A stretch of DNA of 64,000 nucleotides from Arctopsyche grandis. Taxonomy: Eukaryota > Arthropoda > Insecta > Trichoptera > Hydropsychidae. This document shows positions 1 through 64,000 of the stretch, one piece after another. The notes under the pieces were generated by a model. The model was not told the origin of the DNA, ran no database searches, and worked only from the letters and a program-made list of their open reading frames with translations. A program made the position numbers and the translations under genes. Positions within the stretch are counted from its first letter, which is position 1. The number at the start of each line of letters is the position of its first letter. The stretch covers positions 20,016,256 to 20,080,255 of the forward strand of contig NC_135357.1 in assembly GCF_051622035.1 (NCBI RefSeq), written 5' to 3'.

Positions 1-3000
1 TGAGATTTACTTCCAGAACGTGATTGAGAGCATTTATTCGAAGAATTTGACTCTTTCGAACTTCTAGATTTGCTTAAATTTTTAGAACTTCTCGATTTAC
101 CAGAACCACTAGAACTAGAAGAAGAGCTAGAACTAGAACTAGAAGAGCTAGAATTTTCTTCAGAACTATTTTCGCTTGAACCACGAGAACTAGAAGAAGA
201 GCTAGAACTAGAACTAGAAGAGCGAGAATTTTCTTCAGAACTATTTTCGCCAGAACCAATATTGTGACTATTCGAGCTACTTGAACTATTGGCTTTATTA
301 AAACTGCTTGGTTTCATACTTTTTCTCTTTCCATGACGATTTTTATCTTCTTCTGAATCATTAGATTCATCAGAAGATGAACTGTTTGAACTGCTACTGC
401 TTGAACTACTAGAAGAACTAGAATTTTCTGTAGAACCACTTGAGCTAGCGCTTGAACTACTGGCACTGCTTGCGCTGCCAGAGTCACCATCTGAATCATC
501 GGAACTACTAGAGCTGCTAGTGGAACTCGAACTACTTGAGCTACTGGAGTCACCGTTTGAATCGCCGGAGCTACTAGAGCTACTAGCGGCACTTGAGCTA
601 CTTGCGTTACCAGAGTCACCATCTGAATCATCAGAACTACTAGAGCTGCTTGCGGAACTCGAACTACTTGAGCTACCAGAGTCACCATCTGAATCACCGG
701 AACCACTAGAGCCGCTGGCGGCACTTGAGCTACTTGTGCTATTGGAGTCACCATCTGAATCACTAGAATTACTGGAGCTACTAGCGGCACTTGAACTCTT
801 TGTGCTACTGGAGTCACCGTCTGAATCACCAGAACTACTAGAGCTGCTAGTAGCACTTGAGCTACTTGTGCTACTGGAATCACCATCTGAATCATCAGAA
901 CTACTAGAGCTGCTTGCGGAACTCGAACTACTTGAGCTACCAGAGTCACCATCTGAATCACCGGAACTACTAGAGCCGCTAGCGGCACTTGAGCTACTTG
1001 TGCTACTGGAATCACCATCTGATTCATCAGAAATACTAGAGCTGCTTGCGGAACTCGAACTACTTGAGCTACCAGAGTCACCATCTGAAATACCAGAACT
1101 ACTAGAGCCGCTGGCGGCACTTGAGCTACTTGTGCTACTGGATTCACCATCTGAATCATCAGAACTACTAGAGCTGCTTGCGGAACTCGAACTACTTGAG
1201 CTACCAGAGTCACCATCTGAATCACCGGAACTACTAGAGCCGCTGGCGGCACTTGAGCTACTTGTGCTACTGGAATCACCATTTGATTCATCAGAACTAC
1301 TAGAGCTGCTTGCGGAACTCGAACTACTTGAGCTACCAGAGTCACCATCTGAAATACCAGAACTAGTAGAGCCGCTGGCGGCACTTGAGCCACTTGTGCT
1401 ACTGGAGTCACCATCTGAATCACCAGAACTACTAGAGTTGCTAGTGGCACTCGAGCTAGTTGTGCTACTGGAGTCATCTGAATCACCGGAACTACTAGAG
1501 CCGCTGGCGGCACTTGAGCTACTTGTGCTACTGGAGTCACCATCTGAATTACTGGAATTACTGGAGCTACTAGCGGCACTTGAGGTACTTGCGCTACTGG
1601 AATCACCATCTGAATCATCAGAATTACTAGAGCTGCTTGCTGAACTTGAACTACTTGAGCTACCAGAGTCACCATCTGAATCACTGTAACTACTAGAGCC
1701 GCTGGCGGCACTTGAGCTACTTGTGCTACTGGAGTCACCATCTGAATCACCGGAACCACTAGAGCCGCTGGCGGCACTTGAGCTACTTGTGCTATTGGAG
1801 TCACCATCTGAATCACTAGAATTACTGGAGCTACTAGCGGCACTTGAACTACTTGTGCTACTGGAGTCACCGTCTGAATCACCGGATTTATTAGAGCCGC
1901 TGGCGGCACTTGAGCTACTTGTGCTACTGGAATCACCATCTGAATCATCAGAACTACTAGAGCTGCTTGCGGAACTCGAACTACTTGAGCTACCAGAGTC
2001 ACCATCTGAATCACCGGAACTACTAGAGCCACTGGCGGCACTTGAGCTACTTGTGCTACTGGAATCACCATTTGATTCATCAGAACTACTAGAGCTGCTT
2101 GCGGAACTCGAATTACTTGAGCTACCAGAGTCACCATCTGAAATACCAGAACTACTAGAGCCGCTGGCGGCACTTGAGCTACTTGTGCTATTGGAGTCGC
2201 CATCTGAATCACCGGAACTACTAGTGCTGCTAGTGGCACTCGAGCTAGTTGTGCTACTGGAGTCATCTGAATCACCGGAACTACTAGAGCCGCTGGCGGT
2301 AGTCGAACTACTTGAGCTACCAGAGTCACCATCTGAAATACCGGAACTACTAGAGCCGCTGGCGGCACTTGAGCCACTTGTGCTACTGGAGTCGCCATCT
2401 GAATTACCGGAACTACTAGAGTTGCTAGTGGCACTCGAGCTAGTTGTGCTACTGGAGTCATCTGAATCACCGGAACTACTAGAGCCGCTGGCGGCACTTG
2501 AGCTACTTGTGCCACTGGAGTCGCCATCTGAATGACCGGAACTACTAGAGCTACTAGTGGCACTTGAGCTAGTTGTGCTACTGGAGTCACCATCTGAATC
2601 ACCGGAACTACTAGAGCTACTAGCGGCACTTGAGCTACTTGCACTTCCATCACTCAAATCACTCGTTGTGGTTGTACTGGTTGTACTACTGGCTATGGTG
2701 AAATCTTCGTCTGATCCCCCGGTAGTACTAGAAGAGGTTGAACTAGCAGACGAAGTTGAATCGTGTTGCGACCCTGTCTTGGTTATCGCGCTACTAGAAC
2801 TGCTTGATGTACTTGAATTCTTATGGTTTTTTTTATCATCCAAAGATTTTATTTTGCTCTTAGAACTTGAACCAGTTGAACCCATGACTTCATTGGATGT
2901 TTCTGATTTTTTTGTTTTACTAGTACTGTGTGAAGCTGTTATTTTATGATGATCTTTGTGCTTTGTTGTTTCTTTTTTTGTATCCTTATCAGAGAGGTGA

Positions 3001-3923
3001 ATTTTTGCGTGAACTTTTTTTGACCTTTCGTTTGATAAGCTCGAAGAAAACTCTTTAGAATTAATCGAATGGTGACAGCGGCAAAGTTTATGCCATCCAT
3101 GGTGTTCGTGATGTGATACTTCATCCGATTTCACGTAAAAATCATCATCCGAAACGGAACCATCATAAACATCTTCATTCAATAAATATAACAGGTGAAG
3201 AAAACGCCTTTTCCAATATGACCCTCTACGTTTTAATAAGTCTGGTGTATTTTTTAATGGATATAAAAACACAGCTCGTTCTTCCGAATCAGAATTTTCA
3301 TGTTGCAAATTATGTGCAAGTTTTTTTGACTTTGTCATTTTTCTATGATGATGTTTGTGAAGTCCTTCATTAGATCGAGATAGTGATATTTTTATATTGA
3401 TAGATTTATTTTTTGAATTGTGGGAATTCTTCTTATGGAATGTTTGATGTTTTGATAGCTTATGATGTGTATGATGAACATCATTTTGCTTATTATGCGT
3501 ATCGTGTTCATTGCTTTGTTTATTATGTGCATGGTGTTCATCATTTTGCTTATTATGCTTATGATGATCATGATTATCTTTAATATGTGCATGGTGTTCA
3601 TTGCTATGATTATTGTTTGTATGATGTTCATTACTATGTTTATTATGATGTATGTTGCCATGCTTGTGGTGCGAATTGGCAGAAGTCGCAGCACTAGATG
3701 AAGAAGAACTTAAATCTTTTCCTCCATCATTACTGACCAATGAACTACTAGAACTAGACGATGAGCTGGATCCTCCATCCGCATTGCCATTTACAGATGA
3801 TGAACTACTGGAACTAGATGACGATTCAGCCGACTCTTGAGAACTTGAGGTGCTGTATGATTCAATACTGTCATCGTTTTCTGTTTTCGACGGGTACGCT
3901 AATGGAGTGCTTCTGGCAATTTC
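1..3923 (-). CDS. Silk/sericin-like secreted Ser-rich repeat protein, giant exon 2 (3' end outside window)
   Basis: One reading frame stays open from a splice acceptor (minus-strand ...aatttaag, exon base 3923) to the window edge, about 1,307 codons, with no Met needed at its start. It begins E-I-A-R-S-T-P-L-A, in phase 0, matching exon 2 of the gene at 14340-17723. Order of parts: Ser clusters; a His/Asn-rich stretch (about 3436-3670); a conserved domain [10 protein letters not shown]...L-L-N-E-D...G-W-H-K-L-C-R-C-H (about 3065-3235); a Lys/Ser/Thr linker; then a 66-bp repeat block; then Ser runs with E-N-S-S-E-E spacers up to base 1. A role as an extracellular, probably phosphorylated silk adhesive is inferred from composition and architecture. 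No catalytic domain is visible. The leader exon was not found. Long open frames on both strands here are by-products of the repeat periodicity. Confidence 0.75.
484..2645 (-). repeat. 66-bp (22-codon) tandem repeat block in silk-like gene 1
   Basis: About 32 units of 66 bp, a few shortened to 60 bp. Each encodes an acidic core G-D-S-D-G-D-S followed by a Ser run with Ala or Thr. Two unit types tend to alternate, one containing gcggcacttgagctacttg and one gcggaactcgaactacttg on the plus strand, giving a higher-order period near 132 bp. Length changes are multiples of 3, so the frame is kept. Confidence 0.9.
3065..3235 (-). other. Conserved basic/aromatic domain of silk-like gene 1
   Basis: Encodes [20 protein letters not shown], a Ser/Asp spacer, then H-H-G-W-H-K-L-C-R-C-H. 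The same order occurs in the neighbouring gene (about 16925-17105), although the repeats around it are unrelated. I do not recognise it as a named family. Confidence 0.8.
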
Positions 3924-4299
3924 CTTAAATTATACAACAAAATTGAATATCCCTATATTGATAATGAAAATATGGTATGCCACAATAAAACCTTCCACAT
4001 TTTAAAAACACATGATAAGACTTATTTAAAGTTATATTATATTATACCTATACAATCTCAGAAAATAATCTTTCATTACCCAATTTAAAACCTAGACAGG
4101 TTTCGAAAGGACTCGAAACCCTGAATTGAACTTCAATCCAATTCAATCATTTATGAGTTTCTATACAAAAACACCGTATCATATATATAAAGACGGTAAT
4201 CTGTGTGTGTGTGTGTGGGTGTGTGTGTGTGTCCTAACTCTCGCCGAACATAATGAACGAATCGATAAAAATCGATTAATTCATTTTTCGACGAGACGA

Positions 4300-4380
4300 C
4301 TTTGTCGCGACTCGAACCGATCACCCCAAATAGCCTGAATATGGGTCTAAATGAGCTAATGGTCTCTGACATCGTGCCAA
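4300..4380 (-). repeat. tRNA-like SINE module 1 (copy A)
   Basis: On the minus strand an A-box-like TAGCTCATTTAGA (4346-4358) is followed by a perfect B box GGTTCGAGTC (4309-4318) at tRNA-like spacing. This looks like the Pol III head of a tRNA-derived SINE, not a functional tRNA: I could not fold a convincing cloverleaf. Confidence 0.55.
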
Positions 4381-4594
4381 ATCCAATTTTTCATTTCGCC
4401 TTTTTTTTTTAAACATTAATTGAAATATTCCTTCTCGCCATATAAAAATACGTAATTTTAATAATTTCATTTATCGAAGTTTTGAACCATTTTTTTTTCT
4501 TTTCATATAAAACAATTAAATATATATTTTTAATTGAAATTATTGAAATTGAAATTAATTTATATTTTAGCGATATTTGAAAAAATAAAATCAA

Positions 4595-4675
4595 TTCCAG
4601 GACGCCGACTCGAACCTACCCCCAACGCGCCCAGATCAATATACACTGACCAGTACACCATGATACGGATATAAA
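4595..4675 (-). repeat. tRNA-like SINE module 2 (copy A)
   Basis: The minus strand has A-box-like TGGTGTACTGG (4650-4660) and B box GGTTCGAGTC (4607-4616), 33 nt apart, about 290 bp upstream of module 1 in the same orientation. The sequence differs from module 1, so the repeat unit carries two different tRNA-derived heads. Confidence 0.55.
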
Positions 4676-5062
4676 GGCTGCTCTAAATAACGTTAATATT
4701 CAATAATCGTACAGAACGTATGGACAACCAATCAAAACGGAGTCATATCTTCGGTAGTTGTCGGGAGAAGTCGGGTGTCATGGATCGAGTGAATCGATTT
4801 CGATTTGCAGTATCGCTCGGGGCGATAGCTAATAATAATAGAAAAAAATAGGAAGTCTTTAAATAAATAATTGAAAACTCTCCATGGGAGTCTGCGTATT
4901 TTTAAGAATCGAAAATTATTACAAATAAAGAATTGAAAACTATCTATGAGAGTCTACGAAAATAACGGTTCCGGTTCCGGATTTTTTTTTTTAGTTTTAT
5001 AAGAGTATATAATAATTTTATACCCATGCGATGATGTTTCATCGGGCTATTCACTAGTATAT

Positions 5063-6057
5063 GTATATCCGTTGTACAATTTCACGGTTATTGGCATATT
5101 ACATCATAGCCGGATTTTAAAAAGAGTTGGAAAACCTGCGATCAATCTAGTAAAATCTTGTTTAATCTGCGATTTTATGGATCGTGGATCTTTAATGATG
5201 ATAAACAATAATGGTTGTTTAAATGTAAGAAGAAAAGTGGAATAATATTTCCGAGAAAAATAATAAATCGACAAATTACATCGAGCAACAAAAGAAAATT
5301 GGTTTTTGCAACAAAAACACGTTTTTGTACTTAGTCACAGTCTTAGTGGTTTATTCCCATAGTACTATGGCTAATTTGGTAAAACCCGAGTTTACGGACG
5401 AGGTGGACCTTCTCGACTCGCTTGCCGTTGGCAGCGGACGCGCTGCCGCTCTCATTGGCTGCTGTGTGAGAGTACTCGAGTAATGCCGTGCTGTGATAAA
5501 ACGGTGCGCAATTATTATACGTCTAATCTGTTGATCAGTTTGGGAGATAATTGAATTCAAAAACTTCAGTTCAATAAACCAAAAGGTTTCTGAGAAAAAT
5601 ATAATAAACCTCGATTCTCTAGAGTAAAAGTACTACTTCCGGTTCAGGTAAAAATATTAGAGAGTATAAAAATTCTAGAGTATAAAATTTATAATTTCTA
5701 TTATGTCAAAAAATTTCAGTCTGATTCGGTTAGCGGTTTGGGAGATAATTGAATTCGAAAACTTAAAAAAAGAGGATACTTATAAGTATAGGTACCATTT
5801 CCGGTCAGCTTAAAATTTGAAAAAAATTTACATCGTATCGATTAGCATTTCAGAAACCATCTAAGTTTCAGTTCGATAAGATTAACGGTGTTGAAAAAAT
5901 CCCCAAAATACACAGAAAAACATACATACTAACAGACACACAGATACACACACACACATTTTTTCTAGATCATTAAGAGGGCTGTACACCCGAAACCTCA
6001 ATTTTGTTGCCGTTCCTTTCTTCGATATATATATTGAGTGAATGCGACAATATATAT

Positions 6058-6097
<40 letters not shown>

Positions 6098-6098
6098 C
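5063..6098. repeat. Dispersed repeat fragments and TA microsatellite
   Basis: No gene seen. A segment near 5540-5990 (Ccggttcaggtaaaaatatt, ...cggtgttgaaaaaatcccc, ...attttttctagatcat) recurs inverted at 9100-9290 and in parts at 22300-22560 and 52820-52990. A TA microsatellite lies at about 6056-6096. A moderately GC-rich stretch at 5340-5530 could be an LTR fragment, but no terminal repeats were found. Confidence 0.5.
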
Positions 6099-7012
6099 GA
6101 CGGTAATCTGTGTGTGTCTGTGTGTGGGTGTGTGGGTGTGGGTGTGTGTGTGGGTGTGTGTGTGTGTCCTAACTCTCGCCGAACATAATGAACGAATCGA
6201 TAAAAATCGATTAATTCATTTTTCGACGAGACGACTTTGTCGCGACTCGAACCGATCACCCCAAATAGCCTGAATATGGGTCTAAATGAGCTAATCGTCT
6301 CGGACATCGTGCCAAATCCAATTTTTCATTTCGCCTTTTTTTTTTAAACATTAATTGAAATATTCCTTCTCGCCATATAAAAATACGTAATTTTAATAAT
6401 TTCATTTATCGAAGTTTTGAACCATTTTTTTTTCTTTTCATATAAAACAATTAAATATATATTTTTAATTGAAATTATTGAAATTGAAATTAATTGAAAT
6501 TAATTTATATTTTAGCGATATTTGAAAAAATAAAATCAATTCCAGGACGCCGACTCGAACCTACCCCCATCGCGCCCAGATCAATATACACTGACCAGTA
6601 CACCATGATACGGATATAAAGGCTGCTCTAAATAACGTTAATATTCAATAATCGTATAGAACGTATGGACAACCAATCAAAACGGAGTCATATCTTCGGT
6701 AGTTGTCGGAACAAGTCGGAATTAGTCGGGTGTCATGGATCGAGTGAATCGATTTCGATTTGCAGTATCGCTCGGGGCGATAGCTAATAATAATAGAAAA
6801 AAATAGGTCTTTAAATAAATAATTGAAAACTCTCTATGGGAATCTGCGTATTTTTAAGAATTGAAAATTATTACAAATAAAGAATTGAAAACTATCTATG
6901 AGAGTCTACGAAAATAACGGTTCCGGTTCCGGATTTTTTTTTTTAGTTTTATACGAGTATATAATAATTTTATACCCATGCGATGATGTTTCATCGGGCT
7001 ATTCACTAGTAT
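6099..7012. repeat. 0.9-kb dispersed repeat, copy B
   Basis: Second copy of the 4192-5062 segment, with an expanded GT-rich tract and a small internal duplication near 6483-6500. Both B boxes are intact (6244-6253 and 6552-6561, minus strand). Confidence 0.85.
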
Positions 7013-7188
7013 ATATATATTGAGTGAATGCGACAGTTGCGCTTCGATCAGATAAAACGTATTTTAAATCGACAAAATCGAGGTTTCGTATTCTCCTATT
7101 TTCTCCTCCGAAACTGGACCAATTTTTAAAAAAAATTCATCATCGGTATTAAAAAGATATTTTCTATGCAACTATGTGCGTATTTTTG

Positions 7189-7305
7189 CATACCTCCTTT
7201 ACGTTTCACATGGCTTTCGTGTTAGTGGTCATTTTTATCTCTTATCCGATCGTTTTCATACTTTGCCATATTGCTCATTTTGGTTATCAATATAAGTAAA
7301 TGGAG
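7189..7305. repeat. Dispersed repeat family R1
   Basis: Contains cctcctttacgtttcac and cttatccgatcgttttcat. Other copies lie near 9997-10115 in the same orientation and, reversed, near 24977-25040, 42200-42290 and 48562-48645. The 42200 copy directly precedes a Harbinger-type coding remnant, so R1 may be a transposon leader. Confidence 0.6.
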
Positions 7306-7362
7306 CCTCCGCCTCCGACATTCTATTTGACGTTTACGGTTGATGTTTGTTTTTATTAAATA

Positions 7363-8849
7363 CTAGCTGTATTACCCGGCTTCGCTCAGTATTTATAATA
7401 TAAACCGCTTAAGCATGACTAAGCTAATAGTAAACATTTAATTAAACAAAAAAAAAAATTTAAATTTAAAAAAAAATCAAAAAAAAAAAATTTGCCTTCT
7501 AGGGCTTCGCCCTCGGCGCCCCCCTGAGCCTTTGCCTTCTAGGGCTTCGCCCCTCCACGCCCCCATGAGCAATTGCCGTTTAGGGCTTCGCCCCCATGAT
7601 CAGTTGCATTTTAGGGCTTCGCCCCTCCGCGCCCCCATGATTAAATGCCGTCTAGGGCTTGGCCCCCCTGAGCCTTTGCCTTCTAGGGCTTCGCCCCTCC
7701 ACGCCCCCATGAGCAATTGCCGTTTAGGGCTTCGCCCCCATGATCAGTTGCATTTTAGGGCTTCGCCCCTCCGCGCCCCCATGATTTAATGCCGTCTAGG
7801 GCTTCGCCCCCTTTAGTTTATGCCTATTAGGGCTTCGCCCCTCCGCGCACCCATGATTGAATGCCGTCTAGGGCATCGCCCCCCTTAGTTAATGCCTTTT
7901 AGGGCTTCGCCCCTCCGCGTCCCCATGATTAATTGCCGTCTAGGGCTTCGCCCCCCTTAGTTAATGCCTTTTAGGGCTTCGCCCCTCCGCGCCCCCATGA
8001 TTAAATGCCGTCTAGGGCTTCGCCCCCATGATCAGTTGCCGTTTAGGGCTTCGCCTCATAAGGCTGCGCCCCTTGGGGCGATAAGGCCGCATAAGACTGC
8101 GCCTCATAAGGCCGCACCCCATAAGACTGCGCCCCATAAGGCTGCGCCCCATATGGCTGCGCCCCATAAAGCTGCGCCCCCTTTGGGGCCCCATGAGGCT
8201 GCGCCTCCTTGCGCCCCCTTCGGGGCCCCATGCGGCTGAGCTCCATAAGGCGGCGCCCCATAAGGTGGCGCCCCATAAGGCTGCGCTCCATAAGGCTGCG
8301 CCCCATAAGGCAGCGCCCCATAAGGCTGCGCCCCATAAGACTGCGCCCCATAAGGCCGCGCCCCATAAGACTGCGCCCCCTTTGGGGCCCCATGAAGCTG
8401 CGCCCCCTTGCGCCCCCTTCGGGGCCCCATGCGATTGAGCTCCATAAGGCGGCGCCCCATAAAGCGGCGCCCCATAAGGCTGCGCCCCATAAGGCAGCGC
8501 CCCATAAGGCTGCGCCCCATAAGGCTGCGCCCCAAAAGACTGCGCCCCGTAAGGCTGCGGCCGATAAGCCTGCGCCCCCCCTGCGCCCCCTTCGGGGCCC
8601 CATAAGGCCGCGGCCCCTTTGGGGCCCCACGGGGCTGCGCCCCTTGTGGCGCCCCTGGCGGGGCCCCATGAAACTACTCGCCTTGCGCCACCGCGGGGGC
8701 GAATCCATTGAATCGAAAAAAACAAATCGGCGCCTATGGATCGAAAAAAAAAAATCGAATTACGTGTTCGATGACGTCACCGATCTACGGACGACGACGA
8801 CGACGAAGGATACATACATACAAAGTCTCTTTCCAAATTATAGATTAGA
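7363..8849 (-). mobile_element. Helitron-like element carrying a GC-rich array
   Basis: Read on the minus strand, the 3' end is GAAGCCGGGTAATACAGCTAG followed by T/A host sequence, the hairpin-plus-CTAG terminus of Helitrons. The 5' end is TCTAATCTATAATTTGG, and gagactttgtatgtatg follows it. Related ends occur at 9649, 25350-25577 and 59998-61272. No helicase gene is present, so it is non-autonomous. The exact 5' base is uncertain because the expected flanking A is not clear. Confidence 0.65.
7497..8695. repeat. GC-rich minisatellite arrays inside the Helitron
   Basis: Two blocks. At 7497-8060 units contain agggcttcgcccc, whose ends are self-complementary, arranged in a higher-order period of about 144 bp (ctgagcctttgcc at 7524 and 7668). 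At about 8078-8590 a 15-bp unit ataaggctgcgcccc is repeated many times with ggggccccat breaks. Base composition is strongly GC against AT-rich flanks. Long open frames (G-A-Q-P-Y on minus, A-P-H-K-A on plus) follow from a unit length divisible by 3 and are not taken as proteins. Confidence 0.85.
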
Positions 8850-8869
8850 GACTACGCAACTATGTGCGT

Positions 8870-9290
8870 ATTTTGCTGGTGTCCAGCCCTCTTAAATCGT
8901 GATCAGTGATTGATTTGAATCAGTCAAAATCTCGAGTTCGATTTTTCGCATGCTCACAAAACTCTAGTGTTATTTTGTACATATATGTATGTACATAAAA
9001 ACTTGGAATAGCATTCCAGAAACTTTTTACTTGTTTGAAAAACTAGCGAAAGCAATACTAATAATTTTCTCTCCTACGTACGCTTGTGAGTCATTATTTT
9101 TCGAACCATTTCATTAACCGCTAACCGAATCAGACTGAAATTTTTTGACATGTAATAGAAATTCTAAATTTCATACACTCATATTTTTTAAATATTTTTA
9201 CCTCAACCAGAAGTAGTACTTTTACTCTAGAGAATAGAGGTTTCTATGTTTTTCTCAGAAACCTGTTAGTGTATTGAACTGAAATTTCCG
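8870..9290. repeat. Dispersed repeat fragments
   Basis: 8876-8895 (gctggtgtccagccctctta) recurs at about 36491-36511. 8897-8960 matches 52920-52990. 9100-9290 is an inverted match to 5560-5760. No gene. Confidence 0.5.
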
Positions 9291-9299
9291 GATGTCTTT

Positions 9300-9649
9300 T
9301 TGATTTCCGGATCTGGATGCCTTTTTCATTTCCGGATCCGGATTCTTTTTTCAGTTTCGGATCCAGATTCCTGTTTCAGTTCTGGCTCCGGATTCCTTTT
9401 TCAGTTCTGGATCCAGATTCTTTTTTATTTTCCGGTTTCAGTTCCGGATTTCTTTTTCAGTTCCGGATCAGGATTATTTTTTCAGTTCCGGTTCTCTTAT
9501 ATATAAAAAAATTCGTTGTGGGTGTGAATTCATTTATCGATTCAAATAAATTAAATTAAAAAACAAATGAATGATTTCTATTATGTAGATTAGTCATGTT
9601 TAAGCAGTTTATATTACACACACCAAGCGAAGCCGGGTAAAACCACTAG
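9300..9649 (+). mobile_element. Helitron-like 3' portion with CCGGATTC minisatellite
   Basis: Ends in AAGCGAAGCCGGGTAAAACCACTAG (split motif: AAGCGAAGCC, GGGTAAAA, CCACTAG) followed by T at 9650. Upstream is a degenerate array of roughly 25 bp (ttccggatccggattctttt) at 9300-9495. The Helitron at 59998 has the same order: a GATTCCG-like tract, then attcgttg, then the terminus. The 5' boundary was not found. Confidence 0.5.
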
Positions 9650-9823
9650 TTAATAATTAGAGGTAGGATAGTCACAGTGCTATCCATTGTTCGGCAAACC
9701 TTTAAAAATGCATTTACAACCTTTGAACAATACACGGCCCCCTCAGACTCCGGTGACTATTTATAATAATGTCAAGTAATTAAAAAAAAAAGAATTTGAT
9801 AAATTTGGAATTTTGTGTTGTGC

Positions 9824-9912
9824 AAGTTTCCCTACTTTTGCGCTCATTTTGTATTGTAAATTTGAAAATGCTCTCATAGCCGGTATTTGTGAACGTGTAT
9901 GTATGTATGTAT
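9824..9912. repeat. Dispersed repeat family R2
   Basis: Contains gcaagtttccctacttttg and catagccggtatttgtgaac. It recurs at about 11853-11938 and, reversed, at about 21765-21842. The short open frames over these copies are not credible genes. Confidence 0.6.
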
Positions 9913-10115
9913 GTTTCAGTGTCGAATTTTGTTTTTTTATTTTTCTTATATTCCTCAAATACATAGTCATGGGTTCGTCACATCTGAATTTTTACAAACC
10001 TCCTTTACGTTTCACTTTAAGACGACTTTTTTTATATCTCTTATCTCTTATCCGATCGTTTTCATACTTTGCCATATTGCTCATTTTAGTCATCAACATA
10101 AGTAAATGGATCCTC

Positions 10116-10984
10116 CGCCATTACGATGGTGCGAAAATATCGTGTAAGACGCGTTTGAAATCTGCCCGGCGAGATAGTCGTTGACGTTTATCCACCGTTT
10201 GTTAAGCCTATTCTCACTTTTCGTCATGTAAGATTTCAATTGTTTAAGCGCCTTAAACCTTAAAACTTTTTAAACTTTTTCTTTTTTCACTCTATATTTT
10301 ATAAAATATACTTTATAGGTTCTCGTTATCTCTAATATATAAATATTTATAGTTTTAAATCTCATATGTATATATAAATTTCAAATTTGGCGTATACATA
10401 GCTTCGTATAATGGCATATAACCGCTATATATCGATTTATGGCCAAATGTGTCAGATCTGACATTTCACTGCTAGACCTACATCTCTTCACTGAGCGGCC
10501 TAAGTATGTGATGATATAAAAGCGGCCCAAACCTCTTAGTAATATATTTAATTACATTAGTTTAAGCCGGAATCATAATTTTAATTGAAAACCCAATCAT
10601 TGAAAACTCTTCCCACATATTTGTACATTTGTTGTTGAAATTGCCTTTTTATTTTATTTAAAGCAATTAAATATAACAATTAATAGGAAAAATATCTGAC
10701 TATTGATTACAATACTCAGTTTGAGCGTAACAATCCTAAATTTTGAGTTAAAGACCGCAAAAGCCAAAAAACTGTAAAAATCGCGAATTTTTTTAAGCGC
10801 TCATATCTCGTAAACGATCGCCCACCAACAAAAATCAATATCATATTCGAATTCAGTGGGTCAAACTTAGTAAATATTGGCTAGTTTCCGCTCTGGTAAC
10901 TCAAAAACGTGATTTTTTGTTGCTCAGTGTAATTAATAGAAAAATCGACACAGCAAAGAAAAAAGTCACTTGGCTCAAGATTAG
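10116..10984. other. No gene seen
   Basis: AT-rich sequence between repeat copies. A plus-strand TATAAAA-like string lies near 10515, with no open frame behind it. Confidence 0.4.
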
Positions 10985-11366
10985 ATGGATGATATTCATA
11001 AAACGGCAGCCAAAAAATATGTTTTTGAGAATCCTTGGACACATCCATACAAAGAATCCTTGGACACATCCATACAATTTAGAAACATAAATATGGATGC
11101 CAAGAGAGGCAACATACCTGAGAGTCTTCCTCAACTAAGGGACAGTCTTCCTCAAAATAAAAAAAGAGAAAATAAAAGATTTGATGACTCTTTTAGATTA
11201 CATTCCTGTTATACACCATAAGTCGCAAGAGTATGACGAAAATCAAGCTACGACTTCAGCAGCTGATATCCGCCCCAGAGGTCGTCCACGAAGACAAACT
11301 GATGCACTGGTAGTGGACACAGATGAAGAAAGCATTCTCGACTATATACCTGATATAAATAATTAA
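10985..11366 (+). pseudogene. Possible broken coding fragment, unknown product
   Basis: Two overlapping frames, 78 and 61 codons. The first has charged sequence with a directly repeated segment (agaatccttggacacatcca at about 11027 and 11053). The second contains D-Y-I-P twice and a basic R-P-R-G-R-P-R-R patch that resembles an AT-hook. Joining the frames needs a shift. I do not recognise the family, and it may be transposon-derived. Confidence 0.25.
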
Positions 11367-14262
11367 ACTTGTTCCCAAAAATCTATAATTATTATGAACC
11401 ACAGGGTTTATATTTTTAGATTTTTGCGAGTCATAGTGGTATAAGTGATTTTATTTTTAAATTTGTGAGATAAATAATTATTGTATTTGATACTTTTCAT
11501 ATCAGAAGTATTTTATTATGTAGGGACTATGTTGATATTTATTTTTGTAATTTTATAATAAAAATCCTCAAAAATATACACAAATATTTAATTATCTCCC
11601 TTTCATATTTTTGTCGCTTGTACCAGTCTGGTTTTCAGGCCGTCAATTTTTGTATCAATGTGATGAAAATAAAAAAAAATCAAAATTTCAAAATGTTGTG
11701 ACAACGTCATCAAAAATGTTGTGACAATGATTCTTTCCACGCCCGAACATATTTAGCTGAAAATTTATATTTGTATTCTTTTTGTACTAACATAGAGTTG
11801 ATAAGGTTTTGGTCGGAATTCGTAAGCTGGAAGTAGAAATTTAGGCTTGTGTAAGTTTTCCTACATTTGTGTTTAATTTGTATTGAAAATGCTCATAGCC
11901 GGAATTTGTGAACGTGTATGTATGTACATACATACATACATATGTTCGATTATCGAATTTTGTTTTTTATTCTTCATATATTCCTCAAATACATAGATAA
12001 AGTCGTAGGTTGGTCACATCCCAATTTTTTATATAAAGTAAATGTAATTGGAGTTTTTTTATATTATGTGTATTGTTTCGATGAATAATTACTAGACGGT
12101 ACAAACTTTTTGTAAAAAACGAATCAATGAATCAAAGCGATGTTTTTTACTTTATTTAATTACATTTTCGGATGTGTGTGCTGAAGTAACCGTCTGGGAT
12201 TGGAAGCACTAACACATATGTATGTACATCACGATCAAATATGTTTAATTTTGCTTCAAATGGTTTTATGAAATCGAACATCCCGATTACTGCTTTAAAA
12301 TACCTTGCAATTTTTTATATTCCGATTCCTGTTTCAGTTCTGATTGCCGATTCCTGTTTCGGTTCCAATTCCCGATTTCTCTTTCAGTTCTGATTCCGAT
12401 TAATTATTATTATACGTATTGTAACTTTATGTATCAATTTGTTTCCGAAACCGCCCGTTGAAATTTTAACGGGTACAACAATAGTTCATTATATTCAAGG
12501 TTGTGAGGTCAATGACCAAGCGTTTGTTTATAATCGGGGTATGTATTATATTAGATTTCGTAAACTAAACATAACTGCTAAACCTTTCTATCCATTAAAT
12601 TGAAATACAGCTGCTTTACAGTTGTCTTCGACCTAACACATAAATTATAGCATTTTATTTAGCAAAGCTTTGAACCATTGTTTTCCATATTAAACACTTA
12701 AATATGTATATTAAATTAATTATATTTTAAAGTAATTTGTAAAAAATTACATGACCAAATATTTGCGTTTATCTCTCGACTAAAACCATCTTCACGAATG
12801 TGTTCATATAAGAATAAGTACATACATACATATGTATATATAATATGTGCATATGACCAATTATTTCGATTTCGATTCCGATTTCTATTCCGATATCCGA
12901 TTCCGATTTCAATTCTGATTCCCGAATCCAATTCTAGATTCCGATTTCAATTCCGATTCCCAATTCCTATTTCAGCTTCGATTTCAACTTCGGTTTTGAT
13001 TATTTTATTATTTTTTTTATTGAATAATTTAATATGGAATAACCAGTGGCGGATCAAGTTAATGGGGGGCCCCAGGCGCGTTTTAAATTTGACGCGTCTA
13101 CTTCAGTAAAAAAAATGCTATCATCGTTTTTTACCATGCTTTTCACTATATGGTTTTTCATTAGGATTTATAAAACCATATATTTTTATTTATTTACTAT
13201 GTACTTGAAACACTAACAATTTTTGGAATAAAAATATGTGCTTTCTATTTTTTTGGCTTACTAAAGTACTGTGGACAATGATAATAATTTGTAAATTGTA
13301 AATTTTGGTAGCAAAGGCCCATTTCATATCATTCATTGAAAACTTTGGAACTAGCGCGACTATGTTTTACTAAACTAGTCTAAAGTACAGTATCAATGCA
13401 GAATATGAATTCAATCAAATTTATCGTCTTTGATACTAGTTTTATAGTAAAAATTTATAAACCGTTTTGCATGTCACGTTCTCCAACTGATTTATCAGAA
13501 AATAATATTTATATTTCTTTTTTTGTTGAGTTTTCTTCTTCGAAAAATTCCTTTCACATAGTGAATTTATTACGTGAATAAATAATTACGTATAGTTATT
13601 GGTTATTAGCTACATTTACTAACGTACATATATGATGTTATTAAATTGTGAATATTAATACATATATCAATTATTAACTAAAAAGATAATTATGAATATA
13701 AAAAAACCTAAACTTACCGGATTGTTATACGGTTTTCAATTTAATTACATATAATTGATAGGTTGTGATCAATTATTTTTTTATTTAATTTAACTGATAA
13801 ATGGTAGCCAAAAATAATCATGTTAAATATTAAGTCTCTCATTCAATCCTTCTTATCATATGTACTTATTATGATTCTTATTATATATGATTCTTTTTAT
13901 ATGTACATATATGCACAATATTTCGTAAAAGTAGACATGGAATATAGAAATGTATAATTTCACAAAAACTCCTAACAATATTTTACAATTGTAAAATACA
14001 TACATATGCATAGACATATACGAGTATATGTATGTAGTTAAACAAACCTTAAAGGACCTATTAATTTATTTCATTATACTGAATTTTTTATATCATGAAA
14101 ATTAGATAAACTCGCTAATTTAGTTCAGGATTGGGAAAAATTAGTTGGAAATTTTGCTATTATAGTATTCGTTATAGCGTAATTCAACTGTTTGTATGCA
14201 TGTATGCATCCATTTAAAATAAGTATATGAAAATTAAAAAAATTAAAAAAATTTCATTTTCA
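11367..14262. other. Intergenic, AT-rich; simple repeats only
   Basis: Contains an R2 copy (11853-11938) and GATTCCGATTTC-type degenerate minisatellites at about 12310-12410 and 12860-12995 that resemble Helitron interiors. No convincing coding region and no signal-peptide exon for gene 1 was found on the minus strand. Confidence 0.5.
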
Positions 14263-14268
14263 TTTATT
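14263..14268 (-). terminator. Polyadenylation signal of silk-like gene 2
   Basis: AATAAA on the minus strand, about 70 bp after the stop codon (14340-14342). Confidence 0.6.
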
Positions 14269-14339
14269 TAGATCAAACTACAATCGGTAGTTTTAAATTA
14301 ACGAAAAATCTTACACAAAAAAATATTATTGGAATTTAA

Positions 14340-17300
14340 TTATTTTCCTCCCTTTTTACATCCACATTTCTTCGCAGAAGTGGCACTGCTACTGCTGGCG
14401 CTACTGGCTGAGCTACCATTTTCGTGACTTCCATTTTTACCGCTTGAACTTGCACTGCTTGAACTACTAGAACTGGAACTGTTTTCATGTGAGTTGTTTG
14501 AATTGCTTGAGCTACTACTGCTGCTACTTGCGGCGGAGCTGCTTTCTGAACTGCCGCTTCCATTTCCTCCCTTTTTTCCTCCTTTACAACCTTTTCCTCC
14601 TTTTCCTCCTTTTCCTCCTTCGTGGGAACCATGGCTTACGGAGCTTGAACTTGCGCTACTTGCACTACTGGAACTGTTTTCATGTGAGTTATTTGAATTG
14701 CTTGAGCTACTACTGCTGCTACTTGCGGCGGAGCTGCTTTCTGAACTGCCGCTTCCATTTCCTCCCTTTCTTCCTCCTTTACAACCTTTTCCTCCTTTTC
14801 CTCCTTTTCCTCCTTTTCCTCCTTCGTGGGAACCATGGCTTACGGAGCTTGAACTTGCGCTACTTGCACTACTGGAACTGTTTTCATGTGAGTTGTTTGA
14901 ATTGCTTGAGCTACTGCTGCTGCTACTTGCAGCGGAGCTGCTTTCTGAACTGCCGCTTCCATTTCCTCCCTGTCTTCCTCCTTTTCCACCTTTACCTCCC
15001 TTTCCTCCTTTTCCACCTTCGTGGGAGCCATGGTTTACGGAGCTTGAACTTGCGCTACTTGAACTACTGGAACCGTTTTCATGTGAGTTGTTTGAAGTAC
15101 TTGAGCTACTGCTGCTGCTGGAACTGCTTGCTGCAGATCCGTGTTCCTTACTTCCACTTTCATGACTTCCCCCTTTTCCTCCTTTTCCACCTTTACATCT
15201 CTTTCCTCCTTTTCCGCCTTTTCCGCCTTCGTGGGAACCGCTTCCACCTTCATGGCTTCCTTTCTTGCCTCCTTTGCCGCCTTTTCCTCCTTTTCCGCCT
15301 TCGTGGGAACCGCTTCCACCTTCATGGCTTCCTTTCTTGCCGCCTTTTCCTCCCTTTCCTCCCTTTCCTCCTTTTCCACCTTTTCCTCCTTCGTGGGAAC
15401 CGCTTTCATTTGAGCCATGGGTAACCGTGGTGGAACTTGCACTGCTAGCACTGCTACTGGAACTTCCTTCCTTTGAGCCGTTTGAAGTACTACTAGCACT
15501 GCTAGCACTACTTGCAGTGGATACTACTTCATGACTTCCCCCTTTTCCTCCTTTTCCACCTTTACATCTCTTTCCTCCTTTTCCGCCTTTTCCGCCTTCG
15601 TGGGAACCGCTTCCACCTTCATGGCTTCCCTTCTTGCCTCCTTTGCCGCCTTTTCCTCCTTTTCCGCCTTCGTGGGAACCGCTTCCACCTTCATGGCTTC
15701 CCTTCTTGCCTCCTTTGCCGCCTTTTCCTCCCTTTCCTCCCTTTCCTCCCTTTCCTCCTTTTCCCCCTATTCCTCCTTCGTGGGAACCGCTTTCATTTGA
15801 GCCATGGGTAACCGTGGTGGAACTTGCACTGCTAGCACTGCTACTGGAACTTCCTTCCTTTGAGCCGTTTGAAGTACTACTAGCACTGCTAGCACTACTT
15901 GCAGTGGATACTACTTCATGACTTCCTTTTTTATTTTTTTTACCTCCTTTTCTATTGCCACGCATTTTCTTGATTTTTTTCCCTCCTTTTTTACCGTGCT
16001 TACCCTTTTCTCCGGATTCGTGGGATTCACTGCTTGAGCTTTCATCGGAATCCTTTATAATGATAGTTGTAGTTGTTGCAGCACCACTTGAACTGGCCGC
16101 GCCTGGGCCACCTGGACCCCCTGGAGAACCTGCATTAGATGCAGAAGCAGCTCCTGTTTCAGTAATAATCATGATTTCTTCGCTACTATCATCATCGTCT
16201 TTTTTCCCTTTTCCGTTTTTTGGGTGTTTTTTATGTTTCTTTCCGCCTTTTTTACCGTGCTTACCCTTTTCTCCGGATTCGTGGGATTCGCTGCTTGAGC
16301 TTTCATCGGAATCCTTTATAATGATAGTTGTAGTTGTTGCAGCACCACTTGAACTAGCCGCGCCTGGGCCACCTGGACCCCCTGGACCACCTGGAGAACC
16401 TGCACTAGATGCAGAAGCAGCTCCTGTTTCAGTAATAATTATGATTTCTTCGCTACTATCATCATCGTCTTTTTTCCCTTTTCCATTTTTTGGGTGTTTT
16501 TTATGTTTCTTTCCACCTTTTTTACCGTGCTTACCCTTTTCTCCGGATTCATGGGATTCGCTGCTTGAGCTTTCATCGGAATCCTTTATAATGATAGTTG
16601 TAGTTGTTCCAGCACCACTTGAACTAGCCGCGCCTGGGCCACCTGGACCACCTGGAGAACCTGCACTAGATGCAGAAGCAGCTCCTGTTTCAGTAATAAT
16701 TATGATTTCCTCGCTACTACTATCATCGCCTTTTTTCCCTTTTTTTGGTTGTTTCTTACGGGGTTTTTTGTTTTTTTTGTGTTCATCGGATTCACTGCTC
16801 GAACTATTTTTTGGATGATGCTTTTTTGGATGATACTTTTTTGGATGATGCTTTCCTGGAGTGCCCTCAATAGAAATGCTTATGGAAATTGAGATTGACT
16901 CCGAGGAACTGTCACTTGAAGTCGAATGTTTGTGTCTGTGACAACGACATGCTTTTTGCCATCCATAGTTTCCATGTCGACATCTTTTATGTCCAGGAAC
17001 CCATTCACGAGATGGTCCATCACTGCTGGAATTGCTGTCACTATCTTCATTCAACAGATACAAAAGCCTTAGGAATCGCCTCTTCCAATAAGATCCTCTG
17101 TTATCATTGATTGGTTTCATTTTCTTTGGCTTCCATCGACCCAAGCCAGTTTCGTCGCTATCACTCTCACTCAAACTGATATCGATTTTAATATGATTTG
17201 GACCCTGTCTGCCTGGTTTACCTGGCCTCTTGTGTTTTTCTATCGATATTGAAATTGATTCCGAAAAAGATTCAGAATAGGAGTGTGAAATTGACTCTGA

Positions 17301-17932
17301 CAATGACTCTGAAATGTGTTTAGATTCTGTTGGTTTCTTTGGGGGATTTTTCTTTGGGGGATATTTCTTTGGGGGATCTTTCTTTGGAGGACTTTTCTTT
17401 GGTGGATCTTTCTTTGGGGGATCTTTCTTTGGGGGATCTTTCTTTGGAGGATCTTTCTTTGGTGGTTCAGGCTTATTAGGTTTTCCTTTGCCTCCGCACT
17501 TATGACCACAGGGTCCTGGATGTTGTTTTGAATTATGCCCTGAGTGTCCACCACAGGGATGAGGCTTACCGCCTCCACCTGTATGAGCACATGCTCCACC
17601 GGCGTGAGCAGCTGCTCCACAACCACCACCGCCTGCTTTGGCGCACGCGTGAGCACCACCACCACCCGGGTGCCCTTTGCCACCGCCACCGCCACACGCC
17701 AACGGGTTGGCTCGTACGATCGCCTTAAAATATACAAAGTGATCTTGTCAATATTTATACTATAAAAATCTACATATGTATTATATTACTATTGCTAAAA
17801 TTAAATACAGCAATCGAAAGCAAGTAATTCCTAAAGTAGACGAGATACCGCGTGACAGAACTCTCGAAGTGTCTAAGGGAATCTCGAAAGCATGTGTACA
17901 TACATATGTACATGTATAAATACGAATATATA

Positions 17933-18031
<99 letters not shown>

Positions 18032-19845
18032 AGAACCGTACGAGCCTGATTGAAAGTGAGACGATGGGCGGTTTTCGAAAGCAATTTGGTAACTAGGCTT
18101 TATTACATTTATTAAATAATAATAAAGCTTTCACGCTATACAGCTATTGCATAGCATTGAACATTTCGCTGAAACCGTTGTATAAATATCAAACCGAATA
18201 AAAGTATTTTCCACGACGATTGAACAAATACATTGTTCAAAGTCATCACGACGGTTGATTGATTAAGCACTTCAAATATGTTTGGGTACGATCATAAATA
18301 CAGATGTCCATTTCGTAAAATACGTGGCAGATATACATATGTATGTACATATGTATGTACATATGTATGTATTTATATTTAGTAAAAGTGTCACACTCAT
18401 AAAGATTAATCATACCAAAGTGATTTTCCCATCCTGTCAAATCAAATCTAACCTATTTTGATTTTGTAATCGTACAGCAAATGCCAATCAGTCCATTTAT
18501 TGCATCAAAATTTAAACTTCAAATTTAACAAATTATATTGAATTTGAGATAATTAAATTTAAATTCTATTAAATATCCCTGATTTTTCACAATACAATTT
18601 TTTACATAAATACATACAAACATCGAATGACTTTCTATATTTTATTTTTCCCAAATCCACTATTATGTGATAATCAATTTATTAATATTGACTAATTTTT
18701 TTTTTATTCAGCCCATTGACACATATGTACACCATGTTATGTGCTAATCTTCAAAAATATATGAATATACGATTTTATCTCACATAATATCATAACTTCG
18801 TGCATTGTACATACATATACATATGTACATAGAATAATACAAAAATTAGTGATTTTGTATGCACATATCCTATCCGCAATCCTTATTTCATGGAATAAAA
18901 TCGGATTTTTTGAATATTAGTTCAACTACACCGTCCTGAAGATGAAGACGGATGTTTTACACGTATTTGAGGCATAATATTTATGTAGGTATCACATAAA
19001 TCGGTATTGATTAAAATGAGTAGGTTAAAAAGATTTTATCGGTTTATTTTATATTATAAATATGTGCGTTAAAGTTAATAAATTAATGGACATAATATTA
19101 TTTATTTATACCGATGAATTTATAAAATTATTGTAATGACTTTAAAGTTAAATTCCAGTATTATTATATAGTATATAATCTGGAGGTTCTATAATGAAGT
19201 TTTCAAAAAATAATAATGATAAGCGTTTAAAAAAGCATTTATTAATTTAATTAAAACTTTTTCATGTTGTGTTTTTATTTTTATTTTTACCAAAATTAAT
19301 TGTCTTTATCATCGAAAATTTTCTTTGTCGTTAATTTAATATTCAGCTTTTCATAAAAACAAGTAAAGATATAAGTAAAATTAGTTGTTGGATATCTTTT
19401 AAGCGTCTATAGGGTGAATAATGAATATTCTATAAACATTTGGACTCGTACATATGTATATGTATATTCTTGTATTATTATGCATTACTATTGATTTATT
19501 TAAATATGTGCAGATGTAGAATTTGTATAAAATCTTTCAGTTAAAATCTATTCTTTAAAATATCTTTCTTTAAATCATTTAAATATTTACATATTTTCCG
19601 TTTATATTCTAAGTCCAAGATAGGATGAAATTCAGTTTCAGTAGAAACTAATTATATTACTTAATTGCGCTCTAATAGTGAAAAATGCTCGATTCGTGTT
19701 AAAAAGCTCGTCTTTTGTTAGAATGAATTACATGCTTCGTGATTATAAAACTGATTTTATTAAAGTGTTTAATAACGATAGCAAATATTTAACTTACAAC
19801 AAATGCGACTAATAAGAAAAGCGTGAAAACTTTCCAGTTCGCCAT
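14340..19845 (-). CDS. Silk/sericin-like secreted repeat protein, two exons, complete (1,143 codons)
   Basis: Coding exons 19798-19845 and 17723-14340. Exon 1 encodes [16 protein letters not shown] and ends at a GTAAGT donor. Exon 2 starts A-I-V-R-A-N-P-L-A in phase 0, so a signal peptide is completed across the 2.07-kb intron, with cleavage expected after A-I-V-R-A. Mature parts in order: Gly/His/Cys-rich head; P-P-K-K-D repeats; Ser-X runs ending S-I-S-I-E; short collagen-like G-P-P text; the conserved [10 protein letters not shown]...C-R-C-H domain; S-I-S-I-S-I-S-I-E and K-K-Y-H-P runs; three modules of about 95 residues pairing E-E-I-I-I-I and T-T-T-T-I-I-I with G-G-P-G-G-P and Lys blocks; G-G-K-G-G-K and S-H-E-G-G repeats with Ser runs; tail [10 protein letters not shown]. 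An adhesive silk role is inferred, with no database match available. Confidence 0.85.
14343..15935 (-). repeat. Internal repeats of silk-like gene 2, C-terminal half
   Basis: Tandem modules: three to four copies of a Ser/Asn/His-Glu plus G-G-K module (about 200 bp each, 14400-15030), then two near-identical copies of a roughly 370-bp module (about 15165-15530 and 15535-15935) encoding V-S-T-A-S-S-A-S-S and S-H-E-G-G-K runs. Recent unequal exchange is likely. Confidence 0.8.
15960..16790 (-). repeat. Three Ile/Gly-Pro/Lys modules of silk-like gene 2
   Basis: Three repeats of about 280 bp. Each encodes an acidic Ser patch, [10 protein letters not shown], a G-S-P-G-G-P-G-G-P turn, [12 protein letters not shown], then a Lys/Gly/His block. 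They differ mainly in the number of G-G-P units. Confidence 0.85.
16925..17105 (-). other. Conserved basic/aromatic domain of silk-like gene 2
   Basis: Encodes [19 protein letters not shown], a spacer with further Cys and His, then [11 protein letters not shown]. It matches gene 1 at 3065-3235. Confidence 0.8.
17335..17470 (-). repeat. 15-bp repeat encoding P-P-K-K-D
   Basis: About ten units in the N-terminal part of silk-like gene 2, with D replaced by S, Y or N in some units. It gives a dense Lys/Pro block next to the Ser/Glu-rich block. Confidence 0.85.
17936..18029. repeat. TA dinucleotide microsatellite
   Basis: Roughly 90 bp of uninterrupted (TA)n inside the intron of silk-like gene 2. 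Confidence 0.95.
18060..19790. other. Remainder of the silk-like gene 2 intron
   Basis: AT-rich, with acatatgtatgtac simple repeats near 18335-18372. No coding signal. Confidence 0.6.
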
Positions 19846-19920
19846 GGTCGGTTCGGTAGGGAAATCTCCCTGATTTCCTTTTCGTTTGGTGAGGGTTTAG
19901 TCCTTATAGGTAGTTTTCCT

Positions 19921-19936
19921 TCTTGGTGCACCAAGA
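19921..19936. promoter_or_regulatory. 16-bp perfect palindrome in the 5' leader of silk-like gene 2
   Basis: tcttggtgcaccaaga is identical to its reverse complement. It lies 13-28 nt after the predicted start site, so it could form a hairpin in the mRNA leader or bind a dimeric factor. Function is not known. Confidence 0.6.
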
Positions 19937-19945
19937 TTGGACTAA

Positions 19946-19980
19946 GACTGAATATTGCCATCTAACCATATATATTTATA
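19946..19980 (-). promoter_or_regulatory. TATA box plus initiator of silk-like gene 2
   Basis: On the minus strand TATAAATA (19973-19980) is followed by TCAGTC (19946-19951), an insect-type initiator. The A of the initiator, at 19949, is 31 nt from the first T of the TATA box. That gives a 5' leader of about 104 nt before the ATG at 19845. Confidence 0.75.
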
Positions 19981-20353
19981 GTAAATTTTCATACCAGCAC
20001 AACACCAACCTGTGTGCACACACAAATACAGAAAATGTGTTTGCGATAGATTGATTTATGGCCATTTTTACCATATTTGTAGTATTGGCAATGTTAATGT
20101 TTTAAAATGTAAATATCAACGATATTTCACCAATAAAAAATCCATATACATACATACATACATATGTAGTTCAATGAAAAGCTTTGGTTTTATAATATTT
20201 ATTTAATAATGAAATAGATGAAGTACAATAATTGAATAGTTTTAATTGTTAATACATAATAGCAAGTAATTTAAGCACAATATTCAACTACAAATTAAGA
20301 GTTAATAACTAGTTGTAACTTTAATTCGATTAAAATTTATATGTACATATGTA

Positions 20354-21433
20354 TAGAGGTTGTGATTTCTCGACTTTTTTTGATTCTCGAGATTCGAGAA
20401 TCTCCTTTTCTTGGAATATTTGAATCTCGAGATATGAGAATCTTATTTTCTCGAAATATTTGAATCTCGAGAATTCGAGATTTTCTTTTTTTGTTTCTCG
20501 AGATTCTCGAGAATTCTCGAGAAAGTATAATTTTTTTTTAATATAGTGAATTGATTTTTTTAGCATATAAACTTGACAACATACAAAAATCAAAAGGACA
20601 CAAACACTACATATGTATATTATATCAGGGGTTTACAACTTTATTAAAGACATGACGAAAAAAAGATATAGAGAGATACAATAGAACATTGAATAGAAAA
20701 AAAAGTACGAAAAGAAAATAAAAATATACAAAAGTAATTTAAAATAGTAAAAATAACAATATGTAAAAAATAATTTTATAAAATTCCCAGTGTTACTACC
20801 CGGCTTTGCCCGTGTTATTGTTACCGGACAAATAATAAAAACGTAACTATAAATTGATTAATATCTAAGGAATAAATAAATAATAAATCAAAAATCTTTG
20901 TTTAATGTGTGTTAAGTGGGGTCATATTGTCAGTGAAAATATATTTTCACTAGCGCTTTAGTGATATCATAACCGAATACTTTCGCACTAGTGACTAGTA
21001 CCTACATGCACATACATATGTATATGTAACTTAAAAATGGTGTGATTTCGTTGTAACATGTGTATATGTACATACTTATATGATGACTGAATAATAACTT
21101 ACCGAACAAATAATAAAAATACTGACCATCTATACATATTACAATACTTTACAAAATTATTTACGAGTTAACAAGTGTACAAATCAGTCAGTTTATTGAA
21201 CAAAAACATGTAGTGATAAATTAAGAATATTCTCGATATTTTCGAGATTCTAATAAAAAATTTCTCGAGATACGAGAATCTCGAATTTTCATAATAAAAT
21301 ATTCTCGAGGAATGAGAATCTCGAAATTTTACAATAAAATATTCTCGAGAAACGAGAATTAAAATTTCTCGAGAAACGAGAATCAAAATTTCTCGAGAAA
21401 TCTCGAGACAAGATTTCTCGATCACAACCTCTA
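20354..21433. mobile_element. Non-autonomous hAT-type element with CTCGAG-rich ends
   Basis: Terminal inverted repeats TAGAGGTTGTGAT and ATCACAACCTCTA are flanked by a perfect 8-bp duplication catatgta (20346-20353 and 21434-21441). About 180-230 bp at each end consist of degenerate tctcgagattcgagaatct repeats. No transposase frame is visible. Confidence 0.8.
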
Positions 21434-21441
21434 CATATGTA

Positions 21442-22260
21442 TACATATATATGCCATTAAATTTGGTATATAATCGATTTCCTTTTTAAAAAAAACACTA
21501 GTATGTGGAAGGCCGTCACAATAAAAGTATTGTAAATGTAGAAATATGTATGTTTTATTAAACATAAAATATAAAATATCATTTTAGTATAAATGGATAA
21601 AATAGTATTTTGCCTTGAATTTTATTTATGATGTATGTATGTAGCACAGAAAATTATATTTGGAAAATAAAAACAATTTGGACGTGACCAACCCAAGACT
21701 TAATCTATGTATTTCAGGAATAAAAGAAGTATAAAAAAGAAAATTCAATGATGAAACACACGTACACACATATGTATGTACTATTTCACGCATACCAGCT
21801 ATGAGCGCAAATGTAAGGAAACTTACAAGACAAAAGTTCATTTTCCAATTGTCAGATTTATTTCATTTTTCTTTTTATTTATTACTTTACATTATTTTAA
21901 ATATTATAAATATTAAATTTCAAGAAAATAAAAATTAATTAAATAATATTTTAAAAATATTACTACTTCCGGTTTACGAATTCTAACGAAACCCTTATCA
22001 ACTCTAAGTTAGTACATACTATATGTAGAATAAAAATATAAATTGATGCGTTCAGTGATGTTGCAAAAATCATGTGGTTACAACATTAACTTTTCTAATT
22101 GGGAAAAATACCACTTCCGGTTGATTAAATTCTATGATTTCTTTTTTTTTCGTAACATTAATACAAGGATTATACTTGAATTTTCTCGTGAAGAGCACAC
22201 ATATTTAAACGGTCGAAAAAATAGTGGAAGAAAAATCGAACATAAGTGAACTGCAACTTC
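21442..22260. other. No gene; reversed R2 copy
   Basis: Contains the reversed R2 copy (about 21765-21842). The rest is AT-rich. Confidence 0.4.
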
Positions 22261-22640
22261 CGGATGACGAGTGTTCACCAAATTTTATATATGACTTTTT
22301 ATTTAGCTGAAACTTCTAGTTTCTAGATATGAAATTTTAATCCAATGCATCAAAAGGTTTCTGAGAACTGAATCCAAAAACTTACCTACCTAAAAGAGGA
22401 GGTTCCATTTCCGATGAATCGTTCCAATTCCGATAAATCAAAGTTTTTTCTTAATAGGACTAACGGTGCTCAAAAAATCCCCGAAATACACAGAAACACA
22501 TACTAAGTCACAGAGATACACATACACACACAGACACACACACACACACACAAAGACAGTAAGAGATATTCTTCACTCAGGTCATCAAATCAAGTAAATA
22601 CATACATATATACATATGTATGTATGTACGTACATACATA
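22261..22640. repeat. Dispersed repeat fragment with CA and GTAC simple repeats
   Basis: 22290-22500 resembles 5560-5990 (caaaaggtttctgag, actaacggtgctcaaaaaat). It is followed by a CA-rich tract and acatacatatgtatg repeats. Confidence 0.5.
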
Positions 22641-23295
22641 TATAAAGTAATAAAAATGCGCTAATTATAATAATTACCAATGAAAAGTAGAATGATATTT
22701 ACATGGAATGTGGAATGCTATTTACATGAAGTGGAATAATATTTACATGTAAATTTTCCAACTAACATACATATGTATGTGTGTGGTTTCACACAATAGA
22801 AAATTTCATAAAACACCATTAAATTTTTAACTTGCAGATTCAAAAAAATATGCTAATATCGTTACCCTAATTAACAATTCTATTGCCAATTGGCCGATTA
22901 TTGCAATGTGTTCAAACATGAAGAGGACAGACATCTGAATAATATTCTATCAAAATTAATCAATAATATTTACTAGCCGATTTAATGAGTTACTTACGTT
23001 GAATTATATACATATTACACATATAATAATACGATTTTATTAGTAAAATTAAAAATTATGATAAAACATAAAATGTTTTTGAAAACGAAATTTAGCATTG
23101 AAAAGTAATATTTGCACCTTCTTTTCATGCAGAAATCAATTGTGAAATTTAATTTGAATATTATAATTATTTAATACGATTTTGAACATTTTGCATGTCC
23201 ATACTATTGGTTCCATGACAAGACAACACACGCCAATTGAAAGCACGACAATTGAACACATAATTTTTGAATACGGCGAGAAGTTGACACAGTGA

Positions 23296-23720
23296 TAGAG
23301 GTTGTGATTTCTCGACTTTTTTTGATTCTCGAGATTCGAGAATCTCATTTTCTCGGAATATTTGAATCTCGAGATTTGTAGAATCTTATTTTCTCGAAAT
23401 ATTTGAATCTCGAGAATTCGAGATTTTGTTTTTTGTTTCGAATCTCGAGAATTCTCGAGAAAGTATAATTTTTTTTTTAATATAGTGAATTGATTTTTTT
23501 AGCATATAAAATCGAAAACATCAAAAGGACACAAACATTAAATCAGGGGTTTATAACTTTATTAAAGACATGATGAAAGAAAGATATAGAGAGATACAAT
23601 AGAACATTGAATAGAAAAGAATGTAAAATTATATTAAAAAAATATAATAAAAGAAAGCACGAAAAGAAAATAAAAATATACAAAAGTAATTTAAAATAGT
23701 AAAAATAACAATATTTAACA
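23296..23720. mobile_element. Truncated copy of the 20354-21433 hAT element
   Basis: Begins at the same terminal repeat TAGAGGTTGTGAT and matches the first 430 bp of the other copy, including the CTCGAG array. The other end is missing. Confidence 0.75.
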
Positions 23721-24900
23721 AAAAATTTTTACTGAGCAATTAAATGCTTTCTGCAACGGAAGATGACACTAGCATGTTAGTAAAATATGCTCCATAAAAC
23801 ATTCAGATAGTCGACAACATGATTCCAAGTAACATTTTAGATGCTTATTAGGTAGTAGAGTTACCAAAAGTCTGGATATCCTCTTTTTAATGTTTATCAA
23901 TATTTAGAATTTGTATAAATGCAGAATATTCTAATTTACCGTTCTCGAGAACGAGCATAAATGGAAATTATATTGCGCCTTCTGCCTGCTTCTACTCTAT
24001 GACAAAAGTTTCGTGGCCAAAATATGTAAGTGTGAGCTCATCATTTTTAAACCTCAGAACTAATGTAAAATGAACTACATATATCATGCAATTATGTTTC
24101 TGTAAATACTCAAAAATATTAATATTAGAAATAAACCAGCAAATTTATTATTTACAAAGTTTTTTTTCAAATTAAAAAACCTTCTCTTTATCAGTAACGT
24201 TAAGAAACTGAATTTTCAACTTAACAAACATCGAATTGAATTTTTAGCAATACATCTCAGTGAAGACCGCGAGAAGGTTGAAGTTTATTCTCTCGTCAGG
24301 AAAATGATTTGGACATGAAAATTAGTTTGGAAAAAGGCTCGTTAATATCTATATTACTTTAAATAACTATAAAATAGATAATTAAAATAAAAGTAAAAAC
24401 AGCTGAAAATAAGTAAAAACTAATTGAAAAATAAACTACACTACGTATAAAATTACCACATTAAAAACCATTAAAACAAGCTCCATATAGCTTTTTGGTT
24501 ATTTGAATACTCATTTAGTGCTTTTTTTTACTTATTCTATTATCATCAGCAGTGTGATGATAATAGAATAAGAAAACTGAAAGATTTACTCAATCTTCAT
24601 GTTCGAAAAAAATCGACTCGTGTTATTTCGACAACTAGGAAAAAAATGTTTATGATTTTTTGCTGGGAAACCCCAGTCCATCAGTACATATTTCATTTAC
24701 TACTGTTACGCTATCAATTGTGAATAAAACAAATCTTAGCTATGGATTTATTTGAAACATTTTAATGGATTTTTAACAAAAATTACAGAAATTTTATAAT
24801 TGGAACAATGGTTTTCCGGAAACTTCGGATTTTTATCAATGGGTTTCTGGAGACTCGCTAAGTGACAGCACTGCCTGTACATATGTACATTTGTATGTGC
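23721..24900. other. No gene seen
   Basis: AT-rich, without repeated or coding structure that I can support. Confidence 0.4.
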
Positions 24901-24904
24901 TTAA

Positions 24905-25779
24905 CCCTTTGAATGCTGACCAACACCAATCGGCGTTTTGCCAACAATTCCATCAGCCTGATATTCGCCCACCGGTGAGTATGTAACAAAATGAGCAATA
25001 TGGCAAAGAATGAAAACGATCGGATAAGAAGCAAACTTTTTCCTGAATTGTAATCGTAAGTGAAAAAATCGTAAGGAAAAGATAAAATATAAACAAGAAT
25101 ACTACCTGCTAAGCCTTTCCAGGTAGCGTTGACACGGTCGTGTAATCCGTGTCAATGTTTAAAAAGACTGTTTGACAGCGGAATTTCTGAATTTATAATC
25201 ATAGCAGAATTTCTTGATGGATATCCCTAACTGGTGAGTATTTTAGATTGTGGCTTGGCATTTAGATTGTGAGCATTACATTTAACAACAATGAAAAATA
25301 TGTAACTAGTTTTGGAAAAATACATTCATTGATAGACTTATTTTGTTTATTTTATACCAGGTTTCGCTCGGTATTTGTAATATAAACAGCTTAAACATGG
25401 CAACACAATCTAATAGTAAACATTCGTTTGCTTTTTTATTAAATTTATTTGAATCGAAAAAAAAAAAAATTTAACGATATCGATATTGTCGTCATAGAAA
25501 CTTTGATTTGTGTTCGATGCTCCCACCCAAACCTTTAAACCTTACATACAAAGTCTCTTTCGAAATTATATATTAGATTGTTGCAAGATATATTACCGAG
25601 TCTAAACACACCTTTACAAAACTCGAAAACCTCGGCGGTAGTTATCTAGGGTTTTTTTGGATTAGCTACAATTTTTATACCTGCTTCCTATTGGATTTCT
25701 AAATAGTTCTAGTTGGAAATGTTGTCGAAATTTTCGACGTGGCGGGCTTTCAACAGAAAAGACGTCGGCACTCCAAGGG
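24905..25779. mobile_element. piggyBac-type non-autonomous element
   Basis: Flanked by TTAA on both sides (24901-24904 and 25780-25783). Ends CCCTTTGAATGCTGACC and, reversed, CCCTTGGAGTGCCGACG agree with piggyBac-family termini. It contains a reversed R1 piece and a degenerate Helitron. No transposase. Confidence 0.7.
25350..25577 (-). mobile_element. Degenerate Helitron-like copy
   Basis: The 5' end TCTAATATATAATTTCG follows a host A (25578), and gagactttgtatgtaagg comes next. The 3' side has GCGAAACCTGG in place of GCGAAGCCGGG and lacks CTAG. Nested in the piggyBac-type element. Confidence 0.55.
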
Positions 25780-25783
25780 TTAA

Positions 25784-27180
25784 AGTGCACCTAGGGCTGT
25801 GGAGTCAATATTTGAGAGATTCCGACTCAGATTTCACGTTTAAATCGCATTTATTTTTTTATTTAATAGCGTATATGAATGTTAAAAAACTACTAAGGGA
25901 GAATCCTCAATATCCAATATATGCATATTGGCGACACGGTGCTTCTATATTTGTATTTTTCTAATGTTTAGGTCAAATTGAGAAGAGACCTGATATTTGA
26001 TAAATCCGTTACGCCCATTGCATACATTTTATTAATTGCATGTATTCATAAATGATAAAAAGTTATTGATAATCTGTGATAAGTATGTGGCATCCTGTAT
26101 TCATTCTCCAGAGATTTTTATAAATGAACCTTTATGAATTTTGAAATATGAATTTTTATATTCATGCATTGCGGAATTTTGAGGGATTTTTAATAATATA
26201 ATCTAGATAATATTGGACAAATATAACTTTTTGGAAATGATGTTTAGATATTCATCATTTTTTCTTCGCGTAGTTCCACAGAAATTTGAAACACGAATTT
26301 TAGCAAATAACCAGCTTTCCTTCAATTCTTCAAACACATCTGCCATACGTTAGCTGACAACACAACCCATTCACAAACATTTGAGTGTAAGAATATGCAA
26401 ACATTATGTGTGTTTGCATATTCTTACTGAACAAATATTTTTCACAACTGCACTAATAAACGACGTCAACAGAATTGTCATTTTTGCATTAAATGAAAAG
26501 CAATTTAAATTAAAGAATTTAATAAAATTATTGCATATATTTAACACTTTCAATGCTGAGCTAGAATCCGTGCTATGCTGATATTTTATAAAATAGCTCT
26601 GTCTCACAAATGTTTTGACAGTGTGGAGGTCTATACAGTTCTTGGAAGGCCCGTCTACCTGCATCTTGCATAAAGCACGCTATACAGTACCTATATTTAT
26701 TCATTATTTTCGTAAAAAAAAAACTTCTGGAAATTTTTTGTTCATAGAATTAGCAAATAATATAACGATATTTAAAAATAATAAAACACTTTAATTAATG
26801 TTTTAACAAATATATTTTTTAAATAAAAATTGCATAAAATGATGATAAAAAACTTATATATCATTTTATCAATTTTTGTCGTGATAAGATCTAAAGCACG
26901 GGTCTAGACACAAACCCGGTTTTGTTGTTTTATGTTTACTCGATTTGTTACATATTTGAAAATATATTACATATTTGAAAAAAATGTTTACTCGATTTGT
27001 ATACTCGAAATTATATACATACATTTATTCAAAATCTGCACTCTCTAAGATGAATCCGCACTCTCTAAGACGGTCCAGGTTGTAAATGTGTAGCGGAAAA
27101 TCAAGTAGATACGTAAGTCAAGTCGTGAAGTCTCAAACGACAGTTGAGCTAAGACTGAATGTACTTTTCATATTATATCC
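25784..27180. other. No gene seen
   Basis: AT-rich spacer; short open frames only, with no recognisable product. Confidence 0.4.
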
Positions 27181-27189
27181 CGTAAAAAA

Positions 27190-28167
27190 GGATCGATCGA
27201 TCTTAAGCTTAAGTATCGTTTGCTAAGTGATCCATACAAGCCTCATCCGTCATATAATTTTGAAGGCGACATGTCAGGAAGTGGAAAACGTTGTTTCATG
27301 GAATCTTGGCTAACCCAGTATACTTCATGGTTATCATATTCACCTAGGTTAAAAGGTGCTTTTTGTATTTTCTGTGTTTTATTTCCGCAACCAGTTCAAA
27401 GAGGAATTCAAGGTGCCTTCATTACTACTCCTCGTACAAAGTACAAAGATTTTAATGAGTGTGCCAGAAACCATACCAGCTCAGCATGGCATCGTGGGTT
27501 TCAACAAGATGCTGAACACTTCGCGTCAACTATTAGAGATCCAAATAATTAATATATTATTTGTCAGATAGATAATTCTGTAAAACGAACTATTGAAGAA
27601 AACAGAAAGAAACTGTATCCTATTATTTCAACAATCTTATTTTGCGGATCAAATGATTTCGCAATTCGTGGGAAAGATAGCACCAAAGGAAATGTCGAAC
27701 AACTTTATGCGTATCGAATTGAGGGAGGAGACAGTATTTTAAAAAACCATTTTGATACAGCTGCTGGAAATGCACGTTACACATCACACCGAACGCAGAA
27801 TGATTAGATCAATTTGTCTGGACAATCTCTGCGAGAAGAAATTGTAAAAGCTGCTAACAATGCTGTTGGATTATCGATCATAGCCGATGAAACAGCAGAT
27901 ATCTTAGGAACAGAACAGTTATCACTGGGAGTCCGGTTTGTAGATACGTCTAGTGAGAAGGTTATGATTCGTGAGGAATTCCTTGGATTTTTCAGCACAT
28001 TACGTCGTGTAAAAACATGGCTTAGATCTACAATGTCAGATGAACGTTTGTCTGGATTGTGCAGCATACACAGAGACAAAGTGAACTGCAACAAAAAAGA
28101 CTTTATGGACAAAATTGTAGATATGTTTGGTAGCGATAACAGACGATATTTTAAATTTATGTTGTAA
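27190..28167 (+). pseudogene. hAT transposase relic (ZMYM1/DUF4371-like)
   Basis: One frame reads through two in-frame stops (near 27550 and 27805). It shows a TTF-type zinc-finger remnant (G-A-F-C-I-F-C), a segment typical of DUF4371 proteins (L-S-I-I-A-D-E-T-A-D-I), then jumps straight to a C-terminal-type end (S-D-E-R-L-S-G-L-C-S-I-H-R-D). The middle of the transposase, including most of the catalytic region, is deleted. It is a dead copy. Confidence 0.7.
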
Positions 28168-28705
28168 TATTTTTTGTTATATACATATATTGTGTTAATA
28201 AAAAAATTGTTTCCCTTCATTACTACAGTGTCCTGTCCGTTCGTTCACCATACAAATACGCTACAGTAAATTAAAACTACATTAAAACCAGTGGCGGCTC
28301 GTGATAATTTTTAGTGGCGGGGCTGCACTGAAAAGATGTCTTATTCTATCATGTCATAACAGGACAAAATTAGCACAATTTTTGCCGTACGACCACTTAC
28401 ATGTGGATTTAAGTATTATTGAAAAAAAAACTAGCAAAATTCACCACCCATTAAAGGGGTGCGTCCAAACGCGATGAAGATTTCGAAAAATACGCTGGTA
28501 CTCCAGTAAGATTGCTGAAAAAAATTCGTTCTTGCTGGTTTCGCGACGCGGATTAAAAAAAAACCCAAAACCTTTCAAAAACTTAACCCCCTAATTCGTA
28601 ACGAAAAACATTAACCTGTTGACAATGCATCGATACATCGGTTGTTTCATCTGCCATAACAGCTAGATAAGTTGCTTTTTTTATTTCAGCACTTATTTGT
28701 TCCCT

Positions 28706-29346
28706 TCACACGTTCAAAATACAATCTAAAAGTTCATTTTGAATAGTTTTTGATGTCCCTTTAAAAACCGAAGAAGTTTGAAAATGTTTTTTTAAAGAAT
28801 CGTCGAAATTTTGTGAATATTCTAGAAGCCCCCGAAAAACTCCTGGATCTTTTGAATTATCTGTTTCATCGTGTCCCCTCATTGGCATTTCAAATTTACC
28901 GCAAAATTTAACGCAATCAATAATTTTAAATAAAACATCCCGATTTTTTTTTTTGACGTTTTCATTATGCTTATCTATTTCCCGCCGACAAGCTTCCCAA
29001 AATCGTGAGATTACACACATTTTTTAAATTAATCGTTTAAATGTTTTAAGTCAATAACTCCTGTTTTCGTCCAAGATGCTTCGCCTGGCGACTCGCCTCC
29101 AAACAAAAGACACGGATAACAAAATAACGCGTTTTTTTCTGTACATCTCGTTAACCAATTGTATTTTTTATAAATGTCTGGATTAAATTTTCGCGAGTAA
29201 CTAAAAGATCTACTAGTTGCAGGCTGTGAAATAATTAAATTGGGCGTGAGGCAGCCTAATGCTTTTATAGCGACTTTTTCGGTAAGTTCTAGTCGCGAAA
29301 AGTGCAAATTTTGTAAATATTTTACTGAATTCTTTTGTTGTTCCAT
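28706..29346 (-). pseudogene. N-terminal fragment of ZMYM1-like hAT transposase
   Basis: Two frames, 29346-29029 and 29020-28706, separated by a stop and a frame change. The first has a TTF-type zinc-finger region (N-A-L-F-C-Y-P-C-L-L-F-G-G). The second matches the start of the DUF4371 region (F-W-E-A-C-R-R-E-I-D-K-H-N-E, then M-R-G-H-D-E-T). Catalytic and dimerisation parts are absent. Confidence 0.7.
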
Positions 29347-29779
29347 TTTTAAAAGAAAAAAAATCTTAATATATTTAAATAAAAATTACGAGAAAAAGTT
29401 AAACAGATTTGAAAAAAGTTTGCTGTTATCAAAATGAAAACGACTCACCGAAGATTTGATGAGGGCTCGTACACAACCAATTGAGAGTAACGAAAACGAA
29501 TAAAGCTGTGATCGTGCGATTCAACTAATCAAATGTAAGATCAAGCGCGCGAAATCTTAAACAAACTGACAGATGAATGTCGTTTAACAGGCGAAGGCTG
29601 CCGACTGTCCAGCCCAAAACGGCAGAGTGAGTGAAAGAGAAAGAGCTATCTGCAGTTGCAAATAGCTCTTTCTCTTTCTCGTTCCGAAACTCCGGGCTGC
29701 GCAGCGTTCAGCGCGGCGCTGTAACACTTTACAGCCAGTACAGCAACATTTTAATTCATCTGTCACCATACAAGTTAGT

Positions 29780-29869
29780 GGGGTCTTCGAAACGGTCAAC
29801 ATTACTTACAATATCACCCTTTTGGATATGGGTGATATTGTCAGTAATATTTACTCTGTCGAAGGCCCC
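29780..29869. repeat. Near-perfect hairpin inside the hAT element
   Basis: Arms of 40 bp (29780-29819 and 29830-29869, ggggtcttcg...atatcaccc against gggtgatatt...cgaaggcccc) with a 10-bp loop. Weaker pairing extends a further 15-20 bp outwards. Confidence 0.75.
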
Positions 29870-30008
29870 AATAGTTCGTCCATCCAACTAATAAAAAAAA
29901 TATCATTAATAAATAAAATATTAAATGTATTATTTAACATATCTTAGAATTTTATAGGAGGGGCTGCAGCCCGGCAGCCCATTAGGACAAGCCGCCACTG
30001 ATTAAAAC

Positions 30009-33000
30009 ATTACTAAAAATATTTTGCCCCCCCCCTTGGAAAATTTTCTGCGGGCGTCCATGACCTTGGCCGAAGTACTTCCGTTCGAAGTAGGACAAAG
30101 ACACCGTAAACTCGCTCCAGATACGCAATCACGAGTACAGGGAAACTCCCAAGGAGCCAACTAACACAGCACATAAAGGAAGACCTCGACCCCGTAGGAA
30201 TCTTCCAGAACGTGATCTCACCAGCCGAGCTACGTCCCCAGATTTTTATTTATTTATTTTTAATACCCAAGTATACCACAGTGTCTTCACAGGTCACCCC
30301 AATTTGACACTGTGGCCAGAAAAGTGAGCCAGATACCAGTGAGCTTCAGGAGCTCGACCTGGCTTATTTCGGTGAAGCAACTACCATGACCATTCGTACT
30401 GATTTTACCAGGACAGTACTGGTTTTTTGGGTATCTGTCCTGGTAAGTCGTGCGATAAAACCAGTATACTATGGGGACTGATCTAGTTGTGAAGGTGTTC
30501 TTCATCACCAGTCCGCCATGTTTTATAGACAGGTTCGTCTGTGTTTTAGTAGTTATTACTGCTGTTTGTTTGGATAAGGTATTTTATTGTTTGAATATAC
30601 AAGTGTATAAATATGTTGTTGAAGCGGCTGGAATCGTAGTGTTCTCGAAAAGGCTATTGGCTGCTGACTGGTGTCGTGCGGCCGCTGGATCTATAATGTG
30701 TCGTTGCTCTGGATCCGGCTGAGTTGCAAACGTTCTTCCATTGTTCTTCATTTGCCAAAAAAATATTGGCAAATGTTGTTTCCATTTATCAGGAACAAAT
30801 ACACCAGCCGAATATTTTTTTACTTTGATGAACAATATATAGTCTTGTGTAGAATTTTATAAGAGCAATCAAGAAAATGAATTCATTTTTTAGAAACCTC
30901 TTCTTACTTTCACTTACGATCACTATTCAAGTTTTTTTTTATAAATGTGTGTCCATGATTCTTTAACTTTTGAAGGATGGACCGTCGAGATCGAACGAGT
31001 GTCCCAAACCGGGATCGAGTAAGACCCCAGTATTTTTAAATCAAAATACAGCTTTTCTCAATACAAATGGGTTCAATATATCTTATTAATCATTTTATAC
31101 ATCAACATAAAACAGTTTTAGTCATATAGCATGTTTTTGACTATTTTTTTTTTTTTAAATAACGACAAGCGTCAACACGCAAACACACATAGCTAAGGCC
31201 AACAGGCGACTGCATGACTCAATAGCCACGCGCTAAAAGCGACAAAAACAAAAGCTTACGAAAATATAGCTGTCTCTTTCTCTCGCATTGATTCATCGAT
31301 CAACAAGAATATGCAAGCGAACAGTCAAAAACATGACTTTAAATCATACTTTGGAACGTAGAAATGTATAAATGTATTTTTTTACGATGTACCCCTTTTC
31401 TAAATCATACAAAATCTATTAAAATAAATTTCTTGTAGTTCATTCTAGGAATACAAGAAATATAGGGTATATAGCTTAAAAAACCACATAGTTATTGCGA
31501 AAAACGTAAGCATACCCCACTTCGGGGAGGGAGGGTTAATATTTGTTTTGAATAATTGAAGTATTTAGAAATATATTTTTGAAAAAATGCCCTGGTTTTG
31601 AATTTGGAAAAAATGGTCACCTTAGTGTATTATAGAAAAAAACTCACGTCACAAATTGTGACTAGCAAGTTAGAGCGTCTGATATCGTAAGTTGAGAGCC
31701 GCTGTCATTTACGTCATTTAGCAAGCTGTCATTTGATAACCACAGCAGGAGCGATATGTGACAGTTAGCAAATAGGTGTGTCAAAAGCATTACTTTAAAA
31801 ACACGTTTACATTTTTGAGGTAAAGCTATTTGTATGTGGTGTAATAGTTGTTTCTCGCCCTATAAAATTCCATTTTAGTCCTTTTTTGTAGAAAAAATTA
31901 TTATGTACTAACTCAAACAGTAAACTTTTAATTATTATTTGGATATAAATATTATCTCTTATATCACATGTATTCTTGAACACATATTTCGTATACATGG
32001 CAAGTAGGTTAACAAACTACAATGGCTCCAACCGGCATTATCATCATCATCATGATTCCTACAAAATTTCAATTTAATTATATACATTTAAATTTTTATT
32101 CTCATGTACATATTTAATACACAGGCATAACAAAATAAAACTTGGTCTGAGTCCCTGTACAGTTATTGCATCAAATACAGGAATTGACCGGACCGGACTA
32201 AGTCTCCCTCGGAGCATGCTTTAACGGTTTTAAATCGATAATGTACCAATCAACTCAAATTAGCTAATGAGAGTTTATCTATGGTAACTTGTAGTTCGAA
32301 TCGGGATATCTCAAAAGAAAAAGAAAAGTTATAAGAACAATAACAATATACAATACATATAAAGAACACATGAACACATTGACCTGTGCGACTGTGATGC
32401 TTGATGCACACTGTAGCTTGCAGCGAATAATCAAGGATGTATTGTACTTATTTGTCTCTCTTACACATTTTGGCGAAGTGTGCAAAAGATATGCAATGTT
32501 GAATGTTCACCGCAGTGTGTACTTACTACATTATTGACAATTTAGTTAAAATTTTTAATTCATACTGGTTTTACCAGTGCAGTTCTGGCTTTTTAGGTAT
32601 CTGTCCTTGCAGAATCCTTGGGTTGGGCCCGTTTATAAATATTGAAATCGTTGTTTTTATTTTCTTAAATGTGCATCTATGATTTTCTAACGTTCATTGA
32701 CGTTTTTAGTATTTAGAAACATTCTTTTGAAAAAAATGTCCTGGTTTTGTCACATAACCTAAAAACATGTAAAATGATCACCTTATTTCAGTTCATACTT
32801 TACACATTTTTGGATTGACACTGCATATGGTGTGCTAGCTTACGAACTAGACATTAGTAGAAATCTAAAAAGCAAGAAACTGGAACTTAAGAATGCCTAA
32901 GAAGGTCTAGAGAAGACACTGGGATTCAGGCTTAAAATGGGTGGTTATTCTAATTAAACGGGACGGCTAATAATATAAATGTACGATAGAATACAACTGA

Positions 33001-33023
33001 CCTTCTGCACATATAAAATTTAA
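30009..33023. other. No gene; diverged repeat pieces
   Basis: The segment at about 30395-30440 (ccaggacagtactggttttttgggtatctgtcc) resembles 32570-32620. 31550-31625 resembles 32710-32790. These look like fragments of one old element. No coding region is supported. Confidence 0.4.
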
Positions 33024-33846
33024 CCCATTAAAACCTCTAATGACGCAAAATTTAACATTTTGAAATTATTATACATGTAAATACTTACAATATTTCTTTA
33101 ATTACACAAAAAATGTAATGTCGTTTTTCTAAATATTGAATGTCTGATATTGTACACCGGTCTCCGTGACGAGGCGGAATGTGAAATGCTGGAAAACGCA
33201 AATATCGGAAGGCAAAGATCGAAAATCGAAAGATCTTAAGTCGAAAGATCAAAAAAAAAGGGTGCATGGTAAACGGTACATACTCACTTAATTTGCGCGA
33301 GCAGGATACAACAGGAACAAGAAGAACAGGCTTTTTCTCCCGTATTCTGCGCGCGCACATTAATACGGGAGGAAAATCCTGTTCCTGTTGTATCCTGCTC
33401 GCGAAAATTAAGTGAGTATGTACGTGAGTATGTATTTTATTATTTAGTTATCTGAATAGTCATTTTTGAGTTTGAATGTTGAGTGATTTTTGAAGTAATA
33501 CTGAATATTATTTGTAAGTAAAAAAGAAGGTCAAAAATTCTAAAAATAAACTTTGTTTTTCCTGCAAGAATCTGGGTGCCATTTCCCTGCTTTATGGTGC
33601 AGCGCAACACATGCAAAGCTGCAAAATGCTTTTTCGGACATACAATAAAAAACTTGAAAACTGTTATCTCGAGATGTTCAATATGCAGATAATCAAGACA
33701 TAGCTTTAAATTTAACAATTGTCGCCGATAGTAAATAAAAAAATATTGTATAGCGATAAAATGTGTTCAAAAACCGATAAATCGGCCCCTCGGACTCTTC
33801 ACATATACCAATGAGGCCGATAAATCGACCCATGGAATTAAAAGGG
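33024..33846. mobile_element. Possible piggyBac-type element
   Basis: Bounded by TTAA (33020-33023 and 33847-33850), with loosely matching ends CCCATTAAAACC and, reversed, CCCTTTTAATTCC. Weak terminal similarity makes this tentative. Confidence 0.35.
33276..33423. repeat. Long hairpin, about 148 bp
   Basis: gtacatactcacttaattt...cgagcaggatacaacagg pairs with cctgttgtatcctgctcg...aaattaagtgagtatgtac. An inner pair tcccgtatt/aatacggga continues the stem around a GC-rich loop. Confidence 0.75.
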
Positions 33847-34058
33847 TTAAATTACTAAAGGTCCGCAAGTCATAGATGAAGAATGGCTGGTTTAGTACAT
33901 AAAACAAGAGTATAGTACTGAAAAATTTAACAATTTTTATGTTTTCCTTTTTCATTTGTAAATTTGTATATTTTATAAATATGCTTCATATTTTTTTAAA
34001 CCGAAATAATTATTTTCTTACAGATTTTTCTATTCTATAGCAACTACTTCCGATGTAA

Positions 34059-35072
34059 ATGAATCAAAACTGGATATATGACAAAAAATCAACAAACTCG
34101 CTGAAACTTTTTTTAAATGTAGTTGAAAAATTTAATTCTGCAAATCAAACCGACCTCGAAAATCTTTGGCATACAGTTTTCCCAAGAAAATCTTTAAAGA
34201 GAAAAAAAGAAACATTACACTCAGAAAGTCAAATCGAAATCAACAGTAGTGATCAAACGATACCAAAATCTGATGATAGTGGTGAGCCTTGTTCCAAAAG
34301 ACTATGTCAAAACGAACCTCAAGTTGAGATATTGAATCCTAATACTTTATTAGAAAGTAATCATTTTGAAGACTTCATCGAGAAACTTTTGCAAAACCTC
34401 AAAATGGAAAATACAACTCCAACTAAATTAAGCAAAATCAAATCTGCGATAAATTATAAAAATGTTGTCGAAACTGTAAATCCAGAACAATTTTTTAATA
34501 TCTGTCTATATTTTTGTAATCAAAGTGATGGTGCGATTCGACATTTCTTGAACAATTTTTGTCAATCATTGTTATATCCATATTTAAAAAAAGGAGTACC
34601 ATCTCGATATACAGATAAAGCCTTCCTTATATGCTTATCGAAATTTCCAGCCGAAATTTGTAAACACGTGTTACTTCCATTGATGTTCAGTTTTAACCCA
34701 TTGCCTTCGCTTTTTCACTTGGCGATTACAAATTTAAATCAAATACAAAAAATTACATTATTGAAAGATTTCTTAGAATCACATCATATTGTTAATTTAT
34801 GGATTTTCCCCATAATTATTTCACTTTTGAAATCAATTCCTGAAAAAAACACCACTATTAATTCTTATATAATCAACTTTTTAAAAGTAAATTCTAAAAA
34901 ATATGCTAATAATTCTGATTTTGGAAAACTTCTTTATTCTTGTATTTTAACTTTTCAAAATTTATCCTTAGACTCTGATGGTAAAATCGTTTTGAAAATT
35001 ATTTCTGAGCATCAAACACCTTTTAAGGATGCATGTTTAAAAGCCTTAAATTTAAAAAAATCACATTTATAA
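34059..35072 (+). CDS. FANCE: FANCE-like protein (Fanconi anaemia core complex), 337 aa, single exon
   Basis: Known role of the family: FANCE is the core-complex subunit that bridges to FANCD2 in interstrand-crosslink repair in the nucleus. Residues 1-110 are charged and Ser-rich with basic patches (R-K-S-L-K-R-K-K-E) that could act in nuclear import. About 150-337 is an all-helical region resembling the FANCE C-terminal repeat domain, including an end of the form T-x-F-K-x-x-C-L-K-A-L. The ATG at 34059 is preceded by an in-frame TAA, so this start is firm for an intronless gene. It is shorter than the vertebrate protein, which has a longer N-terminus. Similarity is from memory of the family. 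A generic helical-repeat protein is the alternative. Confidence 0.6.
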   Translation: MNQNWIYDKKSTNSLKLFLNVVEKFNSANQTDLENLWHTVFPRKSLKRKKETLHSESQIEINSSDQTIPKSDDSGEPCSKRLCQNEPQVEILNPNTLLESNHFEDFIEKLLQNLKMENTTPTKLSKIKSAINYKNVVETVNPEQFFNICLYFCNQSDGAIRHFLNNFCQSLLYPYLKKGVPSRYTDKAFLICLSKFPAEICKHVLLPLMFSFNPLPSLFHLAITNLNQIQKITLLKDFLESHHIVNLWIFPIIISLLKSIPEKNTTINSYIINFLKVNSKKYANNSDFGKLLYSCILTFQNLSLDSDGKIVLKIISEHQTPFKDACLKALNLKKSHL

Positions 35073-35975
35073 AAATGTTCATAATTCATCACTTCTTATT
35101 TAAGACTTTTATTTTATAATAATATGAACGCAAAAATTTCATACAAATGTTTTTCAATTATATGGAATGTCTAATCCAATAGAAGATAAGGCTCGAATCG
35201 AAAAAAATTACAGCTGATTTCTATTTGATATTTTATTTGAAAATTCAAATGTAATCTTCTTAATTTTTTTATCATATAAAATAGAAAAAAAATTATGTAA
35301 GTCCATGATCAATAACTTTATAAACGTTTTAAATTGTAATATATTGATAACAATAAAAGATAATTAATTAAAAACGACTGATATTTAATTTCACACACTT
35401 CTCGACTTGTTTTTTCTTATCTGAAATATTTATCAGCATGGATAAAAAACGTCCTAAGTCCTCAGACATAAAAATTTTAGTCATCAACTTATTGTGTTGA
35501 AATTAGGATATGAAACAATATAACTGGTTTTCAATCAATTTGGAATTTTGCTGGTTTAAAATATCACCATTCCATTGTATTGTGTTTGTCAAATCAAAAT
35601 ATTGGCTATAAATCTTACAAATCGCATAACTATGAACCTACAGTATCAGAAATAATAGTAAAAATTAAGGAAATATTTTACAAATGAAATGTACTCGGCC
35701 TGAATACAAATAACAATGCAGGTTTCTATCAAGAATAAAGAAAATGTTGAGAATGTTATTAAACAGGATGTAAAAGTCTTAAATACAGACTGACACTTTA
35801 AATACTGAAATTGAGACTAAACAATTCAAAAATATATGTATTTTAAAAATAAACAAAGGAAAAAATTGAAATCGCTTACTATTTATAAAAGTTAAAGTTG
35901 GATGTTATTAAAAAATTTTAAATCCTGTGAAAATTTTGAAATTGTATTCTTTATACATGTACATACATACATTTC
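35073..35975. other. No gene seen
   Basis: AT-rich 3' flank of the FANCE-like gene, with a possible polyadenylation signal near 35350. Confidence 0.4.
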
Positions 35976-35979
35976 TTCT

Positions 35980-36300
35980 TTGCTCAATGCTGACCATCGT
36001 GGTCATTAATGTCATCTTGAATTTGATGGATGATCCGCCTCCACTCCCGGTTCTGTGTCAAATTAAAAGCAGCATTAAGGGACGATCCCGCCAGTTCTTT
36101 AATTTGGTCAGACTATCTCGGGATACCGTCCTCTAGCTCGCCTTTCCTCCAGCGTTCTGGTGTCTAGCCTCTCCAGACTCTTCCTGGGCATATAGCTAAA
36201 GTAGTAAAGAACTCTTTTCGTACATGAAGTGGAGTCTTTCCAAGACTGCCAGTTCTCTGAGATTGAAGATGTTCGTGCATCAAATTATTACAGCAAATGC
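35980..36300 (-). pseudogene. 3' fragment of a non-LTR retrotransposon (RT C-terminus)
   Basis: On the minus strand the text V-L-Y-Y-F-S-Y-M...L-E-R-L-D-T...R-A-R-G-R-Y-P, a stop, then S-D-Q-I-K-E-L-A-G-S-S-L-N...N-R-E-W-R-R-I-I-H ends in a stop. This is the pattern that closes many LINE polyproteins (RTE-like). Broken by stops and frame changes. Confidence 0.6.
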
Positions 36301-36309
36301 TATTCAAAT

Positions 36310-38633
36310 GCCAGTCTTTTCGTGGGTGTAAAAAAGAGGCGATTTTATAGATGTTTGGCGGCTCCTAGCTCCTATAAAAAATAAAACGATAGATGCATCC
36401 CAATGGTGGATATCCATAGCATATTAAAAAATAATTTCTCTAGTGCCATAATTGAGGAAGGGAGAAGTCTAATACGTTTGTATGGACAAAGCGCTGGTGT
36501 CCAGCCCTCTTAATATCCACAACTATCACATTAAAATTACCAATAAATATTATAAAGAAAACAAATACACTAGATCAGTTTTATTGGTTAAATATATTTA
36601 ATACAAATATATTTTGTGTCTTATATCTATATCACATTATAAATTCAATGTTAGCCTGAGTAAATTACTTACGTTTGTTTTAAATATTGATATTTACGAA
36701 ATATTATATTATATTGATTATAAAATTTTTGTTAAGTCTTAATCTTCATCACATGCTATTGGTAACAAGAAGATTATCTAGAAAGATACATCAAATGTAA
36801 TATAATAAATGGAAATACCACATTCTTACTATCAAATTTATTTTTCCACTGTTTACTCGAAATATATGAATCATTCTGAACTTCGCAATATAAATGAAAC
36901 ACAATCAAGGCAGAAAATAAAAATAAAAAACAATATAAAAAACCTTCTTTATAATATATATTTTTGGTTTCAATAAATTGTTCCATGGAATGTAACACAA
37001 CATTTGAACTAATACTTAATTATAAACGCACATCCAAATCAGAAAATAAATAAAAAATTTGGGCTATTATGGCTTTACTCGAATCTTTGCCTAGTTTAGT
37101 CAACGAGTGTCCACAAATTCTATAACTATCTTCCCTTACAGCGGAGAGACTAACTATATGAAGAAAGAGAAGGGCCTAACATATCAAATTGTAAATATCA
37201 AGCTGAAGTGCGATTACCATAAAAATATTTCAAATATTCACGTTGATTAAAAGATATACAATTAAAGCAATGACTAAATTTGATTGATCACCCATTTCAT
37301 AATAGCAATATCTGCGTTATCTATCCAACATGTAGTTAAAAAATTGTTCATTTTTGGAAACTATGTGGACTTATGCTGTTAATGCTCGAAAATAAAAAAA
37401 AAATAATTTAAATGGAAGAAAAATAAAGTAAAAACGTTTTATTTTGTTTAATAAATGTGTTTCTATAAAATAAAATTGAATTGACAACCAATACCCAAAA
37501 TTCTCAATATAAAAACATTCTCATGTAATACATGTATGTACATATTATATATCAAAACTCTAGTATATGTAATTCAGTTAAACCATAAAACAATTGATGT
37601 TTGAATGAACACTGAAATTTCATTTTCAATACTAGTCAGTTACTAATGTGTAAATAAAAAAAATTTCAGTGCATTCCTATAGCACAGTTTACATCAAATG
37701 CAATTCGCAATAAATTAAACTATAAGTTTCAGTTGGACTACAAACATCAAAAGCAACTGTTTAGCACAATATAACATAAAAATGTGACAATGCATATCAG
37801 ACTTTATAAAGTAGTCTTTTGATAAAAAAAAAAACATAGTATATGCTTCTTTTTCCTATAAATATTTTTATTTTGATACTTTCAAAATCATTTCAGATTT
37901 TAATTCAATGTCTAAAATTTTTGTACGGCAATGAAAGTTGTAACGAAATTAAATTATAGGATTAAGGCTACATAGTATTCATATATTTTCGATTTTTTTT
38001 TTGTATGTTAATAAGAAAATCTGGTACTAACTTGAAACTAGGCACAAAAAAACAACAGTAATAGCTTAGAAATTCAATTTAAAAAATCTAAATATATTAT
38101 TTGTACTGAAAATTAAATTATAATCACTTAAATAAAACTTAAAAAACCAGTTTTAGATTTATTTCAGTCTACCAAATATATTACATGTATGTATATATGA
38201 CCTGCCATCCTAGACTGGCCATCAATTAACATTATTGAGAGATACATAAAAAGAAATAATTATATTTATATATATTTTTAATATACAACATAGCTTACTA
38301 CCTACATATATACGTACATAGAAACCATCACCAATTGGTTTTATTTACTCGTGGTAAAAAAATATTTCTGGCAACAATTATAAATGTATAAAGCTAACCA
38401 GATGCATAAGTAATATTACTAAGGTAACAAATTTTAAATTGACTAGTAATTTATAATCTTTGAAATGGACTAGCTGAAAATAAAAATAATTATTTTTTTA
38501 GTAAAATATTTTTGTTCTTTTCAATCAGTATATATTTATATACTATAGTTAGGTTAGAAACGAAAACAAAGGTGACAAGACCAAATATGACACACTGAAG
38601 ATACTCATTTTCCGTATCGCAAAACCCCTCCTG
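36310..38633. other. No gene seen
   Basis: AT-rich. A 20-bp repeat shared with 8876 lies near 36491. The part next to 38634 is presumably the 3' UTR of MOSPD2. Confidence 0.4.
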
Positions 38634-40082
38634 CTAGGGTCTATTACAGAATTCCCCGAAGGCTTCTGAAGATTGCCCAAAGCTCCGAAAGAAGTAAATG
38701 ATCAAACCGAGTAATAGAGCCGAAAGAGTAACGTTGACAAGTTGAACGGTTTTCAAGCTCTTCAATTGAGAGTCTAAAACATCTTGACTCGATTTAATCG
38801 AAGCGACTGCTTGATTTAATACTGTTATTTGCTTTTCGTTATCCGTGACTTGCACACTCGGCTCCACACCCCCATTTTTAGGGAATTCAGCCGTCTGTAC
38901 TGTACAACGTAGTCTATGTTGCTCTATCGATAACTTAGACATGTCTCTCCAAAGCTCGGCCAGCTCTTGGGGCGTCATCGATGCGTTGTTTATAGGGGTG
39001 CACACAATCAGGAATTTAATTCTTGCAGCCGCCGCGCTCGGAGCTTGACCAGTAGCCGTCAAAGATAGCTTGATAACTTCCGATTTACCCGATGCGAGGA
39101 CTCCCACACTGGGCCATACTTTAGTTTTTTCTGGTGCGGTAGTTTTAATTTTATAGGCAATGTAACCGTTGTGACTGTTGGTCAGAGTAAAGCTGCTGCC
39201 GGCTTCCGCACCGTCGTTTTTGAAGACGATCGTATCGCGTGGCGAAAGCTTCATCATCGAATGACCCCCATCACTGTCACCATACTCGGGTGCATTCTCC
39301 CGACCGGGAGAACCAGGATCAGCAAACGTAACTTTCTTTGTAGACGTATCGTTGGCAGAGGGGAAATTAGTGGACACAAAAGAGAACGTGTAGTCGTCGT
39401 TGCCTCCCCATGACTTTTGAGCCTGATCCAACGGAATGAACAAACTGATGCCAGTCTTTGTGATGAATTTCATTTTAGCTACGGCTTTAGCAGGCAATAG
39501 GGTTTTGATGACTTTGAAAGCGGCATTGAGAACCCAAGGCATTTCATATATAAAGATGTAATTGAGAAAATCTGGATAATACAGTTTGAAAAGTGTTATA
39601 ATATAGCGAGTGAATTCCATATCCAGGTTGGAGATACCGGTGTCGGCCATGTCGAAGAAGACTGATATTTGACGATTATTATCGATTCGATCTAGACGCT
39701 CGAACCAATACACGAGACATCGCATGAGCTCGTCGAAGCTTCGCTGTCCTTTGACGTGCTTTTTACCTTTGAATATGAAAATTGTGCAGCCGTCCACGTC
39801 GCGGCCGCGGGGGTAGAAAAGTGCCTCCCGAATGTAATCCATGTTGATGTTGGACTCCGAGATGACGTTGGCACCGAAAGAAGTGCGCCAAGCGCAGGTG
39901 TCGACCATCATCTGGAGAGCGAGGGCTGCGTCGCCGTCGTGCTGCTCCAGGAATCGCTGCACGAAGCTGTCGTCCTGCATGCGAGCCGCGTCTGCCGGGT
40001 GCACTCCTCCCGCCACTCCTCCTGCCGCCACTTTGGCCTCCCATTGCGTCCGCAGTCCCGCCACGCTCCCCATTCTATTCAC
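38634..40082 (-). CDS. MOSPD2: MOSPD2-like ER tether: CRAL-TRIO + MSP domain + C-terminal anchor, 482 aa
   Basis: MOSPD2 is a tail-anchored ER protein whose MSP domain binds FFAT motifs to build membrane contact sites. Here: helical N-terminus (about 35-75); CRAL-TRIO fold (about 88-235; Y-P-R-G-R-D-V-D-G, F-F-D-M-A-D-T-G, N-Y-I-F-I-Y-E-M-P-W); Ser/Pro linker; MSP domain (about 277-395; L-S-P, F-T-L-T-N, Y-K-I-K-T-T-A-P); predicted coiled coil (about 410-445); one hydrophobic anchor near 447-468. Length is close to the vertebrate protein (about 518). The whole gene is a single exon, more GC-rich than its surroundings, especially at the 5' end, so a retrocopy origin is possible. The frame is intact. 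Confidence 0.9.
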   Translation of the reverse strand: MNRMGSVAGLRTQWEAKVAAGGVAGGVHPADAARMQDDSFVQRFLEQHDGDAALALQMMVDTCAWRTSFGANVISESNINMDYIREALFYPRGRDVDGCTIFIFKGKKHVKGQRSFDELMRCLVYWFERLDRIDNNRQISVFFDMADTGISNLDMEFTRYIITLFKLYYPDFLNYIFIYEMPWVLNAAFKVIKTLLPAKAVAKMKFITKTGISLFIPLDQAQKSWGGNDDYTFSFVSTNFPSANDTSTKKVTFADPGSPGRENAPEYGDSDGGHSMMKLSPRDTIVFKNDGAEAGSSFTLTNSHNGYIAYKIKTTAPEKTKVWPSVGVLASGKSEVIKLSLTATGQAPSAAAARIKFLIVCTPINNASMTPQELAELWRDMSKLSIEQHRLRCTVQTAEFPKNGGVEPSVQVTDNEKQITVLNQAVASIKSSQDVLDSQLKSLKTVQLVNVTLSALLLGLIIYFFRSFGQSSEAFGEFCNRP

Positions 40083-40389
40083 CTACTTCCCTTCTCGACA
40101 CTTCCCACTCAAATGCCAAACTGACAACAGCGACTGCTGCCAACACACTCACACACACACACAACTGTCACATCATTACTGACAACCGTAGAACAAACTC
40201 TGTACAAATGCATGCTTTTTTTGTCGTCCACATGGGCTGCGGGGCTGCGAACCTCCCAGTATAGTACATATGGTAATTGGACTATTCGTCACATTGGGGT
40301 GGTCACAAAGACAATTTTTGCCATGAAAATCGCGAATACACAATATTTAGCACTCAAGTTCTCGTTACTATGATAGTTATCGTTAGTAT
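40083..40389. promoter_or_regulatory. Upstream region of MOSPD2
   Basis: 307 bp between the MOSPD2 start codon and a solo LTR. It contains a short CA repeat (about 40148-40163). No TATA box at a convincing position was found. Confidence 0.35.
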
Positions 40390-41329
40390 TGTAGGAATCT
40401 CGTCATCGAAACATTCGAGCATATTCCACAACAACAAACCACATTCCTCGCATAACTCGCACACGTAAACAACACGTGCACTTCTTGGAATCAATCGCCA
40501 AACGTTCTAGTAAGTTCCACCCCTACAAGTCGAGTGGAACAAAACCGGTCGAAGAACACCTGCAGCCATTAAACTAAATCGAGCGGAACACCCCTACCAG
40601 TCGAGCGGAACTACACCGGTCGAAGAACACCTGCAGCCATTAAACTACATCGAGCGGAACGGTGCCAATCGTTCTAGCAAGTTCTACCCTAATCGACAAA
40701 AACACATTCCTCGCACACGCATAAACACCAGCTGCAACGAGTCACGTGATGCCCAAAAACAATATAAAAGGAGGTCCACTCCAAAAAACTTCAGTCGACC
40801 CACAGCAGCAAGCGTCGACACACAGCAGCAGACCAGTCGACCCACAGCAGCAAGCGTCGACACACAGCAGCAGACCAGTTGACCCACAGCAACAAGCGCC
40901 GACACACAGCAGCGGACCAGCCGAACGAGCCAGCAACACACTGCCGTATCCAGAGACCTTCTGAACATAGCCGAACGCCGAGCCAGCAACACTCTACAAT
41001 ATCCAGAGACCTGCTGAACATAGCCGAATGCCGAGCCAGCAACACACTGCCATATCCAGAGACTTTCTGAACATAGCCGAATGCCGAGCCAGCAACACAC
41101 TGCCATATCCAGAGACATCTGAACATAGCCGGATCCAGAGCAACGACACATTGCAGATCCAGCGGCCATCACGACACCAAGTCAACAGCCAATAGCCGCT
41201 TCAAGAAAACTTCCCCAAATACTCTAATACACTTGTACAATATTTAGGCAAACAATAAAACAACTTAAAACAAGCACAACAGTGTTTCGTTAGGCTGGGA
41301 TACGGTCAACACTACCTACCCCGCCTACA
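40390..41329 (+). mobile_element. Solo LTR
   Basis: Starts TGTAGGAATCTCGTC and ends ACCCCGCCTACA, like the LTRs at 42985. A 4-bp duplication gtat lies on both sides (40386-40389 and 41330-41333). TATAAAAGGAGG near 40764 and an AATAAA near 41255 mark promoter and polyadenylation signals. Two internal tandem blocks (agcgtcgacacacagcagca; gccgagccagcaacacac) enlarge it to 940 bp against 758 bp in the other copies. Confidence 0.85.
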
Positions 41330-41485
41330 GTATGATGGACTTTTCGGCTGCCAGATGTTCCGTTATAGAGGTTTTAGTGGCTTTGTGACGAGTAATTTGT
41401 GACCAGTAATCACCGAACCAGTACATATTCAAGCTATTTTTATTTTCATTCGATCACCGTCTCGCGAGCCGCTACTGATGCTGAC

Positions 41486-41763
41486 CAATCCCGGTTTTAG
41501 AGGGGCTGAGTCGGGCGGCGTCCGAGGGCGCCGAGTATGTTGGGGTGCCACTGTATGCACCAAAGGCGCTTTAAAATTTAAAATTAGGGCGCCAAAGACC
41601 CTAAAAAATTTTAGATTAGAGTGCCAAAGGCGAAACTTAAATTGATTATTTGAAATTGAAACTTATATCCTGTCTACAATGTCACAAAATAATTTGTCAT
41701 AATTTTCTAGGGGCGCTTAGAAAAAAATTCCCGAGAGCGCCATAGGGTGTAAGGCCGGCACTG
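41486..41763. mobile_element. hAT-type MITE, 278 bp
   Basis: Ends CAATCCCGGTTTTAG and, reversed, CAGTGCCGGCCTTAC. 8-bp flanks atgctgac and acgctgac (7 of 8 identical). A second copy starts at 42871. Confidence 0.7.
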
Positions 41764-42024
41764 ACGCTGACAACCTTTTAATTCTCTTTTAGACCTTATA
41801 GGACGGGTTAAGGTCTGTTCATACTTAACAGCACTGCACGACTCCGTTTCAAATATGTCATTTTATTACATTTCTATTCATATCTATCTACACGTCGCGG
41901 TCACGTCACGTTTACAGCAATTTGGCCGAGTGTAAGGCAAAATCGGCTTACTTATACATTAGAGGCCATGACGATACGGCGCAATATTGCTTACGTCGTA
42001 TTGTCGAGTACTTAAGCCGCCATT

Positions 42025-42144
42025 CCACCGAATACGTTGACGCAGACGTATCGCAACTGACGACCGCGACAGAACATACGTCAACGCGACGTATGTGCAT
42101 TCGTATGGGCTAAAACGATACGTCTGCGTCAACGTATTCGGTGG
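42025..42144. repeat. 29-bp perfect inverted repeat with nested palindrome
   Basis: ccaccgaatacgttgacgca... (42025-42053) pairs with 42116-42144. The loop holds a further acatacgtc/gacgtatgt pair. Probably a small foldback insertion inside the Harbinger-type element. Confidence 0.75.
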
Positions 42145-42285
42145 AAGAGCGCCTTTACAATATGAATGCATACACGTGCGTTCATAGCTACGCGTCAGAA
42201 TACAAGTCAGCAAAAACGATCGGATAAGAGATAAAAATGACCACTAACACGAAAGCCATGTGAAACGTAAAGGAGGTATGTAAAA

Positions 42286-42600
42286 ATGTTTCGGCGTTTA
42301 TCGAACGAAAAATTATGTATAATCGCGTTGTTGTTGGAAGAAGAAGCTCAAGAAGGCAATAAAAAAGCACAGAGGCGTTTTGATGTGCATCCCATGTTAA
42401 AAAACAGAAAAACCGAAGGAGAGTTTTGGACACTGTATAAGGAACTTGTGGATGATGGACAAAATATTTCCGTTAAAAATTTAAAAATTTTTAAAATATT
42501 TTTTCAATATTTGCGCCAAAATCATGTCAAAAGAACTTTCACTATCGATAATTGGTCCAAAACAGCAAAGCGGCAGACTCATTGCACGTAATTCGCGTGT
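42286..42600 (+). pseudogene. PIF/Harbinger transposase N-terminal remnant
   Basis: M-F-R-R-L-S-N-E-K-L then R-F-D-V-H-P-M-L-K-N-R...G-E-F-W-T-L-Y-K-E-L...F-F-Q-Y-L-R fits the N-terminus of HARBI1-type transposases. The next expected text (M-S-K-E-L-S...I-I-G-P-K) continues in another frame, so there is a frameshift. The DDE region is absent. Confidence 0.6.
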
Positions 42601-42870
42601 ATATCTCTACGATGGCCAAAAAGACGGATACGATACGTTAACGGATGTTGCTGTAAGGTATGAACAGGAAATGTTGGGTACTGCTGTAAGCCTGCCATGG
42701 CGTAAACGTGACGGTTGAAATGAACATACCCATACAAAATGTACCGAAGAATACTTTTCGTACGGCCGGATACCTGCTGAAGTCGGTTCGTGCCGACTAT
42801 GTATGAACAGACCTTTAGACGATACTTTTGTTAACAATGACCATTCTATGCATTCTACTTCTTTGCTGAC

Positions 42871-42984
42871 CAGTGCCGGTTTTAGGGGGGGGCTGGGTCG
42901 GGCGGTGTCCGAGGGTGCCGAGTATGTTCGGGTGCCACTGCATGCACCTGTTTTAAAATTTAAAATTAGGGCGCCAAAGACCCT
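42871..42984. mobile_element. Left part of a second hAT-type MITE, split by the LTR element
   Basis: Starts CAGTGCCGGTTTTAG and follows the MITE at 41486 up to ...gcgccaaagaccct. Its sequence resumes at 46430 (ccctaaaaaaatttagatt) and fades near 46490. Confidence 0.75.
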
Positions 42985-43742
42985 TGTAGGAATCTCGTCG
43001 TCGTCATCGTCATCGAAACCTTCGAGAATATTCCGCAACAACAAACTACATTCCCGAAACCCAGACGACATGCACCTGCAGTCATTATATTAAACTCAGG
43101 CGGAACGCCCCTACCAGTCGAGTGGAACCAAAACGGTCGAAACACGCCGCCACCATTAAAATACATCGAGCGGAAAGGCGCCAAGCATTCCAGAAAATTC
43201 GACGCCTCGACGAAAACAAAATTCCTCTCGTACGCGTCAATAACCACTTCCATCAAGCATTCCAGAAAATTCGACGCCTCGACGAAAACAAAATTCCTTT
43301 CGTACGCGTCAATAACCACTTCCACCAAGCATTCCAAAAACACTATAAAAGGAGGTACAGCCCAAACAAGACCAGTCGACCCACAACAGCAAGCGTCGAC
43401 ACACAGCACCAGACGAGTCGACCCACAGCAGCAAGCGTCGACACACAGCAGCAGACCAGTCAACATACAGCTCCTGACCAGCCACCACTACACTACGCGG
43501 ACTTGGAAGATCAACCAGCCGGACGAGCCAGCAACACACTGCCGTATCCAGAGACCTTCCGTACATAGCTGAATGCCGAGCCAGCGACACTCTACCATAT
43601 CCAGAGACCGCTGAACGACATACTTTTGCCCACAAATACCATACCTTTGTACAACCATAGGCAAACAATAAAACTTTATAAAACTAGCACAACAGTGTTT
43701 CGTTAGGCTGGGATACGGTCAACACATCGTACCCCGCCTACA
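42985..43742 (+). repeat. LTR 1 (758 bp)
   Basis: TGTAGGAATC...CCGCCTACA. It has a TATAAAAGGAGG promoter motif near 43345 and an AATAAA near 43669. Confidence 0.9.
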
Positions 43743-43743
43743 T

Positions 43744-43767
43744 TGGTACTACCCCGACGTGATTTGA
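43744..43767 (+). other. Primer-binding site candidate
   Basis: tggtactaccccgacgtgat begins two bases after the LTR and continues tttgaac. It is complementary to a tRNA 3' end and T-arm apart from two or three bases. The related tail at 46340 reads tggtgacccc. Confidence 0.6.
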
Positions 43768-43879
43768 ACTACGCAGCCTTCATAGCAGTCAACAGCGCAG
43801 TCAACACGGCAGCCCACAGTGCAGCCTCCACAACAACCAACAGCCGCCACGACAGCAGTCAACAGCGCAGTCAACATAG

Positions 43880-44010
43880 CAGCCCACAGCGCAGCCTACA
43901 TAGCAGCCCACAGCGCAGCCTACATAGCAGCCCACATCGCAGCCTACATAGCAGCCCACAGCGCAGCCTACATAGCAGCCCACATCGCAGCCTACATAGC
44001 AGCCTACATA
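43880..44010. repeat. 24-bp tandem repeat in LTR-element interior
   Basis: Unit catagcagcccacagcgcag plus ccta, about five copies. Confidence 0.8.
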
Positions 44011-44610
44011 GCAACCGCAGACTTCATGCAACCGCAGACTTCATGCAACCGCAGCCTTCAACGCAGTCTACAACGCAACCCTCAACGCAGACTTCAAACG
44101 CAGTCCGCTACATGTCCCCACAACTAGTGACCATGTCAAACAACTCCGCAGCTTTCGCCACAACAAAACGCAACCCGGAGACAACAACCAAATGGATCCA
44201 CTACTGTTGATCCGCCAGCACCGCTCATCACACCTTCGATGATTCATCACCTCGATGAGCCCATGCAGGACGCCGCAGCCTGCACAACAGCACCGTCCAG
44301 ACCGTCACAAACCTTCACTACCATTGTAACGACCGCAACAGTAACATGGTGTGAAAGTACATATGGACCAGCTACCAACACAACCCGCTGTTGAGTCAAC
44401 CCACTCCAGCACAACCGGCGAAACAAATCGCCACTGAGCCAACTAGCTCCAACACAACACAGCCGCTGTCGAGACAACTAACTCCAGCACAATCAGCACA
44501 ACGCCTGCACAACAACATCGTCCAGACCACCAACCTTCACTATCAACGTAGCCTAGACAGAATAAGCAACATGGTAGAAAAGAACAACTCGGACTGGTAC
44601 GCAAAACGAG

Positions 44611-45255
44611 ACCCGCTGTCGAGACAACCGACTCCAGCACAACCAACGAAGACCAGCACTCAACGCACTTCGCTAACCAACAGTCTCCACACAAATTCCG
44701 CTGTCGAGACAACTAACTCCAGCACAACCAACGAAGACCAGCACTCAACGCACTTCGTCAACCAACGTTCTTCACGCAAGATCCGCTGTCGAGACAACTA
44801 ACTCCAGCACAACCAACGAAGACCAGCACTCAACGCACTTCGTCAACCAACGTTCTTCACGCAAGATCCGCTGTCGAGACAACTAACTCCAGCACAACCA
44901 ACGAAGACCAGCACTCAACGCACTTCGTCAACCAACGTTCTTCACGCAAGACCCGCTGCCGAGACAACTAACTCCAGCACAACCAACGAAGACCAGCACT
45001 CAACGCACTTCGTCAACCAACGTTCTTCACGCAAGATCCGCTGTCGAGACAACTAACTCCAGCACAACCAACGAAGACCAGCACTCAACGCACTTCGTCA
45101 ACCAACGTTCTTCACGCAAGATCCGCTGTCGAGACAACTAACTCCAGCACAACCAACGAAGACCAGCACTCAACGCACTTCGTCAACCAACGTTCTTCAC
45201 GCAAGATCCGCTGTCGAGACAACTAACTCCAGCACAACCAGCAAAACAGTCACGC
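44611..45255. repeat. 85-bp tandem repeat in LTR-element interior
   Basis: Eight units starting at 44611, 44696, 44781, 44866, 44951, 45036, 45121 and 45206, each with ccgctgtcgagacaac. The later units are nearly identical. Length is not a multiple of 3, so it is not a coding repeat. Confidence 0.9.
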
Positions 45256-45515
45256 GAATGACTCCACGCAGAACACAGCAGCCTGCACAACAGCACCATC
45301 CAAGCCATTACAAACCTTCACTGCCAACGCAGCTCGCCCAAAATAAGCAACCTGGTAGAGAACAAGACTTGGACCGGCATGCAACACAAGACCCGCTGTC
45401 GAGACAACTTTCTCCAGCACAACCGGACAAACAACGACGCCATCGAGTCAATAGACTCCAACACATCAAGATTCCCACAAAATCACACACATCGTTAACA
45501 CTCACCGGAGAGCCA

Positions 45516-46273
45516 TGTAGGAATCTCGTCGTCGTCATCGTCATCGAAACCTTCGAGAATATTCCGCAACAACAAACTACATTCCCGAAACCCAGACGAC
45601 ATGCACCTGCAGTCATTATATTAAACTCAGGCGGAACGCCCCTACCAGTCGAGTGGAACCAAAACGGTCGAAACACGCCGCCACCATTAAAATACATCGA
45701 GCGGAAAGGCGCCAAGCATTCCAGAAAATTCGACGCCTCGACGAAAACAAAATTCCTCTCGTACGCGTCAATAACCACTTCCATCAAGCATTCCAGAAAA
45801 TTCGACGCCTCGACGAAAACAAAATTCCTTTCGTACGCGTCAATAACCACTTCCACCAAGCATTCCAAAAACACTATAAAAGGAGGTACAACCCAAACAA
45901 GACCAGTCGACCCACAACAGCAAGCGTCGACACACAGCACCAGACGAGTCGACCCACAGCAGCAAGCGTCGACACACAGCAGCAGACCAGTCAACATACA
46001 GCTCCTGACCAGCCACCACTACACTACGCGGACTTGGAAGATCAACCAGCCGGACGAGCCAGCAACACACTGCCGTATCCAGAGACCTTCCGTACATAGC
46101 TGAATGCCGAGCCAGCGACACTCTACCATATCCAGAGACCGCTGAACGACATACTTTTGCCCACAAATACCATACCTTTGTACAACCATAGGCAAACAAT
46201 AAAACTTTATAAAACTAGCACAACAGTGTTTCGTTAGGCTGGGATACGGTCAACACATCGTACCCCGCCTACA
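45516..46273 (+). repeat. LTR 2 (758 bp)
   Basis: Same length and almost the same sequence as LTR 1. It is followed by a second primer-site-like ttggtactaccccgacgtg, as if another internal region began here. Confidence 0.9.
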
Positions 46274-47024
46274 TTGGTACTACCCCGACGTGATCTACGC
46301 AACCTTCTGATCATCCAACAGCGCTGTCAACACATCGCTACCCCGCCTACATTGGTGACCCCATCTTTGAACCACACAACAGTGTTTCGTTAGGCCGGGA
46401 TACGGTCAACACATCGTACCCCGCCTACACCCTAAAAAAATTTAGATTAGTGCGAAAAGGCAAAACTTAAATTGATTATTTGAATTTGAATAAATAATTG
46501 TTGTCAATTTTACGCGGTACGTCTCTATAAATACGCTACATCTCACGGCATATAATCGGATCAATTTACTTATAAAAATGTATCCTATGTTGTTTATTGT
46601 GTTTTTTAATGTACTGTGCAATTTTTACCGTTTTTGTGTAATATTTTTATTTTTTATTTTTATTTTTTTATTTTTTTTATTTTTACATATATACCAGGAA
46701 GGCCTTACAGGAAAATCCCAATGCGCCTTCCTGGCCAATTACAAATACAAATGCAGCATTTTTTTATTATAAGTCGTTGAATTGCGAGACACTGAAAAAA
46801 CTCGCAAATTAACGAGACATCTATGAATTGTACATAAATTTTTATTGTACATCCATCAAATTTCAAATAGTGGTGACATAGTAGGTAGGAAGGATTTTTA
46901 GCCATTTTTTTTTCCGGGAACCGTTTCAACAATGAAATCAGAGAAAATTGGCAAACTCTGATAGGAAACGATCAACCTGGAGTCACAAATCCAGGTCTGA
47001 CCAACAGCATACTCTGAAAAATTC

Positions 47025-47100
47025 ATTTTCATTCAGGGATAGAACCCGGCACCTTCTTGACGATAAGCAGAAGCTTAACGTCCGAGCTATGCTGCTGGCT
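47025..47100 (-). repeat. tRNA-derived SINE head
   Basis: On the minus strand, A box TAGCTCGGACGTTA (47076-47089) and B box GGTTCTATCC (47037-47046), 29 nt apart. An open frame across this stretch is not taken as a gene. Confidence 0.6.
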
Positions 47101-47109
47101 AAACAAACT

Positions 47110-50100
47110 AAACAAACAGAGAAGTTTTTATCGGACATACGTCGAGCACCAAGCGTCAAATACCACTGATGCTAAAATTATTTAGATCTGTCCGTAGACA
47201 GAATGTCACTTGACAACAAAAGAACACCTAAAGCCATTTTTATTAATATTCCATTTCTCTGTATTCACCGACACAACACAAGCGCATTTGTTCACGTCAA
47301 CTCTCGGTAAAAGAAAACAATTAAAAGATACAGAAATTAAAATTAAATATCAAATTGTAATAAAATGTAAAACAAAATAAAGCATGAAAATAATGTAAAA
47401 TAAAATGAAATATTGACAATTAAATATGAGAACACGTTTACGATCTCAAACTTAACAATCCCTCAACCAGAGTAGCATATATTAGATTGAATAAATCCAA
47501 GTTAACAGAAATCTGATTGATGAACTTGATGCCCCAAGCAACAGGCGACGAAACCATCAAATTAGTGTGCGCCCCGGGGGAAGAGAACACACTGCGACAT
47601 CTGATGTAACTAAGTTGGCTAGGAATATTGAAGCTGAATATTGCAAGAATTTGAGGATTGCTCACCAAACCAACCAGTAATTAATAGAAATGTTTCCCCA
47701 AATATACTCTACGTCTACATATATGTGACAACACCATTTATGAATTCTACCAGAAATAAATTAAAATAATTGTTTAATCAATTTGGATTATACAAACCAG
47801 TTTCAACAAACCTTCATTTTTTTTAGCGATTTATTCAAAAGGTTAGTATGTACATACAAATAATATTTCGTTGTTTGGTTTAACCAAATTTATAAAAAAA
47901 ACAATACATACAGACAAAATTTACTGTTAAATCATTTATTTTTTTCGCATTTATTTTGTTGTTGATTTATTATAACATTTGTGACTAGAACATATAAATA
48001 AAAAAAAAAATATAAAACAACATTGTCAAGAGAAAACATTGCACATGCGTTTTGAAAACCATCCATTATGTATTTATTTACATAAAAAACATACTAAAAA
48101 TATAATATTAATCCTGGAATGTCTGTATAAAATTTAAATTTAAATAGTAATTATATTCCATTTAAGTATGAAAAAAATTTATTATTAACATGTACAATGT
48201 ACCATATAGTCCACCAACGAAAATGTACATACATGTACATAAATGTACATGTACTAAACAAAAAATAAATAAAAAACTTTTAAAAACACTATGCAATCTA
48301 ATATCCAACAAATACATATGTACTAAAATCAAGTTATTTGAAAAAATGATTTTTGCCCCAAATATTATATGTATTTTCTTTATGATTTCCATAACAAAAT
48401 GCGCATTTTAAACCCACATATAATTTTTTATCCAATTTATCATTAAATTTGTATTGACCGGATAATTTCTAACAAATTTTACATTTCAGTTATTTATTAT
48501 GAACAATATTTACTATGTATGAATACATACTTATACATAAATATTACCCCTCAATCGGAAGTGTTAAAAAACGATCGGATAAGAGATAAGAGATATAAAA
48601 AATGACCACTGACACGAAAACCATGTGAACTGTAGAAGAGGTAAGTAAAAAGTAATACTATGAGAGAGACAACTCGCATTAGGTGAGGATGGTATGGAGT
48701 TTGAGTAACATCAACATTCATACAATAATTTTGTTTTGGAGCAAAAAATACATTTTGAACAGAACATACATAAAAGTAGTATATAATCTTACATTATTTG
48801 TTAAAAATGATAATATTTAAAATGTAAAAATATTTTTGAGGCAACAAAGCAGGTACATATGTACACACTCTCCATTAGTTTACGTCATTAGCATGCCATG
48901 ATTCAGAATACACAAATATTAATTTTTATTATACATCAAAACAATAAATCAGTCTAATTTTCAGTGTACAAGTACGCGACAAGTACAAGTCTACAAAGCA
49001 TAAATATAATACGTAACACTAGTAGAGATAGATTTTGAAAATGATAAGGAATTCGCGTTTTGGCAGTAGCATTTAACCAGTAATAGATAGTAATCGATAT
49101 GTTCTTTTAAATTTTAATTAATTTAAATAATACTTATTTTTATTTTGTTCAAATTGTGAATTTTAAAAATTTTATTTCTCTCCGACATTCTATAAATTTA
49201 TGATTTGGCTTTTTAGATTTCAGAATATTTCTGAAACTACATATGTACATATGTATGTTAGTACTATGTATTTGTTTTTTCAACACGAATAATCAGCATT
49301 ATAAATTTTATACACAAATACATTTTTTGTATATATTTCATTTCCTTTTGCCCCACTACTTATTATGAACTGTGTATGTATGTAAATGCCTACAAGAGCA
49401 AAAAAAAACAAAGAAAATAATTCACTTGAAGAAAAAGTTTTATGACACATTTCTGACGAATGTGAAAACTAAACATTGACGAATACATTTTTTTAATTTA
49501 TCTGTGTACATACGTAGTAACAATAGATACAGTTTTGTAATCATGCAAAAATTTTATTGATTTGAAATCAGAATCGATCACTGATTACGTTTTCATGGTA
49601 TTTTTTTATGAGCTAAAATTATATATTTTTTTTATATCTATCTATTTCAACGTGTCCATCCAACATTTTCAAATCTCAAATAAAAATCAGATGATAAAAC
49701 TATCTCTACTAGAAACATTTCATGTATAAAGATTAGATAAATAATTTATACATAAAGAATTTCAAAATGAAGATTCTCAATAAAAAATATTACTCGAGAA
49801 TTGTGTAAATAATATAGATGGCGAAATTATGATACATGTGAATGCATAATAGATTTGAACACATGTAACCCGATGATTCTTAATCAGAGGAAAATATTTA
49901 AATATGAATTGCTCTTACAGTACAAAAACATCGTTTGACGATTTATAATAAAAAAATGAGTTTGTTTCACTCCATTAAAAATATATTGTAATGTAACCAC
50001 AAGAAATGAAATCCGTGATTTAATTTGCAAATGTACCAATTTATATTTGAATTAAAACTGAATACATCTTAAAAGGCATTGGGATATAAGTACCAGTATA

Positions 50101-52420
50101 ATAAATCTAAGACAATGTAGTAATTGAAATATATCTAAAAACTATGTATAATATTATTACAAATAAATAAAAATTTTGAAAAGGTTTAATCGTTTCTAAA
50201 ATGGTTACGTTCAAAAAATATGAAAATAGAAAAATGTATTGTATAAAAAAATGCTGTAGATAAATAAATTTTACTTATTATAAACATTTAATGGAAACAT
50301 CATTTTTATCCAATCATCATACAACTTTACTACATTCATTTTTCACTGCCGCACAGATGAAATTATACATATCATTTATTTTTAATAATATTGTACAATA
50401 TGGAGTAATATCATTTGGTCAAAAGTCTAAACAAATTATCAGTATTTAAAAACACAACATGAACAGAAAAAATTTATAAACAAAATCATACGTGTGTAGT
50501 TAGAGCGCATTAAATATCTCATATGCGGTTATTATATTGATAGATATAAAAACAGTAAAAACACATGTGTACATATGTTTGTATATATTGGTATAATAAA
50601 ATGCTTTGACTGGAGCTTTTCTAGTCAAAGCATCAGATTTTTCTGTAATATTAATTAATCTTTTTTTTTAATAAGTTGTAACACAGACATTATGCAACGA
50701 ATAGGAAAAGCACATGCTTTAACCGATACTACAATATATGTAATAATAATTCATACTGAAATCACCACATAAGAGACATTTAAAATGTAATGACAATGTG
50801 CAAATTCAATCGCTCACTCAAAGAAAATCAAAAACCATATCGAAGTTTATGATGTTTAATGATGTGTGCGCATACAATTATTTACATATGTACATGCATA
50901 TAAATTCATTCAGATTTTATTTTAATTTTAAAATATTGGAGAAAATAAATCTACTAAGTTTTGAAAGGAAATTATTACTCCACAAAAAGGAACTGTCGTA
51001 TTATACATTGATATTAATTTAATATACCTACATATTTGGGGCTTCCATTTTGAAAATACCTCAAATTTTTATAACTGCCATTTGCCTTCACAATAATTAA
51101 TAAAAATATCTACACTTGAATTTTAGTCATATATACAAGCATGTTTATCCAATAAATATGCAGATGCAACGACTTTTAAAAACATAGTTAGAGTAAGGTT
51201 TTGATTACAGTCGAACTCGGTTATTAAAAGCCTAACATTTTCTTATATCGGTAATAAGTTAAATCAACAAAATTCAATTATTTTTAAATCTGAACATACA
51301 CAAAATTGCATAAATAACAATGCACTTAATAATTAACATTTTTAAATAAACACAAACCTTTTACACATTTTGACATTCTTTTGCACGATATATGTATGTA
51401 TGTACATTACAAATAATTTGGAATTTTTTTCAGAATCGAAAAAGAACAAATCTTTAATAAAAAGATTTTTTCAACCCGATTTTAATTTACAAAAATGTAA
51501 AGGAATTTTATAAATCCATGCATATAACAAATAAATGTCTCTGCACTGATTACCAAAGTACCGGTCATCCATTGCTTAAGAGTTAGGATTTGCAATAGTG
51601 TTTTATAATAAATGTTATCATTTTTAGTTTTCAAGTAAAATTTTATATTTTATAAATTTTTCTTCAAAAATTGTTAGAAAAAAAACATTAACTAAATCTA
51701 TTTCCCAAATATTGATAACATTCTATATCCTTGTAACAATTGAGATCGTGCTACAGCTGTATTTGTATCAAACAAGTTCGACTGTATTTGCAGAAATGCT
51801 CGCCAGAATGTATTTAATACTTTTTATAAATAAATCTGTTCTTTCAATATAATACATACATATTTACATCTTAAAAACTTAAAAATTAAACAATAAAAAT
51901 TTGTGAATTACGTTTCAAAAATTAATGACACAAATATTATATTATTAATTATTAGTAAATATAAATAATACTTTTCACTAACACTAAATTTGACTAAAAT
52001 TTGGTAAACAAAGAACATTCTTAATAAGCGTCCCACAACTTTTATAACAAATAATACTCTACAAGCAACCAAAATTCATTAATTAATTCACATGATACTA
52101 TCGATAGGTAAATAGAAAAAATCTAAATTATTTTTTCTACATTTGGAAACCTTTTCGATTGTAAAATAAAATAAATAAATAAAAAATCATCAAATAATAA
52201 CTGATTTCAACTTTGATATACTTTCCATAATTTTTACCATATTGATATTCAGATGACACCAAAATTTGAGAATTTGCCAATAAACATTTAAAAAAAAAAC
52301 AACTAATTATTTGAAATTTTATATAAATGGACACTAAAAACATTCCTATTATTCTTTTAAAAAACAGTAAATAGAAACACACACACACGCACACACTTGT
52401 AAAAATTTTTTTTGTGAATT
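47110..52420. other. Gene-poor AT-rich region
   Basis: Only a reversed R1 copy (about 48562-48645) and simple repeats. A 76-codon minus-strand frame at 47438-47668 is somewhat less AT-rich than its surroundings, but I cannot assign it. Confidence 0.45.
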
Positions 52421-55282
52421 TTAAAATGCACCACTTTCTATGAGAAACTGAGTTCTTTGCTCTCGGGCTGTTTGAGCTTCTTTAGTAATATTAAGGCAGA
52501 GTTGATGATCCCTGTAAGAAATTGAAAAAAATTATATCATAGCAAACGAAGAGTATAGAACATAAAATATAAATTTAACTTTAAACCACACTATTACAAA
52601 GCGAGCGATCACTGTAAGTTGATCACAATACTTGCTGCTTGCCAAAGTAAAAATACTTTGTTAAGGTAACTAATGCTTTGAAATGGCTTGGGTGGTTGTC
52701 CTAATCCAACACACCCATCTACTTCAACCCTTCTTCATCTTAGGCAAAACTATTTGAACTCGTATGCCGAAAAATTAAAAATTTATGTTTAAAAAATTTA
52801 CGTTGTGTCGATAAAAATTTCAGTTACCGATACTAAGTTTCAGTTCGATAAGACTAACGGTGTTCAAAAAATCCCCAAAATACACAGACACACACACATT
52901 TTTTCTAGATCATGAAAACGTAATCAGTAATCGATTCTGAGTTCGAATCAGTCAAAATATCGAGTTCGAATTTTCACATGATCACAAAACTTTATCTATT
53001 GTTACTATATATGTAGATAAAGTAAAAAGTGGCATGTACAATACAAAAATCATTACCTATGTAATTTAGTGGTATTTAATATTTCCAAAAGAATAATACT
53101 AAGAATAATTAGTTAACCCTCCCCCCCCCGCCTCATTCTTTAAATAAATGTTTGTGTCACAAGTAAATTAATTTTTAAATTGAAGTATTAGCTCAATAAT
53201 GTTGAGGACGCTGCAGAAATTATGATACACACCTTGTATCTCCCCAGCCACCATTTCCTTTTCGCAACTTATTTTTTTTCGGAGCTACAGCAACTTGTAA
53301 AGTGAGACCAGCTGGGAAGAAATACTGCTTTGCACCTTTTACTACTTTCTGCACCTTCGTAATTACTGAATTACTATCACAATTTGCTTTTTTATGATGT
53401 ACTCCACTAAAAACAAAAAAAAAACTTTAAATAAAACAAATATCAATTGATTGTGTAAAATAAACAGGAATAAAGGGATAATAATTACCATTCACCAATA
53501 TGAAAAACTCTAGGTCCTCTTGCAACAAGTGCTTTTAAGCGAGATGTTAGAGGAAGACATTCTTGTGAAACACGTTGAAGTGACCAGTCCCAATTATAAT
53601 CATCATATGAGCAAAATCCCTCAGCACACGCACTTAATCCTCGCCAAGTGTCCTTGCGGAAAGCCATACCCATATTATGTCTACTTGATTGCCATGGACA
53701 CACTTCCACCTACAAATTAAATAAAAAAAATTAGCCTTCCTTTAGTTGAATAATGGCATATTGTTAAATTATTCAAATGCAATAAAATGCATAGAATACA
53801 TATACACACGTATTTGTAAATAGGTTTTTGAGCTCTCTTTTCTATTACGCTGTAAATATTAACATTACAATAATATAATACTATGATTACTAACAAAATT
53901 AATATAAAATTGTAAAATAGAAAATTATCAGTAGATCAGTAGCTATTAAAATAGATACAATATGTATTGTGAACATAATTTAGTAATAATAAAAAGCATT
54001 TAAAAATCAAAAAAATATACACACGTATGTATGTATTTTCTAAATTATACAAAGTCAAATATTTCTCAACAAAGCTAATATACATATTCTTAAAAAGCAT
54101 TGTGGATTAAATAATAAAACTATTTATCATCAAAATAATACTTTTCACATATGCATTTTAATATAATGTATTTAAATTTGTACTAGAAAACACCAGAAAG
54201 AAAAAAATAGTTAAATTGATGATACATAGTATTGTTATAAAGCTATTGTGTATATGTATTCAATAACACAATTTAAAAATAAATAGCAATTCATTTGAGA
54301 CACAAAACATGCAGAACTACAATTATTTACCACATACCATAACAAATTTTAAATATATAATATTAAAGGTGATAATCAAAAAAACAACAAAAAGGCATAC
54401 GTTTGTTTTTGAATGTTCAAATAACATTTAAAATCTAATTCATGCAATAATTTTTATTTATGGAATCATCACATGTTTGTATTGTAACAAAAACAAATCA
54501 ATAAAAATGGAGAGAGCACTTTTTGTAAGAAATCATTATCCAATATATTTCTAAAAACATTAATTGTTAAATGCCGTATTATTAACATAGCCCATAGCAT
54601 AAAAAATACCTGTAAGTCGTTTTGAATAAATAACATACAAATTTGAAAAAAATCCTACCACCTCAATAAAACGAGTATAATATTTCATATAAATATGTAT
54701 AACATGCTATGTAGTTGTTTTATAAAATAAAGCATAAGGGTAAAACAGTCGAACAAGATTTCTTCAATTCACAAAGTTATTCCAAAACTCGGTGAATTGA
54801 ATATTTCTCATTGACATTAACTACAAGAGATCCAAAATTTGAAACACTTTCTATTACACCTTTTGATAGTATCCATAGAGGTGTGGTAAGAGATGATAGC
54901 CCCACGTTTGAGAATAAGAAACACCACGTGACCTTCCCGTCTTCTGATTCTTCTAATATCCATCCACAAAAGAAATGAGCAGCGGCAGCAAAAAGCAAAT
55001 ACATTGCAATAAGAAAAAAGATAATACAAAACTTTGGAGCTTTGAGATTATAAAAACATTATTTATATTAGCTTTTCGACAAAAGCTATTTATTCACAAA
55101 ATATATCGTACAACGAACTGCAATACAATTTTCAATAGTTTAAAACTGAATGTATGCAAACCTGCAATGATATAATAGACAACATAGGAAATTGCCTAAA
55201 TCACTACATGAAAAGATGAATTTAATGAGACATTAAAAACGTCACTACAACTCTGCATACACTTATGTAGATAAGTAAAAGC

Positions 55283-55315
<33 letters not shown>

Positions 55316-58300
55316 CAATTTCCAGTTTCACAATAAATGATTATACATACATACATATATAACGCACATGTACATATGTATGTAGATAATATTATATAAT
55401 AGAAGATTTTAACATAAGTACAAGTGTATAAAAATTTACGTGAATTTAAATGTGGTTAAGACATAAAAGCATTTTATAAATAAATCACAGTTTACAACAC
55501 AAATACATATTTCAAAAACATGTCAGTGGGTAGTTTTTATTTAATTCAGTTAGACAATTAGCTCACCTTGTCACCCACAGCATAATAATTGTACGTTTTG
55601 AGATATGTTCCAAGACAAAGAATATTACAATTAGGACAATGTCGATTAACAGCCTCTTCCATTAATCTCAAAACATGAAGAAAATCTTCAGCAACATAAT
55701 GATCTTCTTCCAAAAACAAAACTAGTCCTAAGATAATAATAAAATATGTTTTCAAATATATTGATAAAATACCCAAAAAGATTTAAAAAAATACACTTTA
55801 AAACTATTACCTGTATGATCTTTTGTAACTTGTAGACCATCAAATACTCTATTAGCTTTCCACCACCAATGATGTTTTGTTTGTGTAAATTTAGCTTCAC
55901 GATAGTGTCCATACAAATCTGGATGAAGAGCATTAATACACTTCCGCTTAATAGCTCTACACAATACAAATTAAATAATTAAATCTTACAATACTATGTA
56001 TTAATTTAAAGGAAAATTACAAGTCAACAATCATATGTAACCATAGACACATTATATCAATTTTGTTAAAATATAATAATGCGCTTTGATATTTTTAAAA
56101 TTATACTAACTCTTCCTTTTTAACGTTTCTTGGGCAGTCGTTTGAATCTTCACCAGGAAACTGATTAGGATGCGTTTGTAAAGAATGTGGATAAAAAATT
56201 TGCATCACCTATGAATTAAAAATAATAAATCATTTTCAAAAGAGCTATAACTATGTTCTTATTAATAATATCAAAACTTTTACATTCTAAGTATTATGAT
56301 TTGTACAATACAAGTACATATAATATATTTATGGTTAACCCTTTGAAGCATAGCGTTATCAAAAATGACCCATCTTTTTTTATCTTTTGCTGCATGGTGG
56401 GATGTAATTTATACCACTTCGAAAAATTAAAACTATTTGAAGCACAAAGGTTTATATTATGTCCCACTAACTAACAAAAAAAAAAATTTTCTGTGCAACA
56501 CGTGCATTTTTTTTTTTCAAAGGGTTAAAACATGATTTTTTAAAAATAAAATGATACCAACTTTACAAAAATCGATACTTTGCACCAAATCATTGATATC
56601 TTCATCGTAATAATCATGTGAAAATACTAATAATGTGTTGTGAATGTCTCTTGCTTGAGCTAATGACACAATTAAATGTCTCAAGTAAGTAATTCTTCTG
56701 TGAACCTGCAAACCCACATAGAATTTAAAAATTTACAAAAAGATCGGAACAATCTAAAAAAAAAACTGATAAATTAGAAAAATTAGGTACCTGAATAACA
56801 ATAACGACAGAATTATTTTGTAATGGTCCAAATATATCTTCGTTAATAACAGTTTGTTGCATATTATACCTAGCAATATTTTTTACAATTTCTGATATAT
56901 TTAAAAGAGATGATACTCCAGCATCGGAAGCCACAGAAGAGTTGATTCCTATAAATAAATAAATAATGAATATAATATAACAAAAAAAAGTCATTTGATA
57001 TTAATTGAATACTTTAATATTATAGAAATTTATAGCAAAATATGAATTCTGATCAAAAATAAAAATTATTTATTTATATACATTAAAATAACGTCTCACA
57101 AGGCCGTAATATTCAACCTGTGGCTCGCGGGCCCGTATGAGGTATTTTAGTGGTAAAATCTCATACTTAAAATGACTTAAATGTACTTTTCAGGTTTCTG
57201 ATTGTCGAAATGGACATTCAAAAACTCATTCCAACTCATTATTATATGAATGGAATTAATTGATAATTGAATATAAGGTTATGTTTGCATATAAATATTA
57301 TCTTATAAATTGGCTCATTACTTCCGATATATCTGAAATAGTATAAATTTTGTATTTTTTTCCTCGTTTACATTTACTATTTTTATCGTTGAATGTAATA
57401 AAATGCAGTAGAACTTTGAAAATGCATAATCCCAAAGTAATTGTCTTAATTGTACAATGGACCCTTCTATCCGGTTGCAAAAATTTGTTTTATTTTTTCG
57501 GACAAATGTAAAAGACTTGAAATATTTTATTATAATAAATAAAAAAGGTAATTAGTCAATAAAAGACGTTGCAGATGGATATTAACCTATGTTTTTCTAT
57601 AATGGAGTTGTTGAAATTTTATATACACTTACCTTGAGTAGTGACATTTTTTGGTTTAACGGTTAGAAATTTATGTAACACAGACGGAACCATAGCTAAT
57701 ACGGCAGCTGATGTATCATTGGAGTTGAGAGTTTCATCTTCATGAAAAAAACAACAAAAAGCGAATGATATGAATCAATTAAAATTTTAATAGAATATTG
57801 TAAATGTCATTGTAAATATGTATGTATATATGTATAATACATATAATTTGGTCAAATTTCAAGAAAACTAGCTCATTTAAAGAGCCCAGCAACACAAGGT
57901 GACCCGTGGGCAGCTCTGTGGGTGACTGTTGAAATGTATGCAATTGTATTAAGCATGCCACACCAGGCATCGGTTGCCCAGATCGTAGTCACCCGTCTGT
58001 TGAGATTGATTTCCCGCGTTTGGTCTGGTCACCATGATTTTATTACATAAGCAACCGTCGTGATCCCTCAAAATGTATATCGTTGTATTGAATGGTGCCA
58101 CACTCGGCGATTTAGTTGCCGGCGACCATGGGTGACTATATAGTGAAAAAAATATGAACACGTGTGACTGTATCGATGTAACCAATGCATACATTTGAGC
58201 TGCACGCGCAACAAAATCATCCGCAGAGTTGTCAGCAAGTCACCCAATGTGACCGGGCTCTAAGTGGGTCAAAAATTGATTGCAAAAATCTGTGTCCACA

Positions 58301-58496
58301 TAAATAAAATCATCTAAATAAATAATCAAAGCGTATAAAGCAAATGAAAAACAGTTCAAAATATTTGTTAAAATGTCTTACCACCGTCATTTGCAAATGG
58401 GCGTTGACTTATGAGTTGCAATTGCAACCAAATGAGACAAACTAATCCTATTGATACAGAGAGGCGTATTATAGCTGAGCATCTTAAGCGAGGCAT
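52421..58496 (-). CDS. MGAT2: MGAT2: alpha-1,6-mannosyl-glycoprotein 2-beta-N-acetylglucosaminyltransferase, 10 coding exons, 470 aa
   Basis: Golgi type II membrane enzyme (GT16) that adds GlcNAc to the alpha-1,6 arm of N-glycans, needed for complex-type chains. Exons: 58496-58382, 57737-57633, 56948-56791, 56705-56562, 56208-56111, 55956-55811, 55727-55567, 53709-53489, 53406-53233, 52511-52421. All introns are GT-AG and every junction keeps phase. Short cytosolic tail, anchor near residues 9-28, stem with N-glycosylation sequons, then the catalytic domain: V-I-V-I-Q-V-H-R-R, D-F-C-K-V, H-Y-R-E-A-K-F, K-H-H-W-W-W-K, metal-binding L-E-E-D-H-Y (about 261-266), Y-D-D-Y-N-W-D-W-S, G-E-C-G-V-H-H-K-K (about 381-389), N-G-G-W-G-D-T-R-D-H. 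Length is near the human 447. The human gene is intronless; this one is heavily split. The start ATG is the first in a hydrophobic-anchor exon. Confidence 0.93.
55287..55314. repeat. CA microsatellite
   Basis: About 28 bp of (CA)n in MGAT2 intron 7. Confidence 0.9.
56339..56524. mobile_element. piggyBac-type MITE in MGAT2 intron 4
   Basis: TTAA on both sides (56335-56338 and 56525-56528); ends CCCTTTGAAGC and, reversed, CCCTTTGAAAA. 186 bp, between exons 4 and 5. Confidence 0.7.
57881..58261. mobile_element. MITE in MGAT2 intron 1
   Basis: Ends AGAGCCCAGCAACACAAGG and, reversed, AGAGCCCGGTCACATTGGG, both continuing GTGAC. GC content is higher than in the intron. The target duplication is ambiguous (aa or taa), so the superfamily is not assigned. 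Confidence 0.65.
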
Positions 58497-59997
58497 AATT
58501 AATGTCTTCAACCAATTTCAACGTTTGCATTGAGCTTCAAACTGAAAACGATAATTACAAAAAAGTAAAATGAATTGAACAAATGAATGGTGTTATTTAA
58601 TCTATATCTTCATTAATACTGTATAATTTCGATAAGATATTTTAATTTTGATAATATTAGATTTTAGGATAATTTTGATAATATTAAAAATTATCTAAAT
58701 AAAATATAAAAACTACACTTAAGAATAATAAATACCTTCAAAATTATCTGTATATTTCCAAGGAGATAATCCTTAGTACTTCGCTAACGATTATAATACT
58801 TAATATGTAATAATCAAATTAATTTGTTGATGTGTGCACTTTATTATATTCCTTGACTATATTCTGTTCGATTCCTTGTGTTTCCTTTGGCATAAATTTT
58901 GCACAAAATGATTGAAAATAATTTGTTCTTTGTGCTATAATAATATCTTGTGCTTATTATGCTCTATATAATAATCTTAAAATTGTAGATATAGCACCAA
59001 TACAACTTGTTGAATAAATTATAAAATTGCACATAAATTACTTTGAATAGCAAGTAATTTAAAATATATTTTATTTAAATATAATTATAATAATATTTTA
59101 TTGGCTTTGAAATGGCTTATATGTATATTTTGTTCAAAATGGCACAACTGTTAATAAATGGTGGTTAATCCTTCGTTTCAACTGTATATCAAAAATGGTG
59201 CAAATATCATATCGTTCTACTTTGGCCAAAACTGTTTATGTATCCATAAAGTAATATTATGAGCGAAATGTTCTAGATACAAAACTGTGTCAATTCTATT
59301 GAAAATTATTTCTATAAATTCAAATTATATTCCAAATGCTGATCAAGAATTAAAAATCAACAAAATTTGAAGTGAAGTGCTCTAATCTGAAATTAAAAAA
59401 AATATATATTATATACAAGTATATCAAAATACATAATCGAATTTGTTATAATTTAGAAAAAAAACAAGAAAATATAATATATAAGATGCAATATTAAGTA
59501 TAAATACCAGATATAAAAATATTGAGTAACATATATTGAATAGATCAAGAAAAAAACTTCAGCAAAAGTAACATACATATTGAAAATTTTAAATGATGTT
59601 AAGATGTAATAAGTTAATGAGTCACATTTGTTATATAAAAAGTTCAGTCAATTTTTCCCACTGTTTTACAACCAAAATATAAATGATACCATAATTATCC
59701 CATAGCTCCGTAGTCGTATCAAGTAATGTTAACTCATTATGGCCCACCCGAATTTTCCGAGTCCACATATTTAAAAATAGTAGGTTTTGTAAATTAAACA
59801 GAACTCCTAAAGATTTTTATCAATTAAATTTAAAATTGAAATTCAGCTTCTTTACAGTTGACTTCGACCGCATAAATGCTCAGATCATTATTTCTCAAAC
59901 TGTAGTGATTGCTGTATTCAATTTTGTATAATATGAATATATGTACATTTCAATATATTTTCACGTTATAAACAATATGCACTTATCTTATAGATTA
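58497..59997. other. MGAT2 5' flank; no other gene
   Basis: AT-rich. Holds the 5' UTR and promoter of MGAT2 and possibly non-coding leader exons. No TATA/initiator pair was found at a convincing position. Confidence 0.4.
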
Positions 59998-60166
59998 CTA
60001 GTGGTTTTACCCGGCTTCGCTTGGTATTTGTAATATAAACCGTTTAAACATGGCTAATCTAATAGTAAACCTTTCATCTGCTTTATTATGAATTTATTTG
60101 AATCGAAAAAAAATAATATTTAACGACAGCTAATCAGAAATGAATTACAAACACACAACGAATGGT

Positions 60167-60234
<68 letters not shown>

Positions 60235-61272
60235 TTATTTATAATCAGAATCGGAAATCGGAATCGAAATCAAAATCAAAGATTTTTTCGATAACGTCAC
60301 GGATTCCACAAACCAAACCTACATAGTTACATACAGAGGCGTAGCGATATTTGTGGCGCCCTTGGCAAATATCAAATTTGTCGCCCCTTTATTATTTATT
60401 CATTAGATTAAAAGAATTTCTTTCATTTAAAATAATACATATTTTTTTTTAAATATATTTAACATTTTACAATAAAATTACAAAAAAAAACAAGATTATT
60501 TTTTATACAATAATGTCCCACATTGACAATTTCGCAATAAATATCAAATTATATAAAAGGAATCAGTGCACTTTGAACACAATTCAAATTTCGTGGTTTT
60601 TATTTTTTTGTCGTTTATTTTGATCTTTATTAATGTTTGTTTGAAATAATTTTTTTTCATCTAAAACCATAAATTTGTCTGTTATTATATCATCAAAATT
60701 TATATTACTTGCTAATTCACTTTTTAATTGATAATATACTTGGAATTGATAATCACTCTTGACAAGCCTTTAGTGGACTTTTACTTAAGTTCCTTTCTGC
60801 CGAAGCCGCTATTGCAGGCATTATAGTAATAAATATACGTATCGCTAATTCGATATTAAGGTTCTTGTAACTCCGATCTATCTATTATACATAGTATATT
60901 TAAAATATCAATGTGATACATTTCCCTCGTAAAAAGTTTGTAATTGATGTTTTAAACATTTAAGTTAATTTAGAAATCGATCACACTCTATTTCCGAGTA
61001 TTTTTGAGAATGTTTTATCAATTGGTTTTCTTAATTTTTTTCACTAAAGTCAATAAGCCCTCACCAGTTAAAAATACCATATGTATGTATATACAAATGA
61101 ATATTTCAAAAACACATCGAATTAATCTCAAATTTTATGTTCTATTGAAAAATTTGCTATATCCACAATTTTAACATCGAGCGCCCTTGGCACTCGTCCA
61201 TTTGCCATAGCCTCGCTACGGCACTGGTTACATACATACAAAGTCTCTCCTGAAATTATATGTTGAATTGTG
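59998..61272 (-). mobile_element. Helitron-like element interrupted by a hAT
   Basis: 3' end CGAAGCCGGGTAAAACCACTAG (read as CGAAGCC, GGGTAAAA, CCACTAG) at 59998, adjacent to T/A. 5' region gagactttgtatgtatg near 61250, then a degenerate terminus. Contains a TA microsatellite (about 60172-60229) and a GATTCCG-like tract. Confidence 0.65.
60334..61226. mobile_element. hAT-type non-autonomous element
   Basis: Ends CAGAGGCGTAGCGA and, reversed, CAGTGCCGTAGCGA. A perfect 8-bp duplication gttacata occurs at 60326-60333 and 61227-61234. 893 bp, AT-rich interior, no open frame. The motif gcgcccttggca occurs near both ends. Confidence 0.88.
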
Positions 61273-61320
61273 TTATTGTTTCATTTGAATGAAATAATCA
61301 ATTTGAAAAGTATGGGTTTG

Positions 61321-61683
61321 GTGCATCCGCTCTAAAATCGCCATATTAACAGAACGGCAGCTTTAAACGTAATTCTCGTTTTCTCGAATGATAGATTGCA
61401 CATCAGATGACGAGTAACCTTTCGATGTGCACAGATGCAATTTTTAAAATTGAGTTGGATCTTTCTGGCGAGTTTAATAAGGCAAGATTCGGAACTTATC
61501 GAATCTTGCCTTATTAAACTCGCCTGAAAGATCCAACTCAATTTTAATAATTGCATCTGTGCACATCGAAAGGTTACCCGTCATCTGGTGTGCAATCTAT
61601 CATTCGAGAAGATGAGAATTGCATTTAAAGCAGCCGTCCGTTAATCTGTCATTCAATTTGTCTGGCGATTTTAGAGCGGATGC
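61321..61683. repeat. Foldback element, about 363 bp
   Basis: Outer arms ggtgcatccgctctaaaat and attttagagcggatgcacc. The stem continues to the centre, where ggcaagattcg and cgaatcttgcc enclose an 8-bp loop near 61497. The right arm has about 20 extra bp near 61650. No clear target duplication. Confidence 0.85.
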
Positions 61684-61689
61684 ACCGCA

Positions 61690-62943
61690 TCCGAGAAGTA
61701 TGTATGCTACGCAAGAAAAACTAGTGAATTTCGATATCTGAGGATTTGGAATTTTTCTTATAAATTCCTTGGATAAAAAGTTAAGCTTTTAAACCATATA
61801 CATATACATGTTTTAATTTGTTTATCTATATCTAGGATAAAGATATGCTGGTGTGATATCTATGAATGAAGTTTTGAAAATAAATCTTTTAAATCATACT
61901 TTTTTCGTTTGAAGCTTAGAGGATATAAAAACATCATGTTGATAGCTTTTGAATGAAGTTTTATTAAAAAAACAGTGTATGGATTTACGACCCATTGTGA
62001 GTTAATACAGGAAAAAAGACATGTTATTTGTATATTATTACATTTATCAAAGTGCGACACATGCATTTTATTCAGTTTGAATATTTGAATATTAATAAGT
62101 CACTTTTATCAATTCCGGTTAAACAGGATTGAACGCAAATTATACGTATAATTTACATACATAAGTATTCTAAATGTGATAAAACAAAAAAAATAGCCTG
62201 ATAAAAATAATAAGGCAATTTAGAAAAATATGAGTATCTTTATAAATATGTAAGTTGTATAGATAAATGTGTTATTAAATAAATAGTACAATAAAAATTG
62301 ACATAAAATATTAATTATAATTATAATAGTTGCAAATCATATCATAATGAATTGAATATAATATAATTTCTTTAATACAATCGTATAAAATAATTGTTTA
62401 ATGCGTGCGTGCCGCGTTTGAATGCTTCGTTTATCTTTCTCCTCTTGGAGTCGTATATCATGGAAAGAGATGCGGCATATCACTTCGTTCACATGATCGG
62501 CCGACAAAAACAAAAGATTTTTTTAAAAAAAACATTAATTAATCTTTAAATTGTTAGTAAATTATCAATTCCGTTGATCCGAATTGCGATATTTTACCGA
62601 GTGCACAATTATGTGCATACAGGCCACTAGTTGTAATATAAAACAAGTATAAAATGCGACATTAAAATAAAAGCACAGTTTTAATATTACTGATATACAC
62701 ACAATCTATTAGTATGGAATATGTGAAAATATATATGTAGAGCTTGGTCATATAGTAACTAAGCTTGTAATAGTTATTAGCAAAAATTCCCCATTAATTG
62801 ATTAACTAGTCATTAAAATAATTGAAAAAAGACTATTATATGACTGAATATAAGAAATTCGCAATCATTGAATGTGCATGGGAGTGGTGTACCTATGGAC
62901 GAATGTACCTGTGGACAATGGAAAATATTTTTGCTACACAATG
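61690..62943. other. No gene seen
   Basis: AT-rich spacer without recognisable coding or repeat structure, apart from simple repeats. Confidence 0.4.
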
Positions 62944-62951
62944 TTCTAGGG

Positions 62952-63417
62952 CAGCGGTTCCCGAATTCTTTTGGCTACGGAACCCTTTTTGGTTTACCAT
63001 TTTTGGGCGGAACCCTAGCTTAAGTAAGAAGTAAACTAACTGTAACATTGTTTTTTTACGTGAAATCACACCATACTGAGGTTTTTTGGATTGGTGTCCG
63101 TATCTTCTAAGTATAGTTTGACTTTAAAAGAAAGACTTTTTAAGATAAAAATATTTATTTAGTTGGAACAAAAAGATATTTATTTAATGTGATGAATGAA
63201 ATCTTTTCATAGTTTTCCTTAAAATAACATTGAAGTCAGGTTTTATGTCTGACAATTGGATGCGGAGGTCTGGTGCAGCATTCAACTTACTCCTAAACTT
63301 ATTTTCCGTGTAGGCATAAGCTGAAAACCCAGCCTCGCATCTGTAAGTTGACACAAATGGGAAATCTTGTATGGAACCCCTGAGAGTCTCTTACGGAACA
63401 CCATTCGGGAACCGCTG
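62952..63417. mobile_element. hAT element, internally deleted
   Basis: Perfect 15-bp inverted termini CAGCGGTTCCCGAAT and an 8-bp duplication ttctaggg (62944-62951 and 63418-63425). The interior keeps a transposase C-terminal piece. Confidence 0.92.
63180..63390 (-). pseudogene. hAT transposase C-terminal fragment
   Basis: The minus-strand frame reads Y-R-C-E-A-G-F-S-A-Y-A-Y-T-E-N-K-F-R-S-K-L-N as two linked motifs (C-E-A-G-F-S-A and K-F-R-S-K-L-N), then D-L-R-I-Q-L-S and a stop. This is the dimerisation end of ZBED5/SCAND3-like hAT transposases. No start codon or catalytic region. Confidence 0.65.
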
Positions 63418-63694
63418 TTCTAGGGAATTATGAACATCGAATATTGGCAACATTCAATCCACCTTTTGGTGCCGCGCGCTGCAAGATTCGAGTATTTTCA
63501 AGAATTTCGTTATTTGGGACCCAAAAGTAAATATTTACCAACGAACTGTTTGTTTTTTCATATTTATTAAAATAACTTTTCATACAAAATATGCATTTAG
63601 TTTTGTATAGTGGTTATTTAACTATTTGGTAACGACGATACATTTGTTAAAACGTAACCCCAAAGAAGTGTATTTTAATATTAGTTGAATTTTT

Positions 63695-63895
63695 CGTTTT
63701 GTTGTACCTTTGGACAAAAATACTTTCAAGTATTATGTTGCTGAAGTTATGAATAATCCAATCAAAAATGATATTGAAATTAAGTATTACAAGAAAATAT
63801 CGACACACAGATTTTGTCAAGAGGAAATTTCTGGGAAATTGCCTCCTCCTCGATTGGTAGGCCAGTCTGGGAGACTCAAACCAGTTGGAATTTAA
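63695..63895 (+). pseudogene. Possible coding fragment, unknown product
   Basis: A plus-strand frame of about 65 codons (Y-Y-V-A-E-V-M-N-N-P, then G-K-L-P-P-P-R-L-V-G-Q-S-G-R-L-K-P) ends at a stop near 63895. Both sides carry short versions of gtacctttggacaaaaat. No family recognised. Probably part of a repeat. Confidence 0.25.
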
Positions 63896-64000
63896 TGTAG
63901 ACCTTGAGAATTTCAACATTGGATGAAATAGTCTACTTTGTATAAATTATCATATCTGTCCAAAGGTACAACATACACTGTCCATAGGTTCAACATAGTG

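Follow-up and report, generated by a model that had tools for sequence, protein, structure and literature searches.

Two neighbouring minus-strand genes in the window (the whole stretch of 64,000 nucleotides that was analysed) each have one long, repetitive exon 2, and both exons carry the same head segment. We read them as tandem paralogs that encode secreted proteins of caddisfly larval silk, most probably silk-gland products that serve as coat or adhesive and whose heads join acidic and basic tails, and we put the probability of this reading at about 0.6. A tree and L-fibroin make a caddisfly almost certain as the source. In the tree of MOSPD2, a neighbouring gene, the window and 5 further rows together formed the sister group of the Lepidoptera rows (support 100/99), and an L-fibroin exon was present in the same genome (49.5 bits, cut-off 27) and in 0 of 14 control genomes. 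Both results agree with the guess of Trichoptera in an earlier note. That note had also proposed secreted silk-type tandem paralogs with a fixed segment before unrelated repeats, a proposal that the sequence comparisons support as a prediction.

Anatomy of the gene pair

The features of gene 2 are as follows.
19975..19980, minus strand: TATAAA, putative promoter, 130-135 bases upstream of the start codon
19798..19845, minus strand: predicted exon 1, coding part, with most of the signal peptide, donor GTAAGT, phase 0
17724..19797, minus strand: intron 1, 2074 bp, splice sites predicted from the sequence
14340..17723, minus strand: exon 2, 1127 codons plus stop, phase 0
17334..17462, minus strand: KKDPP repeats, 15-bp period, 8.6 copies
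17241..17312, minus strand: (SX)12 run
16938..17099, minus strand: shared head domain, with GWQKACRCH
16869..16904, minus strand: (SX)6 run, followed by EGTPG
15985..16743, minus strand: 270-bp repeat, 2.9 copies
14472..15778, minus strand: Gly-Lys/Ser repeats with poly-Ser
14355..14366, minus strand: C-terminal CGCK; the protein ends CGCKKGGK
14263..14268, minus strand: AATAAA, about 70 bases downstream of the stop

The features of gene 1 are as follows.
1..3923, minus strand: partial exon 2, read in frame 3923-3 for 1307 codons without a stop before the window edge
3458..3647, minus strand: His-rich repeats ahead of the domain
3072..3227, minus strand: shared head domain, with GWHKLCRCH
481..2641, minus strand: 32.9 copies of a 66-bp (22-residue) unit made of Ser and DSDGDS

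Gene 2 encodes 1143 residues in total, 16 of them in the 48 coding bases of exon 1, and its mature protein would be about 109 kDa with a pI of 9.83. Ser, Gly and Lys account for 23.8%, 21.2% and 13.9% of its exon 2, in which CGCK occupies residues 1120-1123. The visible part of gene 1 exon 2 is 47.3% Ser and 9.6% Asp (about 126 kDa, pI 4.7); the end of this gene falls in 5000 N bases to the left of the window, which places its C-terminus outside the readable sequence. The tails thus contrast in charge, and the repeat arrays of the pair have units of 66 bp, 195 bp and 270 bp. Calling these proteins giant, as had been done, was generous for gene 2 at ∼109 kDa, and gene 1 is incomplete. In the head of gene 2 we observed (SX)12, (SX)4 and (SX)6 runs, and neither the longest run nor the total was reached when the first 300 residues were shuffled 5000 times. 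The head of gene 1 contained no (SX)n run and its visible tail contained one (SX)4.

The two long exons start with AIVRANPLA and EIARSTPLA after acceptors that are alike (TTTGTATATTTTAAG and TTGTATAATTTAAG), both in phase 0. The shared pattern x-I-x-R-x-x-P-L-A had been noted along with the domain; by eye it is the end of the signal peptide and lies outside the domain. The interval between the genes yielded no convincing first exon for gene 1, either with GT donors in all phases and GC donors in phase 0 or by similarity to the first exon of gene 2, and no second genomic site with the promoter and first exon of gene 2 was found. Weak frames at 5959 (in a simple repeat), 8819 and 13336 were judged unconvincing. 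The frame at 13336 reads MNDMKWAFATKIYNLQIIIIVHSTL with the donor GTAAGC, and the sequence upstream of it is unlike that of gene 2 (score 23 versus a mean of 20 and a maximum of 33 in 500 shuffles). Equally good first-exon frames occurred elsewhere in the window at 8 plus-strand and 79 minus-strand donor sites, the latter mostly inside the repeats of gene 1. A highly repeated element of 0.87 kb is present twice in the gap between the genes.

A third two-exon gene model, secreted, Ser-rich and on the same strand, has its first exon ∼38 kb away from where exon 2 of gene 1 begins. It was rejected as a member of the head-domain family since the domain is absent, and it has one partial relative on contig C1 (55% over 124 residues). 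A 1174-residue Ser/Pro/Gly-rich frame to the right of the window (95468-98989 in window coordinates) was, on inspection by eye, taken to be cuticle-like and put aside. Searches for RNA genes returned 0 Rfam matches and 0 tRNAs.

The shared head segment

The heads of the two genes are paralogous and under constraint. The earlier note had reported a common segment in two head-to-tail genes, and the comparison confirmed it: 18 of the 19 residues of the core are identical, followed in both by GWxKxCRCH, and the pair scored 152 compared to a mean of 26.4 (SD 4.8, maximum 54) in 2000 shuffles. At the codon level 10 of the 19 core codons differ between the genes, and 9 of these 10 differences are silent. 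The segment, ∼55 residues long, contains a short hydrophobic stretch between basic and acidic residues and the CRCH motif. It had been described as an N-terminal domain; it does belong to the head, yet the protein does not begin with it: it spans residues 209-262 of exon 2 in gene 2 and 233-284 in gene 1. Upstream of it are Gly/Cys-rich and KKDPP-rich stretches in gene 2 and His-rich stretches in gene 1.

A profile search of the 476-Mb genome gave two scored candidates, both matching at E≤0.001, and no third copy; widening the search to E≤10 added one row at chance level (E 6.4). In Pfam the head domain had no match above the cut-off (the best was SR-25 at E 3.4 for the gene 2 piece), neither exon 2 matched any family at E≤0.001, and gene 2 matched none at E≤1. 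The gene 2 head piece had 0 sequence matches in the PDB at E≤1. Among 1153 protein candidates with lengths close to that of the full exon 2, none matched gene 2 residues 180-290 at E≤1. With a 206-residue query, chosen because short-read contigs were expected to break at the repeats, no candidate shared three words. The word filter and the length limits of the database search weaken both negatives. The database contains insect proteins and, judging by the MOSPD2 tree, caddisfly-like ones, the MOSPD2 search serving as the control. The head domain appears to be undescribed, in line with the claim that it belongs to no known family; a match to a non-silk family, which had been named as grounds for refutation, was absent from these searches.

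Relation to known silk genes and alternative readings

The closest named groups for the pair are the cadhesins (Caz) and the pseudofibroins (Pfib), matched by description. In the parts of the sources available, caddisfly Caz, Pfib and FibH genes are described as having two exons, the first short and containing part of the signal peptide (PMC11092239, PMC9432349, PMC11241164). The cadhesins of Limnephilus lunatus, according to part of one account, have a long and often repetitive exon 2, can exceed 40% Ser or Thr and are clustered (PMC11092239). The pair resembles them in the short exon 1 and long exon 2 (predicted in gene 2; gene 1 yielded exon 2 alone), in the Ser-rich repeats (Ser 47.3% in gene 1, 23.8% in gene 2) and in the clustering of paralogs, here a tandem pair plus the third two-exon Ser-rich model that lacks the domain. 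The portion of the account available mentions no shared head domain and states that a conserved Cys-coding 3′ end is absent from cadhesins (PMC11092239); gene 2 ends CGCKKGGK, and the end of gene 1 lies outside the readable sequence. The pseudofibroins of Plectrocnemia conspersa, in the available part of their description, have two exons, some repeats and two adjacent paralogs (PMC9432349), features that the pair shares together with the partial signal peptide in exon 1. However, their Ala content is given there as 32-44% with Ser-Ala motifs (PMC9432349), compared to 5.6% and 5.8% in our pair. The earlier view that this is a silk family that could not be named is supported as to the silk type, and the family can probably be named more closely, as two-exon caddisfly genes of the cadhesin or pseudofibroin sort (on partial descriptions, PMC11092239, PMC9432349).

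Caddisfly H-fibroin carries phosphorylated (pSX)n runs with n usually 4 or 5 (PMC4929942, PMC11241164), and its gene lies between prospero and a DLST-type gene (PMC11906653). Gene 2 shares with it the two-exon layout and the (SX)n runs, some of them around a PG turn, but in gene 2 these runs are confined to the head, unlike in FibH. Trichopteran FibH has 5344-9027 residues, whereas gene 2 has 1143 and gene 1 is incomplete; exon 1 of insect FibH is 39-45 bp long, compared to 48 coding bases in gene 2 (PMC4929942, PMC11241164). Lepidopteran sericin 1 genes are likewise duplicated (Ser1A/Ser1B), and a CXCX motif is reported near their C-terminus, where gene 2 has CGCK and the end of gene 1 lies outside the readable sequence; the excerpted source describes neither (SX)n runs nor a head domain for them (PMC9745057). 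Points that speak against the silk reading are that no named silk relative was found, that gene 1 has neither a convincing first exon nor (SX)n runs in its head, and that the head domain is absent from the third gene.

That the pair is a single gene, in which the promoter and first exon of gene 2 are alternatively spliced to either long exon 2 to give one signal peptide and both tails, we consider unlikely. It would account for the failure to find a convincing first exon of gene 1 between the genes, the two acceptors are phase 0 and alike, and exon 1 of gene 2 joined to EIARSTPLA makes a plausible signal peptide by eye; but a transcript would need to continue for 10 kb beyond the AATAAA that lies ∼70 bases past the gene 2 stop, and gene 1 may have a weak first exon of its own, for instance at 13336, although equal frames arise by chance. 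Less probable still is that gene 1 is a duplicate already dead or on its way to decay, its promoter and first exon having been lost to a transposon insertion. The lack of a convincing first exon and the two element copies in the gap would fit such a history, whereas 1307 codons still open to the window edge and a head core one residue away from that of gene 2, with 9 silent codon changes, argue against it.

It is also improbable that these Ser- and His-rich secreted proteins belong not to silk but to another tissue (cuticle, egg shell or a salivary secretion, for example). The gland cannot be told from composition and a signal peptide alone, and the head has no known relative; on the other side, the two-exon layout and the (SX)n runs fit reported caddisfly silk genes, and the Pfam searches matched neither exon 2 to a family at E≤0.001.

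A possible mode of assembly

In the reading we prefer, that of paralogous silk proteins, each gene would have a short exon that encodes part of the signal peptide, observed for gene 2 alone, and a single long exon that combines a conserved head with a fast-changing repeat tail. The tails would have diverged, that of gene 1 becoming acidic and Ser-rich and that of gene 2 basic and Gly-Lys-rich with blocks of Ser. If both chains are made in the silk gland, they could be united by self-association of the head (its hydrophobic segment and CRCH) through hydrophobic, disulfide or metal contacts, and the tails might then condense by charge. Once their serines were phosphorylated, the tails might also condense via Ca2+ bridges, as in the (SX)n runs of caddisfly fibroin. 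Because the tail of gene 2 is a polyampholyte (127 basic and 72 acidic residues), its positive charge may be cancelled by Ser phosphorylation, which counts against this scheme. Sandcastle-worm cement, as part of one source describes it, is a complex coacervate of polybasic proteins and a polyacidic phosphoserine protein (PMC11277488); that animal belongs to another phylum, and its likeness to our acidic and basic pair would be a functional analogy only. As a speculation that we hold to be doubtful, a caddisfly underwater adhesive might be built from an acidic and a basic protein descended from one gene, with one retained head coupling opposite tails into one coacervate and possibly with one promoter and two alternative long last exons.

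The proteins that form the coat and adhesive of caddisfly silk change so rapidly that kinship among them is seldom visible; between cadhesins and moth sericins, the available part of one study reports no pattern conserved enough to prove homology (PMC11092239). If other species prove to have it, the conserved head of ∼55 residues would offer a handle for tracing such a family among caddisflies. With one head on both an acidic and a basic protein, the assembly of a wet silk adhesive would become directly testable.

Two neighbouring genes and their head domain

The minus strand carries gene 1 and gene 2 alike, two neighbouring genes for secreted silk-type proteins. Gene 2 looks complete; judged by eye with the usual (-3,-1) rule, its signal peptide ends in AIVRA with NPLA next. 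To the left of the window the next 5000 bases are N, and the end of gene 1 falls outside the visible sequence.

Parts of gene 2 and gene 1
Upstream of exon 1, minus strand: TATA box of gene 2, from the sequence
19845-19798, minus strand: gene 2 exon 1, encoding 16 residues, donor GTAAGT
2074 bp, minus strand: predicted gene 2 intron
17723-14340, minus strand: gene 2 exon 2, 1127 codons, then a stop
About 70 bases past the stop, minus strand: gene 2 AATAAA, from the sequence
From 3923 to the window edge, minus strand: gene 1 exon 2, starting EIARSTPLA, 1307 codons open

The earlier note held that the same domain stands in both second exons, and this was borne out: the cores of this head domain are identical at 18 of 19 positions, and the pair scores 152 against a mean of 26.4 (sd 4.8, maximum 54) in 2000 shuffles. 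In both genes the core is followed by a spacer, which differs between them, and then by GWxKxCRCH. Nine of the 10 codon differences in the 19-codon core are silent and dN is 0.058 (NG86; dS was not computable, returned as -1, and was taken as saturated), indicating that silent sites have had time to change while the protein was conserved. The residues FLIVMWY make up 47% of the gene 2 core, compared with 6.4% of gene 2 exon 2 and 5.5% of the visible gene 1 exon 2; the core is a single sticky patch within otherwise very hydrophilic chains. Across the genome (476 Mb) two copies of the head domain were found, and in a six-frame profile scan of the window only these two rose above chance.

To the left of the window, in the stretch L005, the same strand carries a third two-exon candidate, a gene model for a secreted, Ser-rich, silk-like protein. 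Its exon 1 lies 33.8 kb to the left of the window, and ∼38 kb separate it from the start of gene 1 exon 2.

About L005:6154-6207, minus strand: third gene exon 1, MDAVARSICVLLCLVIVS, donor GTAAGT
L005:3307-4875, minus strand: third gene exon 2, 523 residues, starting AVPVAND

Exon 2 is Ser-rich with a Tyr-rich stretch at its end; this gene lacks the head domain, and the one partial relative it has is on contig C1. The open-frame listing around the window covered 90 kb to the left and 150 kb to the right (5 kb of N included) and would miss shorter or multi-exon genes.

The first exon of gene 1 and the interval between the genes

The interval between gene 2 and gene 1 held no convincing first exon for gene 1. 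That gene 1 has its own exon, present but unrecognised, is one possible explanation: of the weak frames that have a fair donor, the best lies at 13336, but frames just as good occur elsewhere in the window, and the region upstream of it has no likeness to the upstream region of gene 2. The possibility of such a weak exon also counts against a first exon common to both genes through alternative splicing, which we regard as unlikely because the transcript would have to run on for 10 kb past a poly(A) signal. Decay of the gene 1 promoter is another unlikely reading, as the reading frame of gene 1 has been kept.

Between the two genes also lies a repeated element.

4202-5068 and 6137-7020: two copies of a 0.87-kb element, 96% identical

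A search seeded with the 4202-5068 copy gave at least 41 matches in the genome, at many other places (40 of 1734 candidates scored); among the matches listed, at least 40, seed copy included, are near full length at 96-100%, and the element is therefore probably a young transposable element. Satellite-like arrays occupy the interval too, and the AT-rich surroundings are interrupted at 7492-8655 by long tandem arrays that are GC-rich and whose periods include 15, 72 and 199 bp (GGCTGCGCCCCATAA).

Lineage markers and other features of the window

40073-38634, minus strand: long coding exon of a MOSPD2 orthologue, CRAL-TRIO and MSP domains

The best protein match to MOSPD2 is 92% identical, followed by 68, 53 and 52%. 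In a tree of 49 rows (the window and 48 of 120 listed proteins, picked by hand), the window groups with five other rows. Sister to this group stand 11 rows, among them all five of the named Lepidoptera used (support 100/99). The genome contains an L-fibroin exon (49.5 bits; cut-off 27), whereas none of 14 control genomes gave one. Taken together, the place next to Lepidoptera and the L-fibroin point to Trichoptera as the probable lineage; a caddisfly name stands on none of the tree's rows.

On the plus strand, 34059-35069 is an open frame of 337 residues with a Met start; Pfam gave no match above the cut-off, and by eye it is perhaps FANCE-like. Two 0.83-kb segments, 98% identical (42978-43807 and 45509-46333), enclose 7.4 tandem copies of an 85-bp unit (44609-45240). 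At 61342-61648 lies an inverted repeat of 0.3 kb whose reverse complement is 91% identical to it.

Tails, serine runs and a proposed working in silk

Ser makes up 47.3% of the visible part of gene 1, whose tail repeats a 22-residue unit with DSDGDS 32.9 times; across residues 401-1200 all eight 100-residue blocks carry a net negative charge of 11 to 16, and the head through the domain end holds 41 His. Gene 2 (Ser 23.8%, Gly 21.2%, Lys 13.9%) is net positive in 12 of 12 blocks, by 2 to 12, the last block being 27 residues. With phosphorylation left out, the visible part of gene 1 has a computed pI of 4.7 and mature gene 2 one of 9.83.

The gene 2 head has runs of (SX)12, (SX)4 and (SX)6, with longest run and total both reached in 0 of 5000 shuffles; the same count found no (SX)n run in the gene 1 head. 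The (SX)12 is followed by an intervening stretch and (SX)4, and the (SX)6 by EGTPG. According to the available parts of PMC4929942, caddisfly H-fibroin carries phosphorylated, Ca2+-bridged (SX)n, n usually 4 or 5, with two runs flanking a PG turn; the gene 2 arrangement resembles this, a resemblance that does not imply homology.

As far as the accessible text of these sources goes, most cadhesin (Caz) genes (PMC11092239), all pseudofibroin (Pfib) genes (PMC9432349) and FibH (PMC11241164) consist of two exons, a first that encodes part of the signal peptide and a single long second one; proteins from both the Caz and the Pfib group were detected in spun silk, and their role in their authors' view is coating or gluing the fibre (PMC11092239, PMC9432349). 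This layout and the presence of Caz and Pfib in spun silk lead us to read gene 1 and gene 2 as, most likely, silk coat or adhesive proteins from a tandem duplication.

The kind of silk gene is already known, and excerpts of PMC11906653 describe paired cadhesin-like genes in a basal moth; a term search of the available portion of PMC13045387 found neither cadhesins nor pseudofibroins. Searches of the open-licence part of PMC, protein searches, Pfam and PDB yielded neither the head domain nor the charge-opposed pairing, and the head domain appears undescribed; Caz and Pfib were compared by description, and a published Caz may have such a head.

After the duplication the head would have been kept while the tails changed. 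The head domains would self-associate, the serines of the chains may be phosphorylated, and the charge contrast of the tails makes complex coacervation between them a reasonable next step. Such coacervation of the gene 1 and gene 2 chains would be comparable to that described for sandcastle-worm cement in the accessible part of a review (PMC11277488).
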